Of a DNA stretch of 64,000 nt, positions 1 through 64,000 are shown piece by piece; the stretch's first letter is position 1; each line of letters begins with the position of its first letter. The stretch is from Balneola sp. Its GTDB lineage: Bacteria; Bacteroidota; Rhodothermia; Balneolales; Balneolaceae. Where the stretch lies: NCBI GenBank assembly GCA_002694685.1, contig NZMW01000016.1, positions 1 through 64,000 of the forward strand. Direction: 5' to 3'. Below the pieces are notes generated by a model. It was not told the DNA's origin and did no database searches. It was given only the letters and a program-made list of their open reading frames with translations. The position numbers and the translations under genes were made by a program.

Positions 1-9
1 GGGGGGGGG
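1..9. repeat. Run of nine G at window edge
   Basis: The window opens with nine consecutive G. Such a run is unlike the rest of the sequence and sits exactly at the edge, so it may be an assembly or contig-end artefact. A genuine homopolymer cannot be excluded. No gene was found in bases 1-56. Confidence 0.5.
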
Positions 10-56
10 TAATTTAATATCGAACTCACGTTAAAGGATCGCTCCTATTCTTGGTA

Positions 57-584
57 TTATTTTCGGATATACTGAATTTTCCAGTTAACCGACCAAGTCT
101 CACCACCATCTTGGGAGGATTCCCAATCCCAGGTAAATGAATCTTTCTTGATATTATGAAACACCATTCTGTTGATAATTGTACCTCCCTGCGGTCCTGC
201 TCTCTCGGCCGTCTGAAAAATTCTTTTCTCGCCATCAACTGATCCCTTCAAATCAATATATCCGCCCTGATTATCTACCCAAGCCTGGTGCCATGATTGC
301 CTTTGAGGGTTATAAACTGACAAACTTCTACCTTTGTATCCGTCCAGACTTCCTTCAGTAGCTTCGAAGTTTTCCTGAATAACAACATCATCCAGCACTT
401 TCTCTATGGTATTTGTACCGGCACCTGGATTCCCTTGATTATCTGTCCAGGATAATTCCCATTCCCCAACCCAAAAATCAAAATATTGATTGGCTTCCAG
501 TTCAGAAATATCGGATTGTGCTGACAGGCTCATATTCATTCCAAAAACCACCGTAATTAAAAGTATGATATAACGCATCTTCAT
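57..584 (-). CDS. Secreted DUF1579-like protein
   Basis: 175 aa. The N-terminus (about 22 residues ending in SLSAQ) is a typical signal peptide, so the product is probably exported to the periplasm or cell surface. The rest resembles the small DUF1579-type beta-barrel fold: an early FDFWVGEWELSW segment, conserved Trp residues, and strand-like repeats such as NRMVFHNI and SFTWDWESS near the end. The biochemical role of this family is not established. It is divergent from the AraC-type gene at 719, with a 134 bp shared upstream region, so the two may be linked in regulation; this is inference. Family call moderately sure, function unknown. Confidence 0.7.
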   Translation of the reverse strand: MKMRYIILLITVVFGMNMSLSAQSDISELEANQYFDFWVGEWELSWTDNQGNPGAGTNTIEKVLDDVVIQENFEATEGSLDGYKGRSLSVYNPQRQSWHQAWVDNQGGYIDLKGSVDGEKRIFQTAERAGPQGGTIINRMVFHNIKKDSFTWDWESSQDGGETWSVNWKIQYIRK

Positions 585-718
585 TTGTTTGATTAACTGT
601 TACTAAGATCATACATAATTTCAGACATCAATCGGTTGTAAAAAAGACGATTTTTTCACTAACATTTGTCACATTTTGGCGTTGAAGTACACGTCCACCG
701 GAACAACATTCACTTTTC

Positions 719-1564
719 ATGGATTACAAAGAATACCCCGTCCCAAAAGAAGTCAGGCATCTTGTGGAATCCTATTGGACCAATATCCTTCACCCTGATG
801 ATTTTAAACAAGACTATGATTACATCATACCTGAGGGAAGTACGGATGCCATATTCATGCTGAACGGCAACTACCTGAGAGGTGATAAGAGAAATGACTC
901 ACAACATTTAGTGGAATACTGCAGCCTTGTTCCCTCTTTTAATAAGGCTGTAAAAGTGTATCAAAAGCCATTCACTCAGTTATTAGGGGTGAAGTTCAAA
1001 CCTGGAGCTGTGCAGCAGTTGTCGGGAGTTAGCTTGTCAGAACTCCGAGATGCAGCCTATCCACTGGAACATATTTTACCGGAATTAGCAGATTTGGTTA
1101 TGGCCGAAGTGTTTAAGAAGACGTCAATACCGAAAATTTTAGAGAAAATTAGTAGCTGGCTTTTTTCTCAGGCCAAAGAGCCTTTACAAAATCATCTCAC
1201 TTCTGCTTTTATGGCAAGAGTTATTAAGCAAAAAGGTTCGATATTGATTTCTTCCTTTTGTGACTCTTTCGGGATGCACAAATCTACTCTGGAGAAGAAC
1301 TTCAAACACGCCACAGGACTTACCCCGAAGCAATACACCAACCTCATTAGGTTCAATTATCTACTCAACAAAATCATGTTCTCTGACAGCAACCTCACTG
1401 AGACGGGGCATGAACTGGGCTACTTTGACCAAAGCCACATGATTAAAGATTTCAAGAAAGTCATTGGCATTACACCCAAAGAATTTCTTGAAAAGGAATT
1501 TTCTATTCCAAAGTTAGCTGCCTTGTCAATATCCAATAAGAGGCAACATTTTGAGATCTATTAA
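719..1564 (+). CDS. AraC-family transcriptional regulator
   Basis: 281 aa. The C-terminal ~100 residues form a double helix-turn-helix of AraC/XylS type: first HTH around SFCDSFGMHKSTLEKNFK, second around ETGHELGYFDQSHMIKDFKK, ending in the family signature GITPKEFL. The N-terminal ~150 residues (PVPKEVRHLVESYW, then LLGVKFKPGAVQQL) match the DUF6597-like sensor domain often joined to such HTHs in Bacteroidota. Ligand and targets cannot be read from the sequence. The divergent secreted DUF1579-like gene is a candidate target. The stop lies 7 bp from the convergent purL stop with no clear terminator between them. Confidence 0.85.
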   Translation: MDYKEYPVPKEVRHLVESYWTNILHPDDFKQDYDYIIPEGSTDAIFMLNGNYLRGDKRNDSQHLVEYCSLVPSFNKAVKVYQKPFTQLLGVKFKPGAVQQLSGVSLSELRDAAYPLEHILPELADLVMAEVFKKTSIPKILEKISSWLFSQAKEPLQNHLTSAFMARVIKQKGSILISSFCDSFGMHKSTLEKNFKHATGLTPKQYTNLIRFNYLLNKIMFSDSNLTETGHELGYFDQSHMIKDFKKVIGITPKEFLEKEFSIPKLAALSISNKRQHFEIY

Positions 1565-1570
1565 TTCAGA

Positions 1571-3808
1571 TCAGGCTTCCATCGCTTTTGGAATTGCACT
1601 CTCGTAAGTCGTTTCTGCAGCAGAAACGTTTAGAGAAACCAAGTCTTTAATTTCCAGTGAATCTCCTTTCACCACTCCAAGCTCAAACATTGGAACGTTG
1701 GCTTTTTCAAAGTGATATTTAGCAGTCTGAAGTTCAGCTGCTGGAATAGTGATTACTACTCCTGATTGGGCTTCACTGAACAACACTTCATGCTTAGAGC
1801 CAGAGAGCGTTTCTACTGAAACCTCTGCTCCTTTCTTCCCAAAAATAGCCATTTCAGCAAGTGTAGTTGCAAGACCGCCATCTGAAATATCGTGAGCAGC
1901 AGTTACTAATCCTGTTTTGATTGCTGTCAGTAAAGCATCCTGCAAAGAAGTCTCGAAATCAAGATCGATTTCAGGAGCATCACCAGTGGTGAGGTCGTGG
2001 ATCACTTTCAAGTATTCACTTCCACCTAACCCTTTTCGGTCAGCACCAATGTAAAGAACGATGTCTCCTTCTTTTTTGAATCCCGGAGTAGTGACGTGTT
2101 TCTCAACATCCTCAATAACTCCCAGCATCCCAATGATCGGAGATGGGAAAATAGCACTGTTTGGATTCTCGTTATAGAAACTCACATTTCCGCCGGTTAC
2201 CGGTGTGTTTAGAGCTCGGCATGCGTCAGACATTCCACCTAAAGCCTCCTTAAACGTCCAGTATACTTCCGGCTTATATGGATTCCCAAAGTTCAGGCAG
2301 TTTGTAATCGCCATTGGCTTGGCACCGGAGCAAACTACGTTTCTTGCTGATTCTGCGACCGCAATCTGTCCACCTTTACGTGGATTCAAATATACATAGC
2401 GGCCGTTGCAATCTGTCTTAGCTACTAATCCTTTCTTTGTGCCTTTGATTCGAATAACTCCGGAATCCGAAGCGCCGGGACCAGTCACTGTGTTTGTACG
2501 TACCATGGTATCGTACTGCTCGTGTACCCATCGCTTGGAGGCAATATTCGGAGAGCCTAATAATCGAGTTAAGGTCTCGGTATAATTATCGTGATGGTTT
2601 AAAGAATCAATATCAAAGTTCTGAACTTCATCTAAATACGATGGCTTTTTGGTTTCGCGGATATACTGTGGTGCCCCGCCTCCAAGTACTAAATGATCGG
2701 CTGGAATATCGCCTTTCACTTCCCCATCTTTCCAGTAGGTGACATTTTCTGTGTCTACTACTTCACCAATTACAACACCATGGAGGTCCCATTTTTCATA
2801 GACATCAATAATTTCTTGCTCACGGCCTTTTTCAGCCACAATCAGCATCCGCTCCTGACTTTCGGAGAGAAGTAATTCATAAGCTGTCATTCCATCTTCT
2901 CTGGCCGGCACTTTGTCGAGGTCGATTTTCATTCCCTGACCACCTTTGGCCGTCATCTCTGAAGTTGAACAAGCAATCCCGGCTGCCCCCATATCCTGCA
3001 TACCAATCACGGCGCCGGTTTGAAGTACTTCAAGGCTGGCTTCCAGCAATAATTTTTCTGTAAATGGATCTCCTACCTGAACGCTTGGTCGTTTAGCTTC
3101 ACTTTCTTCACTGATTTCTTCGGAAGCAAAAGTTGCCCCGTGAATTCCATCACGACCCGTACTCGCTCCTACTATAATAACCGGATTCCCAAGTCCTTTT
3201 GAAATTGCAGAAGCCGTTTCGCCTTCTTTCACCAAGCCAATACTCATTGCATTGACAAGCGGATTTCCTTCATAACTTTCATCAAAACAAACTTCACCAG
3301 CTATTACGGGAACGCCAAATGAGTTTCCATAGTCTCCGATTCCGCGAACTACTCCATCCAGTAAATAACGTACTCGCGGATTATCCATCGATCCAAATCG
3401 CAGAGAATTCAGACTAGCGACTGGCCGTGCTCCCATGGTAAAAATATCGCGATGAATTCCACCAACCCCTGTCGCTGCTCCTTGATAGGGCTCAATAGCT
3501 GAAGGGTGATTATGACTTTCAATCTTGAACGCACAACCAAGTCCATCTCCTAAGTCAACAAGTCCGGCATTTTCTTCCCCGGCTCCTACCAATAGGTTTT
3601 CACCTTCGCTTGGTAATTTCTTGAGTTCAATAATGGAGTTTTTGTAGGAACAATGCTCACTCCACATCACCGAATAAACGCCCAATTCTGTAAAAGTCGG
3701 TACCCGACCCAGCTTGGACTTTATCATTTCATATTCTTCAGCATTTAAGCCATGTTCTTCGGCCAGTTCGAGCGTTACTTCGGGTTCTTGAATCGATGTT
3801 TGCGACAT
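1571..3808 (-). CDS. purL: Phosphoribosylformylglycinamidine synthase subunit PurL
   Basis: 745 aa, the normal length for the small (Bacillus-type) PurL that works with separate PurS and PurQ subunits. It catalyses ATP-dependent conversion of FGAR plus glutamine-derived ammonia to FGAM in cytoplasmic purine synthesis. Recognisable family blocks are SEHCSYKNS near residue 50, the nucleotide/metal-binding stretch [21 protein letters not shown] near residue 97, [17 protein letters not shown], and the second-half repeat GNVSFYNEN and HDISDGGLA. The protein contains the two tandem AIRS-like halves expected. purS and purQ are not adjacent. The start follows no other gene; 504 bp upstream are non-coding. 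Confidence 0.97.
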
Positions 3809-4312
3809 TCCGATGGAGTGATTGAAGCGTTATGGTTTCAGAAAGCCTAAAGGTACGATTATTTGAGAAAAGCCTCTAACTAAAGAGGAGGAATTTGGCG
3901 ACGGTAAGAATGGGACACGGATTTTACGGATTGAGCAGATAATCACTGATTCTTATTTGTTGTTTCTCCTGAAAGCTATAGATGCCTTTGATTATGGTCT
4001 TGAAAAATGTGATTGGATGATGACATGTTAAAGCCGGTGTTTATCTGCATCCATCATTTAGTAAAAACAGTCCATGATAAAATTGTTTACCTCTTGTAAT
4101 CGTCAGACCACTCCGGGATAGGTTTTATATCAGCTCCATATTCAGTGGTCGGACGAAGTCCGAGCAAAACCATTCTGTGAAAACCCGTCAGATCTGTGTG
4201 ATCTGTGTTCTATTCCTTTGTTTTCATCGAACTCAGATTCTAAACCAAAGAGCAGGAAACTGGTGACTATAAGAATGTAATATGGATGATCATTGATTTT
4301 GAAATTTTCGCA
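3809..4312. other. 504 bp non-coding gap with degenerate repeats
   Basis: No convincing gene lies between purL and the CoA-transferase. Two related segments in opposite orientation are visible: 3907-3946 (containing GGGACACGGATTTTACGGA) and 4176-4216 (containing CAGATCTGTGTGATCTGTG). The reverse complement of the second lines up with the first along most of its length. A short hairpin, TCGGAC-GAA-GTCCGA, lies at 4149-4163. The pattern suggests a decayed dispersed non-coding repeat. The purL leader lies at the left end and any downstream signal of the CoA-transferase at the right. Confidence 0.55.
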
Positions 4313-5584
4313 CTACATTTTGAACCGCTCAGCCACTGCTTTCTCCAACTCTTCTCTATGATCCGGATGTGCAATTCCTGTAAGTGCTTTGGCTCGCTGA
4401 CACAAGTTTTTGCCATAAAGGTTCGCCACTCCATATTCTGTAACCACATAATGAACGTGAGCTCGTGTTGTTACTACACCAGCACCTTGTTTCAAAAATG
4501 GAACAATCCGGCTAATGCCTTTATTGGTGGTTGAAGGCAGTGCTATAATTGGTTTACCTCCTGGAGAAAGTGAAGCTCCACGAATGAAATCCATCTGTCC
4601 GCCTACTCCCGAGTAATGATAGGTCCCAATAGAATCGGCACAAACCTGTCCCGTTAAATCTACTTCCACCGCACTGTTAATAGCCGTTACTTTTGGGTTG
4701 CGACGGATCACGGCCGTGTCGTTTATATAGGCGATATCGAGCATAGCTACGGCTGGGTTGTCATCTATAAAATCATAGGTCTTCCGGGAACCCATCACAA
4801 AACCGGATACAATTTTCCCGGGGTGAATTTTCTTTTTTCTACCGTTGATGATTCCTTTTTCTACTAACTCTATGACCCCATCCGAGAACATTTCTGTGTG
4901 AACTCCAAGGTCTTTATGGTTTGTAAGACTTTTAAGCACTGCATTCGGAATTGCCCCAATTCCCATCTGAAGCGTTGCGCCATCATCAATCAAATCTGCA
5001 CAATACTTACCAATTTTTAATTCAGCATCATTTGGATCGGGAACGAGCTGTTCGGGCAGAGGATCATTCACCTGAACTAAAGCATCTATATTTTTTACAT
5101 GGATAAGCCCATCTCCATGCGTCCTCGGCATATTCGGGTTAACCTGAGCAATTACATATTTCGCTGTTTGAACAGCAGCTACCGCAGCGTCAACTGAGAC
5201 ACCCAGTGAGCAGTAACCATGATTGTCAGGTGGGGAAACATGGACTAAAGCTACATCTAAAGGAAGGATCTTATTCCTGAATAAATATGGGACTTCACTC
5301 AAAAACACGGGCACATAATCACCTCGCCCTTCATTAATCGCCTTTCGGACATTTGCACCTACAAAAAGCGCGTTTACAAAAAAGCTGTCTTTATACTCGG
5401 GGTCAGCATACGGCGCCGGACCTTCCGTGTGGAGATGAATAACTTCAACCTCTTTTAGTTCCTCATGCCGATCCGTCATTGCCTGAATAAGCTGTACCGG
5501 AGTGGCTGAAACTCCATGAACAAAAACCCGGTCTCCCGATTTAATAACTTTTACCGCCTCTGCTGCAGATACATAATCTTCCAT
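4313..5584 (-). CDS. Acetyl-CoA hydrolase/CoA-transferase family protein
   Basis: 423 aa, the size of the Cat1/4-hydroxybutyrate CoA-transferase group. Both halves are present: an N-terminal CoA-transferase lobe (VFVHGVSATPVQLIQAM, then VALVHVSPPDNHGYCSLG) and a C-terminal lobe with SIGTYHYSGVGGQMDFIRGA, ALPSTTNKG and TEYGVANLYGK. These proteins move CoA between short-chain acids, typically acetate with succinate or a 4-hydroxy acid, or hydrolyse acetyl-CoA. The substrate cannot be assigned from sequence. It is a single gene with gaps on both sides, reading in the same direction as purL and the sugar oxidoreductase upstream. Confidence 0.9.
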   Translation of the reverse strand: MEDYVSAAEAVKVIKSGDRVFVHGVSATPVQLIQAMTDRHEELKEVEVIHLHTEGPAPYADPEYKDSFFVNALFVGANVRKAINEGRGDYVPVFLSEVPYLFRNKILPLDVALVHVSPPDNHGYCSLGVSVDAAVAAVQTAKYVIAQVNPNMPRTHGDGLIHVKNIDALVQVNDPLPEQLVPDPNDAELKIGKYCADLIDDGATLQMGIGAIPNAVLKSLTNHKDLGVHTEMFSDGVIELVEKGIINGRKKKIHPGKIVSGFVMGSRKTYDFIDDNPAVAMLDIAYINDTAVIRRNPKVTAINSAVEVDLTGQVCADSIGTYHYSGVGGQMDFIRGASLSPGGKPIIALPSTTNKGISRIVPFLKQGAGVVTTRAHVHYVVTEYGVANLYGKNLCQRAKALTGIAHPDHREELEKAVAERFKM

Positions 5585-5695
5585 CCGACTCCTTTTTTTT
5601 CAGATACCTGATCTCATTGATAATTTATTTACTGGCAAAAAATCGGATAGAATTATGATGATTTCATGAATTTGAGAGAACTGTTTCTAAATGAA

Positions 5696-7027
5696 TTAGA
5701 CTACAGGCTCCCAACCTTCCTCATACTCTCTTTTCCATAGTTTTTGAGCTTCTTTGTTGTTGATGATTTTCCCATTTTCAGGATTCAGATCAATACTTGA
5801 GCCGGTTTCTTGAGCTATATTCCCATAATGACAGATTTGCGTTGAGATACTGGCGTCATCAATAGGAGCCGTCAGGCTTTCGCTCTCTCGAATAGCATTC
5901 GCTAAATTCACCATATGATTTACCGTAAGCTGACCATATCCCATTGTATCGGCCGTACTGGTAGCGCCGGGCTCGCTCTCTTTTTCTTCTTTGATCAGCT
6001 TTCCACCCAAATCATAAAGCAAATACCCCTGCCGGTCTAACAAAATTGAGCCTTCAGTTCCATGAATTAATGAACCCCTTCCTCTTCCATAAAATGGTTG
6101 TCCGTTACAACTTTTGCCTTCCCAGCTAATCATTTTCCCGCCTTCAAATTCAAAGCTGGCATTTTGGGTATCATAATATTCCCAGTCATCATTTTTAAAA
6201 TGAAGCCTTCCGCCTGTTGAAGTTGCACGGGTCGGAAATTTCACCCCCAGAGCCCAGCGGCAGATATCAATCTCGTGGGTTCCGTTATTGTGAATTTCAC
6301 CGGTTCCCCAATTCTTGAACCAGTGCCAGTTGTATGGGTGAACGTTGTCCCGGTATTCTTCTCTTGGTGCCGGACCTTGCCAAAGCTCCCAATCCAGATA
6401 ATCTGGAGCAGGCATCACTTTTCCATTTCCTATAGAGCCACGAGTATTTGAATACCACGCTTTTCCGTAATACACATCGCCAATGATACCTTCCCCAATT
6501 TCTTTAATTGCTAGTTGTGACGTTCTTGAAGACCGCTGCTGATTCCCCATCTGGCAAAGCTTATCATATTTTTGCTGAGCTTTTTCCAACAATTCTGTTT
6601 CATGGGGATTATGACTGCATGGTTTTTCAACATACACATGCTTTCCTGCTTCCATTGCCATAATAGCCATAGGGGCATGCCAGTGTTCAGGACTGGCAAT
6701 TGCTATCACATCAATGTCTTCCATTTCAACCAGCTTTCTGAAATCCTTTTCCACCTTGGGAATGTAGCCGATCTGCTCTTGGTGAAATTTTTTGTGGTCG
6801 GCAATGATATTATCATCCACATCACAGAACCAGGTTATCCGTGTATTTGGAATTTCATTTATAGCCTGCGAAAGTGCCTTGCCACGACTCCTTACACCAG
6901 CCACAGCAAAATTTATAGTCTCATTGGGAGAGCCCTTCAAAATTCCAGGAAAGGATAATGCCATCGCCCCGCCAATTCCTGAAATGGCTGTGTTCTTTAA
7001 AAATGTTCTTCGATCTAACGTACTCAT
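5696..7027 (-). CDS. Gfo/Idh/MocA family oxidoreductase with RR signal
   Basis: 443 aa. The N-terminus carries a twin-arginine-like signal (DRRTFLKNTAISGIGGAMALSF), so it is probably folded and cofactor-loaded before Tat export. The Rossmann NAD(P)-binding fold follows (NFAVAGVRSRGKALSQAI), then the family motif EKPCSHNPHE and the C-terminal substrate domain (NWGTGEIHNNGTHEIDICRWAL). Members oxidise or isomerise sugar hydroxyls. It lies 11 bp downstream of a two-domain DUF1080 gene in the same direction, so the two are probably co-transcribed. That pairing is typical of secreted pathways acting on oxidised (3-keto) sugars; the exact sugar is unknown. Confidence 0.92.
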   Translation of the reverse strand: MSTLDRRTFLKNTAISGIGGAMALSFPGILKGSPNETINFAVAGVRSRGKALSQAINEIPNTRITWFCDVDDNIIADHKKFHQEQIGYIPKVEKDFRKLVEMEDIDVIAIASPEHWHAPMAIMAMEAGKHVYVEKPCSHNPHETELLEKAQQKYDKLCQMGNQQRSSRTSQLAIKEIGEGIIGDVYYGKAWYSNTRGSIGNGKVMPAPDYLDWELWQGPAPREEYRDNVHPYNWHWFKNWGTGEIHNNGTHEIDICRWALGVKFPTRATSTGGRLHFKNDDWEYYDTQNASFEFEGGKMISWEGKSCNGQPFYGRGRGSLIHGTEGSILLDRQGYLLYDLGGKLIKEEKESEPGATSTADTMGYGQLTVNHMVNLANAIRESESLTAPIDDASISTQICHYGNIAQETGSSIDLNPENGKIINNKEAQKLWKREYEEGWEPVV

Positions 7028-7038
7028 GTTAACTACCC

Positions 7039-8421
7039 CTATAATTTTTTGATAAAAATATTCCGGAATGACACTTCATTCCCATGATCCTGAAGCAGGA
7101 TATTTCCTTCTGTCCACTTCCCAAAACCAGGCCACACACTGTACTTACTGTTGTCAACGCGTTGCTGAAATTGAGGCGTGTTTCGTCTGTATTGCAAAAC
7201 GCGTTTTCCATTCAGCCAATGCTCCACATGATTTCCTTTTGAGACAATTCTAGCGTGGTTCCACTCTCCCATCGGGCTGGGCTTTTTGCCCTGGGCTTTT
7301 AACAAATCGTATAAAGAGGCGAGTGTCCGACTCCCTTCATGATTCCCTAACTTAGCATCAGGATGTCGCTCATCGTCCAGGATCTGATATTCTAGTCCGA
7401 TAGCAGAACCCTCACCTTTATTTAAGTCAGCATCCACAAAGTATTTGATCCCGCTATTGGCACCGGGGGTGATTTTAAAATCTACCCAGAGCTCAAAATC
7501 ACTGTATAAAGCTTTAGTGACAATATCACCTGCATCGGCTGATTCTTGCCCCCCTGACTCATGAATTTTGATTACTCCATTTTTATAATCCCAACCTCTC
7601 CCCTCTGGAGATTCCGGGAAGTTTGCCTGCCGGGCTCCTCTCCATTTATCCATAGATTTTCCATCATACAGCAAATCCCAGCCCCAGTCTCTTTGGCTGT
7701 GAGTCAGCTTGTTGTAATTATCTTTGGGTTGAACCGGCGTGTTTCGTGCAAATTTTCTTGGGCTGTCCGTAATGATGCGAAGATCCTTCCACTGAATTCT
7801 GATCCCTTTTTCTTCTAATGAACCGATGCTATGCACCTGCAACCCAATGAATCCGGACTGAGTCCTGTCATCCACTAAATGCGAAACGGGAATATCGTTG
7901 ACCCAAGTCTTTATCGTATCACCGATTGCTTCTACCCTAATCTTGTTCCATTCTGTATGTTTGTAAGCCTTTTGCGCTTCCGGCATTCCTTCAAGCGGAA
8001 ACAACCAGCCCCGGCGCGCCTCATCATAGATGCCTCCCGTCCAGGCACGATCTGAAGGATCAATCTCTACCTGATAGCCATGTACTCTTCCATCATTAAA
8101 TTCAGGGTAACTGTTACTCCGTATTTGTACCCCGGAATTTGTTTTAGCAGAAAGTTTAACCTGAAATTCCAGAATGAAATCATCGTACATTTCTTCCGTA
8201 ACCAAAAATGAATTAGGAGTATCAGGAACCGTAATTCCTACAATAGATCCATTCCTTACCCTGTAGATTGCTTCCCCTCCTTTCCTCTCCCATCCTTCTA
8301 AAGACTTTCCATCAAATATGGAGACCCATGGAGCATTATCCTGAGCATAAGTAATAGTTGTTGAACAGAAGGTTAAAGCAATTAATGCGCAACCTAAAAA
8401 AGTAGTGGTGAGTTTTTTCAT
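7039..8421 (-). CDS. Two-domain DUF1080 (3-keto-disaccharide hydrolase-like) protein
   Basis: 460 aa with a signal peptide of about 26 residues ending in TYAQ. Two copies of the DUF1080 concanavalin-like fold follow: the first begins at WVSIFDGKSLEGWERKGG, the second at WDLLYDGKSMDKWRGARQ. Each contains the typical NSGVQIRS/NSGIKYFV and LEYQILDDERHPDAK stretches. DUF1080 proteins are associated with hydrolysis of 3-keto-glycosides, but many members are untested. It is the first gene of the pair with the exported Gfo/Idh/MocA enzyme, and together they suggest periplasmic oxidation and cleavage of a glycoside. Upstream is a ~195 bp gap shared with the divergent Rrf2 gene. Confidence 0.9.
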   Translation of the reverse strand: MKKLTTTFLGCALIALTFCSTTITYAQDNAPWVSIFDGKSLEGWERKGGEAIYRVRNGSIVGITVPDTPNSFLVTEEMYDDFILEFQVKLSAKTNSGVQIRSNSYPEFNDGRVHGYQVEIDPSDRAWTGGIYDEARRGWLFPLEGMPEAQKAYKHTEWNKIRVEAIGDTIKTWVNDIPVSHLVDDRTQSGFIGLQVHSIGSLEEKGIRIQWKDLRIITDSPRKFARNTPVQPKDNYNKLTHSQRDWGWDLLYDGKSMDKWRGARQANFPESPEGRGWDYKNGVIKIHESGGQESADAGDIVTKALYSDFELWVDFKITPGANSGIKYFVDADLNKGEGSAIGLEYQILDDERHPDAKLGNHEGSRTLASLYDLLKAQGKKPSPMGEWNHARIVSKGNHVEHWLNGKRVLQYRRNTPQFQQRVDNSKYSVWPGFGKWTEGNILLQDHGNEVSFRNIFIKKL

Positions 8422-8570
8422 AGCATAGATTTTTTAATTGGTTGGCCCAATATAGTTAAAGATTGAAAGCTCACAAATTGATGGTAAACACCTCACATAT
8501 TCTTTAATTCTCTAAATAGAATTAATCTAAAATGTACCCTGCTATTGCTTCTACTTTGAAAACTCACTAA

Positions 8571-8592
8571 AATCTAATATTGATATTAGATT
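8571..8592. promoter_or_regulatory. 22 bp perfect dyad upstream of the Rrf2 gene
   Basis: The arms AATCTAATAT and ATATTAGATT are exact reverse complements separated by TG. The dyad ends 24 bp before the Rrf2 start codon, where a promoter or operator would lie. Size and position fit an autoregulatory Rrf2-family operator controlling the whole cbb3 operon, but binding is inferred. Confidence 0.6.
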
Positions 8593-8616
8593 ATAAGATT
8601 TAAGAATCACTATCCT

Positions 8617-9084
8617 ATGAAGTTAATCTCACAAGGGGCTCAGTACGCGATTTCGGCTATTATCGCTATTTCTAAATATACCGGTGATGGGGATGCCATA
8701 TCTGCTTCCGAACTCTCAAAATCACTGAATTGCCCAACTGCATATTTGTCTCAGATTTTAGCCAAACTCAAAAGCCCAGGGATTCTTCAATCACGGCGGG
8801 GATTAAATGGTGGTGTTTTCCTTTCTAAACCTATCGACAAAATCACCATGATGGATGTGATTGCCGCGATCGACGGGACTGAGTTTTTTGATAAGTGTTT
8901 TATGGGGATTGAAGGATGTGGACATATCGAGCCTTGCCCCTTTCATGAATTCTGGTCGGTTGAACGTAGAAAAATTGAGCAATGGCTTATCGATACCACG
9001 TTTGACCAGGTAGATAAGCGTATGTCGCAGAAATGGTTTAACCTTCGTTTGCAATTCTCCAATGGAGTGCCTTCATTCAAATAA
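8617..9084 (+). CDS. Rrf2-family Fe-S type transcriptional regulator
   Basis: 155 aa. An N-terminal winged HTH of Rrf2 type is clear (LISQGAQYAISAIIAISK, then TAYLSQILAKLKSPGILQSRRGLNGG). Three cysteines, C94, C101 and C107, in the stretch KCFMGIEGCGHIEPC are positioned like the cluster ligands of IscR/NsrR proteins, with spacing C-x6-C-x5-C. This suggests control by an iron-sulfur cluster, for example in response to O2, NO or iron. Its stop codon overlaps the ccoI start by one base (TAATG), so it is the first gene of the cbb3 oxidase operon and a plausible direct regulator of it. The upstream dyad at 8571-8592 is a candidate site. Confidence 0.88.
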   Translation: MKLISQGAQYAISAIIAISKYTGDGDAISASELSKSLNCPTAYLSQILAKLKSPGILQSRRGLNGGVFLSKPIDKITMMDVIAAIDGTEFFDKCFMGIEGCGHIEPCPFHEFWSVERRKIEQWLIDTTFDQVDKRMSQKWFNLRLQFSNGVPSFK

Positions 9085-11555
9085 TGGCAAAACCTGCAGC
9101 CACAATATCAACCAATATTTGTTACCACTGCGGTGAACTATGTCAAGATGAGACTACTCGTTTTGAAAACAAGCTTTTCTGTTGTACTGGCTGTAAAACA
9201 GCGTTTCAAATTTTAGATGAAAGCGGGCTTTGCTCCTACTATGACTTAGAGACTACCCCCGGAATCAACCTCAAGAATACAAAATCCAGAACACGGTTTG
9301 ATTATCTGGAAGACGAAGAAGTGATCCGCCGCATCGTTGATTTTCAAAATGCGGAACAGCTTTCCATTACCTTATATATACCCAATATTCACTGCACATC
9401 GTGTGTATGGCTGCTGGAAAACCTTCAGAAACTTGATTCCGGAGTCCTTCAAACAAACGTAAATTTTCTGAAGCGTGAGCTTTCTTTATTAATAGACACT
9501 GGAGAAACTTCTCTACGGGATGTAGTGGAGCAGTTGACGACCATTGGTTATGAGCCGGAAATACGATTGGATAAGCTTGATACAAAATCATCAAAGTCAC
9601 ACCAAAACCGTGCGCTTTGGATGAAACTGGCGGTGGCAGGATTCGCATTCGGCAACATAATGCTCTTCAGCTTCCCGGATTATCTGGATGTTGGGAACAG
9701 CGGTCTTGGCGGGCAGTTCCACATTTTCTTTGGGGCACTCAATATCATTCTCGCCCTCCCTGTTTTGATTTACAGCAGCAGCGATTATTTGAAATCGGCT
9801 TTTGCGGCCTTGAGTCAGAATGGAGTTAATTTAGATGTTCCAATTTCTATTGGTATTGTCGCCCTCTTTAGCCGAAGTGTGTATGAAATTGTAACAGGTA
9901 CCGGAACCGGATACATGGATTCCTTTACCGGACTCATTTTCTTTTTGTTGATTGGAAAACTCGTTCAGCAGAAAACATTCAACCGTCTTTCCTTCGATCG
10001 GGATTATAAATCCTACTTACCCATCGCGGTGAATACTTTTGATGCTTATGGAATTGAAAAATCTGTTTCCCTTGACCGATTGGCACCGGGTATGGAAATC
10101 CACCTTCGAAATCAGGAGCTGGTACCATGTGATTCTATCCTTCTCTCCGAAAAAGCTTTTGTGGACTATAGTTTTATAACCGGAGAGTCAGAACCTGTGG
10201 AGGTTTTGCAGGGTGAGCTTGTGTATGCCGGAGCTAAATTGAATGGAACTTCTGCACAACTCCGTACCGAGCAAGAAGTGGAGAATAGCTACCTTACCAA
10301 ACTTTGGAATCACGAAGCATTTAAAAATACTGATAAGGAATTAAAGCTTTCGAGTTTTGCCGACCGAATCAGTCCGTATTTCACAGTCGGTGTTTTGGGG
10401 ATTTCGGCTTTTGCCGGAATGTATTGGCTGCAAGCAGCTGGAATAGAAATGGCGCTATCTGTTTTTACCGCTGTTTTGATTATTGCCTGTCCTTGTGCTT
10501 TAGCCCTTTCAACTCCATTTACGCTGGGCTCGGCGCTGAATGTGCTTTCTTTGAATGGCCTATTTGTCAAAAATCACTTATTGCTGGAAAATCTATCTAA
10601 AGCCACTACCATTGTTTTTGATAAGACAGGTACTCTTACCCAAAAAGATGATGCTGAAATTAGTTGCCGGGATTGCCAATTGGACAACTATCAAAAAGGG
10701 CTGGTTTATTTCAGTTGTAAAAATTCTATCCACCCCGTTAGCCGCCGTATTGCTGAATATTTGGGCAGAGACGCAGAAATTCAAAATTCTACGATGACTC
10801 CAGACAGCTTTTATGAAGTATCTGGCCAAGGCGTGTTTGCTTCTTTTGATGGCACAATTGTTTGTATTGGGTCAAGAGCTTTTATCGCTAAACAAACGGA
10901 CCTTAACTACAAAGAAATTCCAGAAAACAGTTTCACCGGAACAGTAGCATATGTTGCTATTGATGGAGATTACAAAGGCTATTTCGGAATCAAAACCGGA
11001 TTGCGAACGGGTGTTACTGAATTACTCCGTTCTTTGAAAACTCGATTTAAAACCTTTCTTATTTCTGGGGATAACGAAACTCAGAGAACCGAGTTTGAAG
11101 AATATTTTGAGGCCGAACAATCACTCCTTTTCAATAAATCTCCGGAAGAAAAACTAAGCTTTGTTCAAAACCTACAGAAGGAAAATAAGAAAGTAGTGAT
11201 GATTGGAGATGGCTTAAATGATGCCGGAGCCCTTAAACAAAGTGATTTTGGAATTGCCCTTTCGGATGACATCAGTTCTTTCTCCCCTGCCTGCGATGCA
11301 ATTCTTGAAGGCGATGCTCTAAAAAAATTGAACAGCTTCATCGAATTTTCACAAGGAAGCATGAATATCATCATTGCAAGTTTCGTGCTTTCACTTTTAT
11401 ACAACACGGTTGGCCTGGGCTTTGCAATTACAGGGCATTTGTCTCCATTAGTAGCCGCCATCCTGATGCCATTAAGTTCCATCAGCGTGATGGTATTTAC
11501 CTTTTTAACAACGCGCTTTAAAGCGCAAAAGCTGGGGCTTGCGATATGGAAGTAA
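9084..11555 (+). CDS. ccoI: cbb3 oxidase copper-exporting P-type ATPase CcoI
   Basis: 823 aa. The protein starts with a Cys-rich metal-binding segment (CYHCGELC and FCCTGCKTAF) and an HMA domain with metal-site C104-x-x-C107. Transmembrane helices follow, then the CPC translocation motif (C469, C471), the phosphorylated Asp D513 in DKTGTLT, and the hinge GDGLNDAGAL. This is the architecture of FixI/CcoI, which supplies copper for the binuclear centre of cbb3 oxidase across the inner membrane. It overlaps the Rrf2 gene by 1 bp and ccoS by 10 bp, as expected for translational coupling. Position with ccoS, ccoNO, ccoQ, ccoP and ccoG makes the CcoI call firm against generic CopA. Confidence 0.95.
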   Translation: MAKPAATISTNICYHCGELCQDETTRFENKLFCCTGCKTAFQILDESGLCSYYDLETTPGINLKNTKSRTRFDYLEDEEVIRRIVDFQNAEQLSITLYIPNIHCTSCVWLLENLQKLDSGVLQTNVNFLKRELSLLIDTGETSLRDVVEQLTTIGYEPEIRLDKLDTKSSKSHQNRALWMKLAVAGFAFGNIMLFSFPDYLDVGNSGLGGQFHIFFGALNIILALPVLIYSSSDYLKSAFAALSQNGVNLDVPISIGIVALFSRSVYEIVTGTGTGYMDSFTGLIFFLLIGKLVQQKTFNRLSFDRDYKSYLPIAVNTFDAYGIEKSVSLDRLAPGMEIHLRNQELVPCDSILLSEKAFVDYSFITGESEPVEVLQGELVYAGAKLNGTSAQLRTEQEVENSYLTKLWNHEAFKNTDKELKLSSFADRISPYFTVGVLGISAFAGMYWLQAAGIEMALSVFTAVLIIACPCALALSTPFTLGSALNVLSLNGLFVKNHLLLENLSKATTIVFDKTGTLTQKDDAEISCRDCQLDNYQKGLVYFSCKNSIHPVSRRIAEYLGRDAEIQNSTMTPDSFYEVSGQGVFASFDGTIVCIGSRAFIAKQTDLNYKEIPENSFTGTVAYVAIDGDYKGYFGIKTGLRTGVTELLRSLKTRFKTFLISGDNETQRTEFEEYFEAEQSLLFNKSPEEKLSFVQNLQKENKKVVMIGDGLNDAGALKQSDFGIALSDDISSFSPACDAILEGDALKKLNSFIEFSQGSMNIIIASFVLSLLYNTVGLGFAITGHLSPLVAAILMPLSSISVMVFTFLTTRFKAQKLGLAIWK

Positions 11556-11728
11556 TTTACCTGCTTATTGCCTTCAGTTTATTGGTCGCTCTGATCTTCC
11601 TGGGATTGTTTTTCTGGGCAGTAAAAAGCGGTCAGTTTGACGATCAGTATACGCCATCCATGCGAATCCTGTTCGACAACACAGATTCTAAGAACCAAAC
11701 ATCTAACCAAAAAAATCGGGATGAGTAA
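11546..11728 (+). CDS. ccoS: cbb3-type oxidase assembly protein CcoS
   Basis: 60 aa, the usual size. One N-terminal transmembrane helix (YLLIAFSLLVALIFLGLFFWAVKSGQFDD) matches the CcoS signature, including the conserved SGQFDD after the helix. CcoS is needed for cofactor insertion into cbb3 oxidase. It starts inside the end of ccoI (10 bp overlap) and its stop overlaps the ccoNO start (TAATG), so all three are tightly coupled. Confidence 0.93.
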   Translation: MEVIYLLIAFSLLVALIFLGLFFWAVKSGQFDDQYTPSMRILFDNTDSKNQTSNQKNRDE

Positions 11729-13929
11729 TGTCATCAACACTAGAAACCTTTCATTACGATAACGAAATCGTCCGAAAATTCGGGATCGCTACCATTTTAT
11801 GGGGCTTAATCGGATTTATCGTTGGGCTGACTATTGCCCTTAAACTAATTTTTCCGGACTTCCTCGGCTTTATACCGGAACTATCCTACGGCCGACTGAG
11901 ACCACTGCATACCAACGCTGTGATCTTTGCTTTTGCCGGGAATGCAATCTTTTATGGAGTCTATTATTCTCTTCCACGGCTTTGTAAAGCCTCAATGTGG
12001 AGTGAAAAACTAAGTAGTCTTCATTTTTGGGGATGGCAAGCTATTATTGTCTCCGCAGTTCTAACCCTTCCATTTGGTATCAACACCAGCAAGGAATATG
12101 CTGAGCTGGAATGGCCTATCGATATTGCCATTGCTTTGATATGGGTAGTCTTCGGAATTAATATGATCATGACGATCATCAAACGCCGGGAGAAACATTT
12201 ATATGTAGCCATTTGGTTCTACATCGCCACTTTTGTGACGGTAGCTGTACTGCATATCGTGAACTCATTTGAAATGCCCGCCACTTTCCTAAAAAGTTAT
12301 CCGGTGTATGCAGGCGTTCAGGATGCCTTGGTACAATGGTGGTATGGTCACAATGCGGTGGCATTTTTCCTCACCACGCCCTTCCTGGGAATTATGTATT
12401 ACTTCATTCCCAAAGCAGCAAATCGCCCGATTTTCTCTTACCGATTATCGATTGTTCACTTTTGGTCGCTGATCTTCATTTACATCTGGGCCGGACCTCA
12501 CCATTTGCTTTACACCGCTCTTCCCGGTTGGGCACAAGCACTTGGTACGGTTTTCAGTTTGATGCTGATAGCGCCAAGCTGGGGTGGTATGCTGAACGGT
12601 TTACTTACCCTCCGCGGCGCCTGGGATCGGGTTCGCGAAGATCCTGTTCTTAAGTTCCTCGTTGTTGGAGTGACTGCCTATGGGATGGTAACTTTTGAAG
12701 GCCCGATGCTTTCTATCGCCAACGTAAACGCCATTGCTCACTACTCCGATTATATTATCGGTCACGTGCATAACGGCGCTCTGCTTTGGAACGGTGGCTT
12801 AGCATTTGCCATGCTGTATTACATCACCCCGAAGATCTACAAAACAAAGTTGTATTCTGTGAAGCTGGCTAATGTTCACTTCTGGTTTGCAACCATGGGA
12901 GCCATCTTCTATGTAATCCCAATGTACTGGGGCGGTATCACACAAAGTTTGATGTGGAAACAATTCACAGCTGAAGGTCTTCTTCAGTATCCAAACTTCC
13001 TGGAAACCGTAACTCAGATTATTCCGATGTATGCCTTGCGTGCAGTTGGTGGCACCTTATTTATAATTGGAGCCGCAATCGGTAGCTACAATATTTATAA
13101 GACATCCCGCCAAGGTTCGCTGGAAGCGGCTGAAGTTGACGAAGCACAAGCTATCATCAATCCTGCTGAAGGACATAAAGAAAGCTGGCATCGTCGCCTT
13201 GAATCTCGTCCTCTTCAGATGACAGCATTAGTATTAGTGGTGATCTTGATTGGAGGTGTTGTGGAATACGTACCAACAGCCCTCGTGAAATCAAATGTAC
13301 CTACTATAGCCAGTGTTAAACCATACACCCCACTGGAAATTGAAGGCCGTGATATTTACATCGCCGAAGGCTGTAATAACTGTCACTCCCAGATGATTCG
13401 TCCTTTCCGTTCTGAAACCGAACGCTATGGCGAATACTCCAAAGCCGGTGAGTTTGTGTATGATCACCCATTCTTGTGGGGGTCAAAACGAACAGGACCT
13501 GACTTACACCGTATTGGTGGCAAGTATCCGGATTCCTGGCACGTACGACATATGTACGACCCAACTTCAACTTCACCCGGCTCCATTATGCCGGCATATA
13601 CCTGGCTCTTTACCCAAGATATGGACAAAGAAACGATTCCAAACCGTATAAGTGCGCTTCGGAGTGTGGGAGTCCCTTATGTAGAAGGTTATGAAGACAT
13701 CGCTATTCGAGATATGGAGGCTCAGGCAGAAGCAATCACCCAAGGTCTGAAAGAAAATGGATTCGACCAGATTGACGGAATTCAAATTACTTCTGACAAA
13801 GAGATCATTGCCATCATCGCTTATATGCAGCGACTGGGAATTGATATTAAAGGTGAAGAAAATCCATGGGAAGCACTTCCTTCCAGCGACCGGATTCAGG
13901 CTAACTTCAAACCTCAACAGGAGGACTGA
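11728..13929 (+). CDS. ccoNO: Fused cbb3 cytochrome c oxidase subunits I/II (CcoNO)
   Basis: 733 aa. The first ~480 residues are the CcoN haem-copper core: many membrane helices, the haem-ligand stretch RLRPLHTNAVIFAFAGNA, WYGHNAVAFFLTTPFLG for CuB/haem ligands, and HYSDYIIGHVHNGALLWNGG. From about residue 500 a single helix leads to CcoO, a periplasmic mono-haem cytochrome c with C549-NN-C-H and the methionine-bearing GSIMPAYTWLF. N and O are fused into one chain, a layout common in Bacteroidota relatives. The enzyme reduces O2 with high affinity and pumps protons in the inner membrane. ccoQ follows after 2 bp. Confidence 0.96.
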   Translation: MSSTLETFHYDNEIVRKFGIATILWGLIGFIVGLTIALKLIFPDFLGFIPELSYGRLRPLHTNAVIFAFAGNAIFYGVYYSLPRLCKASMWSEKLSSLHFWGWQAIIVSAVLTLPFGINTSKEYAELEWPIDIAIALIWVVFGINMIMTIIKRREKHLYVAIWFYIATFVTVAVLHIVNSFEMPATFLKSYPVYAGVQDALVQWWYGHNAVAFFLTTPFLGIMYYFIPKAANRPIFSYRLSIVHFWSLIFIYIWAGPHHLLYTALPGWAQALGTVFSLMLIAPSWGGMLNGLLTLRGAWDRVREDPVLKFLVVGVTAYGMVTFEGPMLSIANVNAIAHYSDYIIGHVHNGALLWNGGLAFAMLYYITPKIYKTKLYSVKLANVHFWFATMGAIFYVIPMYWGGITQSLMWKQFTAEGLLQYPNFLETVTQIIPMYALRAVGGTLFIIGAAIGSYNIYKTSRQGSLEAAEVDEAQAIINPAEGHKESWHRRLESRPLQMTALVLVVILIGGVVEYVPTALVKSNVPTIASVKPYTPLEIEGRDIYIAEGCNNCHSQMIRPFRSETERYGEYSKAGEFVYDHPFLWGSKRTGPDLHRIGGKYPDSWHVRHMYDPTSTSPGSIMPAYTWLFTQDMDKETIPNRISALRSVGVPYVEGYEDIAIRDMEAQAEAITQGLKENGFDQIDGIQITSDKEIIAIIAYMQRLGIDIKGEENPWEALPSSDRIQANFKPQQED

Positions 13930-13931
13930 TC

Positions 13932-14123
13932 ATGTACAAGAACGTATTACGTGCCATTGAGGATATTGGGATATATCCCAGCATTTCCCTCTTACTGTTT
14001 TTCACGTTTTTCGTGATCATGGTGATTTACCTCATCAAAAAAGGAAAGCATTATTGGGATGATGCTGCGCGCCTCCCCCTCGAAGACAATGACAACATGA
14101 ACTACAACCAATCAGAGCAATGA
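13932..14123 (+). CDS. ccoQ: cbb3 oxidase small subunit CcoQ-like
   Basis: 63 aa with one membrane helix (ISLLLFFTFFVIMVIYLI) followed by a charged tail (KKGKHYWDDAARLPLEDND). Size, topology, the post-helix pattern KHYWDDAARLPL and its place between ccoNO and ccoP identify it as the CcoQ/FixQ-type accessory subunit. The sequence itself is weakly conserved. Its stop overlaps the ccoP start by 4 bp (ATGA). Confidence 0.85.
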   Translation: MYKNVLRAIEDIGIYPSISLLLFFTFFVIMVIYLIKKGKHYWDDAARLPLEDNDNMNYNQSEQ

Positions 14124-14725
14124 AAATATTAGACGACGAAAAAGATCTGCTGATGGATCACGAGTATGATGGGATCCGTGAGCTGGATAATCACATGCCA
14201 ACTTGGTGGCTATGGCTGTTTTATTTCACTATTGCCTGGGGTGTGGGATACATGGTGTATTATTATATGCTGGGTGGACCTTCTCAGGAAGAACTCTACG
14301 AAATGGAAATGGCTGCAGCTGAAGAACAATACAACCTCAACAGCGGTGGTGATGCCGGACCTGGTGGCGAAGCAGACTTCACCTGGGCCTACCTGGATGA
14401 TGACTCTCGTATTGCTGAGGGTAAAGAAATCTTCATGAGTAACAACAACCTCTGCTACACCTGTCATGGCGCGAATGGCGAAGGCCTTGTTGGGCCAAAC
14501 CTGACTGACGATCTTTGGATTCACGGTTGTTCTGCTGAAGAAATGGCTGCCAGTATCACAGAGGGCTTTCCGGATAAAGGTATGATTGCTTACGGAAGTG
14601 GAGCGCCTATGTCTAACGAGAAAGTGCAAAGCTTAATTAGCTATATCGCCTCCATTCAGGGAACCGACCCGGCAGGTGCCAAAGCACCCGACATGAATCG
14701 GGCTCAACCTTGTTCGATAGAGTAA
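14120..14725 (+). CDS. ccoP: cbb3 oxidase subunit CcoP, single-haem form
   Basis: 201 aa. An N-terminal FixP-type segment (HEYDGIRELDNHMPTWWLWLFY) runs into one membrane helix, followed by a linker rich in Glu and Ala and a cytochrome c domain with C112-YT-C115-H116. The sixth-ligand methionine is probably in GMIAYGSGAPMS. Classical proteobacterial CcoP has two haem c domains and about 300 residues; this one has only one CxxCH. Electrons pass from it to CcoO. The gene ends the first half of the operon: a hairpin at 14747-14792 lies between it and ccoG. Confidence 0.93.
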   Translation: MKILDDEKDLLMDHEYDGIRELDNHMPTWWLWLFYFTIAWGVGYMVYYYMLGGPSQEELYEMEMAAAEEQYNLNSGGDAGPGGEADFTWAYLDDDSRIAEGKEIFMSNNNLCYTCHGANGEGLVGPNLTDDLWIHGCSAEEMAASITEGFPDKGMIAYGSGAPMSNEKVQSLISYIASIQGTDPAGAKAPDMNRAQPCSIE

Positions 14726-14746
14726 ACCAGTCAGTCATTAAGTGAC

Positions 14747-14792
14747 AAGTGATGAGTAGGCTATACCCATTTTGAAGCCTACTCCATCACTT
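14747..14792 (+). terminator. Strong hairpin between ccoP and ccoG
   Basis: The left arm AAGTGATGAGTAGGCT (14747-14762) pairs with 14776-14792 with a single bulged base and a 13 nt loop. No long T tract follows, so it may be a partial terminator or mRNA-processing/stabilising hairpin that sets subunit levels above assembly-protein levels. Confidence 0.55.
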
Positions 14793-14868
14793 ACACAAAG
14801 CCTTCACAGAATCATCATATAAGTGGCCTACATTTCTTTAAAACTATGAGCATTGAGAATGCACAAAT

Positions 14869-16338
14869 ATGGCATCATTAGAGGATCAAAGACGAATAGA
14901 TAAAAAGCAGTTTCGTGACCACCTTGCCACTGTTGGTGAGGAAGGTAGAAGAAACTGGATTTATCCCAAAAAACCCAGCGGAAGGCACTATAACGCACGT
15001 AACGTAGTAGCTATGCTTTTGCTTGCGTTTTTCTTTTCAGGTCCTTTTATCACCATAAACGGAAATCCGTTGCTACTGCTTAATATTCTTGAGCGGAAGT
15101 TTGTGATCTTCGGCGTGGCCTTTTGGCCTCAGGATTTACATCTCCTTGTTTTCGGAATGTTATCATTTATCCTCTTCGTGGTACTTTTTACTACCATCTT
15201 CGGGCGACTTTTTTGTGGCTGGGCCTGTCCTCAGACCATCTTCATGGAAATGGTTTTCCGCAGGATTGAATATTGGATTGAAGGGGATTCTGCAGCACAA
15301 ATCCGGCTCAACAATAAACCCTGGAATTTTGATAAAATCTGGAGAAAGACCACCAAACACGGAGACTTTTTTGGAATAGCTTTTCTAATCTCCAACATGT
15401 TTCTGGCCTACATCATAGGGCCCGATCAGCTTTTTGAGATAATAACAGATCCACCTTCCGAACATATAGCAGGGTTAAGCTCTATGATTGTGTTCAGTGG
15501 CGTTTTTTACGGAGTATTCGCCTTCATGCGCGAACAGGTTTGTCATTTTGTTTGCCCATATGGCCGTATGCAATCAGTCATGCTCGACAATAACTCCATA
15601 AACGTTATGTACGACTATAAGCGCGGTGAAAGTCGAGCAAGCGTTAAGGATCGCTTCCAACTGGAAAATCGAAAAGCATCTCTCGAAGACTTAGGCTTTA
15701 GCGCTAACGAAACTTTTGGCGACTGCATCGACTGCTACCAGTGTGTGAAAGTCTGCCCAATGGGAATCGATATCCGAAATGGAACTCAGCTTGAGTGTGT
15801 ACACTGTACCGCCTGTATTGATGCCTGCGATTCAGTAATGGAAAAAATCGACAAGCCAAGAGGGCTAATACGCTATTCCTCAGAGAATGCCATTCGGGAA
15901 GAAAAGCAAAAGGTTCTCACTCCACGAGTAGCCGGCTATTCAGGCATTCTTTTGATTCTACTCACTACCTTCATCACCTTATTAACGCTGCGTCCCGACA
16001 CAGAAACATCTATTTTTCGCGAGCCCGGAACCTTGTATCAGGAACTTCCTGATAATATGTATAGCAATATTTATAACCTGAAAGTCTTAAACAAAACCTT
16101 TGAGGAACTTGATTTCGAATTGCGTTTGGACAGCCCAGAAGGTGAAATGATTTCTTTAGGCAGTATCGAATCTGTTCCTTCACAAAACTCAGCTGAAGGT
16201 CGTTTTTTAGTTAAATTACCTCAAGACCAACTCACTGGAATGCAGACTGAAGTAAAATTCAGCGTTTATTCTGATGGTAAAAAACTTGAAACCGTAACCT
16301 CTGGGTTTTTAGGACCGGCAAATATCAAAAATAATTAA
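14869..16338 (+). CDS. ccoG: cbb3 oxidase accessory protein CcoG (FixG)
   Basis: 489 aa. Several membrane helices with the family motif FGRLFCGWACPQTIFMEMVF are followed by two ferredoxin-like 4Fe-4S motifs (CIDCYQCVKVCPMGIDI and CVHCTACIDAC) and a C-terminal Ig-like domain after a last membrane helix near TLRPD. CcoG/RdxA is a membrane Fe-S protein that reduces copper for oxidase maturation. It is 3 bp upstream of fixH, giving a ccoGH order. Confidence 0.95.
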   Translation: MASLEDQRRIDKKQFRDHLATVGEEGRRNWIYPKKPSGRHYNARNVVAMLLLAFFFSGPFITINGNPLLLLNILERKFVIFGVAFWPQDLHLLVFGMLSFILFVVLFTTIFGRLFCGWACPQTIFMEMVFRRIEYWIEGDSAAQIRLNNKPWNFDKIWRKTTKHGDFFGIAFLISNMFLAYIIGPDQLFEIITDPPSEHIAGLSSMIVFSGVFYGVFAFMREQVCHFVCPYGRMQSVMLDNNSINVMYDYKRGESRASVKDRFQLENRKASLEDLGFSANETFGDCIDCYQCVKVCPMGIDIRNGTQLECVHCTACIDACDSVMEKIDKPRGLIRYSSENAIREEKQKVLTPRVAGYSGILLILLTTFITLLTLRPDTETSIFREPGTLYQELPDNMYSNIYNLKVLNKTFEELDFELRLDSPEGEMISLGSIESVPSQNSAEGRFLVKLPQDQLTGMQTEVKFSVYSDGKKLETVTSGFLGPANIKNN

Positions 16339-16341
16339 CCT

Positions 16342-16794
16342 ATGAAGAAGAAGTTTAACTGGGGATCTGGAATTGTACTGGCGGTAGTTATTTTTATCAT
16401 CGGTACGCTTAGCATGGTAAGCTATTTTATAAGCCTCGATTTTTACCTTGTTTCTAACGACCACTATGAAAAGGGTGTAGAATACCAGCAAACTATTGAT
16501 AAAAAGCAGCGCGCCGAGAATTTGGACAACCCCGTTGTAGTATTATTTGATGAGCCTTCCGTATCCATAAAGCTCATCTTCCCTACCAACATTTTGTCAG
16601 ATTCACTATCCGGGCACATCAATTTTTACCGTCCCAATAATCCCGAACTGGACAAGAAATACAAACTTAGCCTGGACGGAGAAGGACTACAAACAATCCC
16701 CGTTGGTGAATTTGAAAAGGGTCGCTGGAAGCTGACTGTAGAATGGGAAGCTGATTCGCTGGTGTACATCGAAGAAAAAAACATTTTTATCTAA
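16342..16794 (+). CDS. ccoH: FixH-family protein (CcoH-like)
   Basis: 150 aa. One N-terminal membrane helix (GSGIVLAVVIFIIGTLSMVSYF) with a signature region LVSNDHYEKGVEYQQTIDK just after it, then an exported beta-rich domain ending YIEEKNIFI. This matches FixH/CcoH proteins, which help assemble cbb3 oxidase and associate with CcoI and the oxidase core. It is placed between ccoG (3 bp) and a TauE/SafE-like gene (6 bp). Confidence 0.9.
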   Translation: MKKKFNWGSGIVLAVVIFIIGTLSMVSYFISLDFYLVSNDHYEKGVEYQQTIDKKQRAENLDNPVVVLFDEPSVSIKLIFPTNILSDSLSGHINFYRPNNPELDKKYKLSLDGEGLQTIPVGEFEKGRWKLTVEWEADSLVYIEEKNIFI

Positions 16795-16800
16795 GCGTTA

Positions 16801-17466
16801 ATGGAACTCTGGACTGGATTTACCTTAGGCCTATTGGGCAGTTTCCACTGCATTGGTATGTGTGGACCCATTGCCTTAGCCATCCCCGGGGAGAACCAGT
16901 CCACAAGTTCCATGTTTGCCAGAGGGATACTTTATAACCTTGGGCGCATTCTCACCTATGCCTTTATAGGGTTCTTATTTGGGATTCTTGGTATGGGCGC
17001 CACTATCGCCGGATACCAAAATGTACTTTCTATAGTACTCGGAGTTTTGATTATTTTCTTTGCTCTCTTTCCACATGTCAAACTTCCGGGTAAAGCAAAG
17101 GCTCTATACAGCAACTTTACCAGCAGGCTAACTCGCCATATTTCAACCCTGTATAAAAACGATGCTTCCTATACCCCATTTTTCATTGGGTTACTGAATG
17201 GCTTTCTCCCGTGTGGATTTGTAGTCACAGCGTTGGCGGCTGCACTAATCACATCAACGACTTTTCATAGCGCCATTTATATGGCCTTATTTGGATTAGG
17301 TACCTTACCGGTCATGTTAATACTGAATCTAGCGCCCGGCTTCATCTCTCCTAAACTAAGGTCTAAGCTACGACCGTTTTCTACCTACTTCGCAATCATT
17401 ATTGGTCTGATACTAATCTATCGCGGTTATTCCATGATGGGTGGGATGTCCATGAATCATGGCTAA
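16801..17466 (+). CDS. TauE/SafE-like (UreH_2/CcdA-type) membrane protein
   Basis: 221 aa with about six membrane helices in two repeats. The first repeat has GLLGSFHCIGMCGPIALAIPG and the second GLLNGFLPCGFVVTALAAA; His/Cys residues in these helices are typical of the group found with cbb3 genes and suggest metal (copper) or thiol chemistry. It closes the oxidase operon, so a role in copper supply or cytochrome assembly is likely by context only. Its stop abuts the stop of the convergent HAD gene with no spacer. Confidence 0.85.
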   Translation: MELWTGFTLGLLGSFHCIGMCGPIALAIPGENQSTSSMFARGILYNLGRILTYAFIGFLFGILGMGATIAGYQNVLSIVLGVLIIFFALFPHVKLPGKAKALYSNFTSRLTRHISTLYKNDASYTPFFIGLLNGFLPCGFVVTALAAALITSTTFHSAIYMALFGLGTLPVMLILNLAPGFISPKLRSKLRPFSTYFAIIIGLILIYRGYSMMGGMSMNHG

Positions 17467-18168
17467 TCAGGCATCCAGTGATTTCAGCAACTCGTCGAAA
17501 TCATCAAAGATAAGATCCGCTAACTTGTAGCCTTGCTCAACAGGACTTCTTGTGTACCATGCTACTTTCCATCCCGCCTTAGCACCGCCTGTCACATCCG
17601 AGGTAAAAGAATCGCCGACGTAGAGAATTTCACCCCGGTTTACTCCCGCTAATTCCGTGGAGTGATCAAATATTTTGGGATCAGGTTTCATGACTCCCAC
17701 GTCTTCCGAAATGACAATCTGTCTGGCTGTCTCTCTGAGCTGAAACTGATCAATTTTGAGTCGCTGTGTTTCAGCAAATCCATTAGTGATAATGCCCACT
17801 TTATATTTTTTGGCAATCTTATCATAGGCATCTTTGGCGCCATCAATCCACTCCCAATGATTGCGATAATAGTTCATATACACCTTTCCTGCTTCTTCGT
17901 GCATGCTTTTATCCAACCCAAGTTCCACTAACGTCTCAGAGAAACGCCGCCGGTGAAGTTCATGCCGGTCAATTTCTCCCCGACCATACTCCTCCCAAAG
18001 TCCTTTGTTGATATGATGGTAGGTATCCAATAATTGATTCTCAGAAATGCCTTCAAACATATCAAAGTGCTGGTGAACATCCCGAAGACCGGCACGTTCT
18101 GCCTTTTTGTGATCTAAGAGGGTATCGTCTAAGTCAAAATAAATGAATTTCGGATTCAGCTGTGACAA
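17467..18168 (-). CDS. YjjG-family noncanonical nucleotidase (HAD)
   Basis: 233 aa HAD phosphatase. Motif I is D12-L-D14-D-T-L, motif II lies in VGIITNGFAETQ, motif III is the Lys of DVGVMKPDPKIF, and motif IV is VGDSFTSDVTGGAKAGW. The closest recognisable subgroup is YjjG/TIGR02254, which dephosphorylates pyrimidine nucleoside monophosphates and can remove non-canonical ones. Monocistronic and cytoplasmic. Substrate assignment within HAD families is uncertain. Confidence 0.88.
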   Translation of the reverse strand: MSQLNPKFIYFDLDDTLLDHKKAERAGLRDVHQHFDMFEGISENQLLDTYHHINKGLWEEYGRGEIDRHELHRRRFSETLVELGLDKSMHEEAGKVYMNYYRNHWEWIDGAKDAYDKIAKKYKVGIITNGFAETQRLKIDQFQLRETARQIVISEDVGVMKPDPKIFDHSTELAGVNRGEILYVGDSFTSDVTGGAKAGWKVAWYTRSPVEQGYKLADLIFDDFDELLKSLDA

Positions 18169-18259
18169 TGGAACAGTTTTTGATTATTGTTGAGTTGTTT
18201 GAACCAAAAGAAAATTAAGTCCGTAAAAGGGCGATAAATAAACAACTAATTCAATAATC

Positions 18260-18850
18260 ATGAAAGCTAAAATTTGGATTCTATTAGGAGTATTTGCTCT
18301 CCTCGTATTTTTTGGGATAAATATTAATAACAGTCTGGTTTCTTCAGAAGAACAAGTGAACGGAGCTTGGGCTCAGGTTGAAAACCAATATCAGCGCAGA
18401 GCTGATCTCATTCCGAACCTTGTGAATACTGTCCGCGGAGCCGCCGATTTCGAATCAGAAACTCTTACCGAAGTTATTGAAGCTCGAAGCCGTGCCACAT
18501 CAATTAACGTAAATGCCAGTGATCTAAATAATCCTGAGGCTTTTCAGCAATTCCAGGAAGCACAGGGGCAGCTAAGTGGAGCTTTATCTCGCCTATTAGT
18601 AACTGTTGAGCGATACCCCGAACTTCAAGCCAACCAAAACTTCAGGGATTTACAGGCACAATTAGAAGGCACTGAAAATCGTATTTCCACCGAACGAATG
18701 CGTTTTAACCAAGCCGCTCAGTCGTACAACACACAAATACGAAAATTCCCTACCAGCATCTTTGCATCCATGCTAGGTTTTGAACAAAAACAATACTTCC
18801 AGGCTGATGAAGGTGCTCAAGAAGCCCCAACCGTAGATTTCGGAAACTAA
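18260..18850 (+). CDS. lemA: LemA family protein
   Basis: 196 aa. One N-terminal membrane anchor (IWILLGVFALLVFFGI) is followed by the LemA signature NGAWAQVENQYQRRADLIPNLVNTV and a long helical bundle ending in YNTQIRKFPTSIFASMLGF. LemA proteins are membrane proteins with a largely helical exported domain; the function is unclear. It is followed by two TPM-domain genes, the usual LemA-TPM neighbourhood in this phylum, so they probably act together at the envelope. A 13 bp perfect hairpin separates it from the first TPM gene. Confidence 0.94.
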   Translation: MKAKIWILLGVFALLVFFGININNSLVSSEEQVNGAWAQVENQYQRRADLIPNLVNTVRGAADFESETLTEVIEARSRATSINVNASDLNNPEAFQQFQEAQGQLSGALSRLLVTVERYPELQANQNFRDLQAQLEGTENRISTERMRFNQAAQSYNTQIRKFPTSIFASMLGFEQKQYFQADEGAQEAPTVDFGN

Positions 18851-18878
18851 TTTTAATAGACATTAGATAATAGACATA

Positions 18879-18924
18879 AGACACAAGATGATAGCTGTTT
18901 GAAATTGTCTTTCATCTTGTGTCT
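18879..18924 (+). terminator. Perfect hairpin between lemA and TPM gene
   Basis: AGACACAAGATGA (18879-18891) pairs perfectly with TCATCTTGTGTCT (18912-18924) across a 20 nt loop. There is no T tract. It could attenuate transcription or stabilise the lemA message. Confidence 0.5.
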
Positions 18925-18944
18925 AAAATCTTACTACTCAAAAA

Positions 18945-19406
18945 ATGGCCAAATTTCTATCTAAGGACCAAGAACAATCAATTGTAGAATCCATTAAGGA
19001 GGCCGAGAAAGAAACCTCTGGTGAGATTCGGGTTCATATCGAAAAAAAATGCAAAGCTGATTCCCCTCTCGATAGAGCGAAGGAAGTGTTTGCCGAACTA
19101 AAAATGCATGAGACCGAACTTCGGAATGGTGTGATTGTTTATGTGGCCTGGAAAGATCACAAAGTTGCGATCTGGGGTGATGAAGGTATTCACGAAAAAG
19201 TTGGACAAACATTTTGGGAGGAAGAACTAGAGCTGATTCTCAGCTATTTCAAAAAGCAAGATTATGAAACCGGACTGAGTGAGGTGATTCTTCAAATCGG
19301 ACAAAAGCTCAAAGAAAACTTCCCTTACCAAAAAGGTGACGTAAATGAGTTATCTAACACCATCAGTTATAACGAAGAAGAGAGTGATGCCTCAGAAACA
19401 AAATAA
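18945..19406 (+). CDS. TPM domain protein (cytoplasmic type)
   Basis: 153 aa. A TPM-fold domain starts near residue 6 (LSKDQEQSIVESIKEAEKETSGEIRVHIEKK) and continues through VIVYVAWKDHKVAIWGDEGIHEKVG. No signal peptide or membrane helix is seen, unlike the following paralogue. The C-terminus is acidic (SYNEEESDASETK). TPM proteins are linked to photosystem repair in plastids and to unknown envelope functions in bacteria, often with LemA. A palindromic repeat begins 10 bp after the stop. Confidence 0.88.
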   Translation: MAKFLSKDQEQSIVESIKEAEKETSGEIRVHIEKKCKADSPLDRAKEVFAELKMHETELRNGVIVYVAWKDHKVAIWGDEGIHEKVGQTFWEEELELILSYFKKQDYETGLSEVILQIGQKLKENFPYQKGDVNELSNTISYNEEESDASETK

Positions 19407-19415
19407 AAATTCAAA

Positions 19416-19557
19416 CGTCATTGCGAGTGATTACATGAACGAAGAGAATAAATCACGCGGCAATCTCTCAATGGTAGCACATAGTCATGATCAAGGAGAT
19501 TACTTCGTCGAAAAGCATTTTAACCCTAAATGGATAGATGGACTCCTCGTAATGACG
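19416..19557. repeat. Palindromic intergenic repeat element (142 bp)
   Basis: The ends are CGTCATTGCGAG (19416-19427) and CTCGTAATGACG (19546-19557), inverted copies with one mismatch. An inner pair is CGCGGCAATCTC near 19457 and GAGATTACTTCG near 19496, around a CATGATCAA centre. A degenerate relative with the same inner arms occurs at 33889-33994. This resembles dispersed palindromic (REP/MITE-like) elements. It lies between two TPM genes and its right end supplies an ATG. Confidence 0.8.
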
Positions 19558-20304
19558 ATGATTCTTGTCTTGCTCACAGCTTTCCCCACTATCAGTTTTG
19601 GGCAGGATTTCCTTCCGAATCGACCAACAGGCATGGTGAGCGATTTCGCCGATATGCTTACTTCCTCTGAGGAGCAACGCTTAGAACGAAAGCTTACCAA
19701 TTATCGGGATACTACGACCAACGTAATCGCTATTGCAACCCTTGAAAGTTTACAGGGATACTCTGAAGAAGAAATAGCTACTACCCTTTTCAACAATTGG
19801 AGGATGTGGGAAGGTGAGCGGTATAATGGTGTTTTAATATTGGTGTCTAAACAAGACCGCCGAATGCAAATAGAGGTTGGTTACGGCCTCGAAGGCGCCA
19901 TTCCTGATGCAATGGCTAACCGTGTTTACGCAGATATTCTCGTTCCAAATTTCAGGAACGGTAATTTTTATAACGGATTAGATCGCGCAACGGACGCTCT
20001 TATTCAACTTGCAGCCGGTGAATTTTCTGGTTTTCCGGAGCGTCGCTCATCTTCCGATGACGGGATCCCAGTTGATCTCATTATTCTTTTTATCATCATT
20101 ATTTTCTTCTTGGTTTCACGAGGGAAAGGCGGAAAAGGTGGCCGAAGACGGTCGCTCGGTTCCAATGGTGTTATCTTTTTTGGAGGTGGATTTGGCGGCG
20201 GTGGCGGTAGTTCCTTCGGTGGCGGAGGAGGTGGCGGCTTCGGAGGTTTCTCCGGTGGCGGAGGATTTGGATCCGGTGGTGGCGGCGCTGGCGGTGGCTG
20301 GTAA
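19552..20304 (+). CDS. TPM domain membrane protein with Gly-rich tail
   Basis: 250 aa from the ATG at 19552. This start gives a clean signal peptide, TMILVLLTAFPTISFGQ. The frame is open back to 19345, but that extra 69-residue stretch is largely translated repeat element and overlaps the previous gene by 62 bp, so it is probably not native. The TPM domain follows (GMVSDFADMLTSSEEQRLERKL through VEVGYGLEGAIPDAMANRVY), then a membrane helix (PVDLIILFIIIIFFLV) and a tail of Gly-rich repeats ending GGW, typical of YgcG-type proteins. It acts at the envelope, probably with LemA and the preceding TPM protein. Confidence 0.85.
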   Translation: MTMILVLLTAFPTISFGQDFLPNRPTGMVSDFADMLTSSEEQRLERKLTNYRDTTTNVIAIATLESLQGYSEEEIATTLFNNWRMWEGERYNGVLILVSKQDRRMQIEVGYGLEGAIPDAMANRVYADILVPNFRNGNFYNGLDRATDALIQLAAGEFSGFPERRSSSDDGIPVDLIILFIIIIFFLVSRGKGGKGGRRRSLGSNGVIFFGGGFGGGGGSSFGGGGGGGFGGFSGGGGFGSGGGGAGGGW

Positions 20305-20636
20305 TCTTGAAATTGGGAATTAGAGATGTTGAATTTTGAATTAAAGCACTATTCAAAATTCAACATCTTCCATCGCTCCACACGCTCTGCATCGGAGCGA
20401 ATTTGGTGATAACGCAGTGATCCTTATTAGGTAGAATTAGAGTAGAATTAGAACGTAGATCGGACAGGCTGTCCGATCTACGTTTTAAACTGAATTCGAT
20501 ATTATAATCGAATAACTGCATCAGTGCTATCACATTAAGCTACCTCTCAGCAGATTCCCCTCGCTCCGTACGCTCTGCGTCGGTGCGGACTTGGTGACGA
20601 CGCAGAGCGTGCGTCTCCAGTTATAATTCAACATCT
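20305..20636. repeat. Repeat-rich spacer between TPM and megL genes
   Basis: 332 bp without a gene. (1) A 26 bp stretch at 20309-20334 starting GAAATTGGGAATTAG recurs as an exact inverted copy at 20626-20651, covering the last codons of the convergent lyase gene. (2) A hairpin of 16 bp perfect arms, 20326-20341 with 20351-20366. (3) A hairpin of 16 bp perfect arms around one G, 20452-20484 (AACGTAGATCGGACAG). (4) A short dyad ATTCGAT/ATCGAAT at 20494-20513. (5) A 44 bp direct repeat (about 36 matches), 20374-20417 and 20562-20605; the second copy holds a 13 bp hairpin (20570-20582 with 20598-20610). Composite of dispersed palindromes; any of the hairpins could serve as a bidirectional terminator. 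Confidence 0.7.
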
Positions 20637-21863
20637 CTAATTCCCAATTTCCAGTGCCTGCTCAAGATCTGAAATGATATCCTCAGCACCTTCTATTCCA
20701 ACAGAAAGACGAACCAGACCTTCGGTAATACCTGCAGCGGCTTTTATCTCATCATCCACAATAGAATGAGTCATTGAAGCGGGGTGCTGAATTAAGGTGT
20801 CCACAGCTCCTAAGCTTACAGCTAGTGTACATAGTACAACATTATTCATAAGCGAGACGCCTGCCTGATACCCACCCTTTAGTTCAAAAGAAATCATTCC
20901 TCCATAACCATTCTTCATTATTGAAGAAGCTAATTGGTGCTGGGGATGTGAGGCTAATCCGGGATAGAATACATGATCCACTTTAGGATGGCTCTCCAGA
21001 AACCGAGCTATTTTCATTCCATTTTCTGCATGCTTCTTCATGCGAAGCGGTAATGTTTTCAACCCATTTGACGTTAACCAAGCGTCCATAGGTCCTGCAA
21101 TGCCGCCTAAGTTTTTTCGAAAGACAGCCATATTCGTTTCTTCAAGTAAATCTTTTTTAGCAACTAATACACCACCAATTACTGTACCGTGACCACCCAT
21201 GTACTTGGTTGTTGAATGGACTACTACATCAGCGCCCAGTTCAAGCGGTTGAATGTGATATGGAGTTGCAAAAGTGTTATCCACCATTAATTGGGCATCA
21301 TAGCTATCGGCTAATTGTGAAATTGCTTTGATATCGGAAACCGTCATGGTAGGGTTCGCAATACTTTCCAGATAGATGAGCTTTGTATTAGAATGCAGTT
21401 TAAGCTGAGCTTCAAGCATATTAAGGTCAGACATATCTACAAAAGAGGATGTCATTCCCATAAGCGGTAATTCTTCTTTCAAAAACTGACTGGTACAACC
21501 ATACAAAGCATCCTGAGCCACAACATGCCCGCCTTTTGCCAGACTAATAATTCCTGTCGTGATGGCCGCCATCCCACTTCCAAAAGCCATTCCGGAGTAC
21601 TCCTCCGTGTTATTCAGCGCATATGTTTCTAAAGCGCAAACCGTACGTTCGAGTTCTTCGACAGTTGGATTTCCAAGCCGGGAATAAACATGGCTTGCCC
21701 CACCCTCTTCATGACGAAACGCTTTCGCTCCGGATTCAACATCCTTAAAAACAAAAGTCGAGGTTTGATAAATCGGAGTTGTATGTGCTCCATAAGGATC
21801 ATCCTTATCCTTACCTGCATGTACAGCCAAGGATTCCAGGGATGGTTTAATTTTTGTCTTCAT
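20637..21863 (-). CDS. megL: Trans-sulfuration PLP enzyme, probably methionine gamma-lyase
   Basis: 408 aa of the Cys/Met metabolism PLP family. The PLP lysine is K220 in HSTTKYMGGHG, and Y121 with C123 in ALYGCTSQFL sits where methionine gamma-lyase carries its characteristic cysteine; gamma-synthases usually have Gly there. SRLGNPTVEELE and the C-terminal QHPASMTHSIV are family blocks. It would split methionine to methanethiol, ammonia and 2-oxobutyrate. The gene starts inside the end of the lrp gene (17 bp overlap), a typical Lrp-amino-acid-catabolism pair. Cystathionine gamma-lyase or O-acetylhomoserine sulfhydrylase activity is the alternative. Its last codons coincide with a repeated 26 bp segment. 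Confidence 0.85.
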   Translation of the reverse strand: MKTKIKPSLESLAVHAGKDKDDPYGAHTTPIYQTSTFVFKDVESGAKAFRHEEGGASHVYSRLGNPTVEELERTVCALETYALNNTEEYSGMAFGSGMAAITTGIISLAKGGHVVAQDALYGCTSQFLKEELPLMGMTSSFVDMSDLNMLEAQLKLHSNTKLIYLESIANPTMTVSDIKAISQLADSYDAQLMVDNTFATPYHIQPLELGADVVVHSTTKYMGGHGTVIGGVLVAKKDLLEETNMAVFRKNLGGIAGPMDAWLTSNGLKTLPLRMKKHAENGMKIARFLESHPKVDHVFYPGLASHPQHQLASSIMKNGYGGMISFELKGGYQAGVSLMNNVVLCTLAVSLGAVDTLIQHPASMTHSIVDDEIKAAAGITEGLVRLSVGIEGAEDIISDLEQALEIGN

Positions 21864-22332
21864 TATAAACGGGTATGGGTGATTGATCTTTAATTGTATT
21901 CAGTACGATGCTGGTATAAAGTCGTTCAACATCTGGCAGGGTGGTTAGCTTGTTGCGCATTAATTGCTCAAAGTCTTTGGTATCTTTGGCAACAACCTGC
22001 AACAGGAAATCTCCATCCCCGGTAGTGTGATAACAAGCCAGTATTTCAGGAATTTCTTTTACAGCTGAAGTAAACTCTTCCAGCAAATTAAGTTGATGTA
22101 CACTCAGTGTGACCTTTACAAAAGCAGTAAAACCACGGCCAACAGATTCGTTATTAACTTTGGCGCTGTAGCCTTCTATCACTTTCTCTTTTTCTAATCT
22201 TCTAACTCTCTCCAAAGTAGGAGTGGTTGTAAGGCCTATCCTTTTAGCAAGTTCATTATTTGCAATCCTACCCTCTTGCTGTAGAATGGAAATAATTTGT
22301 TTGTCGATTTTATCAAATTTTATCGATGACAT
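21847..22332 (-). CDS. Lrp/AsnC family transcriptional regulator
   Basis: 161 aa. An N-terminal HTH (DKIDKQIISILQQEGRIANNELAKRIGLTTTPTLERVRRLE) is followed by the RAM ligand-binding domain, including the Gly-rich TTGDGDFLLQVVAKD. It forms an overlapping operon with the methionine gamma-lyase gene, so methionine or a related amino acid is the likely effector. Two inverted AT-rich boxes 97-140 bp upstream match Lrp sites, suggesting autoregulation of the pair. Confidence 0.93.
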   Translation of the reverse strand: MSSIKFDKIDKQIISILQQEGRIANNELAKRIGLTTTPTLERVRRLEKEKVIEGYSAKVNNESVGRGFTAFVKVTLSVHQLNLLEEFTSAVKEIPEILACYHTTGDGDFLLQVVAKDTKDFEQLMRNKLTTLPDVERLYTSIVLNTIKDQSPIPVYNEDKN

Positions 22333-22428
22333 AAGAAGATTTTATGAGAGCATTGCTTATTAATTATAGATAATTATGCTGTGTAAATCTATTAATGAAG
22401 ACTTTAAATCTTACTTTATCCATATAAA

Positions 22429-22472
22429 AGAATAATATTCTTTATAAACATTTCTATTAGAATATTATTCTA
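22429..22472 (-). promoter_or_regulatory. Paired Lrp-like operator upstream of lrp-megL
   Basis: TAGAATATTATTCTA at 22458-22472 fits the E. coli Lrp consensus YAGHAWATTWTDCTR at every position. A second box, AGAATAATATTCT at 22429-22441, is the exact reverse complement of AGAATATTATTCT in the first, 17 bp away. The only gene start it can serve is lrp. Confidence 0.6.
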
Positions 22473-22528
22473 CGCTATTAGCTTTAGCAGGTGCAAAAGA
22501 AGAAATAATTCTAAGAAAAGAAGTTGGC

Positions 22529-23830
22529 TTATTGAGTTTCCCCAACTAAAACTACCTGAAGGTCCATCAAATTATACCCGGTGAGTCCGGTTTTGAGCGA
22601 AGTGTTCATCTTTTCATGGAAATGATAAGAGTCATTATTCAGAAGATATTCTTCGGGCTCCAGTTTTTTCTTTCTGGCTTCCAAGGTCGTGGCAGAATTT
22701 ACTATTGCTCCGGCAGCGTCAGTAGGTCCATCTATTCCATCGGTTGCAAAACTAAGTAGCGATACGGCATGTTGCCCCTCTATTGATATTGCTGCATTCA
22801 AAGCTAATTCTTGGTTTCTCCCCCCTTTTCCATCCCCGGTCACGTTAACAGTACTCTCTCCAAAATAAACCAACGCTGCAGGCTCTTTGAGATCTAATTT
22901 TTTGCTTAGGATGGAAATTGCTTCACTACATATTTCCTTAGAGATTTCTCGCACACCTAAGTCATAAGCCTCATCCCTCACCTTGATGTTGTAGCCTTTT
23001 TCCTGCAGGTAAGCACCGATATTATCTGATAAAATCTTCGCGCCAGGAATCACCCTTACCGAATGATGGCCCCAGTTTGCATCTCCGGGTTTTGGGTTTT
23101 CAGCGCTGTCACCATGCATACCTTTTGAAATGTGAATGCGGATACTATGCGAAATTTCGTCCCAGAGTTTAAATTGCTTCAGGATTTGAAAAGCCTGCTT
23201 AAATGTAGAGGAGTCTGGCACCGTTGGGCCGCTGCCAATGATTTCAGGATCATTTCCCGGCACATCTGATAAAACAATAGAAAGTAGATGATGATTGGAA
23301 AGCAGCTGTCCTACTCTCCCGCCCGCTGTTTCTGAGAGGTGTTTTCTAACTATATTTATTTGATGTATAGAAGCACCCGAATTCAGTAAAAGTTCATACA
23401 CATGCTGATACTCATCGAGTTCGATGCCATGAGCAGGAATACAAAATAATGATGAAGCTCCACCTGAAAGCAGAAAAATAACGGGATCGCCTTCTGGAAT
23501 CGATTTAGCCAGTTCCCACAATTCATAAGAGGAGGAAATAGAATTATTATCAGGATAAGGATGAGACCCTTTGAAGACCTGTACTCGACTCAATTTCTTT
23601 GACTTGTCCGGAGCTATGATCATCCCATCTTTAATGGAACTGCCAAAATACTCTTCAGCCTTCCTTGCCATCTCAACAGAGGCTTTACCTGCTCCAAGAA
23701 CCCAGATGTTACCCTTGTGCTTTATTGTTGAAAAATGATCCTCCAGATTGATATTAAAAAACTGTTCCTGGATTATTTGTTCTACGATTTCCTCTAAGAC
23801 CAATTTTTGCTTCCCGAGCTTATCTTTCAT
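22529..23830 (-). CDS. Glycerate 2-kinase (GckA/MOFRL family)
   Basis: 433 aa. The N-terminal DUF4147 domain includes VLGAGKASVEMARKAE and the Gly-rich FLLSGGASSLFCIPA; the C-terminal MOFRL domain carries NVTGDGKGGRNQELALNAA and SFATDGIDGPTDAAGA. These enzymes phosphorylate D-glycerate to 2-phosphoglycerate, feeding glyoxylate or serine carbon into glycolysis. The gene starts 11 bp inside the preceding exosortase-associated gene. No metabolic link to the exosortase is obvious. Confidence 0.93.
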   Translation of the reverse strand: MKDKLGKQKLVLEEIVEQIIQEQFFNINLEDHFSTIKHKGNIWVLGAGKASVEMARKAEEYFGSSIKDGMIIAPDKSKKLSRVQVFKGSHPYPDNNSISSSYELWELAKSIPEGDPVIFLLSGGASSLFCIPAHGIELDEYQHVYELLLNSGASIHQINIVRKHLSETAGGRVGQLLSNHHLLSIVLSDVPGNDPEIIGSGPTVPDSSTFKQAFQILKQFKLWDEISHSIRIHISKGMHGDSAENPKPGDANWGHHSVRVIPGAKILSDNIGAYLQEKGYNIKVRDEAYDLGVREISKEICSEAISILSKKLDLKEPAALVYFGESTVNVTGDGKGGRNQELALNAAISIEGQHAVSLLSFATDGIDGPTDAAGAIVNSATTLEARKKKLEPEEYLLNNDSYHFHEKMNTSLKTGLTGYNLMDLQVVLVGETQ

Positions 23831-24305
23831 CTAAAGCTTGTTTTTTGTGAATTAATGCAAGTAAAACTAATCCTAAAGAACATAATGGTATTAAGTATCT
23901 AACTAACAAATCGGTCACTATTAATAATTGAACTACAGTAACGCTCCCAAGATAAAGGCATAACAAGGCTAGTAAACTTCCCAAAAGTTGAACATTAAAT
24001 AAGTAAAAATAAAATGATTTATCAGCTCCTATAATTACAAAGCCTATTATCGATATAAAAAACTGTAATCCCAGTGCTACATTTATGTACAAATACTTTT
24101 CCGTATTGTTCGTCTCCCATCTAACAGAGTTACTTACCGAACTTGATTCAACACCACTAAAAATTTGTTCGCTACTTTCAATAGAGACCTCTACAACAGG
24201 ACTATAAATGAATTTATTTATTTCAACCCGAAGAGGCCTCAAAACTAAAAAGTAGATGAGTACGAAACCAAAAATCACTCCGATTCGAATGCCATAACTA
24301 CGCAT
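23820..24305 (-). CDS. Exosortase-associated membrane protein
   Basis: 161 aa from the ATG at 24305, which overlaps the exosortase stop by 8 bp. An upstream in-frame ATG at 24347 would force a 50 bp overlap and is less likely. A first membrane helix (IGVIFGFVLIYFLVL) is followed by a ~70-residue exported segment and three further helices (LYINVALGLQFFISIIGFVII, FNVQLLGSLLALLCLYLG, LIVTDLLVRYLIPLCSLGLVLLALI). I do not recognise a catalytic motif. Its tight coupling suggests an accessory protein like those found beside XrtF/XrtX-type exosortases of Bacteroidota; the name is by context. Confidence 0.6.
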   Translation of the reverse strand: MRSYGIRIGVIFGFVLIYFLVLRPLRVEINKFIYSPVVEVSIESSEQIFSGVESSSVSNSVRWETNNTEKYLYINVALGLQFFISIIGFVIIGADKSFYFYLFNVQLLGSLLALLCLYLGSVTVVQLLIVTDLLVRYLIPLCSLGLVLLALIHKKQALDER

Positions 24306-24822
24306 GAACAACCTTTTGCGATTTGGAGTCAAAATTAGCATCCGCAAAATTCACCCAAACCATCCAAAGCACAAAAATTACGATATAAAAGATAGCGGCC
24401 GTTGAATAATCGTGAGTGAAATCAAAGAATTCAGGCCATTCAACCTGAGTTATGGTAAGGGTTATCACCCGAACAATATTCACCAAATAAATAATACCAA
24501 CACCAACAACACTAAAACTGAGGCGATTCTTCCAGTCACCCGGATAAGCCAATATGAATCCAAAAAATAATCCCATAGCCGCAATACCATTACATCCATC
24601 TACAATCTCAATGCCAGGATATTCCCCTATCCCAATAATTCTGTTTACCGTGTAAACATCATAGCCAAGTAACTCAATAAAACCAGCACTAGCTCCTATT
24701 ATATTCAGGGAAAGCCACTCGTCAAGACTACCATCAGGCAATAACCACATTTCGTAAAGCAGATACCAGCCGGTAAAAATCAAAAGCGCTTTCGCAATAA
24801 ACTTGGTAAGAGGTGAGTTCAT
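24298..24822 (-). CDS. Exosortase/archaeosortase family protein
   Basis: 174 aa, short for the family and all membrane. The catalytic triad is visible: C77 in VDGCNGIAAMGL, R118 in LVNIVRVITL and H137 in FDFTHDYS. Exosortases cut a C-terminal sorting signal of exported proteins and transfer them to another anchor, usually next to polysaccharide genes. Here it stands alone with one membrane partner and the glycerate kinase gene. The subtype resembles the small Bacteroidota exosortases (XrtF/XrtX-like), but I cannot separate them from sequence alone. No protein in the window shows an obvious PEP-CTERM-like C-terminus, so substrates lie elsewhere. Confidence 0.87.
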   Translation of the reverse strand: MNSPLTKFIAKALLIFTGWYLLYEMWLLPDGSLDEWLSLNIIGASAGFIELLGYDVYTVNRIIGIGEYPGIEIVDGCNGIAAMGLFFGFILAYPGDWKNRLSFSVVGVGIIYLVNIVRVITLTITQVEWPEFFDFTHDYSTAAIFYIVIFVLWMVWVNFADANFDSKSQKVVHA

Positions 24823-24978
24823 TGAACTAATATAATTGGAGTTTTAACAATTGGTCTTCAATATAAAAATACTGATCTCTAGATATTCAAGATATTTATA
24901 AGTAGCGGAATCGAGTACCCCTCCACAAAAACAATTTTTACACATTTCTGAACGAAATTTATCACACAAACCGTTATC

Positions 24979-24994
24979 TTGGAAGCGTTTCCAA
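24979..24994 (+). promoter_or_regulatory. LacI/cre-like dyad upstream of acyl-CoA dehydrogenase
   Basis: TTGGAA-GCGT-TTCCAA, perfect 6 bp arms, 34 bp before the start at 25029. It matches the general form of LacI/GalR-family operators with a central CG. No such regulator is present in the window, so this is a motif call only. Confidence 0.45.
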
Positions 24995-25028
24995 CAAAGA
25001 AATTTAATTAGATAGCAGTATAGAATTT

Positions 25029-26201
25029 ATGGATGCCGTTTTAGATAGAGAATTATCGTTTGAGCTTACCGAGGATCAGAAAATGATCCGTGACAGCGTT
25101 AAAGAATTTGTAGAGCGTAGCGTTGCGCCAACCGTTATGGACCGTGACAATACTAAAGAATTTCCTCATGAAATTGTTAAGCAGCTGGGAGAGTTGGGAA
25201 TGCTTGGCATTTACCATGAAGAACAATATGGCGGTGGCGGGTTTGATGTCGTCAGCTTTTGCCTTGCCTTGGAAGAAATTGCCCGATGGGACGCTTCTCT
25301 TGCTTTGACGGTAGCTTCACACACTTCCCTGGGAACCGGACATATCGCCGTTGCCGGAAATCATGAGCAGAAATTGAAATACATGCCCACTCTCACGTCC
25401 GGTGAAAAGTTGGCCGCGTGGTGTTTGACTGAGCCGGGCTCAGGAAGTGATGCTTCCGGAATGAAGTCGACCGCTATTAAGAAAGGCGACAAGTACATTT
25501 TAAATGGCTCCAAGATTTTCATTACTCAGGGTTCTGTCGGAGATGTTTATGTGGTTTTGGCCAAAACAGATCCAGACAAAGGTGTAAAAGGAATTTCGGC
25601 ATTTATTGTTGAGCGTGAATGGGACGGCGTAAAACCTGGAACCGGAATGCATAAATTAGGAATGAATTCTTCGGATACTACCGAAGTTGTTTTCGAAAAT
25701 GTGGAAGTTCCCGCTGAAAATTTATTGGGCGATGAAGGTCAAGGATTCGTAGATACCATGAAGGTTTTGGATGGAGGCCGTGTTGGTATTGCAGCTCTTT
25801 CTGTTGGTATTGCCCGTGGGGCGCTCGAAGAGTCACTTAACTATTCGATGGAAAGAAAACAGTTTGGTACAGCCATTGGCAACTTCCAGTATATGGAAGG
25901 GAAAATGGTGGATATGGCTACTGAAATTGATGCAGCTCGCCTACTTGTTCACAGAGCTGCATGGCTTAAGGATAACGACAAGCCTTATACCAAAGAGGCG
26001 TCCATGGCCAAGCTTTTTGCTTCTGAACTCTCGGTTCGGGCAGCCCTGGAAGCTATCCAAATTCACGGTGGCTACGGTTACACCAAAGAGTATCATGTGG
26101 AGCGATTCCTTCGCGATGCTAAACTTATGACGATCGGTGAAGGCACCTCAGAAGTGCAGCGACTAATTATCGCCCGGGAACTCAAGAAGGATATCGTATA
26201 A
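25029..26201 (+). CDS. Acyl-CoA dehydrogenase (short/branched-chain type)
   Basis: 390 aa with the three standard domains: helical N-domain ([21 protein letters not shown]), beta-domain with FAD-binding [15 protein letters not shown] and [13 protein letters not shown], and C-terminal helical domain with [12 protein letters not shown]. The catalytic base is E371 in [19 protein letters not shown], positioned as in short-chain/butyryl-CoA and isovaleryl-type enzymes. It oxidises acyl-CoA to enoyl-CoA and passes electrons to ETF. Single-gene unit with its own terminator at 26231-26265. Chain length cannot be fixed from sequence. Confidence 0.93.
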
Positions 26202-26230
26202 ACTATAGCCTATTGTTGTTGGAATCCCCA

Positions 26231-26265
26231 AGCCCTGTGTATAAATCTATGTGCGGGGCTTTTTT
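26231..26265 (+). terminator. Intrinsic terminator after acyl-CoA dehydrogenase
   Basis: AGCCC (26231-26235) pairs with GGGCT (26256-26260), with further partial pairing inward, followed by a run of T. It lies 30 bp after the stop. Confidence 0.65.
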
Positions 26266-26318
26266 ATTCTATTGATAATTAGTCATATTCCTGTAACTAA
26301 TTAATTGTATAGCTACCT

Positions 26319-27437
26319 ATGAATTGTCAGTTTACTTTTCTAGCCTGCTTAGTATTTATTTTCTGGGGATGCACTCCCGATCAAAACACCCAATCCGATG
26401 TCGTTATTTCAAACCCCGAATATGGTTCGTGGCAAGATTTTGATAACCCGCCTTTCGAATTTAAATTGATTGATACTTTTGATTTCGAATCCTTTGACGA
26501 GCTCGTTATAGGTGATATTTCATTCCTCATCAGTGATACTGAAAACAACCTCTACTTTCTGGATTCATCACAAAGCAAACTTATTTCTATTGATTCAGAT
26601 GGCAACCTCCGCTGGGAAACCGGGCAACCGGGACGTGGGCCGGGAGATTTCCAATTTCCACTGGGACTGGTTACCGACGGGGAGTTTCTGTACCTAAGCA
26701 ATATCATGGCCACGCGATTAGACAAATACGCTATACAGGGAAACTTCATCCAAAGCTATGAATTTGGGCCGGAGCTATATATGGGAATCCCAATAGGCAT
26801 CACTAATAATAACCAAGTGGTAATCAGAACTCGTTTGGATGGAAAAATTGGCAGCAGCATCAACCTGGTTGAACTTGCTGCAGACTCCTTAATAACGGTA
26901 ACCGTTCAGGAATACGATCAGACCAATGGATTGGAAATGTTCGAGCGAGCTAATGAAGGAGCCAACATGACCGTTCACAATAATTCCATAATAGAAGGTA
27001 ATTTGTTTGAATATGCCTCTACCTTTTATGATTTAGATCAGGATACCATTAAGACGGTAAGCCGAAATTTTGATAGTATAGTCCGACCCGGAATTGCCTC
27101 AGTCAACGGACGGGAACAAGTTTCAACTTTTAGTCTTGTTGATCCTCCCAGCTTTCTAAATGATGGATATTATCTGGCACGAGCTGAATGGCCGGCCAAT
27201 GTTGAAAATCCTGATCAGGTGGTAGAAGATGGATTAAGAGGAAATCAAAAAGAAGTCACCTACAGAAATAGCCTCGACCTTTTCAACTCAGATGATGAAC
27301 TACTCTATTCTTTCGAGAGTGATGGAAAACAATCCGAGTTTGGAGAATTGCTTCATACCGATAATAACGGCTTTGTCTATTTCCTTACAAACGATCCCGC
27401 TCCTGCTATCCAAAAATATCAGCTGATTCTTGATTGA
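26319..27437 (+). CDS. 6-bladed beta-propeller lipoprotein, copy 1
   Basis: 372 aa. A lipoprotein signal ends in FWGC (Cys near residue 19). The mature part has repeated blades such as NNLYFLDSSQSKLISIDSDGNLRWETG, GRGPGDFQFPLGLV and LYLSNIMATRLDKYAIQGN, typical of the Bacteroidota 6-bladed beta-propeller (DUF5128-like) family. It begins a tandem set of three paralogues sharing the ISNPEYG(S/A) start of the mature domain, the GPGDF blade and a closing LLYS(F/I)E.DG. Probably surface or periplasmic ligand-binding; function unknown. No enzyme gene is in the set. Confidence 0.85.
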   Translation: MNCQFTFLACLVFIFWGCTPDQNTQSDVVISNPEYGSWQDFDNPPFEFKLIDTFDFESFDELVIGDISFLISDTENNLYFLDSSQSKLISIDSDGNLRWETGQPGRGPGDFQFPLGLVTDGEFLYLSNIMATRLDKYAIQGNFIQSYEFGPELYMGIPIGITNNNQVVIRTRLDGKIGSSINLVELAADSLITVTVQEYDQTNGLEMFERANEGANMTVHNNSIIEGNLFEYASTFYDLDQDTIKTVSRNFDSIVRPGIASVNGREQVSTFSLVDPPSFLNDGYYLARAEWPANVENPDQVVEDGLRGNQKEVTYRNSLDLFNSDDELLYSFESDGKQSEFGELLHTDNNGFVYFLTNDPAPAIQKYQLILD

Positions 27438-27473
27438 ACCATAAAGTAAAATTTTACTTAAAACACTTTTTAA

Positions 27474-28622
27474 ATGAATTTAAAATTCATTTTATCACAA
27501 ATATTGTGCTTAATAATCCTAAGTACTGCTTGTTCAAAGGCAGATTTAGACAGTAATAAAATCACCACCATTGATGAGAATGGTGTCGAGATTACTTCAA
27601 ATCCAGAAAGTGGAACGTGGCAGAGCTCTGATACCAGAAAGATACAGTTCGAGCTAATTGATCAGTTCTCATTTCAAGATTCTGAAGAAAAAATCATTTC
27701 CGGTATTACCTTTTTATCTCAGGGTCCGGATGAGCACATCTACTTTTTTGATAGACAACAGAATGAGCTTAGCTCTATTAACCAAAAAGGTGAGCTGAGA
27801 TGGTCAGTTGGTCAGACTGGGAGAGGACCCGGGGATTTTGAGAATGTCTCCGGCATGAAAGTAATCGATGACAAAATCCTTGTTTCTAACGTACAGGGCA
27901 CGCGCATTGACTTATTTGATCTGGATGGAAATTTCGACCGTTCTATCCAATTACAAGATGACATCATCTTTGCAAAAATTATTGGTAAAACACCTGACGG
28001 TGAATTGGTCATAAGCTCTATGCTTAGAGGGAAACTTGGAGTGACTGTCCACATGGTAAACATCGACCCTGAATCTACTGCTACAAATACTTCGTTTCCC
28101 ATTTCTCAGGGCCCCGAACTGGATATAAAGGTAGGAGTTGGTCTTGATGCAGGCTTATCAATAAGAGACGGAAAAATTTATTCCGGAAATACTTCCACCT
28201 ATGAAATTGGGGTCTATTCTATGACCGGAGAACTTCTTCAAAAGATTACTCGTGATTTCAATAAAATGGTCCGCCCCGGTATTATGAAAATGGAAAATTA
28301 TAGTGGAATCAGAACATTTGGAGAACTGTCAAACCCCTACTTCCTAAATAATGGCAGCTTTATTACTGTAGCTCTTTGGCCGAAGAATATTGAAGATCCG
28401 GATGACTACATGAATAAAGTTCAGAACAATACAGCCCCTGATGTCATCAGAGCAAACTCACTAGACTACTTCAGTAAAGATGGTGAGCTTCTTTATTCTA
28501 TTGAGCATGACGGGTTTTATCCCGAGATAGGAAACCTTCAATTCATCAATGAGAATAACATCCTTTACACTGTGAAAAGATTAACAATTAATAGGTATAA
28601 AATGAATGTAGAGAATGAATAA
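27474..28622 (+). CDS. 6-bladed beta-propeller lipoprotein, copy 2
   Basis: 382 aa. Lipobox LSTAC (Cys about residue 20). The mature sequence follows the same plan as its neighbours: GVEITSNPESGTWQ at the start, blade repeats HIYFFDRQQNELSSINQKGELRWSVG and GRGPGDFENVSGM, and LLYSIEHDG near the end. It lies 36 bp after copy 1 with no terminator, so co-transcription is likely. Similarity to copies 1 and 3 is clear by eye in the conserved blades but low elsewhere, suggesting old duplication with diverged ligand surfaces. Confidence 0.85.
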   Translation: MNLKFILSQILCLIILSTACSKADLDSNKITTIDENGVEITSNPESGTWQSSDTRKIQFELIDQFSFQDSEEKIISGITFLSQGPDEHIYFFDRQQNELSSINQKGELRWSVGQTGRGPGDFENVSGMKVIDDKILVSNVQGTRIDLFDLDGNFDRSIQLQDDIIFAKIIGKTPDGELVISSMLRGKLGVTVHMVNIDPESTATNTSFPISQGPELDIKVGVGLDAGLSIRDGKIYSGNTSTYEIGVYSMTGELLQKITRDFNKMVRPGIMKMENYSGIRTFGELSNPYFLNNGSFITVALWPKNIEDPDDYMNKVQNNTAPDVIRANSLDYFSKDGELLYSIEHDGFYPEIGNLQFINENNILYTVKRLTINRYKMNVENE

Positions 28623-28689
28623 TTTTTTGACTTTGTTCGGTAACTGTTCCATTAAATATTCATTAACCTGATCATATAAAACCCCACAA

Positions 28690-29832
28690 ATGCTTAGTAA
28701 AATTAATTACTTAATATTTTTATTTACACTCCTGCTAATTGGCGGGTGTACCCAAAATAAATCAGACACAAAAAACTCTAGTATTGATGAAAGTGGCACC
28801 GAAGTCATTTCAAACCCCGAGTATGGTGCCCTTCAAGAGAACGAAAACCCTGTTCAGTTTGAGCTGGTTAGTGAGTTCACATTCAAAGAAACCGATGATC
28901 TATTAGTAGGCAGCATTGGAGATTTAAATACGGATAGTGATGGTAATATCTATTTCTACGATTTCAGGTTTTCGAGAATTGTATCTCTGGATGAAAACGG
29001 AGATGTACGCTGGGTAACCGGTCAGGAAGGAAAAGGTCCGGGAGACTTCATGCGGGTAAGAGGCATGGTTCTTCATAATGATCTACTTTATATATCTAAC
29101 CAGTCCGGCAGTAGACTCGACCGATTCAATTTGAATGGAGAATATCTTGGTAGCTCTGACTACCCATTAGAAATTGATGGTTCCTCAATTTTGGGATTTT
29201 CCGATGATGGTAAGCTCATTCTATCCCAAAGCGCAGTGGGAATTGTAGGCACAAAAATCCACGTCGTTGAATTTGACGGTTCCTCTTTTACTCCAACCAA
29301 CTCATTTGATGTAGATCAATCCGGTGGAAAAGAAATCCCCAAAAATGTTGGAATGTCGGTCGGTATCGAATATCAGGATGGCCAAATTATATCCGGAAGT
29401 GCCGGCAAAGACTATGAACTGGACTTTTATAACCTCGATGGAAAAATCGCAAAAACCATCAATCGTGATTTTGATAAGTTATCTGGAATTGGCTCCGCCA
29501 ATGGAATGACCCTGTCCTACAGCAGTATCCAATATGAGTTTGAGCTAAAAAGTGGTCACTTTTTTGTGTTTGCACGCTGGGCTGCCGGGGTTACAGATGC
29601 TGATCAGGAAGTCAAAAAGAGAGCTAACGAGAATTATGTATATCCAACAAATAAAAACACCTTAGATCTGTTTACTCAAGATGGAAAATTACTTTATTCC
29701 ATAGAAGGAGATGGCAGTAGTTTTAAACTAGGATATCCGGTTCATACAGATCAAAACGGTTTAGTCTACTTCATGACAACCAGCCCAACCCTTTCGCTAA
29801 AGAAATATAGGGTCACTATAAAAGAGAGGTAA
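28690..29832 (+). CDS. 6-bladed beta-propeller lipoprotein, copy 3
   Basis: 380 aa. Lipobox LIGGC (Cys near residue 20). The mature start GTEVISNPEYGALQ, the blade NIYFYDFRFSRIVSLDENGDVRWVTG, GKGPGDFMRVRGM, and the ending LLYSIEGDGSSFKLGYPVHTD match copies 1 and 2. It is 67 bp after copy 2. The downstream gene is glutaryl-CoA dehydrogenase, 71 bp away; whether they share a transcript is unclear. Confidence 0.85.
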   Translation: MLSKINYLIFLFTLLLIGGCTQNKSDTKNSSIDESGTEVISNPEYGALQENENPVQFELVSEFTFKETDDLLVGSIGDLNTDSDGNIYFYDFRFSRIVSLDENGDVRWVTGQEGKGPGDFMRVRGMVLHNDLLYISNQSGSRLDRFNLNGEYLGSSDYPLEIDGSSILGFSDDGKLILSQSAVGIVGTKIHVVEFDGSSFTPTNSFDVDQSGGKEIPKNVGMSVGIEYQDGQIISGSAGKDYELDFYNLDGKIAKTINRDFDKLSGIGSANGMTLSYSSIQYEFELKSGHFFVFARWAAGVTDADQEVKKRANENYVYPTNKNTLDLFTQDGKLLYSIEGDGSSFKLGYPVHTDQNGLVYFMTTSPTLSLKKYRVTIKER

Positions 29833-29903
29833 AAACAGTTTAACCCGTTGTGCATTTTCCGTACTATTCACTAACGAAATTTTAAGACTACAGCCCAGAT
29901 ATA

Positions 29904-31112
29904 ATGTCAAAGAACCTATTCAACATCGACGACGCTTTTCTATTTGAATCGGAACTCAATGAGGAAGACCGCCTTATTATGGAGACCGCTCGGGACTATG
30001 CGCAAAGTAAGCTTGAGCCCCGGGCTTTAAAGGGAAATACGGAAGAGTACTTTGATCAGGATATCGCCAAAGAAATGGGTGAAATGGGTCTGCTTGGCGT
30101 TACTATTCCTGAAGAATATGGAGGCTCTGAAGCCAGCTACACCGCCTATGGATTGATTGCGCGTGAGGTTGAGCGGGTGGACTCTGGCTACCGCTCTTTT
30201 ATGAGTGTGCAGTCCTCGCTGGTCATGTACCCTATTTCTACTTTTGGGACTGAAGAGCAAAAGCAGAAATTCCTTCCCAAACTGGCATCCGGTGAAATGA
30301 TTGGGTGCTTTGGGCTCACCGAACCTGACCATGGTTCTGACCCGGGTTCTATGGTTACCACTGCTTTAAAAGTAGACGGCGGCTGGAAGATGAATGGCGC
30401 AAAAATGTGGATCACCAACTCCCCTATTGCTGATGTAGCTGTTGTTTGGGCTAAGGCCAAAGAGAGTAAAGAGGACGAAGGCGTAATCCGCGGGTTTTTA
30501 GTTGAAAAAGGAATGGACGGATTCACAGCTCCTCATACCAAATACAAAATGAGTTTACGTGCATCAGAAACTGGTGAATTGGTTTTTGATGATGTCTTCA
30601 TTCCAGACGAAAATATGTTTCCGGATATCAAAGGATTGAAAGGGCCGTTTATGTGCCTGAACTCAGCTCGCTACGGTATTGCCTGGGGCACCGTGGGAGC
30701 AGCTGAATTTTGCTATCAACGCGCACGTGATTATGTGCTAGACAGAAAGCAGTTTGGTAAGCCGTTGGCAGCCAATCAGCTTATCCAAACCAAGCTGGCC
30801 AATATGATGACCGACATCACTTCTATGCAGATGCTTGCATATCGTTTAGGAAAACTCAAAGACGAAGGCCGTGATCATCCTTCCATGACTTCCCTTGCCA
30901 AACGTAACAATTGTGGCAAAGCCCTCGAAATTTCCCGCATCTCCAGGGATATGCATGGCGGAAATGGTATTGTTGGTGATTATCGGGTTATCCATCATGT
31001 AATGAATTTGGAATCCGTAAACACTTACGAAGGCACTTATGATATTCACGGTTTAATACTCGGCCGTGAGATTACCGGAATTCAAGCCTTCACTCCAAAA
31101 GGGAATGATTAG
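29904..31112 (+). CDS. gcdH: Glutaryl-CoA dehydrogenase
   Basis: 402 aa acyl-CoA dehydrogenase. The glutaryl-CoA type is indicated by KYKMSLRASETGELVFDDVFIP, the RYGIAWGTVGAAEFCYQRARDYVLDRKQFGKPLA block, and the catalytic E376 in ESVNTYEGTYDIHGLILGREITG, close to the human and Pseudomonas enzymes. It oxidises and decarboxylates glutaryl-CoA to crotonyl-CoA in lysine/tryptophan breakdown, with electrons going to ETF. No other lysine-degradation gene is adjacent. DUF433 follows 22 bp downstream. Confidence 0.93.
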   Translation: MSKNLFNIDDAFLFESELNEEDRLIMETARDYAQSKLEPRALKGNTEEYFDQDIAKEMGEMGLLGVTIPEEYGGSEASYTAYGLIAREVERVDSGYRSFMSVQSSLVMYPISTFGTEEQKQKFLPKLASGEMIGCFGLTEPDHGSDPGSMVTTALKVDGGWKMNGAKMWITNSPIADVAVVWAKAKESKEDEGVIRGFLVEKGMDGFTAPHTKYKMSLRASETGELVFDDVFIPDENMFPDIKGLKGPFMCLNSARYGIAWGTVGAAEFCYQRARDYVLDRKQFGKPLAANQLIQTKLANMMTDITSMQMLAYRLGKLKDEGRDHPSMTSLAKRNNCGKALEISRISRDMHGGNGIVGDYRVIHHVMNLESVNTYEGTYDIHGLILGREITGIQAFTPKGND

Positions 31113-31134
31113 TTAAAATTCATTACTTTTAATC

Positions 31135-31347
31135 ATGGACTGGAAAGAACACATAATTTCTGAACCCAAAGTTTTATTTGGAAAGCCCGCCATTAAAGGC
31201 ACCAGAATATCTGTGGAACTTATTTTAGAGAAGCTTGGTAACGGCATTTCTAAGGATGAATTACTAGAATCATATCCTCATCTCACCGAAGAAAAGATTC
31301 AGGCATGTATTTCTTATGCTGCGGATACGCTGAAATCAGAAAACTAA
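31135..31347 (+). CDS. DUF433 domain protein (orphan antitoxin-like)
   Basis: 70 aa, full length for the family. The motif EPKVLFGKPAIKGTRISVELILEKLGNGISKDELLESYPHLTEEKIQACISYA is the DUF433 (VapB-like HTH) fold. Such proteins are usually followed by a DUF5615 PIN-like toxin; here the next gene is a yccF remnant, so no toxin partner is visible. It is either a solitary member or regulated with gcdH (22 bp upstream). Confidence 0.9.
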   Translation: MDWKEHIISEPKVLFGKPAIKGTRISVELILEKLGNGISKDELLESYPHLTEEKIQACISYAADTLKSEN

Positions 31348-31351
31348 TACT

Positions 31352-31725
31352 ATGAATGCACTCGGCAACATCCTCTGGTTTATTTTCGGCGGAATTTTCG
31401 TAGCCATTGAATATGCAATATCCAGTCTGATACTTTGCATCACAATCATTGGGATTCCTTTTGGTGTGCAGACGTTTAAGCTGCCCGACTTTCTCTGTTT
31501 CCCTTTGGGAAGAAAACGGTGGTTAATGAAAAATCAGATGGCTGCCTTTCTTTAGCGATGAATATTTTATGGATTTTGGTGGGAGGAATCTGGATTAGCA
31601 TTACTCATATTATATTTGGAGCTATTCTCTTTATCACCATTATTGGTATTCCTTTTGCAAAGCAGCATTTTAAATTGGCTTCCGTGGCACTGCTTCCTTT
31701 TGGGCGGGATATTGTGGATGAGTAA
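31352..31725 (+). pseudogene. yccF-like membrane protein, interrupted by a frameshift
   Basis: Two YccF domains are present in different frames. The first (31352 on) reads NILWFIFGGIFVAIEYAISS ... ITIIGIPFGVQTFKL, then goes out of frame and stops at 31555. In the other frame ARLSLFPFGKKTVV leads into NILWILVGGIWISITHIIFGAILFITIIGIPFAKQHFKL and ends at 31725. Joining them at about 31483, by supplying one missing G between CTG and CCC, restores a normal ~125-residue YccF protein. Either a real inactivating deletion or a sequencing error. The family is of unknown function, with paired membrane segments. Confidence 0.85.
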
Positions 31726-31811
31726 TTTAGTCTAGTTCTAAATCCCCCTGTTTATAATTATTTACAGATGCCTCTGTGATATTTATGATACCTTCAGAAA
31801 AAGGAGGTTTT

Positions 31812-32300
31812 ATGAATTCAATTCTATCTAAAATACTGGCAGGCATTGCATTAATCTTTGTTGTAGTACAATTCTTCGGACCAGATCAAACTTTACCGGA
31901 TGCTGATCCCGCAAAGGATTTTCTTGCAAATACAAACCCGCCTCAAGAGGTAACAACCATCATTAAAACTGCTTGTTACGATTGCCATTCTTATCAAACC
32001 AAATATCCTTGGTATGCAGGGATTGAGCCTTTATCGTGGTGGCTGCAGGACCATATTGAGCATGGCCGTGATGAATTGAATTTCTCTGAGTGGACAGACT
32101 ATACAACGCGCAGAGCCGATCATAAACTGGAAGAAGCCATTGAACTCGTTGAAGAAGAAGAAATGCCTTTACCATCTTATACCCGGGTTCACTGGGAAGC
32201 TAATCTTACTGATCAGCAACGCGAGGAATTAAATAAATGGTTTACTTCTGTAAGAGAACAACTCCCTTCTGAACCAGAAGACCAAACCGAAGAAGATTAA
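31812..32300 (+). CDS. Haem-binding domain (Haem_bd) cytochrome-like protein
   Basis: 162 aa from the ATG at 31812, chosen because a strong AAGGAGGT ribosome site lies 3-4 bp upstream; an in-frame ATG at 31776 has none. An N-terminal helix (SILSKILAGIALIFVVVQFF) serves as anchor or signal. The haem motif is C55-YD-C58-H59, and the surrounding NTNPPQEVTTIIKTACYDCHSYQTKYPWYAGIEPLSWW is the Haem_bd family signature. A probable periplasmic or membrane-anchored mono-haem electron carrier or sensor. It stands alone, with no obvious redox partner nearby. Confidence 0.88.
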   Translation: MNSILSKILAGIALIFVVVQFFGPDQTLPDADPAKDFLANTNPPQEVTTIIKTACYDCHSYQTKYPWYAGIEPLSWWLQDHIEHGRDELNFSEWTDYTTRRADHKLEEAIELVEEEEMPLPSYTRVHWEANLTDQQREELNKWFTSVREQLPSEPEDQTEED

Positions 32301-32352
32301 AGGTTTTTTTCAATTCATTGATTTACTTTAAGCTCAAAATTAAAAGGAAGGT

Positions 32353-32850
32353 ATGCAGCTTAAAGAACAGCTTTTAGGAAACACCGACGCTCTTATACAG
32401 AGAATTGAAAAGTTTACAGATGCTCAATTCAATAAAAAACCGGCACCAGACTCATGGTCAGCTGCCAATGTTATTGAGCATTTATACCGGTCAGAATTTG
32501 GCTTACCTCGGTTATTTACCTCTGAGACTGAAGCACTCACCGACAGAGCTCCAGACTCTTTGGTTGAACCTATGAAGAAAAGGTTTTTAGAATCAGATAA
32601 GCCCATGAATGCTTCTGGTGTAATTCTCCCGACCGGTGACGCAAAATCCAAAGCGGAGCTCATTCAAACTTTTACGGAAAACCGCGCTAAAATCGCTGAC
32701 CTCATTGATGAGTTACCGGAAGAAGAACTCTGCTTGAAATTTGCACATCCTATTTTTGGAAATCTTACCCGCATGGAGTGGGTACATTTTAGTATCATTC
32801 ACACCCAGCGACATATGCGTCAATTGGATCGCATTCAGACTCAACTTTAA
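32353..32850 (+). CDS. DinB family protein
   Basis: 165 aa four-helix DinB/YfiT-like fold. Helix 1 includes LGNTDALIQRIEKFTDAQFNKKPAPDSWSAANVIEHLYRSE with the first metal-site His; the last helix has MEWVHFSIIHTQRHMRQLDRI with two further histidines (IHTQRH). A metal-dependent thiol-transferase or hydrolase-like role is usual for this fold; the substrate is unknown. Flanked by unrelated single genes. Confidence 0.9.
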   Translation: MQLKEQLLGNTDALIQRIEKFTDAQFNKKPAPDSWSAANVIEHLYRSEFGLPRLFTSETEALTDRAPDSLVEPMKKRFLESDKPMNASGVILPTGDAKSKAELIQTFTENRAKIADLIDELPEEELCLKFAHPIFGNLTRMEWVHFSIIHTQRHMRQLDRIQTQL

Positions 32851-32895
32851 CAACCGTACTTAAATAAATTTTCACATTAGGGACCATTCATCACT

Positions 32896-33867
32896 ATGAG
32901 GAGTTTTTTGATCACACTTTGTGTATTCCTTTTATGTACTCTTTCTTCTATTTCTGTTGAAGCTCAGGATCAAATTGAACCAGCCGGTGAAGAAGTGGTT
33001 TTTAAAAGTAAAAATGCGGTTCTCAATGGACGGCTTGTGCTGCCCGACTCAGCGGTTAACGTTCCTGTAATTATTTTTATGGGGGGGATGTATGAGTGGG
33101 GAGATTTTCACCCGCAAAGAGATATATTTATTCGGGAAAACCTGGAAGCGGTTTTTCCGGATGCCGGCGTTGCTGTTTTCTATTATGATCCGCGTGGGAC
33201 CGGTGAATCTGAAGGTCGCTGGGGACGTGCTTCTCTCACAACCTTCGCCGATGATGCTAAAGCAGCCATCACTTATTTAGAACAGCGAAAAGAAATTGAT
33301 CCAAGTAGAATCGGGATTGTTGGCCAGGGAGAAGATGGATGGGTAGCACAAATTGTAGCCGCAACGGCTCCCCAAAAAGTAAAACTCATGGCTTCATTAG
33401 CCGGCCCTACTTTCGATCCAACCCGCCAGTTAGTTAATGAATATCACAGCGAATATGTGTGTGCTGGTCAAGACAGTGCCGCCGCTTATGAAAAAGCTGT
33501 TCAAAAGGCTCAGTCCCATCAAAACTGGGTTGCTGCCTTGCCGCTCACCAAAACCTGGAGACATATGAATATGAAGGTTGGTTTTGAGCCTGAAGAGTAT
33601 ATCAGACAAATACAGGTTCCTGCTTTATTTCTGTTTGCGAAAAACGATGGACAGGTTTACTCCGAATGGGGAACAGAAGCACTTAATGAAATATTCTCAA
33701 ATTCTCTCCCTGACAACTTCTCCGTTCATAGCATTGCAGGAGCAAATCATTTCTTCCATGTAACCCCACCCTGCTACGATTACTTAACAGAAAGCCAAAG
33801 TATTCAGCGTAACTTTTCTTTTAGATTTAAAGAGGTCTTTCAAGATTTTATCTTCAGTAACCTTTAA
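32896..33867 (+). CDS. Exported alpha/beta-hydrolase fold protein lacking nucleophile Ser
   Basis: 323 aa with a signal peptide ending in SVEAQ. The fold is clear: VPVIIFMGGMYEWGDF, FYYDPRGTGESEGRW, then the elbow VGQGEDGWVAQIVAA, ALFLFAKNDGQVY for the acid, and GANHFFHVT for the His. In relatives the elbow reads GHSEGG; here G145 stands where the catalytic serine should be, so classical esterase or peptidase activity is unlikely. It may bind rather than cleave, or use another chemistry. Single gene; a degenerate palindromic repeat follows. Confidence 0.85.
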   Translation: MRSFLITLCVFLLCTLSSISVEAQDQIEPAGEEVVFKSKNAVLNGRLVLPDSAVNVPVIIFMGGMYEWGDFHPQRDIFIRENLEAVFPDAGVAVFYYDPRGTGESEGRWGRASLTTFADDAKAAITYLEQRKEIDPSRIGIVGQGEDGWVAQIVAATAPQKVKLMASLAGPTFDPTRQLVNEYHSEYVCAGQDSAAAYEKAVQKAQSHQNWVAALPLTKTWRHMNMKVGFEPEEYIRQIQVPALFLFAKNDGQVYSEWGTEALNEIFSNSLPDNFSVHSIAGANHFFHVTPPCYDYLTESQSIQRNFSFRFKEVFQDFIFSNL

Positions 33868-33888
33868 CACAATTTCGATACTTGAATC

Positions 33889-33994
33889 TCTATTTGCGAG
33901 GATTTCCGATACCAAAAGAAGGTTGAAAAGTACGCTGACGAAGCAATCTCGAATACATTACCATGATCAACTAGATTGCTTCGCTTTTATGATT
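33889..33994. repeat. Degenerate palindromic repeat, second copy
   Basis: The arms CGAAGCAATCT (33939-33949) and AGATTGCTTCG (33973-33983) are exact inverted copies around a CATGATCAA centre. TTTGCGAGGATTTCC precedes, as in the terminal TTGCGAG of the element at 19416. Same family, with weaker outer ends. Confidence 0.7.
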
Positions 33995-34059
33995 CCTTAA
34001 TCTATATCATAGTCTGAAAACCGCTCGCAAATGGATCCTACACACCGAACTTAGTTCTG

Positions 34060-36099
34060 TTAGTTGACTTGCCAGTAAGCTTTGGTGACTAAATCCCCAA
34101 CCATTATTCGATCCACAACATCCACTCCTTCTACCACCTCTCCTATAATGGTATAGCCGGCGTTCAGATGTGGCTTCCACTGATGCATTACAAAATATTG
34201 ACTGCCTTCTGTATCAGTGCCGGCACTGGCAATACCTACCATTCCCCTCCGGTATTCTTTTGCTGAGGCTTCAGTTGGAACTACATAGTCAGGTCCGCCG
34301 AATCCATCACCAGTCTCAACATCTCCACCCTGAATTACGAAGTTTGGCACTACCCGGTGAAAAGCTACCGAATCATAAGCTCCGGCTCTGGTTAAGCTAT
34401 CAATTCCGGAAATAGAAGCGGGAGCCGATAGTACATCCATCGCTATTTTTATAGTTCCTTTGTTCGTTTCTAATACCCAAATTGGTTCATACTCAAGCTC
34501 TGCAAGACGATCCCAGTTTGGTGTTCTGAATTTTTGAGGCTCGGCTTCAATCTCATCTACGTCCCAACCCTGACTGCGCAAAGTATTATTGAGCGCGGTG
34601 TTACTTTCTTGTGTTAAAGAATCGATCAAAGGCCGGGCTTGCTCTTCAAAATTATTAAATAACAACCCTCCAAAAACTTGGTATACTTCGATATCTGCTG
34701 GCAGGCTATACTGACTTAACACATTTTCTATTCTGTTAAAATCTCCCTGCTCCAATAAATCTGCAGATTGTAGAAACGAGACGGTCACATAGGTGATAGA
34801 GCGATCGCCTTTCTCAAGTAGATCAAACACCATAGAGCGGACTTTTTCTTTTCGTGATGAGGTTTTATCAGAAGCTTCTAATTCTCCCCACCAACCGGAA
34901 AGCGCTTGAGCTGCAAATAACACTTCCATCCTGTTTTGGCTTCCGATGTGTCCTTCCAACATATCCATATATTCATCAGGTGACGATACAGACTTATAAA
35001 TATTGAGCTTTTTGATGAGTAAATATTCATTTGATTTAGAATGAAAATTGCTAAGCGCCAAATATGGAGACTTATCAGAAAGCGCCTGTATTCCTGAGAG
35101 GCGAATAGAAGATTCTTTTTGCTGATTTTCTATGATCAGTGAAACCAATGCTTCATCGAAGGAAGCCGGTTTATCTGCATGACTTTGAATTTGATTCAGC
35201 GCCACCTCATTAACGACCGGATTTTTATGTTCCAGTAGCTTTGAGTAAACATCTTCAAGCTTTTCACTCCAGCTTACTTTACTCGTTTGTTGAGCCAATT
35301 CAATTGCCAATTGTACATCCATTGTAGAAATATCAACGACCGGCAATCTGTTAAATGCCCATTCCGCATCGCTGTTAAAAGAGATACTGAGAGCATATTG
35401 GCGAATCTCAGGACTTTCTACCCATTCATAGGCCTCCCAAACTGCTTTAATCATATCTGGGTTTTGGAGTGCTTCTCCGCTTCGGTACAACCCATACATG
35501 TAGGCCCGGTATAGATCTTCATCCTCCAACACAGCTGCATACCTGAGAATGCTCCGTTGTGTTGTTTCACCCATCTCGTAATCAATCATCAGTCGCCCAA
35601 TAGCTAAGGCTGCTTCATACTCGTAGTCAGAGTCCTCCCCAATAATTTCATTAAAATATTGCACCAGTAAATCCAAAGAAGCCTGATTACCCTGCTTCCC
35701 TAACACTAAACTGATGCCTTTCCTCAACGTGCTTCTGTTTCTCCAAAGGTCATGAAGTCTTAATAACTGAGACTCACTAATTTCATGAGCGCTCACCGAC
35801 GTCCAGGCTTCTATTGTATTCGAATATTGTACCTTGGTAATAAAGGCATCCATATCCTGAACTGGTGTACTGATCAACGCTCTCCATGCTTGCTCTCGGA
35901 TGTGTTCTTTAGGGTGATCTACAAAAGTGAGGATAGAGTCTGCATTACGATCGAAGATAAATGTGTATAGTTCCGGATAATCATCAGTAACCAACTTTGA
36001 ATACGCGCTTTCCTGCTTACATGAAGTTGCTGAAACCAATAAAATCACAGCTCCCAAAAAAGCACACATACTTTTTACACATTTCTTATTGACCTTCAT
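34060..36099 (-). CDS. HEAT-repeat lipoprotein with C-terminal cyclophilin PPIase
   Basis: 679 aa from the ATG at 36099, chosen for the GGAG 9-10 bp upstream and the clean lipoprotein signal that follows (VILLVSATSC). The frame is open to an ATG at 36144. Residues ~30-500 are helical HEAT-like repeats (EHIREQAWRALISTPVQD, then EYEAALAIGRLMIDYE). The last ~150 residues are a cyclophilin: FHRVVPNFVIQGGD with the active Arg, GFGGPDYVVPTEAS, GMVGIASAGTDTEGSQYFVMHQ and NAGYTIIGEVVEG. A lipid-anchored periplasmic proline isomerase with a large scaffold, likely a chaperone for envelope proteins. Divergent from lexA, which starts 51 bp away. Confidence 0.9.
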   Translation of the reverse strand: MKVNKKCVKSMCAFLGAVILLVSATSCKQESAYSKLVTDDYPELYTFIFDRNADSILTFVDHPKEHIREQAWRALISTPVQDMDAFITKVQYSNTIEAWTSVSAHEISESQLLRLHDLWRNRSTLRKGISLVLGKQGNQASLDLLVQYFNEIIGEDSDYEYEAALAIGRLMIDYEMGETTQRSILRYAAVLEDEDLYRAYMYGLYRSGEALQNPDMIKAVWEAYEWVESPEIRQYALSISFNSDAEWAFNRLPVVDISTMDVQLAIELAQQTSKVSWSEKLEDVYSKLLEHKNPVVNEVALNQIQSHADKPASFDEALVSLIIENQQKESSIRLSGIQALSDKSPYLALSNFHSKSNEYLLIKKLNIYKSVSSPDEYMDMLEGHIGSQNRMEVLFAAQALSGWWGELEASDKTSSRKEKVRSMVFDLLEKGDRSITYVTVSFLQSADLLEQGDFNRIENVLSQYSLPADIEVYQVFGGLLFNNFEEQARPLIDSLTQESNTALNNTLRSQGWDVDEIEAEPQKFRTPNWDRLAELEYEPIWVLETNKGTIKIAMDVLSAPASISGIDSLTRAGAYDSVAFHRVVPNFVIQGGDVETGDGFGGPDYVVPTEASAKEYRRGMVGIASAGTDTEGSQYFVMHQWKPHLNAGYTIIGEVVEGVDVVDRIMVGDLVTKAYWQVN

Positions 36100-36149
36100 A
36101 GACAAACTCCGTTTATTACACATGTTTCTTACATTAAATATCATTCGCT

Positions 36150-36806
36150 ATGGACAATGCACATTTGACTCGTAAACAGCATGAATTCTTCACCTTCATT
36201 GTAGATTATAAAAAAGACAATGAAGTCTGGCCCACTTACCGTGAGATTGCTGATCATTTTGGATATGCCTCACCCAACAGCGTTACCCAAAATATACAGG
36301 CGCTACTCAAGAAAGGCTATCTGGTTAAGCGAAATGATGAAGAATATGATTTGCCTGCCGAGAAGAAGAGCTTACTTGGAGAAACGGATGAACAAGAAGG
36401 AATACCTGTTCGCGGCTTAATCGCTGCCGGATACCTGCAGGAAGCTGTTGAAGCTAACTTGGGAAGTATCACCATGGATACCCTATTCCCAAATTTAGAT
36501 GACCTGTTTGCGCTTCGCGTTTCTGGATTCAGTATGAAAGATGTGGGTATCTACGACGGCGACTTTGTGCTCCTTATGGATACCGATGTCAAGAATGGAG
36601 ATATCGGTGCGGTGCTCTATGACGGCGAAACCAGTCTTAAAAAAATCTACTGGGATGACAATGGTTTACGCTTAGAACCTGCGAATGAAGATTATGACGA
36701 CATCTTCATCGAGCCCGACGTGTTCGAAGAAGTCCGGATTATTGGTAAGTATATCGGTCATGTAAACCGTCAAGGATTCCAGCGAGCTGTACCTCTTGTC
36801 GCTTAA
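36150..36806 (+). CDS. lexA: LexA repressor, SOS regulator
   Basis: 218 aa. The N-terminal winged HTH (LTRKQHEFFTFIVDYKKDNEVWPTYREIADHFGYASPNSVTQNIQALLKKGYL) is LexA-like. The autocleavage site A93-G94 lies in GLIAAGYLQEA, the catalytic S128 in VSGFSMKDVGIYDGD, and the base Lys at 164/165 in TSLKKIYW. RecA-stimulated self-cleavage relieves repression of SOS genes. No SOS box consensus for this phylum is known to me, and no dyad is evident in its 50 bp leader. Convergent with a small hypothetical gene. Confidence 0.96.
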   Translation: MDNAHLTRKQHEFFTFIVDYKKDNEVWPTYREIADHFGYASPNSVTQNIQALLKKGYLVKRNDEEYDLPAEKKSLLGETDEQEGIPVRGLIAAGYLQEAVEANLGSITMDTLFPNLDDLFALRVSGFSMKDVGIYDGDFVLLMDTDVKNGDIGAVLYDGETSLKKIYWDDNGLRLEPANEDYDDIFIEPDVFEEVRIIGKYIGHVNRQGFQRAVPLVA

Positions 36807-36810
36807 TTTA

Positions 36811-37047
36811 TTAAGGCAAAGGGGAATTATCCGGCAAATGAGTGGACAGATCTTTGTTGTCTTCAATAGTCGTGGCTTTAAAAGGTACTTTTAACTTAGC
36901 GGGCACTGTTACGAATCTCCCGTTCGAATCCTTTCGTGCTTCATGCAGCTGAGAGTCTTTTATCCAAGCTCTTCCCCCATCACGCTGAAGTCTTTTAGTA
37001 TTTTTGTATTTAAATGCTTGTTCGTGTAAAGAAGGTAATTTCTTCAT
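36811..37047 (-). CDS. Small hypothetical protein
   Basis: 78 aa, basic in the first half (KYKNTKRLQRDGGRAWIKDSQLHEARKD) with an unstructured acidic/proline end (LSTHLPDNSPLP). I do not recognise the family. It fills the gap between lexA and rplU, ends 4 bp from the lexA stop and starts with ATG. Compositional pattern and position favour a real gene, but no motif proves it. Confidence 0.5.
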   Translation of the reverse strand: MKKLPSLHEQAFKYKNTKRLQRDGGRAWIKDSQLHEARKDSNGRFVTVPAKLKVPFKATTIEDNKDLSTHLPDNSPLP

Positions 37048-37185
37048 AATGCTTTCCTGAATTACTTTTCTCTGAATTTAAGTGAAGTTTATGAATTTAT
37101 CAGTACAGATTTGCTTTGTTTTCTGAAGACTAAACCTTATCTTTTCAAGCTCTGAACTAAACGCAAAGAAAGAAATTAACAGATT

Positions 37186-37716
37186 ATGTACGCTATTGTT
37201 GAAATAGGCGGACACCAATACAAAGTAGCTGAAAACGACGTGCTTTTTGTGGACAAGCAAAACGCTGACGATGACAAGCTTACCTTTGATAAAGTGTTGC
37301 TAATTAAAGATGACAACGGAAATGTGAATATTGGAACTCCTAATGTTGAAGGAGCTGAGATTTCCGCTACGATCTTAGATACGGTGAAAGCTGACAAAGT
37401 ATTAGTATTTAAGAAAAAACGCCGTAAAGGATATCAGAAGCTGAATGGACACCGACAAGTGATGTCTCAGATTCAAATTGAGAGTATCTCTACTTCCGGT
37501 TCTGCTCCTAAGAAAAAGAAGGCAGCAAAGAAAGATGACGCTCCTGCTAAAAAGGCTGAAGCTAAATCCTCCGAAAAAGAAGCAGCTTCCAAAAAAGAAG
37601 AAGGCAAAGATCTAAGTTCAATGACAGTTGCTGAACTTACTGATTTAGCGAAAGAAAGAGGCCTTACCGGGTACTCGAGTATGAGAAAAGCTGAACTGAT
37701 CGACGCTCTAAAATAA
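37186..37716 (+). CDS. rplU: 50S ribosomal protein L21 with C-terminal SAP/Rho-N-like extension
   Basis: 176 aa; normal bacterial L21 is about 103. The L21 domain occupies residues 1 to ~102 (YAIVEIGGHQYKVAENDVLFVD at the start, KKRRKGYQKLNGHRQ then IQIESI at the end). A Lys/Ala/Glu-rich linker follows, and the last 35 residues (LSSMTVAELTDLAKERGLTGYSSMRKAELIDAL) match the Rho-N/SAP helix-extended-helix fold that binds nucleic acid. The extra domain may contact rRNA or mRNA. rpmA is 27 bp downstream, the normal rplU-rpmA order. Confidence 0.95.
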   Translation: MYAIVEIGGHQYKVAENDVLFVDKQNADDDKLTFDKVLLIKDDNGNVNIGTPNVEGAEISATILDTVKADKVLVFKKKRRKGYQKLNGHRQVMSQIQIESISTSGSAPKKKKAAKKDDAPAKKAEAKSSEKEAASKKEEGKDLSSMTVAELTDLAKERGLTGYSSMRKAELIDALK

Positions 37717-37743
37717 ATTTTTCAATAATAAACCCTTACTATT

Positions 37744-38001
37744 ATGGCACATAAGAAAGGTCAAGGTTCGACAAGAAACGGTCGCGATTCCAATCCAAAA
37801 ATGCTTGGTGTTAAAAAATTCGGTGGTGAATTTGTTCGCGCCGGAGGAATCATTGTACGTCAACGCGGTACAAAATTTCACCCCGGTGATAACGTACAAC
37901 GTGGTGGCGATGATACTTTATTCGCAACATCAGACGGAACAGTAAATTTTGCAGTTCGTTCTGGCGGACGCAAGCACGTTAATGTAGAGCCTCTCAACTG
38001 A
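37744..38001 (+). CDS. rpmA: 50S ribosomal protein L27
   Basis: 85 aa, standard length. [48 protein letters not shown] is the diagnostic L27 N-terminus; no extra leader that would need cleavage is present. It contacts tRNA at the peptidyl-transferase centre. Ends the rplU operon with an intrinsic terminator at 38022-38058. Confidence 0.98.
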
Positions 38002-38021
38002 TCTACATTTATAAGAATTTA

Positions 38022-38058
38022 AAGCCTCGTACATACTTTTTGTGCGAGGCTTTTTTTA
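38022..38058 (+). terminator. Intrinsic terminator of rplU-rpmA
   Basis: AAGCCTCG is followed by a short loop region and CGAGGCTT, with a T-rich run right after it. It lies about 20 bp past the rpmA stop. Confidence 0.8.
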
Positions 38059-38070
38059 TATCTTCTAATT

Positions 38071-38724
38071 ATGAAAAATCCATCAATACCTGGTCTTGAT
38101 CTTGATGTTAACAACATCTACTGCATAGGGCGGAATTATGCTCAGCATGCTAAAGAAATGGGCAGCGCTATACCCAAAGTCCCTCTGGTTTTTTTAAAAC
38201 CTCTTGGAACCATTTGCCATAACGACGCTACAATTTCGATTCCACCTCATAGTAATGATGTTCATTACGAAGCTGAAATTGTGATCGCAATTTCAAAAGA
38301 AGGAAAGAATATTTCGCACGGTTCAGCTATGGATCATGTGGGCGGGTATGGAGTTGGAATCGACTTTACTGCGCGTGATATTCAATCCATTTCTAAAAAA
38401 CAGGGTCAACCCTGGACCATAGCGAAAGGATTTGATAATTTTGCGCCAATCAGCTCCTTCGTGCCATTTTCAGAAATTAATAATCCAGACGATCTAGATA
38501 TCAAACTATTCCAGAATGGGTTTGTGAAGCAACATGGAAATTCTTCTGAAATGATCTTCCCTGTTCCTAACCTTATTAACTTTCTGTCCGGCATTTTCAC
38601 TCTATATCCGGGAGATCTGATTTTCACCGGTACGCCGGAAGGAGTTGGCCCGGTTGCTTCAGGAGATAAACTGGAGGTACTTCTCGACAATGGAATAACA
38701 ACACTAACGGTGAATATCGAGTAA
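38071..38724 (+). CDS. Fumarylacetoacetate hydrolase (FAH) family protein
   Basis: 217 aa. The FAH-fold core is visible: NNIYCIGRNYAQHAKEMG, then VPLVFLKPLGTICHND, the metal site HYEAEIVIAIS (E-x-E), and DFTARDIQSISKKQGQPWTIAKGFDNFAP, ending in TLYPGDLIFTGTPEGVGP. These enzymes hydrolyse or decarboxylate 2-oxo-acids (acylpyruvase, oxaloacetate decarboxylase and others). Substrate unknown. It starts 70 bp after the rpmA stop, just past the terminator, and is 3 bp upstream of the M23 gene. Confidence 0.92.
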   Translation: MKNPSIPGLDLDVNNIYCIGRNYAQHAKEMGSAIPKVPLVFLKPLGTICHNDATISIPPHSNDVHYEAEIVIAISKEGKNISHGSAMDHVGGYGVGIDFTARDIQSISKKQGQPWTIAKGFDNFAPISSFVPFSEINNPDDLDIKLFQNGFVKQHGNSSEMIFPVPNLINFLSGIFTLYPGDLIFTGTPEGVGPVASGDKLEVLLDNGITTLTVNIE

Positions 38725-38727
38725 GAT

Positions 38728-40542
38728 TTGAGGCTTTTCTTCCTTTTAATTTGCAGTCTATTCTATCTACCGCTGAGTGCTCAGTCTTTGGACTACTTAT
38801 GGCCAACAAACTCAGGAAATTACCTGAGTTCAACATTTGGTGAGACTCGTTCGGCGCATTTCCATGCCGGACTTGATATCAAGACGTGGGGTCGTGAAGG
38901 GTATAAAGTGTATGCATCTAAAGAAGGTATTCTATATCGGCTTTTGGTTACCGAACGTGGGTATGGAAATGCTGTTTATCTAAAACATCCTGACGGTACC
39001 TTTACCGTCTATGCTCATATGCAGCGGTTTAATGATGCTTTTCAGGCCATGGCCGACTCTATTCGGATGATTGATTATTCTTTTGAAATGGATGTCATTA
39101 TGGATTCGCTCCAGATTAAGGTAGAGCAAGGAGATGTTATAGGGTATACAGGTTCAACCGGCATAGGCCCGCCACACCTTCACTTTGAAATTCGGGATTC
39201 TATTGAGCAGCCCATCAACGCATTAACATCAAACTTAACGGTGAAAGATGAACTGCCCCCGGTATTTTCCTCTATTATTTTGGAGCCTCTGAGCAAGGAT
39301 AGCCGAATTGAAGGACGCCCGACTTCCTATTATTCCCGTGTCAAAGAAACTCGATCCGGCGTTTATGATTTTGGAGAAGTTAACGTTTCAGGCAAAACAG
39401 GGTTTGCGGTAAATGTGTATGACCGAGCCAATGATGTTTATAATGCCTACGCCGTTTATTCTCTTGCTCTGATTCAGGATTCAGACACTCTTTTTTATGA
39501 AGAGCTGAATACCTTTAGCTATAATGAACCCAGTGAAATGACTTTGGATCGGATAGCTCCCTTCGGTTCTTCTCAAAGAGGTCACCAGCGATTATATAAA
39601 AAGGACGGCAGTAACAATCCGTTCTATATCATCACCAAAGAGCAAGCGATGCTGATACCAGAAGATTCAGCTCGGAACTACACCATTGTTGCCTCTGATT
39701 ATTTCGGAAATACTTCAACAGCTAAAATTACACTCGTTAAGAGTTCCCGCACCTCGTCTTCCTCCCTGGGTGAGCTAAATACAAATCCCGAAAAGTGGTT
39801 CTGGTCTGAAAACTGGTTTTCTCCCGATTTGAAAAGTACGATTGACTTGAGAAGAGATGATTTGGGATATCCATGGTCGGAGAATCAGCAGATTGTTCAA
39901 TTAGATTCTTCTACCTCGGTGAATTTCACAAGAATCAAACCTACTGAACCTGAAATAATCAGTACTCCCGATCAGCGATTGAAAGTTCGCTTCGGCACTC
40001 ATGCTTTTTTCGATACTTTAACTGTTGCTACGGGATACGATATAACGAATAATGAAATTCAGATCTCAATTCAGCCTCAAATGTTAGCGATCAAATCTGA
40101 CTATCAAGTTCAGCTTTATATGGGAGATGCATTTGAACCGGGCAACAAATACCGGTTATTTCAAAAAGATAACTCCGATGAGTCTTTGGATTATATCGAT
40201 TCTGAGTTAATCGGCAGAACTATTCATGCCTACCCCTCTGAGCTTGGAGAGTTTGTGATCATGCCCGATAGTACAGCTCCTGAAATTTCTTATTTCCAAG
40301 TCTATCAAACCGACTATGGGGTTTGGAAAGCTTCCGTTCAGGTGACAGATGAGGAAACTGGAATTGAATCTTCTTCTGCTGTTTTCAAAGTAAATGGAGT
40401 ACGCGGTATTGCTGAATATGATTATGAAAAAGATCTTTTGATCTATTCTCTTCCGGGCTTTGATCCTAATTCATCAAATACAGCATATATAGAGATAAAA
40501 GATAAAGCCGGAAATACAGCTCAAGCTATATTTGAAAACTGA
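38728..40542 (+). CDS. Secreted M23 family metallopeptidase
   Basis: 604 aa. The start is TTG at 38728; an in-frame stop 4 bp upstream excludes an earlier start, and the signal peptide (LFFLLICSLFYLPLSAQ) begins immediately. The LytM-type peptidase domain is N-terminal, with zinc/catalytic residues in RSAHFHAGLDIK (H46, D50) and GPPHLHFEIRD (H150, H152). The remaining ~400 residues contain Ig-like beta repeats (KITLVKSS, then VQVTDEETGIESSSAVFKVNG) that probably bind cell wall or substrate. Cleaves peptidoglycan cross-links or a secreted protein. It follows the FAH gene by 3 bp. Confidence 0.9.
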   Translation: MRLFFLLICSLFYLPLSAQSLDYLWPTNSGNYLSSTFGETRSAHFHAGLDIKTWGREGYKVYASKEGILYRLLVTERGYGNAVYLKHPDGTFTVYAHMQRFNDAFQAMADSIRMIDYSFEMDVIMDSLQIKVEQGDVIGYTGSTGIGPPHLHFEIRDSIEQPINALTSNLTVKDELPPVFSSIILEPLSKDSRIEGRPTSYYSRVKETRSGVYDFGEVNVSGKTGFAVNVYDRANDVYNAYAVYSLALIQDSDTLFYEELNTFSYNEPSEMTLDRIAPFGSSQRGHQRLYKKDGSNNPFYIITKEQAMLIPEDSARNYTIVASDYFGNTSTAKITLVKSSRTSSSSLGELNTNPEKWFWSENWFSPDLKSTIDLRRDDLGYPWSENQQIVQLDSSTSVNFTRIKPTEPEIISTPDQRLKVRFGTHAFFDTLTVATGYDITNNEIQISIQPQMLAIKSDYQVQLYMGDAFEPGNKYRLFQKDNSDESLDYIDSELIGRTIHAYPSELGEFVIMPDSTAPEISYFQVYQTDYGVWKASVQVTDEETGIESSSAVFKVNGVRGIAEYDYEKDLLIYSLPGFDPNSSNTAYIEIKDKAGNTAQAIFEN

Positions 40543-40560
40543 TTTCCGACTTTAAAAAGA

Positions 40561-40938
40561 TTATAGATAAGCAATACAGCTAATCTCTACCAGTACGTTC
40601 TTGGGAAGTGTTTTTACAGCTACCGTTTCTCTTGCAGGGGGATCAGATTTAAATCGAGCTCCATATACTTCATTAACAGCTCCAAAGTCTCCCATATCCG
40701 CTAAAAATATTGTGCATTTCAGCACATTGGAGAAATCTACACCTGCTTCAGTAAGAACAGCTTCAAGATTTTTCATGACCTGCTCAGCTTGTTCAGCAGC
40801 AGTCTCTCCCACTAACTCCATGGTTTTTGGATCTAAAGGAATTTGACCGGAACAATATAATGTACCGTTATGTGAGGTAGCTTGGCTGTAAGGGCCGATT
40901 GCAGCAGGTGCTGTGTCAGTAGAATGTATTTTTTTCAT
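40561..40938 (-). CDS. ridA: RidA family deaminase
   Basis: 125 aa, family length. The substrate-binding pattern is intact: DTAPAAIGPYSQATSHNGTLYCSGQIPLDP at the N-terminus, then FSNVLKCTIFLADMGDF and PPARETVAVKTLPKNVLVEISCIAYL at the end, with the conserved Arg in PARE. RidA hydrolyses reactive enamine/imine intermediates from PLP enzymes, which fits the nearby cystathionine-type enzyme. Single gene on the opposite strand. Confidence 0.95.
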   Translation of the reverse strand: MKKIHSTDTAPAAIGPYSQATSHNGTLYCSGQIPLDPKTMELVGETAAEQAEQVMKNLEAVLTEAGVDFSNVLKCTIFLADMGDFGAVNEVYGARFKSDPPARETVAVKTLPKNVLVEISCIAYL

Positions 40939-41034
40939 GTAAATATTCTTTAAGGATTAAATTGAAATGGAACCAAAAGCATGTGTGCTAATAAATTGCA
41001 GAAAGCAGCACATATGATTATTTTCACTAACATA

Positions 41035-41042
41035 TAAATTTG
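41035..41042 (+). promoter_or_regulatory. Bacteroidota-type -7 element before TPR gene
   Basis: TAAATTTG matches TAnnTTTG, 34 bp upstream of the ATG at 41077. A matching -33 element is not clear. Confidence 0.4.
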
Positions 41043-41076
41043 ACCCGATTTCAACCAAATACAATTTTAGATAAAA

Positions 41077-42390
41077 ATGAAAAAGCTACTTAGAAATCTA
41101 TTCTCAGCATTCTTACTTGTTGGGATACTTGCCAGTTGTGAAACTTCGGACCCTCTTATTGATGAAGCACAAAAAAATATCTTTACTCAGAGGTTTGATA
41201 GTGCCCTTTCCGTATTAGATCGTTCCATTGAAAAGAATCCTGAAACAGGACTTCCGTACTATTACAAGGCTTTGGCATATGCTGAAAAAGCAAAAACAAT
41301 TCCACAGGCCGGTGAAAGAAAAGAAACTTACACAAATTTCCGTGAGAACATTCTTACCGCAAGAGAGAAATTTGAGAGCATGGAAGAAGCTCCTTCTGAA
41401 AAAGGAGATGTAACAAACCTGGTTTTGAATACCTGGGGATTTGAGCACAACACAGCTATTGAGTACGTAAATAGTGACTCTCTGCGTGCTACCGTTGATG
41501 AGCCTATCAAAACATCTATTGCTCACCTTGAAAATGCCGTTATCATTAACCCGGACAGTACCCTTTCCTGGGATATTTTAGCTCAGGTTAGAGGAATTGA
41601 CGGAGACTATGCAGGTGCAATTTCAGCGCTCGAAACAGCGATGGATCTAAAATCACCTACTCCAGCAGAGGACTACCAAAGATTAGGAAGTTACTACAAC
41701 GCTGACGACCAGCCTGAAAAAGCAATCGACGTTTTAAACACTGGTGTTGATGCATATCCGGATAGCATTCAATTGGTTACTGTATTAGCAGATGCTTACA
41801 TGCAAGCAGGACAAAGAGACAAGTCCATGCAAACTCTTAGAAACCTTATTGAGCGTAATCCTGAGAATGCACGCTATCACTTTGCTTTAGGAACACAACT
41901 ACTACAGGCAGCCACTGAGGTGACTGAAGAGATCGATGCGAATTACGATACCATTTATGAGTACACTACTCAGCTCAGAAATAATGAAGGTGATTCTGAC
42001 GCCATTAATGCATCTATTGATTCCCTCATTTCTCAAAATGAAGAGCTCTTAGCTAGTATGAATTCATTTAGCGACCAAGCTGAAGAAGAACTTACACAGG
42101 TAACTGAACTTGATGCTAATAACGCACAAGCGTATGAGTATCTTGGAATCTCTTACCAGAATAAAGCTTCTGTTCTTTATCAAAAGAGAAACTTCACTCA
42201 GGATAATGAACTTGCTACACAGCTTGACGAACAGGCCAAAGAGATTATCCGCCAAGCTATGACAGCCTATGAAAAATCAGCGGAATTAAACCCTGATAAC
42301 CAACGAGTATGGCAATCACTTTCTCGTGTATATTTACAACTAGATATGCAGGAAAAAGCAGAAGAAGCCATGAATAAAGCGGGCATGTAA
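41077..42390 (+). CDS. TPR-repeat lipoprotein
   Basis: 437 aa with lipoprotein signal ending LASC (Cys about residue 22). Tandem tetratricopeptide-like repeats follow, e.g. TSLAHLENAVIINPDSTLSWDIL-type units around IAHLENAVIINPDS, PAEDYQRLGSYYNADDQPEKAIDVLNTG, and AMTAYEKSAELNPDNQRVWQSLSRVYLQLDMQEKAEEAM at the C-terminus. A protein-interaction scaffold on the outer membrane. The next gene, 23 bp on, is a second TPR lipoprotein with the same signal-plus-repeat plan, so they probably act as a pair. Confidence 0.85.
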   Translation: MKKLLRNLFSAFLLVGILASCETSDPLIDEAQKNIFTQRFDSALSVLDRSIEKNPETGLPYYYKALAYAEKAKTIPQAGERKETYTNFRENILTAREKFESMEEAPSEKGDVTNLVLNTWGFEHNTAIEYVNSDSLRATVDEPIKTSIAHLENAVIINPDSTLSWDILAQVRGIDGDYAGAISALETAMDLKSPTPAEDYQRLGSYYNADDQPEKAIDVLNTGVDAYPDSIQLVTVLADAYMQAGQRDKSMQTLRNLIERNPENARYHFALGTQLLQAATEVTEEIDANYDTIYEYTTQLRNNEGDSDAINASIDSLISQNEELLASMNSFSDQAEEELTQVTELDANNAQAYEYLGISYQNKASVLYQKRNFTQDNELATQLDEQAKEIIRQAMTAYEKSAELNPDNQRVWQSLSRVYLQLDMQEKAEEAMNKAGM

Positions 42391-42413
42391 TTTCCCATAT
42401 CAAAAAATTTAAT

Positions 42414-43604
42414 ATGACTATTTCAAATTTTACCCGGTTTACAGGTTTACTTCTTGTGACCGGGTTTTTTTTATCATGCAGTTCTTCAAAGGTTAATATT
42501 GATGAACTCATTCAGAATAATAAATATCAGGAAGCCATAACTGAGATAGATGCACGGCTTGCAGAAAATCCTGCTCAGCCCGAATTATATATTCAGAAGG
42601 GGAAAATCAATGCTTCTTTCGCTCAGGATACTGACCCTGAATTACGGCCGGAATTCTATTCAAATACAGATCAGAATTTTGAAATGGCAATAGAATACGG
42701 TGCTTTAAATGCACAAGTAGCTACTATTGACAGCCTTCGCCAGCAGTACTGGAAAAGCGAACATAATGCCGGTTTGCGTATCACTGATAACGACGCACTG
42801 TCAGATAGATATCATCTGGCTTCTATACATTTTAAGAATGCCCTTATCCTGCGGGAAGATGCTGTCAGCAGCTACAAAAACCTATCAGTAGCTCAGTTCA
42901 ACCAAGGCGATGTAGATGATGCAATAGGCACTCTGGAAACTGCATTAGAATATGCAGGAGATGAACCGACAGAAATCTATGAAAACCTTGGATATCTTTA
43001 TCTTGAAAAAGGAGATCCGGAACAGTCTGCCTATTATTACGAACTTGCGAACACCAATCTGGAGGAAGACCTCAACCTTGCCTTTGGACTTGTAAACGCG
43101 TACATCTCGAACGGAAGCAACGAGCAAGCTGTCGACATCCTCGAGTCACTTGTAGCAAACAATCCTGATAATGCCAACCTAAGGAATGTTTATGGCACTC
43201 AGTTATATCTGATCACATCAGGTATCATGGAAGACCTCAAATCAGCCTACAGCAACAACGATACTGTTCTGGTAGATCAGATTTTATTTGAAGCTGAAGG
43301 AATGGGTGATGAAGCAGAAACCCAACTAATTGAAGCCTTCCGCAGAGATACATCCAATACCGAATACCTTGAAAGCCTCGCTGTGTTCTACAATAACCTT
43401 TCAGCACAATATCTTTCGCTGTTACCCAGTGCTTTTGAGAACGACAAAAACGAGTTAGAAAATAAAGCCTATAACCTCATCAATTTTGCGATTGATTACT
43501 ATGAAAAATTGGTTGCAATAGATGCCAATAACGATGAGTACATCCAAAAACTCAGTGTTCTCAAAACTTTAAAAAATCGCAAAACTGCATCTGCAGACAA
43601 CTAA
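42414..43604 (+). CDS. TPR-repeat lipoprotein
   Basis: 396 aa. Lipobox LSC in the signal LLLVTGFFLSCSSSKV. TPR-like units include NNKYQEAITEIDARLAENPAQPELYIQKG, SSYKNLSVAQFNQGDVDDAIGTLETALEY and GLVNAYISNGSNEQAVDILESLVANNPDN. It follows the first TPR gene and is 2 bp before the cystathionine enzyme gene. The DNA encoding its signal peptide contains a terminator-like hairpin (42432-42472), which could lower transcription into this gene. Function unknown. Confidence 0.85.
   Translation: MTISNFTRFTGLLLVTGFFLSCSSSKVNIDELIQNNKYQEAITEIDARLAENPAQPELYIQKGKINASFAQDTDPELRPEFYSNTDQNFEMAIEYGALNAQVATIDSLRQQYWKSEHNAGLRITDNDALSDRYHLASIHFKNALILREDAVSSYKNLSVAQFNQGDVDDAIGTLETALEYAGDEPTEIYENLGYLYLEKGDPEQSAYYYELANTNLEEDLNLAFGLVNAYISNGSNEQAVDILESLVANNPDNANLRNVYGTQLYLITSGIMEDLKSAYSNNDTVLVDQILFEAEGMGDEAETQLIEAFRRDTSNTEYLESLAVFYNNLSAQYLSLLPSAFENDKNELENKAYNLINFAIDYYEKLVAIDANNDEYIQKLSVLKTLKNRKTASADN
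42432..42472 (+). terminator. Terminator-like hairpin within a signal-peptide coding region
   Basis: ACCCGGT (42432-42438) pairs with ACCGGGT (42459-42465), followed immediately by eight T. It is inside the first 20 codons of the TPR gene at 42414. The reading frame is fully used, so it may be an attenuator between the two TPR genes or coincidental. Confidence 0.5.
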
Positions 43605-43606
43605 TT

Positions 43607-44743
43607 ATGAAATTTAACACGAAGACGATTCACGCCGGCCAGAAGTCAGAAGAAACCTCAGGCGCGGTAATGCCCCCCATCTTTCAAACTTCAACCTACG
43701 AGCAAGAAGCCCCAAACAAGCATAAGGGTTACGATTATGCCCGAGTAGGAAATCCAACCCGTACTGCACTCGAGAAAATGCTTGCAGGCCTTGAAGGAGC
43801 CGATGAAGCTGCCTGCTTTTCCAGCGGAGTAGCCGCGATGGATGCGCTCATGAAGATGCTTCGTCCTGGTGACCATGTTATCACCACTAACGACTTGTAT
43901 GGCGGCTCTTATCGTCTTTTTACTAAAGTTTTTGAGCCTTATGGCATTGACTTCACTTTTGTGGACATGACTGATATCTCTAAAGTGAAAGATGAAATTA
44001 GACCTGAAACTAAATTGATGTGGATTGAAACACCCACAAATCCTCTTTTGCGTATTGTGGATATCAAGGGATTAGTGGATATAGCTAAGCCCAGCAATAT
44101 CCTTACCGTAGTTGATAATACATTTGCTTCCCCTTACCTCCAGCGCCCTTTAGAATTTGGTGCTGATGCTGTTCTTCATTCGGCCACTAAATATTTAGCC
44201 GGACATTCTGATGTAATTCATGGAGCGGTTGCAAGTTCTAATGATGAAATCATGGAGAATCTGCGTTTTCAAACCAAGACTTCGGGAGCTGTTCCGGGAC
44301 CTATGGATTGCTACCTGACTTTAAGAGGTATCAAAACCCTGAGTGTTCGCGTACAGCGTTCGGTAGATAATGCTAAGGAAATAGCGGCCTTTCTTGAAGG
44401 TCATGGCAAAGTTGAGTCTGTTCTATATCCAGGATTAAAGTCTCACCCACAACATGATTTGGCTAAAAAGCAGATGGATGATTTTGGGGCTATGCTTTCC
44501 TTTACCCTGAAAGATGATTCTATAGAAGCCGCAACTAAATTTATGCAGAATACCAAGGTCTTCACCTTGGCAGAAAGTTTAGGCGGTGTTGAGTCCTTAA
44601 TCAGTCACCCCGCATCTATGACTCACGGTTCCATTCCAAAAGACGTTCGCGAAAAAGCGGGACTTAAAGATTCTTTGATCAGAATTTCTGTAGGAATTGA
44701 AGATGCTGAAGATCTCATCGAAGACTTAAAGCAGGCATTTTAA
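43607..44743 (+). CDS. Cystathionine gamma-synthase/lyase
   Basis: 378 aa trans-sulfuration PLP enzyme. PLP Lys is K195 in HSATKYLAGHSDVIHG; NDLYGGSYRLF carries Gly rather than the Cys of the methionine gamma-lyase earlier in the window. LAESLGGVESLISHPASMTHGSIP near the end matches gamma-synthase/lyase proteins. It makes or breaks cystathionine in methionine/cysteine exchange. Placed 2 bp behind the TPR gene with no apparent metabolic link. Synthase versus lyase cannot be decided by sequence. Confidence 0.9.
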   Translation: MKFNTKTIHAGQKSEETSGAVMPPIFQTSTYEQEAPNKHKGYDYARVGNPTRTALEKMLAGLEGADEAACFSSGVAAMDALMKMLRPGDHVITTNDLYGGSYRLFTKVFEPYGIDFTFVDMTDISKVKDEIRPETKLMWIETPTNPLLRIVDIKGLVDIAKPSNILTVVDNTFASPYLQRPLEFGADAVLHSATKYLAGHSDVIHGAVASSNDEIMENLRFQTKTSGAVPGPMDCYLTLRGIKTLSVRVQRSVDNAKEIAAFLEGHGKVESVLYPGLKSHPQHDLAKKQMDDFGAMLSFTLKDDSIEAATKFMQNTKVFTLAESLGGVESLISHPASMTHGSIPKDVREKAGLKDSLIRISVGIEDAEDLIEDLKQAF

Positions 44744-44827
44744 GATATCATCATTGCCAAGGCTTTAGTATCTTTAGAGCGTTAAAAAAGCGCTTACAGA
44801 ATATCTAATCATTAAATTATTTCTATC

Positions 44828-46006
44828 ATGCGAGACGTAGTAATTGTATCCGCTAAACGAACTCCAATGGGAGCATTCGGCAGTAGTTTATCATCTTTTT
44901 CTGCACCTGAACTTGGAGCTTCTGCAATTCTCGAAGCCGTTAAAGCCGGTGGTATCAAAGCTGATGATGTACAAGAAGTAGTTATGGGGAATGTCCTTTC
45001 AGCCGGAATAGGTCAAGCACCTGCACGCCAGGCAGCAATGAAAGCCGGTCTTCACGAACGCACGCCCGCAACTACCGTTAATAAAGTATGTGCATCCGGA
45101 ATGAAGTCCATTATGATAGCGGCAGACCAAATTCGATTGGGTCAGGCAGACATCATTATAGCGGGCGGTATGGAAAGCATGAGTAATGTCCCCTACTACC
45201 TTCCCAAACAACGCTTTGGTTCCAAATACGGAAATGTAGAAGCTGAGGATGGTATCGTTAAAGATGGACTTTTCGATGTGTATAATAAGTACATGATGGG
45301 AAATGCCGGAGATTTATGTGCCCGGGAATGCAATATTAGCCGCGAGGAACAGGACGAGTATGCGATCACTTCTTACAAGCGTGCTATCGATGCTACTGAA
45401 AAAGGTTACTTTAGTGATGAAGTAATCAAAATGAAGGTCAAAGACCGAAAAGGCAACGTAACTGAAGTTGAGAAGGATGAAGAATTAGATAAAGTCCGTT
45501 TTGAAAAAATTCCCAATTTAAGACCTGTATTCGCTAAAGACGGAACCGTTACAGCGGCTAACGCCTCTAGTATCAATGACGGTGCAGCAGCTGTTCTGGT
45601 GATGAGTGCAGAAAAAGCAGAAGAATTAGGCTTAAAACCACTCGCTAAAATTCTGAGCCACGCAAGTGCTGCTAAAGCTCCCGAATGGTTTACAACCGCT
45701 CCTGCTGATGCAATACCTATTGCTTTGGACCGAGCAGGACTTAGCAAAGATGACATTGACCTTTTTGAAATTAATGAAGCCTTCTCAGTCGTAGCTCTTG
45801 CAAACAACCAAATTCTTGAACTCGACCCTGAAAAAGTGAATATCCACGGTGGGGCTGTCAGTATTGGGCATCCACTGGGTTGTTCTGGGGCTCGCATCAT
45901 AGTGACCCTAATCCATGCTCTTAAGCGTACAAAAGGTAAATATGGCTGTGCCGGCATTTGTAATGGCGGTGGCGGAGCTTCTTCTTTAGTACTTGAAATG
46001 CTTTAA
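44828..46006 (+). CDS. atoB: Acetyl-CoA C-acetyltransferase (thiolase)
   Basis: 392 aa. Nucleophile C88 lies in NKVCASGMKSIMIAADQI, with NEAFSVVALANN, HPLGCSGARI and GYGCAGICNGGGG-like C-terminal blocks of the biosynthetic/degradative thiolase II group. It condenses two acetyl-CoA to acetoacetyl-CoA or runs in reverse. Cytoplasmic. Terminator at 46014-46048. Specificity for acetoacetyl versus longer ketoacyl-CoA is not fixed. Confidence 0.93.
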   Translation: MRDVVIVSAKRTPMGAFGSSLSSFSAPELGASAILEAVKAGGIKADDVQEVVMGNVLSAGIGQAPARQAAMKAGLHERTPATTVNKVCASGMKSIMIAADQIRLGQADIIIAGGMESMSNVPYYLPKQRFGSKYGNVEAEDGIVKDGLFDVYNKYMMGNAGDLCARECNISREEQDEYAITSYKRAIDATEKGYFSDEVIKMKVKDRKGNVTEVEKDEELDKVRFEKIPNLRPVFAKDGTVTAANASSINDGAAAVLVMSAEKAEELGLKPLAKILSHASAAKAPEWFTTAPADAIPIALDRAGLSKDDIDLFEINEAFSVVALANNQILELDPEKVNIHGGAVSIGHPLGCSGARIIVTLIHALKRTKGKYGCAGICNGGGGASSLVLEML

Positions 46007-46013
46007 AGCCCTA

Positions 46014-46048
46014 AAACCCGCTTTATTTTAGAGCGGGTTTATTTTTTT
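46014..46048 (+). terminator. Intrinsic terminator after thiolase gene
   Basis: AAACCCGCT (46014-46022) pairs perfectly with AGCGGGTTT (46032-46040), then a T-rich run. Separates the thiolase gene from the secretion cluster. Confidence 0.85.
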
Positions 46049-46049
46049 A

Positions 46050-46078
46050 TTGACATTATTATTTCACACACATATTAT
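46050..46078 (+). promoter_or_regulatory. Near-consensus sigma70-like promoter before porU
   Basis: TTGACA (46050-46055), 17 bp spacer, TATTAT (46073-46078). It lies immediately after the terminator, giving a leader of about 190 nt before porU. The intervening ~190 bp hold no gene. Confidence 0.55.
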
Positions 46079-46275
46079 ACAGTCGACCTGAAAACAAAAC
46101 GACATCTCTTTATAGAATAAAGCTACTATTCAATTTATCGTTAATTAAACATCATCACAGAGAACACTCTCATCTTAACAGGTCAACCTAAACTCGAAGC
46201 ACTATATACGTTATAGAAATACTGCTACAAACTTTTAAGCGTTAATACGCGCAAACAGTAAACAATTAGTTCTAT

Positions 46276-49200
46276 ATGCTTAACAGGCTGCTTTTTATTA
46301 GTAGTTTGCTTTGCTTATTGATTGCTCAAGGGGTTAATGCCCAGCAACTGAAAGTAGTAGCAGAAACGAGTTCCTTTACGGACTATGAGTTCGTCAATGA
46401 TGACCTGAAAATCATGTCTTCATACGGCCTTACAGTTCCTGTGTCTGGAAATTCGCCTCGATATCAAATCCTGGAACAGGCTGTATCTACTCTAAATTCT
46501 ACAGTAAGTCAGGAAAAAGCTGCCGTCCTCGCTCTCTCCTCAACAAACCAGCCATTAATCGAAACCTCTGAACCTGGTGTATATAGAGGAAATAAGGTGA
46601 GTTCGTTAAGCATAAACATTGCCCGACATGGAGAAAGAGAAACACTGGTACTTAGAAAACTTCGCTTGCGTGTTTATAAGGAAGGAGATCAGGTTCTGCC
46701 AAAACAAAATCGCTCTAAAGCTTTAAGCACTTCTTTATTTGAAACCGGAACCTGGTACAAAATACCGGTCACTCAAAGTGCAATCTACCAACTTGATGCT
46801 GACTATATGGAAAGTCTTGGCATTGACATTTCTTCCATCGATCCTCGAAATATACAGTTATGGGGCACTAACGGATATCAGCTGCCAGAGTTAAACAGCG
46901 CTTCCCGCCCTGAACTAAGCCAATTACCAATCATTGTTGAAGGTCAGAATGATGGCGTATTTAACACCAATGACCGTGTGCTGTTTTATGGAAATAGCCC
47001 ACACCAGATATTAAGAGACAGTCTTGATTTTTCACACCAAATACACCCATACAGTAATCAGAATTTCGTATTCCTTACTATTGGTGATGAAGCTGGTAGC
47101 CGACTTTCTGTATCTAATAACAATATCTCTCCTTCCAGAACCATAACAACATTCTCTGATTTCATCTGGAAAGATGAAGAGCTTTATAAATCCGAAGATC
47201 GTATTAAGTCGGGTCGATACTGGTTTGGCCGTCGTTTTGAAGCCACAAGTAACGGGACACCCATCACCGTGTTTTCAGATACGCTACCCGGAATATTAGA
47301 AGATGAGCCACTTACAGTTGAAGGACAGTTTGTAAGCCGTTCTACACGCTCTTCGAGTTTTGACATTTCACTGAATGAAGTTGAAATAGCTGATATAAAC
47401 ATACGGTCTTTGAGATGTAACAATTGCTCCAGCTGCTATAATTGCAGTGAAGGCGAATCGGGAGTGGCTAACAGCTTCTCAACTTCAATTACCCCAAGCA
47501 TCCAAAATGGAGTCATTGAAGCTAGTGCTACCTATAATCATACTGAATCTAATTCTACAGGCTTTTTAGACTGGTTTCGCATTGTTGTACAAAGGGAGTT
47601 ACAGGCTAAAAATAACCGCTTATTCTTTTATTCTCCTGCTGATGGTTCTTCTTCGGAGTTAGGTCAATACCGGCTTACCGGTTTCGATAGCCAGCCAACC
47701 GTTTTGGATGTAACAGATCCAACAAGTCCTAAGCTTCTAGGATCAACCGGATCAAATGGCACCTTCAGCGTCAATTACCGCACAGGAAATGATTTACGAT
47801 TTATTGCCCAGTCTACCTTCAATCAACCTGCAGCCGGTCAGCCTGTTGAAGCTCAGAATTTGAGAGGTATTACCGAGTATCCTGACTATATAATTGTAGT
47901 TGCTGAGGAGTTTCTTGAGTATGCTGAAGAGCTTGCTGCTTACCGTGCTGATAAAGACGGATTAACTCCTGTAGTTGTTACTCAAGAGCAAATCCTGAAT
48001 GAGTTTTCGAGTGGCGTTCTTGATCCCTCTGCAATTCGAGATTATACCAAGTTCCTTTATGACCGTGCGCTCAATGATGGTCAGATTCCGCCTAAGTATC
48101 TACTCCTTTTCGGCGATGCTACTTATGACTATAAAGATATCATTAATAATAGCTTCACAAACTATATTGTTACTTATCAAAGCAGCGAGTCTTTAGAAAG
48201 AACACGATCTTATGCTACAGATGATTTCTTTGGCTTCCTTGATGATGATGAGGGGGCTTTGGGAGCTGGAAATACAAACAACTCTCACTTGCTAGATATT
48301 GGTCTTGGGCGTATTCCTGCACAAAATAGGTCTGAAGCAGCTACAGCCATTCAGAAAATCAAAATTTATGAAGACCCTTCCAATACAGGTTCATGGCAAA
48401 ATCTTATTTCTTTTGCCGCTGACGATGACTTCCCGGATGTAGATAGAAACAGAGATCTTCATGTGCTTAATGCCGATGAATCTGCCGAAAGGATGAATAT
48501 CATTGAACCGGGACTTCGTATTAAAAAGATTTATGAATTTGCTTATCCGGAAGAAATAACTGGTTCAGGACGCCAAATTCCAGGAGCTACTGAAGAATTC
48601 ATCAGCACACTGAACAATGGTACGCTGGTCATGAACTATTCCGGTCATGGTAATGAGCAGACGCTTTCGGATGAAGAGCTTTTCTTGACGGACTACATTC
48701 CAAATCTAACCAACAAAAATTACTTAGCAGTATTGGTTACCGCTACTTGTCAGTTTGGGCGTTATGATGACATCGATGCACAATCTGGTGCCGAGCAGTT
48801 ATTTTTTGCAGAAAATGGTGGTGTTATCGGAGCTTTTACCACCACCCGTGTTGTATATACAGGTTCAGGCATTCAGTCTAATAATAATTTTGGGTTGAAC
48901 GTAGCCCTATCACAGCGCATGGTAGAGCGTAATAGCGATGGCACTCCGCTCCGCCTTGGTGATATCTATACCCGAACCAAGAATTCCCTGATTAATGGAA
49001 TTCCGGTTGTATCATCCCGAAACAGCAAGAAATTTATTCTAGTCGGTGACCCTGCAACTAGATTCCGACTTCCGGAACAACAAGCTGAGCTTACATCCAT
49101 CAACGGTTTTAGTGATACAGACCAAGACACTACACTTACTATTCGCGCTTTAGATCAGGTTAGCCTTACAGGACAAATAAGAGATTTAGCAGGCAATGCG

Positions 49201-50190
49201 CTCCCTAATTATAGCGGAGAAGCGACTGTAACTGTTATGGATGCCCGAAGAAATGTACCACTCCCGTCTGACCGGGAATGGGTTGCTGAAGAACGCTGTA
49301 ACCTCACTGACTGCAGTTATGATGTTGAAAATGACGTGTTATTCCGTGGTAAAGCAGCAGTAAGTAACGGGCAGTTTACCTCTTCTTTCATCGTACCAAA
49401 GGATATAAGTTTTTCAGATGACAACGGCCGCATCATATTTTTCGCCAACAATAATGGTACTACAGCGGGCGGGTCGTTCACCAAAGTAAATTTCAACGGA
49501 GTCAATGAAAACGCAGTAGATGACGGAAATGGTCCAAAGTTGGATATATTCCTCAATGACCAGCGTTTTGTAAACGGTAACCTTGTAAACGGTTCACCGA
49601 ATTTAATTATAGAGCTTGAAGATCAATCAGGTATAAATACTACAGGAACAGGAGTAGGACATGAAATAATTGCTACAATCGATACCAAACCACAACAATC
49701 GTTTGTCCTCAACGACTTTTATGAGGGCAGTTTAAATGATTTCACACGGGGGCGTATCGAGTACCCTCTGGATCAACTTCCTGAGGGTAGCTATACCCTT
49801 AAAGTTCGAGCGTGGGATGTGCATAATAACCCAACCGAAGAAGAAATTTTCTTCGAGGTTGCATCGAGTGAGGAGTTAAGCGTTAGAAACGTCTTTAACT
49901 TCCCCAATCCGATGAATAATGCCACCCGATTCAGCTTCGAACATAACCAGCCCGGTAATCCGTTAGATGTGTCAGTACGTATTTACACATTGAGTGGCAA
50001 GCCGGTGCAGCAAATTGAACAGTCACTCATAACTACAAGTTCTTATGCCAGTATTTCATGGGATGGCCGTGACCGGGATTATGATCGCCTGGGTAACGGT
50101 ACTTATATTTATGTGCTTCGGGTTACAACAGATACCCCGAAAGGAAGACAAACAGCAGAGCAAATCGAAAAGCTCGTAATTATACGCTAA
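46276..50190 (+). CDS. porU: Type IX secretion system sortase PorU (C25 gingipain-like)
   Basis: 1304 aa with signal peptide (LLFISSLLCLLIAQGVNAQ). The middle holds the C25 peptidase fold: YLLLFGDATYDYKD, catalytic H791 in VMNYSGHGNEQTLSDEELF, and catalytic C825 in VTATCQFGRYDD. The C-terminal ~85 residues (NFPNPMNNATRFSF through GNGTYIYVLRVTT) are FlgD-like/T9SS C-terminal. PorU is the outer-membrane sortase that cuts the C-terminal signal of T9SS cargo and attaches it to the surface. Unusual: four Cys at 381, 384, 387 and 390 (C-NN-C-SS-C-YN-C). porV follows after 59 bp, the usual PorU-PorV pairing. Confidence 0.93.
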   Translation: MLNRLLFISSLLCLLIAQGVNAQQLKVVAETSSFTDYEFVNDDLKIMSSYGLTVPVSGNSPRYQILEQAVSTLNSTVSQEKAAVLALSSTNQPLIETSEPGVYRGNKVSSLSINIARHGERETLVLRKLRLRVYKEGDQVLPKQNRSKALSTSLFETGTWYKIPVTQSAIYQLDADYMESLGIDISSIDPRNIQLWGTNGYQLPELNSASRPELSQLPIIVEGQNDGVFNTNDRVLFYGNSPHQILRDSLDFSHQIHPYSNQNFVFLTIGDEAGSRLSVSNNNISPSRTITTFSDFIWKDEELYKSEDRIKSGRYWFGRRFEATSNGTPITVFSDTLPGILEDEPLTVEGQFVSRSTRSSSFDISLNEVEIADINIRSLRCNNCSSCYNCSEGESGVANSFSTSITPSIQNGVIEASATYNHTESNSTGFLDWFRIVVQRELQAKNNRLFFYSPADGSSSELGQYRLTGFDSQPTVLDVTDPTSPKLLGSTGSNGTFSVNYRTGNDLRFIAQSTFNQPAAGQPVEAQNLRGITEYPDYIIVVAEEFLEYAEELAAYRADKDGLTPVVVTQEQILNEFSSGVLDPSAIRDYTKFLYDRALNDGQIPPKYLLLFGDATYDYKDIINNSFTNYIVTYQSSESLERTRSYATDDFFGFLDDDEGALGAGNTNNSHLLDIGLGRIPAQNRSEAATAIQKIKIYEDPSNTGSWQNLISFAADDDFPDVDRNRDLHVLNADESAERMNIIEPGLRIKKIYEFAYPEEITGSGRQIPGATEEFISTLNNGTLVMNYSGHGNEQTLSDEELFLTDYIPNLTNKNYLAVLVTATCQFGRYDDIDAQSGAEQLFFAENGGVIGAFTTTRVVYTGSGIQSNNNFGLNVALSQRMVERNSDGTPLRLGDIYTRTKNSLINGIPVVSSRNSKKFILVGDPATRFRLPEQQAELTSINGFSDTDQDTTLTIRALDQVSLTGQIRDLAGNALPNYSGEATVTVMDARRNVPLPSDREWVAEERCNLTDCSYDVENDVLFRGKAAVSNGQFTSSFIVPKDISFSDDNGRIIFFANNNGTTAGGSFTKVNFNGVNENAVDDGNGPKLDIFLNDQRFVNGNLVNGSPNLIIELEDQSGINTTGTGVGHEIIATIDTKPQQSFVLNDFYEGSLNDFTRGRIEYPLDQLPEGSYTLKVRAWDVHNNPTEEEIFFEVASSEELSVRNVFNFPNPMNNATRFSFEHNQPGNPLDVSVRIYTLSGKPVQQIEQSLITTSSYASISWDGRDRDYDRLGNGTYIYVLRVTTDTPKGRQTAEQIEKLVIIR

Positions 50191-50215
50191 CATCGTAACT
50201 TAAACTTGAATCTCT

Positions 50216-50223
50216 TATATTTG
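50216..50223 (+). promoter_or_regulatory. Bacteroidota-type -7 element before porV
   Basis: TATATTTG matches TAnnTTTG, 26 bp before the porV ATG, in the 59 bp between porU and porV. A good -33 element is not obvious. It would allow porV to be expressed apart from porU. Confidence 0.35.
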
Positions 50224-50249
50224 AGTTCAATTATTTAACTATAGTTTTT

Positions 50250-51401
50250 ATGAAAAGGATAGTATCCATAATAGCGGTTGGGCTTTTATTTTTAGCCCCA
50301 ACCATTACACAAGCACAGGTTGCCATTACAGCAGTACCCTTTCTACAAATAGAACCGGATTCGCGTGGTGCCGGTATGGGAAACACAGGTGTAGCCCTTG
50401 CCGACAACGCCTCCGCGCTATTTTGGAACCCGGCTGGGTTAGCCTTTCAAAAGGGCTCAAATCAAGCCAGTATCACCCACTCCAATTGGTTAGCCAACTT
50501 CAACGTAAGTGATTTATTCTACGACTATGTTGTAGGTAAATACTACATCGAAGGAGTGGGTACAATCGGAGCTCACTTGACTTACCTTAATCTTGGTGAA
50601 CAAGTAGTTACCGATGAAACCAGTCCAGAACCCATTTCCCGATTCAACAGTTATGAATTGGCATTAGGAGGTTCTTATGGATATCAGGTGAGTAAAAACT
50701 TAGGCCTTGGAGCTAGCTTGCGACTTATATACTCAAGTTTAGCAAGCGGAACTTCTATTGCAGCTCAGAAAGTAAATCCGGGGAACAGTGTTGCCCTTGA
50801 TCTATCCTTTCTGTACAAAACGGATGTTTTCGCTCTTGGCGGCCGGGATGCTCGGTTCAGCTTTGGTACCAACCTCTCCAACATAGGTCCTGGAATTCAG
50901 TACACCGATAACGCTCAGAAAGATCCCCTCCCAACCGTATTGCGTTTTGGATGGTCTTTTGACCTTGATCTTGATGATGACGGTATCAACCGAATCACTA
51001 TTGCCAATGACATTTCGAAAATCATGGCACGTACCGAACCTAAATTCACAACTAATCCTGATGGGTCTATTGACACAGCTCGTGTAGCTGCCGGACCAAT
51101 TGAGTCTATTTTCAAATCTTGGGATAGTTTCGAGAGATTTGATGGCCAAAATACCATCGAAGTCGGCGTCCTGCAGCAGTTCATGATTGGTGCCGGTTTA
51201 GAATACTGGTATAATAATCAGTTCGCGCTTCGCGGAGGATACTATTACGAAGATCCCCAAAACGGAGATCGTGAATACATTACATTTGGAGCCGGTATCC
51301 GATATAATTTCCTTGGGGTTGATTTCAGTTACATAAAAACACTGGAACAGGATCACCCTCTTGCTAACACATTACGATTCAGTTTGCTTATTGATTTTTA
51401 A
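50250..51401 (+). CDS. porV: Type IX secretion outer-membrane protein PorV
   Basis: 383 aa, with signal peptide (GLLFLAPTITQAQ) and an outer-membrane beta-barrel of the FadL-like UPF0164 type. The start of the mature barrel, AVPFLQIEPDSRGAGMGNTGVALADNASALFWNPAGLA, is the PorV/LptO signature; amphipathic strands continue to the terminal FSLLIDF, which ends in Phe as outer-membrane barrels do. PorV shuttles T9SS cargo from the translocon to PorU. It is followed 3 bp on by the M6-like T9SS cargo. Confidence 0.93.
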   Translation: MKRIVSIIAVGLLFLAPTITQAQVAITAVPFLQIEPDSRGAGMGNTGVALADNASALFWNPAGLAFQKGSNQASITHSNWLANFNVSDLFYDYVVGKYYIEGVGTIGAHLTYLNLGEQVVTDETSPEPISRFNSYELALGGSYGYQVSKNLGLGASLRLIYSSLASGTSIAAQKVNPGNSVALDLSFLYKTDVFALGGRDARFSFGTNLSNIGPGIQYTDNAQKDPLPTVLRFGWSFDLDLDDDGINRITIANDISKIMARTEPKFTTNPDGSIDTARVAAGPIESIFKSWDSFERFDGQNTIEVGVLQQFMIGAGLEYWYNNQFALRGGYYYEDPQNGDREYITFGAGIRYNFLGVDFSYIKTLEQDHPLANTLRFSLLIDF

Positions 51402-51404
51402 TAC

Positions 51405-54400
51405 ATGCAACATTTGAAGTCTATTTTAAAGAGCATGTTAACCGTTAGCATGCTCTTTCTATTTGTTACGATTGATATTTCCGCTCAAGAGATCCCCATT
51501 AAACGTTCTCATGCTATCGCTGAAGCTCAGCCACAATTAGCAGATAACTTAAATGCGACCGGCACTCTTAACGTGGTTGCTATTATGGTTGAATTTCAAC
51601 CTGACAGCAATCGCCTGACCACAGGTACCGGCATCTTCGGGCCAAATGGCATGGAAGGTCTTCCCTATTTAGCTAACGCTGAAGATTTTCGGGTTGAACC
51701 ACTTCCGCACAATCGGAACTACTTTGAGGCTCACCTTGAATTTGCTAAGAACTATTTCGAGAAGTCATCGGACGGACAATTAATGATCGACTATCAGGTG
51801 TTACCTGATATCTATCGATTGCCTAAAAAGATGGAAGAGTATTCTCCGACCGGCGAGACTTTCACAAACGAAAAAATCGCAGAACTCTCCCGTGATGCCT
51901 GGCAGCAAGTAGAAAATGGACCTGATTTTGATGCAACGGGATTAGACCCTGAAACAACCGCTTTTGTGATTTTTCATGCCGGCGTTGGCCGGGATATTGA
52001 ACTTGTCGGAACCAGCCTGGATATCACTCCTTTTGATATTCCCTCAATTTATCTCCGCAAAGATAATCTTGGAAAGTTATTAAATGACCCTTCGTTTAAC
52101 GGTTTTCCTGTCAATGATGGGAACTTCAGAGTCACGAACACTTTAATCATCCCTCGCACCGAATCCCGTCGCGGATTAGATATTCAGGAAAACGAATTCG
52201 CTTTCCCACTCTCTATAAATGGGCTTTTATGTGCTTCCATAGGTAGTCATTTAGGCCTGCCGGATTTATTCAACACTGAAACCGGAGATCCGGCCATCGG
52301 ACGTTTTGGCCTGATGGATGGCGCTGGCTTCTTTTCCTACAATGGATTACTTCCGCCCGAACCTTCAGCCTGGGAAAAAATGTATTTAGGCTGGGAGACA
52401 CCTTTTGAAATTGATGTTAATACCCAAGGTGATATTCAGCTCCCGGCAAGTTCGTTAAACCAGGGAAATGCTATCGCGAAGTATAATCTCTCAGAGTCTG
52501 AGTACTTTCTGATTGAAAACCGACACCGAGACCCGGATGGAACAGGTATTACACTCACCATCCGCCAACCCGACGGTACGGAAGTGCAGCAGACTTTTAC
52601 CAATCAGGATGAAGCTTTTGTATTTCAGGAAGCAGATTTTGATACCCTTTTAGAAGCCGGGACTTTTGTTGATGCATCTAATTTTGATTTTAGCTTGCCT
52701 GGCGGACTCGATGTTGGTGAAGACGAAGATGACCCTGCTGATGATCGTAATCTAAATGGTGGAATTTTGATTTGGCACATCGATGAAGCCATGATTGATC
52801 TTCAGCTCCAGAACGATCGTGTGAATGCTTACCCAAATCGTCGCGGAGTTGATTTAGAAGAAGCTGATGGAGCCCAGGATATTGGTCCCGGAGTACCCGG
52901 AGCATTGGACAATAGCGCAGCCTTTGGTGCACCTTTTGATTTTTGGTGGAGTGGAAATAACTACAGGGTTATTTTACAGTCTGGACAAGAACGTAGTTTT
53001 TATGAGAACCGATTTGGCCCTGATACTCGTCCAAATAACAAAAGTAATTCCGGCGCCCCCTCCTTCTTCGAGCTGTATGATTTTTCTGATAACCTGACTA
53101 CCGCTACATTTAAGATTCGCGCCAATGAACCAAACTCTGATCTGTATTCCTCAAAATTCTCGGTTCAATTAGATTCCTCTCAAAGCTATTTTACAGAAGA
53201 CGATCCATATTATAGCTACTACCCATTATCTCTATCCGTTTATGAAACAGCTTCAGATACTTTCCTGATTATTCCTTCTCAGGAATCTGCTATGGCTGTA
53301 TCTATTTCAGATCCGGAAAACCTTCAGTTTCAAATATCAAACCAAGCTATTCAGCAGCCTTTTATTGGGAATGAACTTGTTCTTGGAGAAAAACCTCAGC
53401 AAAATTCAGCTAATATTGAGGTCTCTTCCCTTACCTGGAATGTTACTACTCAACAATTCGACACTACATGGACTTCAACGATACCTGCAAATACAGGATT
53501 TCTAAGTTCACAAAGTGGGCAAGTTATTCATGCCGATCTTACTACCACGGGACTTTCAGCTAACGACGGCTCAGAAGTATCTTTACAGACTATTCCATTT
53601 CAACAGTCCGAAATTATCGGTGGTGAATATGCCACCGTTGAACGTAATAGTGGCAATGCAGAAGTCACCTTTACCAACTTAGCTGATTTCATATACATCC
53701 CTGAATCAGCTACAAATAGGATTTATACCGGTACCATACAGCAAGGCAGCCGAAGCATTTTCTATGTATTTGAAGATAATAAATTCACCCTTTTCGACTC
53801 CGAATCAGATCCTGCTGAATTGCCTGTTTTTGAGGAAGAAGGAGCTGAGTGGCCTGCCATTTTAGATGATGCTTCAGTTCTTCGTGTTGACAAATTCAAC
53901 AATCAGTTGCTTGCTCAGAATAAAAACGGGAGTATTCAAAACTACTATCCTGTTAACGCTCCGGAAGGTGTTCAGTTTATTGGGACTCCCCTTTATACAG
54001 ATTTAATTGAGTCCGGAACCGAATATGCCTCGTTAGTAGTCGGGCAAGATAGTTTGTCTATCAACATCTATGCTTATTCAAACAATGGAGAACTGATTGA
54101 AGGCTTTCCTCTTTACGTTGGCAAAGCAATTTCGGCTCAAGCCCAGCCTATTCATCCTATTATTTATGATGGAAGTCTTTATACAATTGGGCATTCCGGA
54201 ACCTTGAAATCATGGAACCTGACTCAGGTCACAGATACCAAGTGGGGTTCACGCTATGGCACCGCTCCATTCAATAAAGTATCGGCCAGAGTGGAAAGCA
54301 TTTTTGAAGGCACACCCTCTGCTTTTGGTGTTTTAAACGAGGAAGAAACTTATAATTGGCCAAATCCGGCAGTAGATCATACCAATATCCGCTTTCAGAT

Positions 54401-54611
54401 CTCAGAACCCGGTGGTACCGTTCAGGTATCAATTATCACTGTAAGCGGCCGAATTATCTTTGACGAAACGGTTAGTTCTACGGGCGGATTTCCACAAGAA
54501 ATCAGAGTGGAAACCGCGGACTGGGGAAGCGGCGGCTATATAGCTCGTATAAAAGCTACGGTTGGTGGCAAAACAGAAACCAAACTCATTAAAATTGGAG
54601 TTGTACACTAA
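51405..54611 (+). CDS. M6-like T9SS cargo protein, catalytic motif lost
   Basis: 1068 aa with signal peptide (MLTVSMLFLFVTIDISAQ). Residues ~50-450 resemble the M6 (immune inhibitor A) fold: VVAIMVEFQPDSN, HNRNYFEAHLEFAKNYFEKSSDGQ and LGLPDLFNTETGDPAIGRFGLMDGAG. In active relatives HELGH precedes LGLPDL; here residues 277-281 are ASIGS, so both zinc histidines and the Glu are missing. The C-terminal ~80 residues (NWPNPAVDHTNIRF through GGYIARIKATVGGKTETKLIKI) are a T9SS type A sorting domain, so it is a likely cargo of PorU/PorV. 3 bp after porV and 1 bp overlap with the next gene. A binding or scaffold role is inferred. Confidence 0.85.
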   Translation: MQHLKSILKSMLTVSMLFLFVTIDISAQEIPIKRSHAIAEAQPQLADNLNATGTLNVVAIMVEFQPDSNRLTTGTGIFGPNGMEGLPYLANAEDFRVEPLPHNRNYFEAHLEFAKNYFEKSSDGQLMIDYQVLPDIYRLPKKMEEYSPTGETFTNEKIAELSRDAWQQVENGPDFDATGLDPETTAFVIFHAGVGRDIELVGTSLDITPFDIPSIYLRKDNLGKLLNDPSFNGFPVNDGNFRVTNTLIIPRTESRRGLDIQENEFAFPLSINGLLCASIGSHLGLPDLFNTETGDPAIGRFGLMDGAGFFSYNGLLPPEPSAWEKMYLGWETPFEIDVNTQGDIQLPASSLNQGNAIAKYNLSESEYFLIENRHRDPDGTGITLTIRQPDGTEVQQTFTNQDEAFVFQEADFDTLLEAGTFVDASNFDFSLPGGLDVGEDEDDPADDRNLNGGILIWHIDEAMIDLQLQNDRVNAYPNRRGVDLEEADGAQDIGPGVPGALDNSAAFGAPFDFWWSGNNYRVILQSGQERSFYENRFGPDTRPNNKSNSGAPSFFELYDFSDNLTTATFKIRANEPNSDLYSSKFSVQLDSSQSYFTEDDPYYSYYPLSLSVYETASDTFLIIPSQESAMAVSISDPENLQFQISNQAIQQPFIGNELVLGEKPQQNSANIEVSSLTWNVTTQQFDTTWTSTIPANTGFLSSQSGQVIHADLTTTGLSANDGSEVSLQTIPFQQSEIIGGEYATVERNSGNAEVTFTNLADFIYIPESATNRIYTGTIQQGSRSIFYVFEDNKFTLFDSESDPAELPVFEEEGAEWPAILDDASVLRVDKFNNQLLAQNKNGSIQNYYPVNAPEGVQFIGTPLYTDLIESGTEYASLVVGQDSLSINIYAYSNNGELIEGFPLYVGKAISAQAQPIHPIIYDGSLYTIGHSGTLKSWNLTQVTDTKWGSRYGTAPFNKVSARVESIFEGTPSAFGVLNEEETYNWPNPAVDHTNIRFQISEPGGTVQVSIITVSGRIIFDETVSSTGGFPQEIRVETADWGSGGYIARIKATVGGKTETKLIKIGVVH

Positions 54612-57600
54612 TGAGAATTACCAAGTTACTTTCTGTTTTATTGTTGATGATATGTTTTGTGCCTTCACTTACACAGGCACAAACTGATGTCCGGTTCTAT
54701 GACTATCCCCAAAACCACCTCGACTGGTACACTATAGAAAGCGAGCATTTTTTGGTGCATTTCCAGGAAGGCAATAGTCGTTCTGCACAAGTAGTTTCAC
54801 GAATTGCTGAAGAAGTACAACCACCAATTACACAACTTTATCAGTACGAGACAGACGAAAAAGTCAGTATTGTTCTCAAAGACCGCGAAGATTACTCAAA
54901 CGGTGCAGCCTACTTCTTCGACAATAAAATTGACATCTGGTTACCTGCTTTAAACACTCCTCTACGGGGGACTCATAACTGGCTTCGGAATGTAATATCC
55001 CACGAGTACACGCATATTATACAGATTCAAAAAGGAATGAAGCGAAGCCGTAAAATTCCGGCTTTCTACCTCCAATGGCTTTCTTATGAAGATGTTCGCC
55101 GGCCTGATGTTCTCTATGGCTTTCCAAATGGAATTATAACCATGCCCTTCGCAACGGTTAATATTCCCGCATGGCTAGCCGAAGGGACTGCCCAATATCA
55201 AACGGCAGGTCTATTATATGAAACATGGGACAGCCACAGGGATATGATTTTACGAACCCGGATTCTTTCCGATACTTATTTCTCTTTAGCCCAAATGGGG
55301 ACATTCTCCTCCAAAACCAGCCTTGAACGCGAGACTGTTTATAATCAGGGCTATGCCTTTGTAATCTATCTTGCCAATCGTTTTGGGGATGAAGTGTTAC
55401 GCGAAATTACCTCAGCACTGGGAGAAAAAGGAGTTTATTCTGTTGAAGAAGCTATTGAAATGGCTAGAGGTATTCCCGGTGAAGAAGTATTTCAAAGTTG
55501 GATTGATGAACGAAAAGAGTTTTATACTGACGCTACTAGCGGAATCAACCCAACTATTTCAGATACTGTTGAACCCTCAGGTTTCTATAACTTTTTTCCT
55601 CAGCTATCGCCGGATGGCACAAAGCTCGCCTACTTATCCAATAAGGGAATTGATTACGGGTTGATGTCGCTCTACCTCAAAGATTTAAATGGTAAAGACA
55701 AAGAAATCGCTGTCATCGACGACATTAAGTATCATGAGAAACAGAACCATGTCAGCTCTATGGAGCCATTGGTAACGTTCCTGGAAACCTCTTTCTCTTT
55801 CTCACCAAATGGTGAAAAAATCGCCTACGCCATCAACAAAAAGAATAAATATGGTGAGAGTTACCGCGATATTTTTCTTTATGACGTCAAATCTGAAGAG
55901 AATAAAAGACTCACCAACAGTGCACGAATTGAATCTCCGGAATGGAGTCCTTCAGGTGAAAAAATTGTAGCCGTTCAATATTCACAGGGAACTCAAAACT
56001 TAGCACTTCTATATCCGGGTCAAACGGATTCTGTAAAGCAACTTACAAATTATAAATCCGGTGAGACCGTTTACACTCCAGAGTGGAATCAGGCTGAGTC
56101 GAAAATCTATTTTGCCAAAGCTAAGCTCGATAACCGGGATATTTATATTTATGATATGGCATCCGGAATAGTGATCCCTTACCTGAACGACAAATACATT
56201 GATTACCGCGATCCGCATTTAGGCCCTAATGGAGAGTATTTGTACTACTCAGCTAATCCAGAAGGCATTTTTAATATTTATCGAATTTCTCTTCAGACCG
56301 GTGAAGAGGAGAAGCTAACCAGCGTTATGGGCGGTGCATTCATGCCTTATATTGGAGAAGATGGAACGCTTTATTTCTCTGAATTTCACAAAGATGGGTA
56401 CAAAATTAAATCTGCTAAAGAGCTCAATTTATTAACTCAGCCTCAGATGGGTTTTTATGAACCTGCTTTCCCTGATGACATTACATCTCCGGGTGCTGAT
56501 TTTGAATACATTAACAAGCTCAACGATTTCGATGATACAGATATCCGGCCTTTTGGTGCTACCGCAGAAGCCATAGCTGATACCGGAACGTACCGTTATC
56601 AAATGACCACCATCGATGGAAATAAAGATCTGGAATATCGGGAGTACGAAGATACCTACTCCGGATTTAGTTTTTTCCCGGTCTTACGTTTTGATAACTA
56701 TTCGCAAATTAATGGAAATAACGGGTCGCTTATTAAAAATGGAAAGGTTGGAAAGTTTGGGGAGAACTTGCTTCGCGATGCCAAACCCGGTGTGTACTTC
56801 TCCTCCAGAGACGTCATTGATAAACTCAGTATTTTTGGTGGAATTATGGTTGGTGTAGCATCTCAGCCCGCTGAAAGTATAGGTGGATTCTTTTTACCTG
56901 ACCGACTTCTTGGGCTCGATCGTGACGCTTTTTTAATTGCCGAACATCGGGGTCTTCCTTTCATCGAGAGAAGCTGGTCACCCACCATTGCTCTCGAAAT
57001 TTATAACCTCCGAAGGAATGTATCTGATGGATTATCAATAGAAGAATTTCCATGTACATCTTGTTTGCCGGATACCGTCAACACGAACATTGCTTATGAC
57101 ATTTGGGAAGCAGGGCTCTACTTCAGAAGTAAACTAAGCCGCAGAAGCATGCTTGAGCTGGGTATCGCTTACAGCCCTTATAGAGTTTCAACCGATGATT
57201 TTTATTCCCGTGAACTTCAAGCTCAGATAAGCGGGTCTTCATCTCAGTACTTTCGCGGAACTACCTATTCCGGATCTTACACCTTCGATTACTATACTTA
57301 CTCAAATGATGCCGACATTGCTCCATTGGGTTTAAAAGGCTACGCGAGATATCAATTTCAGCCCTCTAAATTGCTTGAAGAGTATGAGATTAAAGATGGA
57401 TCTCTTGTTCCAGTCTTCAAGAAATCCAACAACCACTCTTCCGAGATTCATATGCGTTATGGTTTCAAGACCTTTGGGGATCAGGCTTTTCAGGCTCGTA
57501 TCCGTGGTTTCCATTATTTCAACAATCCCAATGATTCGTTCTATTCTGATTATGTAGGTGGATTTTTGGGCATGCGAAGCTATCCATATTTTGCTTTGGG

Positions 57601-57970
57601 AGGAAGTACCACCGGTTTCGCCAGTTTATCCTGGTTCGCACCCATTTTTCGAAATATCAATAAACAAGCCGGACCTTATACACTGGATAAAGTTTTTGCA
57701 CGTTTCTTCTTTGAAACCGGCAACGGGTGGAGAAGTCCTTATGACACCGGCAATAATTTAAAGTCTGGAATTGGAGCTGAATTACGATTAGCCTTAAATG
57801 GGTATTATCTTTTCCCGCTGAAATTCTTTGTTAGTGGATCCTATGGATTTAATAAATTTACACTCACGCTACCGGATGATTTCATTACCAACTCACAGAG
57901 CAATAAAGTGACTTATGGTAGAGATATTCTTATCCACTTTGGCATAACCTTCGACTTTGAACTGCTATGA
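54611..57970 (+). CDS. Gluzincin / beta-propeller / outer-membrane barrel protein
   Basis: 1119 aa with signal peptide ending LTQAQ. Residues ~35-290 are a peptidase MA-like gluzincin: H131-E132-YT-H135 in ISHEYTHIIQIQ, and E191 in AWLAEGTAQYQT. Residues ~310-620 carry PD40/TolB-like propeller repeats (FPQLSPDGTKLAYLSNKG, ESPEWSPSGEKIVAVQYS, RDPHLGPNGEYLYYSAN). The last ~450 residues are strand-rich with aromatic ends, finishing LIHFGITFDFELL, which suggests an outer-membrane barrel. It overlaps the M6-like gene (1 bp) and the DUF5683-like gene (4 bp). Likely a surface metalloprotease or translocation factor with the T9SS genes. Confidence 0.85.
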   Translation: MRITKLLSVLLLMICFVPSLTQAQTDVRFYDYPQNHLDWYTIESEHFLVHFQEGNSRSAQVVSRIAEEVQPPITQLYQYETDEKVSIVLKDREDYSNGAAYFFDNKIDIWLPALNTPLRGTHNWLRNVISHEYTHIIQIQKGMKRSRKIPAFYLQWLSYEDVRRPDVLYGFPNGIITMPFATVNIPAWLAEGTAQYQTAGLLYETWDSHRDMILRTRILSDTYFSLAQMGTFSSKTSLERETVYNQGYAFVIYLANRFGDEVLREITSALGEKGVYSVEEAIEMARGIPGEEVFQSWIDERKEFYTDATSGINPTISDTVEPSGFYNFFPQLSPDGTKLAYLSNKGIDYGLMSLYLKDLNGKDKEIAVIDDIKYHEKQNHVSSMEPLVTFLETSFSFSPNGEKIAYAINKKNKYGESYRDIFLYDVKSEENKRLTNSARIESPEWSPSGEKIVAVQYSQGTQNLALLYPGQTDSVKQLTNYKSGETVYTPEWNQAESKIYFAKAKLDNRDIYIYDMASGIVIPYLNDKYIDYRDPHLGPNGEYLYYSANPEGIFNIYRISLQTGEEEKLTSVMGGAFMPYIGEDGTLYFSEFHKDGYKIKSAKELNLLTQPQMGFYEPAFPDDITSPGADFEYINKLNDFDDTDIRPFGATAEAIADTGTYRYQMTTIDGNKDLEYREYEDTYSGFSFFPVLRFDNYSQINGNNGSLIKNGKVGKFGENLLRDAKPGVYFSSRDVIDKLSIFGGIMVGVASQPAESIGGFFLPDRLLGLDRDAFLIAEHRGLPFIERSWSPTIALEIYNLRRNVSDGLSIEEFPCTSCLPDTVNTNIAYDIWEAGLYFRSKLSRRSMLELGIAYSPYRVSTDDFYSRELQAQISGSSSQYFRGTTYSGSYTFDYYTYSNDADIAPLGLKGYARYQFQPSKLLEEYEIKDGSLVPVFKKSNNHSSEIHMRYGFKTFGDQAFQARIRGFHYFNNPNDSFYSDYVGGFLGMRSYPYFALGGSTTGFASLSWFAPIFRNINKQAGPYTLDKVFARFFFETGNGWRSPYDTGNNLKSGIGAELRLALNGYYLFPLKFFVSGSYGFNKFTLTLPDDFITNSQSNKVTYGRDILIHFGITFDFELL

Positions 57971-58944
57971 AAAAACTTACTTTCATATGGCTGACCATGA
58001 CATTGCTTCCTATGGCGATGTCAGCTCAGGTGGTAAGTGATTTCAGCAACGGAATTTTTAAAAAGGCTGAAATTCAAAAATCAACAGAAGCAGATCTGCA
58101 TATTTCTGACTTCTCTTATCAAAGTGAATTTTCAAGTAGTCGCTCGGGTGTTTTAGAAGCTTCGCGAACTAAGCCTTTTGTAGCCTTTACTGCTTCAGCA
58201 CTTGTTCCCGGAGCTGGACAGGCATTAAACGGAAAATGGGCACGAGCTGGTGTTTATTTTGCCATTGAAGCAGCTGGTATCATCTATCATCTGGATAGAA
58301 ATGCGAAAGCCCGTCGTCAGGAAAAAGCATACGAAGCATTCACTCACAAAAACTGGAGTGTTTTAGCTTATGCTGAATGGCTGGTTGAGTATTCGCAGGC
58401 AAATGGTTTGGATAACGACTGGCAGACCCTTCAGGCAAATATTGAGGGGCAAGATCCGGACTTCAGTAATACTACTAACGATTGGGGTAAAGTAAACATC
58501 AATCTTCTGCACCAAGTTGAAAATCAAACCCCATTTGTTTTTGAAAATAAATTGGGCATTGAATTTTCTCATACACTTCCTGAATATGGCTCCCAGCAAT
58601 ACTATGAGCTAATCAGTAAGTATTATCAGTTTCAGGCCGGCTGGCAAGATTTTTACAATGTCTCTATCAACATGAGTTCACCCAACTATGATCCTAATCA
58701 CACTTTTTTCTACGGCTGGCAGGGAAGGGATGAACCGAACACTTTATTCTATCAAGGACGGGATCGTGCACAGACATTTAATGACAATTATCGCGCAGCC
58801 GGGAACATCCTGAAGCTTTTGTTGGTAAATCATGTAGTTTCCGCCTTCGATGCATTATTCACCGTTCAGCTAAAAAACAGCCGAATCGAGAGTAACACCA
58901 ATCTCATGAAGATGGAACAATTTTCGTTAACCTGGCACTTTTAA
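57967..58944 (+). CDS. DUF5683-like membrane protein
   Basis: 325 aa with signal peptide ending MSAQ. The region FVAFTASALVPGAGQALNGKWARAGVYFAIEAAGIIYHLDRNAKARRQEKAYEAF is the DUF5683 pattern: a glycine-rich turn and hydrophobic helices, then charged residues. The rest (NVSINMSSPNYDPNHTFFYGWQGRDEPNT) has no motif I know. In this family the hydrophobic helices suggest envelope location. Translationally coupled to the preceding barrel protein; function unknown. Confidence 0.75.
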   Translation: MKKLTFIWLTMTLLPMAMSAQVVSDFSNGIFKKAEIQKSTEADLHISDFSYQSEFSSSRSGVLEASRTKPFVAFTASALVPGAGQALNGKWARAGVYFAIEAAGIIYHLDRNAKARRQEKAYEAFTHKNWSVLAYAEWLVEYSQANGLDNDWQTLQANIEGQDPDFSNTTNDWGKVNINLLHQVENQTPFVFENKLGIEFSHTLPEYGSQQYYELISKYYQFQAGWQDFYNVSINMSSPNYDPNHTFFYGWQGRDEPNTLFYQGRDRAQTFNDNYRAAGNILKLLLVNHVVSAFDALFTVQLKNSRIESNTNLMKMEQFSLTWHF

Positions 58945-58967
58945 CACGTCTATAGTTCCTGTATTTT

Positions 58968-59816
58968 ATGCACATGCTTAAGCAGATTCTCACCAACAAA
59001 TATTTCTACATCGGTACTTTTTCGCTGATGATATTCGGCGCGGCTCTACTCTATGTGGCCGACAATTTCATTATGCCTTCTTATACCAATTTTAATGAAG
59101 GGGTAACCGTACCCGACGTCACCCGAATTTCTCTTGAAGAAGCAGAAACCATGCTCACCAGCTACGGATTACGATTCGAAGTGACTGACCGGCGAGCAAA
59201 TTCTGCATACCCGGCCGACTACGTTATTGACCAAAGTCCCGGAGCGGATAACATTGTAAAGCCGGACCGAAAGGTTTACCTAACCGTGAATACCGAAGTC
59301 CGGCCTCAGGTACAGGTACCTGATGTTGTTAATCTATCTCCACGAAATGCTGAGATTCAGCTTCAGAACTATGGCTTGGTTGTGGGATCTAAGAGTTACG
59401 AGTCTTCCAGATTTAAGAACATTTTGAGACAGTCAATCCCTGCAGGAACAACCGTCGAAAAAGGCACCGTCATTGATTTAGTGCTTGGAGATGGGTTTGG
59501 CAATAAAATTGTCACGGTCCCTGAAATCATAGGGCTTCGACTACCTGAAGCTCAGTTAAAGCTACGAGAAGCCGGTTTTAGGGTTGAAGAAGTCCAATTC
59601 CGTCCAACTAAAGATATTGTCCCAAATACCGTATTAGATTTCTCTCCTAAAGAAGAGCAACTTCGTGAAGGAGAAACTTTGACACTTGTAATTTCAGAAC
59701 GGTTTGAAGTTATTGAACAAAGTGAAGGTGGCGCTGTTATCATTGATTCCACTGGAAATAACTCTTCTACACCGCCGGATTCCACTAACAATCAACCCAA
59801 CAACAATCAGGATTAG
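58968..59816 (+). CDS. PASTA-domain membrane protein
   Basis: 282 aa. One N-terminal membrane helix (YFYIGTFSLMIFGAALLYV) then three PASTA domains: VTVPDVTRISLEEAETMLTSYGLRFEV, VQVPDVVNLSPRNAEIQLQNYGLVVG and VTVPEIIGLRLPEAQLKLREAGFRVEE, each followed by the usual NxVxxxxPxxG turn. The C-terminal tail is Asn/Ser/Pro-rich. PASTA proteins bind peptidoglycan or muropeptide; no kinase domain is attached here. Its stop (TAG) touches the rpe start codon, so the two are co-transcribed. Confidence 0.92.
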   Translation: MHMLKQILTNKYFYIGTFSLMIFGAALLYVADNFIMPSYTNFNEGVTVPDVTRISLEEAETMLTSYGLRFEVTDRRANSAYPADYVIDQSPGADNIVKPDRKVYLTVNTEVRPQVQVPDVVNLSPRNAEIQLQNYGLVVGSKSYESSRFKNILRQSIPAGTTVEKGTVIDLVLGDGFGNKIVTVPEIIGLRLPEAQLKLREAGFRVEEVQFRPTKDIVPNTVLDFSPKEEQLREGETLTLVISERFEVIEQSEGGAVIIDSTGNNSSTPPDSTNNQPNNNQD

Positions 59817-60485
59817 ATGAATTTCGAACTTCCCTTTATTGCACCATCAATTTTAGCCGCTGATTTTACAAAGCTGGGTAAAGATATTGGAGAAGTTGTT
59901 GAAGGTGGAGCTTCATGGATTCATTGTGATATAATGGATGGGCATTTTGTACCGAATATCAGCTATGGCCCTAATATCGTGAAAGCAGCTAAGTCAGCCG
60001 CTCCGGAAGCTTTTTTCGACGTTCACTTAATGATTGAAAACCCGGATAATTTTGTAGAAGCGTTTGTCCAAGCAGGTGCAGACTTGATTTCTGTCCATCA
60101 GGAAACCTGTCCTCACCTACACCGGACTATTCAGAATATCAAAAAATATGGGATTATGACGGGCGTAGTTGTTAACCCGGCCACTCCTCTACAAGCCATT
60201 GAGCCAGTTCTTGAAGATGTTGACCTCGTCTTGATTATGAGCGTCAACCCCGGTTTTGGTGGGCAAAGCTTTATTGAAAGCAGCTATAAAAAGCTTGAAA
60301 AACTGGCTGCGATCCGAGATGAAAAAGAACTTGGTTTCCTTATTCAGGTTGATGGAGGCGTTAATCTTAAAAACGCCAAAAAAATAGCCAATGCCGGTGC
60401 TGATATCTTAGTTGCAGGAAGCAGCGTTTTCAGTGCCACCAATATTTCGGCTCGTTTCGAAGAACTCTCGGAAAAATTAGACTAG
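59817..60485 (+). CDS. rpe: Ribulose-phosphate 3-epimerase
   Basis: 222 aa TIM barrel. Catalytic and metal residues are in APSILAADFTKLGKDI, HCDIMDGHFVPNISYGP, FFDVHLMIENPDNFV, SVNPGFGGQSFI and QVDGGVNLKNAKKIANAGADILVAGSSVF. It interconverts ribulose 5-phosphate and xylulose 5-phosphate in the pentose phosphate pathway. Starts directly after the PASTA stop. Confidence 0.97.
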   Translation: MNFELPFIAPSILAADFTKLGKDIGEVVEGGASWIHCDIMDGHFVPNISYGPNIVKAAKSAAPEAFFDVHLMIENPDNFVEAFVQAGADLISVHQETCPHLHRTIQNIKKYGIMTGVVVNPATPLQAIEPVLEDVDLVLIMSVNPGFGGQSFIESSYKKLEKLAAIRDEKELGFLIQVDGGVNLKNAKKIANAGADILVAGSSVFSATNISARFEELSEKLD

Positions 60486-60602
60486 CTACAGTCTCTCTCA
60501 CTTTCCTTTCTTCTAAAAATAGAATCTACTTCAGTGAGACCATCATTTCTTGCACTAAATTCTTACCTTTAGGCTGTTCATTAACACTAAACCAGTACTG
60601 TT

Positions 60603-61595
60603 ATAGAAGACGAGAAAACACTTTCCGAACAAGTCATAGAAATTAAGAATGCTGATCCTGTAGCCCTTTTTGGTTTACACGATCATAATATCATCGCTTT
60701 AGATAAGGCATTTCCGGAAACTAAGTTTAATGCCCGGGGTGATCGCCTTAAACTAACCGGACCTCAGGAAGAAGTTGAAACAGCGACAAAAGTCATCGAA
60801 GGCATGATCGAACTTCTCGACCGAAAAGATAAGGTTGGAGAAGATGATGTGAAGACTCTCATCACCCTGAAAAGCGGTGAAAGCACCGCCACCCGGCCTC
60901 GAATTAGAAGCCTTGGTGAAAGTGGCGATACCATCATTCACACCCACAACGGGGAAGCCATTACGGCTAAAACACCCGGACAAAGACGAATTGTAGAATC
61001 CTCTTCCAACAATGATATCGTCTTTGCCATTGGCCCCGCCGGAACGGGTAAAACATATACGTCGGTAGCACTAGCCGTTCAGGCATTGAAGGATCGGAAG
61101 GTTCGTAAAATCATTTTAGCCCGGCCAGCTGTTGAAGCCGGAGAAAATCTCGGTTTTCTACCCGGTGACCTCAAAGAAAAAATCGATCCCTATCTCCGCC
61201 CTCTTTATGATGCTCTGGAAGATATGATTGACCGGGATCGTCTTGAACTTCATATGACCAAGAATATTATCGAGATTGCTCCTCTTGCCTACATGCGTGG
61301 AAGAACACTCAACAACGCTTTTGTCATTTTGGATGAAGCCCAAAACGCTACCAACATCCAGATGAAGATGTTTTTAACCAGAATTGGTTTCAACAGCCGG
61401 GCAATTATTACCGGTGATGTCACTCAGACCGACTTACCGAGACGACAAGAATCCGGGCTCATTTCCATTCAAAAAATTCTGCAGGATATCGACGGAATCG
61501 ACTTTGTATATCTGGATGAAGGCGATGTTGTCCGCCACAAACTAGTTCGGGATATCATTAAAGCCTACGATAAATTTGAGGGGAAGAAGAAATAA
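60603..61595 (+). CDS. phoH: PhoH family ATPase, non-canonical start
   Basis: About 330 aa if initiated at ATA (60603). The first in-frame ATG/GTG/TTG is ATG at 60804, which would remove ~67 residues of the conserved N-terminal domain (NADPVALFGLHDHNIIALDKAFPETKFNARGD). An in-frame stop at 60588-60590 limits extension to five further codons, none a canonical start. The P-loop is FAIGPAGTGKTYTSVALA, Walker B VILDEAQNATNIQMKMFLTRIG, and GDVTQTDLPRRQESGL follows. PhoH proteins are linked to RNA metabolism and phosphate stress, often beside ybeY. It lies ~120 bp after rpe. The ATA start or a sequencing error must be considered. Confidence 0.85.
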   Translation: MEDEKTLSEQVIEIKNADPVALFGLHDHNIIALDKAFPETKFNARGDRLKLTGPQEEVETATKVIEGMIELLDRKDKVGEDDVKTLITLKSGESTATRPRIRSLGESGDTIIHTHNGEAITAKTPGQRRIVESSSNNDIVFAIGPAGTGKTYTSVALAVQALKDRKVRKIILARPAVEAGENLGFLPGDLKEKIDPYLRPLYDALEDMIDRDRLELHMTKNIIEIAPLAYMRGRTLNNAFVILDEAQNATNIQMKMFLTRIGFNSRAIITGDVTQTDLPRRQESGLISIQKILQDIDGIDFVYLDEGDVVRHKLVRDIIKAYDKFEGKKK

Positions 61596-61599
61596 AAGA

Positions 61600-61640
61600 G
61601 TTACTAAGTTATCGAGTGATAGAGTTACAAAGAGATAAAT
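61600..61640. repeat. Flanking repeats of the four-helix-bundle insertion
   Basis: AGAGTTACTAAGTTATCGAG and GATAGAGTTACAAAGAGATA lie just upstream, and GTCACTTACTACTTTGTCAC lies at 61999-62018 downstream in reverse sense. These imperfect GTTAC/GTGAC-type repeats on both sides suggest the gene entered as a unit. Confidence 0.45.
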
Positions 61641-61644
61641 TGTT

Positions 61645-61995
61645 ATGGTTAGAACACATCGGGATTTACAGATTTGGCAAAAGTCTATGGAGTTGGTTAC
61701 ACATGTTTATAAAGCTGTAGAAGATTTTCCGAATTTTGAAAAATTTGGCCTTATATCACAAATACGACGAAGTGCGGTTTCCATTCCTGCTAACATAGCT
61801 GAGGGTTTTGGAAGAAAATCTCAGAAAGAATTCAATCGATTTTTGAATATAAGTATGGGGTCACTTTTTGAACTTCAAACTGAATTAGAAGTATCTTTTA
61901 ACCTTGGCTTCTTAGATGAAGATTTGTTTAAAGAACTTTATTCTAGCACAAGAGAGATCGAAAGAATGATGAGCAGCTTTAAGCGCACTTTGTAA
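61645..61995 (+). CDS. Four-helix-bundle protein (23S intervening-sequence type)
   Basis: 116 aa, diagnostic of the S23/IVP family: HRDLQIWQKSMELVTHVYKAVEDFP, GLISQIRRSAVSIPANIAEGFGRKSQKEF, FLNISMGSLFELQTELEVSFNLG. Originally known as the ORF inside 23S rRNA intervening sequences but also common as isolated chromosomal genes. Here it is between phoH and an MBL gene. Degenerate inverted GTNAC(T)AAGT-type runs flank it (61600-61640 and 61999-62027), suggesting insertion as a small element. Cellular role unknown. Confidence 0.92.
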   Translation: MVRTHRDLQIWQKSMELVTHVYKAVEDFPNFEKFGLISQIRRSAVSIPANIAEGFGRKSQKEFNRFLNISMGSLFELQTELEVSFNLGFLDEDLFKELYSSTREIERMMSSFKRTL

Positions 61996-62046
61996 CCATG
62001 TCACTTACTACTTTGTCACTATTAATCATACAAAAAAGACAATTCA

Positions 62047-62859
62047 TTGTCCCAAACTAAAACAACCTACGCGGCCACACTTTACGAAGGTACTTTTTCC
62101 GTTGGTCTTGACAAGAAATTTATTCGTATTGACCGGGATGATCCCCCTAATAAAGGAGCGCTCAAGCTTTCCCTGAATCCGGTTTTGATTCATACTACAG
62201 ACAAAAACATCCTTTTCGATTGTGGAATTGGTGAATTTGGCGAGGACACCGGGCCAGATACCATCAGAGAAAACCTTGAGGACCATGGACTCACCGAGTT
62301 CGACATCACCGACATCTTTTTAAGTCATCTTCATTACGATCACATTGGCGGATTAGCCCATCGTGAAAATGGATATTGGGAACTGACTTTCCCTGAAGCC
62401 AAACTCTGGGTTTCCCAAAAAGGCTGGGAAAAAGTAATGGGCAAAGATGAATGGTACGATGAAGAAAAAACGGCATTTATTTCATTTATTGATGCTAAGG
62501 CTGATCTCCATTTTTTGGAAGAAGAAGACCAACCATACCCCGAAATGTCGGTTAAAAAAATTGGTGGACATACTGAATTTCATCAGGTGCTTCTTTTTGA
62601 TGATGGTGATAAAAAATACATGCAGGCCGGTGATGTCATTGGCACAAAAGGCGCCATCAACCGTACCTATGCCGCTAAATACGATTTCGAACCTAAAGTC
62701 AGCCAACAAAAACGTGAAGAATTATCGAAACTGGCTTTTGATGAAGGATATACTATTTTGGCCTATCATGAAGATCGGCATCCTTTATTCAAACTCACTG
62801 ATTATAACGAGAAAACCGGCTATAGCACCGAAAATATAGATTCTTATGTCCCTGCCTGA
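62047..62859 (+). CDS. MBL-fold metallohydrolase
   Basis: 270 aa. The start is TTG at 62047, since an in-frame stop lies 22-24 bp upstream and no ATG or GTG exists before the conserved N-terminus. The metal motif LSHLHYDHIGG (HxHxDH) and ILFDCGIGEFGEDTGPD are classic; the later His are probably in GGHTEFHQVLLF and the final YHEDRHPLF. The two-metal site cleaves esters, lactones, phosphodiesters or similar; no substrate cue. Its end overlaps the nucleoside phosphorylase start by 14 bp. Confidence 0.9.
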   Translation: MSQTKTTYAATLYEGTFSVGLDKKFIRIDRDDPPNKGALKLSLNPVLIHTTDKNILFDCGIGEFGEDTGPDTIRENLEDHGLTEFDITDIFLSHLHYDHIGGLAHRENGYWELTFPEAKLWVSQKGWEKVMGKDEWYDEEKTAFISFIDAKADLHFLEEEDQPYPEMSVKKIGGHTEFHQVLLFDDGDKKYMQAGDVIGTKGAINRTYAAKYDFEPKVSQQKREELSKLAFDEGYTILAYHEDRHPLFKLTDYNEKTGYSTENIDSYVPA

Positions 62860-63637
62860 TTACATTTCAAGCATCAAAAATTTCCTTACCGAAAATGGAT
62901 TTCCCGAGCAGATTGATTCTGCTGTGATACTGGGATCCGGATTAGGCACCTTTGGAGATCATATTCAAAATGCTACTTCCATAGCCTATGAAAATATTCC
63001 TGACTTTCCTCACTCAACAGTTATTGGACACTCCGGTGCTCTTATTTTTGGTGAAGTTGGAGGAAAATCAGTCTTGGCTTTTTCTGGCCGATTCCATCAT
63101 TATGAAGGACATGATTTTGCAAAAACTGTACTTCCCGTACAGCTTGCACACGCTTTTGAAGTTGAGAGACTAATTATCTCAAACGCCGCTGGAGGCATTA
63201 ATCTCCGGTATCATGTTGGGGATTTGATGATTATAGACAGCATTATTAAACAATACATGATGGTTTCGGAACCAGCGATAAATACCTGGAGTTCTAACTT
63301 TGAAGCATATGCTCAGGAAGTAAAAGCCATAGCCAGAGATCTAAATATTGAAACTCAGATGGGAACCTACCTTTATGTGAAAGGCCCAAATTATGAGAGC
63401 AAAGCTGAAATCCGAGCCTTCCGGAAGATGGGTGGTGATGCGGTTGGAATGAGTACCGCCCCAGAACTTATCGAAGCCGCTAAACTGGGTGTGAAAACGG
63501 CCGCTGTATCACTCATAACAAATGCGGCAGCAGGGGTCATCAACCAAAAACTTGATCATGCTGAAGTGAAAGAAGCCGCCGATCAGAAGAAAGATGTATT
63601 TGCTAAACTGGTAAAGGGTTTGATTCAGGAATTTTGA
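62846..63637 (+). CDS. punA: Purine nucleoside phosphorylase
   Basis: 263 aa, trimeric PNP family. Motifs: AVILGSGLGTFGD (phosphate binding), FSGRFHHYEGHDF, SNAAGGINLRYHVGDLMII, the purine-site region GTYLYVKGPNYESKAEIRAFRKMGGDAVGMSTAPELIEAAKLG, and SLITNAAAG. It splits purine nucleosides with phosphate for salvage. Coupled to the MBL gene by a 14 bp overlap. Confidence 0.95.
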   Translation: MSLPDYISSIKNFLTENGFPEQIDSAVILGSGLGTFGDHIQNATSIAYENIPDFPHSTVIGHSGALIFGEVGGKSVLAFSGRFHHYEGHDFAKTVLPVQLAHAFEVERLIISNAAGGINLRYHVGDLMIIDSIIKQYMMVSEPAINTWSSNFEAYAQEVKAIARDLNIETQMGTYLYVKGPNYESKAEIRAFRKMGGDAVGMSTAPELIEAAKLGVKTAAVSLITNAAAGVINQKLDHAEVKEAADQKKDVFAKLVKGLIQEF

Positions 63638-63688
63638 ATAATTGAATTTTAGCTTACCGGATTCACTCAGACAACACTTTAGAATATC

Positions 63689-63748
63689 ATGTTCTTGTTC
63701 TGTACGCTCAGTGCGGAACGATGAGTACGACTCAAGAACTCAGAACAT
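63689..63748. repeat. Imperfect inverted repeat downstream of punA
   Basis: ATGTTCTTGTTCTGTACGCTCA at the left partly pairs with TGAGTACGACTCAAGAACTCAGAACAT at the right. The inner GTACGCTCAGTGCGGA recalls the 44 bp repeats at 20374 and 20562. It lies between convergent punA and the last gene and may act as a bidirectional terminator. Confidence 0.45.
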
Positions 63749-63768
63749 TTGGGCAAGTGGAATTAAGA

Positions 63769-63984
63769 CTAGTCAAATTCATCACACCCTGGTTGGTAAT
63801 ACTCTTCGCTGAAGTCTTGATTACTAGTGAGAAACTCTTCATCATCCCAAATAGAGGCTATTTTTAAGTCTCGACTTTCATCATCTATATAAAGGATTTC
63901 ACCTAACTTGTTGATCCAGCTGCTTGAGGTTGAGACAAACATACACGGGGCGTAAAAATCATCGACAATGTTAATTTCATTCAC
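63769..63984 (-). CDS. Small acidic hypothetical protein, possibly partial
   Basis: 71 aa from a GTG at 63984. GGAGG lies close upstream. The frame stays open to the window edge, so the true start may lie beyond it. Highly acidic (IDDESRDLKIASIWDDEEFL, SEEYYQPGCDEFD) with no recognised domain. Could be an immunity-type or regulatory protein, but nothing shows it. Conservation would be needed to trust it as a gene. Confidence 0.4.
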   Translation of the reverse strand: MNEINIVDDFYAPCMFVSTSSSWINKLGEILYIDDESRDLKIASIWDDEEFLTSNQDFSEEYYQPGCDEFD

Positions 63985-64000
63985 CCCCTCCGAAGTATTA

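Follow-up and report, generated by a model that had tools for sequence, protein, structure and literature searches.

The window, a stretch of 64,000 nucleotides from Balneola sp. (contig NZMW01000016.1, positions 1 to 64,000), carries five same-strand open reading frames coding in order for PorU, PorV, a T9SS-exported pseudoprotease with a dead M6 domain (M6i), a protein combining a gluzincin peptidase, a propeller and a barrel (GPB) and a DUF5683-like membrane protein (Table 1). The genes are spaced by 59, 3, -1 and -4 bp, exactly as the first-pass annotation had described for five exported proteins in one direction, and by eye all five products start with a Sec-type hydrophobic N-terminus with A-x-A/Q-like end sites. 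The adjacency of porU and porV is already known. The transcription unit probably starts downstream of the hairpin that separates the thiolase gene from porU; terminator-like sites overall were not above shuffles, and a scan for consensus promoters was uninformative (23 found vs 31.8 expected). Just within M6i, 23 bases past its coding start, is a hairpin of 14 pairs and a T-rich tail (51428-51458), which could reflect either translational control of M6i or chance. Beyond position 58944 the compact run extends into the PASTA gene after 23 bp and then into rpe after 0 bp; the linkage of these two genes is restricted to Balneolales, whereas the five-gene core is phylum-wide. PorU, M6i and GPB are each single-copy in the genome, weak paralogues aside, and about 66 matches to type A C-terminal sorting domains (CTDs) indicate that this genome appears to run an active T9SS. 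Elsewhere in the window, we noted three consecutive ORFs of 372-382 aa (26319-29832) that are enclosed by two acyl-CoA dehydrogenase-like genes and match no NCBIfam family at 1e-10, and a run consisting of a heavy-metal P-type ATPase gene, a gene for fused cbb3 oxidase subunits I/II and then ccoG (9084-16338).

Table 1. Coordinates of the five genes, their internal features and adjacent elements in the window
Feature	Position	Strand	Basis or remark
Terminator-like hairpin between thiolase gene and porU	46014..46040	+	12-pair stem, then T run; consensus match only
PorU, T9SS C25 sortase with own C-terminal domain (NFPNP)	46276..50190	+	1304 aa; NF033707
PorV, outer-membrane shuttle barrel	50250..51401	+	383 aa; NF033710, Pfam PorV
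M6i, T9SS-exported pseudoprotease: dead M6 domain, beta-propeller, type A CTD of YNWPNP subtype	51405..54611	+	1068 aa; NF052323
Lost HExxH position of M6i, residues 277-281 (A-S-I-G-S)	52233..52247	+	Alignment of 22 M6i
Predicted M6i beta-propeller, about residues 556-939	53070..54221	+	Model secondary structure
M6i C-terminal sorting domain, ETYNWPNP motif	54345..54608	+	TIGR04183
GPB: gluzincin peptidase, TolB-like propeller and C-terminal outer-membrane barrel	54611..57970	+	1119 aa; Peptidase_MA_2, PD40; AlphaFold2
HEYTH zinc-binding motif of GPB, residues 131-135	55001..55015	+	Homologue alignments
Candidate third zinc ligand E191 of GPB	55181-55183	+	Homologue alignments
Predicted TolB-like propeller of GPB, about residues 318-603	55562..56419	+	Foldseek, profile
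Predicted 16-strand GPB barrel, (R)GYP-type loop between strands 11 and 12	56669..57952	+	Strands counted on model
DUF5683-like membrane protein, invariant SHxLPxYGSQQYYEL and NHxxSAFDA motifs	57967..58944	+	325 aa; Pfam
PASTA-domain protein	58968..59816	+	Pfam PASTA 133 bits; module linkage in Balneolales only

The first two genes code for familiar T9SS components. PorU matches NF033707 over its full length (1088 bits vs a cut-off of 420), and the C25 catalytic His/Cys (GHG...TC) is kept in all 65 PorU proteins tested; PorV scores 309 bits with NF033710 (cut-off 250) and 123 bits with Pfam PorV. The sortase, PorU, is intact, and PorV is the shuttle, which is reported to recognise type A CTDs (PMC12618676). 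The same genome codes for two further PorV-family proteins (contig C4, L317:8776-9975 and 11387-12559) that flank a 397-aa ORF and possibly mark a second shuttle locus; related NCBIfam names, PorV2/PorU2, exist.

M6i is a full-length match, at positions 1-1043, to NF052323, the “T9SS-dependent M6-like inactivated metalloprotease” (1296 bits vs a cut-off of 600), and its CTD is recognised by TIGR04183 (29.3 bits); the dead M6 family and its dependence on the T9SS are thus already curated by NCBI. The aligned site lacks HExxH in 61 of 61 M6i proteins, so that every one examined is devoid of the motif of an active M6 metallopeptidase and the earlier call of a dead enzyme stands. The surroundings of the lost motif are strongly conserved (INGLL...LGLPDLF...GRFGLMDG), and this combination is the signature of a pseudoenzyme, not of decay. 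In the AlphaFold2 model (pLDDT 78.7, pTM 0.73) the M6 part is accompanied by one propeller region and the CTD. Foldseek relates the propeller to BamB and other propellers, with PorZ at rank 7, a match that we judged to be a generic propeller match (TM 0.13-0.17); FG-GAP repeats are found in 12 of 22 relatives, and a PDB profile search with the M6i alignment returned nothing at E 0.1.

The CTD of M6i is of a distinct subtype: W precedes PNP in 118 of 128 M6i proteins vs none of 167 other CTDs from the same loci, with the qualification that these motif rows are mutually related, their counts not being independent events, and that 27 “other” rows with W were read, from their ETYNWPNP-type tails, as M6i fragments or members missed by a simple classifier. 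In PorU and ordinary cargo the residue before PNP is mostly Y or F. As its motif differs from all other sampled CTDs, M6i is probably not ordinary cargo, the role in which it had been cast at first; the YNWPNP difference is only suggestive of a subunit of the PorZ type, in which the CTD is retained and A-LPS is bound.

GPB scores 39.3 bits with Peptidase_MA_2 (cut-off 32.4) and contains PD40 repeats. Residues H131, E132, H135, E191 and G192 are invariant in 22 homologues and in 16 more divergent ones (down to 32% identity), giving the HExxH plus downstream Glu that characterises gluzincins. Its AlphaFold2 model (pLDDT 78.4, pTM 0.78) comprises the gluzincin domain, a propeller and a barrel. 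The propeller finds TolB as its top Foldseek matches (E 8e-11) and TolB chains by sequence profile (E 2e-20). The barrel carries a MRSYP/ARGYP motif in the loop between strands 11 and 12, MRSY or ARGY being found in only part of the members; the region after it aligns with BamA (hhalign E 0.0087), and Pfam Omp85 matches one of 16 members (E 2e-5). Membership of the barrel in the Omp85 superfamily is likely but not proven. If it is right, the protease and propeller would face the periplasm, which makes the first-pass description of a surface module doubtful for GPB; for the DUF5683 protein that description is only presumptive. A GPB paralogue of 992 aa in the same genome (contig C1, ~402.4-405.4 kb; L318:6431-9409) keeps HExxH and lies directly 3' of a 672-aa ORF, with no T9SS core gene seen nearby.

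The fifth protein scores 25.2 bits with Pfam DUF5683 in the window, just below the cut-off of 26.7, and all 20 relatives match the family at E up to 0.1, the best at 2.6e-10. W130, E185, H202, QQY, K218, GW, N288 and H289 are invariant in 20 homologues.

The neighbourhoods of relatives were annotated with profiles built from family members. The one-strand order PorU, PorV, M6i, GPB, DUF5683 is found in 19 of 21 diverse loci from the window's class, and in full in 14 of 20 loci sampled outside this class but within the phylum. With GPB as the query, a separate named collection yielded the full order in 40 of 80 loci, an arrangement lacking only PorU in 14, and PorU, PorV, M6i and GPB without DUF5683 in 10, several of which end at a contig edge. 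These loci include those of Balneola, Rhodohalobacter sulfatireducens, Roseithermus sacchariphilus, Rhodothermales, Ignavibacteriales, Melioribacteraceae and Chlorobiaceae; the five-gene order recurs in Balneolota, Rhodothermota, Ignavibacteria-type and Chlorobi-type genomes, and the M6i-GPB and GPB-DUF5683 junctions typically measure -4 to +30 bp. Such recurrence in dozens of divergent genomes is far above chance. The neighbours thus form a conserved module with PorU and PorV, as had been proposed, and independent scatter was not seen. We rejected an accidental neighbourhood on the basis of this cross-class order and of the co-inheritance of M6i and GPB where they are unlinked.

That co-inheritance is without exception in the genomes sampled. 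Of 146 genomes of the class, 106 carry both M6i and a strong GPB match and the remaining 40 carry neither; among 395 genomes sampled from the phylum, M6i and strong GPB likewise occur only together, in 151 of 151, four additional GPB matches there being weak (E 1e-41 to 1e-50 vs <1e-200 for the rest) and looking like paralogues. The pair also persists where the genes have parted: about 16 genomes have both on separate contigs or far apart, including one complete chromosome with 862 kb between them (G149), with at least one unlinked case (G435) that may reflect a contig break. A GPB gene relocated away from M6i is still accompanied by DUF5683 (L324, L325). Relocated GPB is also seen flanked by ORFs of 420-435 aa (L320:6653-7954 and 12974-14242; L326:1236-2516 and 6822-8120) that weakly resemble M6i (27-50 bits), a similarity that may stem from a CTD.

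The relationship with PorU is looser. Of the 146 class genomes, 103 have PorU, M6i being present in 83 of these and both M6i and GPB absent from 20; a further 23 carry the M6i-GPB pair without a PorU match at E 1e-60; in all 20 loci examined of these 23, PorV, M6i, GPB and DUF5683 stand in order with PorU cleanly absent. On the PorV tree the PorU state changes at least five times, including a loss within the window's own genus (G015). SprA is present in 145 of the 146 class genomes. Among the genomes sampled outside the class, PorU is found in all 77 that have M6i, and many of them, 109 in number, have PorU without M6i or GPB; together with the 20 of the class, these indicate that the M6i-GPB pair is not needed for the T9SS generally. 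As for the tie to the “sortase pair” suggested by the first-pass annotation, conservation with PorU and PorV stands but specificity for the sortase does not. A dependence of the module on the sortase is ruled out by the 23 PorU-less genomes, and since these keep the pair, the unit that endures consists of M6i and GPB, accompanied by PorV and DUF5683.

Further loss is seen in the Balneolaceae genus g6, where the locus consists of PorV, M6i, GPB and DUF5683, of PorV and DUF5683 (L221, L222), or of PorV alone (L223, L224, L226-L228), M6i and GPB being jointly absent in every eroded g6 locus. Loci L221 and L222 vs L223-L228 form an erosion series in one Balneolaceae family, mostly of g6, in which the PASTA, rpe and PhoH genes are unchanged. 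PorV itself is kept in 19 of 20 genomes without PorU, M6i and GPB. The proposal that M6i, GPB and DUF5683 constitute one dedicated trio is weakened by the separability of DUF5683, which outlives the pair in L221 and L222 and follows the relocated GPB in L324 and L325.

Together, these observations show that M6i and GPB form an obligatory pair that is inherited independently of PorU, and the best supported statement is that they work together in the context of the T9SS and PorV and do not only serve PorU. The association is strong; the mechanism, with its contacts, sidedness and substrate, we infer. We favour, with a probability of about 0.6, the view that this is an ancient five-gene operon serving the outer-membrane end of the T9SS, in which M6i is a fixed component, GPB its membrane protease partner and the DUF5683 protein an assistant. 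M6i would be exported through SprA and stay at the outer membrane, probably held by PorV via its unusual CTD, and would act there as a fixed component, a pseudoprotease binding polypeptide or glycan, rather than as free cargo. GPB would be anchored in the outer membrane with its protease in the periplasm, where it may process or quality-control M6i or CTD-bearing clients at the translocon, and the DUF5683 protein may assist GPB in this. It speaks against the operon view that the T9SS in general does without the pair, as noted above, and that a periplasmic protease and a surface pseudoprotease are not obviously in contact, the sidedness itself depending on a putative Omp85-type barrel; moreover, co-inheritance is at the level of genes and does not imply physical contact.

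A bolder version, which we put forward tentatively and consider doubtful, is that M6i and GPB, with PorV and DUF5683, are a PorU-independent branch of the T9SS. The pair would process or fix CTD proteins at the outer membrane, would predate the split of several Bacteroidota classes and would be able to outlive the sortase.

Two other roles for the pair need to be weighed. In the first, M6i would be the counterpart of PorZ, a surface CTD-bearing propeller handing lipopolysaccharide or another anchor to PorU, with GPB as its maturation or assembly protease. PorZ of Porphyromonas consists of two propellers and a CTD that PorU leaves uncleaved, and it acts together with PorU and PorV (PMC8545088); M6i, a dead protease, propeller and distinct CTD coded beside porU-porV, recalls this layout, and PorZ is among the upper Foldseek matches of its model. 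We nevertheless regard this role as unlikely, since that match is generic and since M6i and GPB persist in the 23 class genomes that have no PorU to receive an anchor.

Alternatively, GPB, with M6i as an adaptor, could handle type A cargo as a second CTD-processing enzyme or sortase, working alongside PorU and standing in for it where it has been lost. GPB is indeed predicted to be an outer-membrane protease with an intact active site, and PorU-less genomes that retain M6i and GPB also retain SprA and 5-32 type A CTD proteins. However, 4-9 CTD proteins remain even where PorU, M6i and GPB have all been lost, and cargo drops upon loss of PorU (within the window's genus, 8 type A CTDs in the PorU-less G015 vs 60-66 in three PorU-bearing genomes), which argues that GPB is not a full replacement. 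As the protease domain is probably periplasmic and CTD removal takes place at the surface, an alternative sortase seems quite improbable. That M6i and GPB are merely lineage-specific outer-membrane housekeeping proteins sharing the porUV promoter for reasons of expression is very improbable: the Balneolales run does continue into PASTA, rpe and phoH, without a T9SS link, but the M6i CTD requires the T9SS, the pair is perfectly co-inherited even when unlinked and is jointly lost, and the core order is kept across classes while that of PASTA and rpe is not.

The operon view bears on how the T9SS is described, as its parts list comes mainly from Bacteroidia (Porphyromonas, Flavobacterium). If the M6i-GPB pair is a true component, the T9SS of other Bacteroidota lineages would have an unstudied outer-membrane protease unit, and the sortase-less lineages offer a natural test of the fate of CTD proteins without PorU. 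A literature search, weak evidence given its poor coverage of subscription papers, found no paper that ties GPB or DUF5683 to the T9SS and none on the module.

Among known families, NF052323 (T9SSA_dep_M6i) includes the gene at 51405 as a full-length member far above its cut-off, but the family name is silent on the co-inheritance with GPB, the YNWPNP subtype of the CTD and the persistence without PorU. M6i belongs to the same domain family as the M6 peptidases (immune inhibitor A family) and keeps the GLPDLF segment, but differs in having lost HExxH. Pfam DUF5683 (PF18935) covers the relatives of the fifth protein, but the region with the SHxLPxYGSQQYYEL and NHxxSAFDA motifs lies outside the Pfam match. 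GPB resembles TolB of the Tol-Pal system in its propeller and, on the model, Omp85 barrels of the BamA type in its 16 strands and the RGYP-type loop after strand 11; it differs from both in that the predicted propeller and barrel are fused in one chain with a gluzincin peptidase, and no POTRA domains were seen in it. As a probable surface protein with a propeller and a CTD unlike that of cargo, M6i resembles PorZ in role; it has, however, a dead M6 domain and one predicted propeller instead of the two propellers of PorZ. The attachment complex of the Porphyromonas gingivalis T9SS consists of PorU, PorV, PorQ and PorZ (PMC8545088), two of which have adjacent orthologues here; it has no counterpart of GPB or DUF5683, whereas in the lineages described here M6i and GPB are kept even without PorU.
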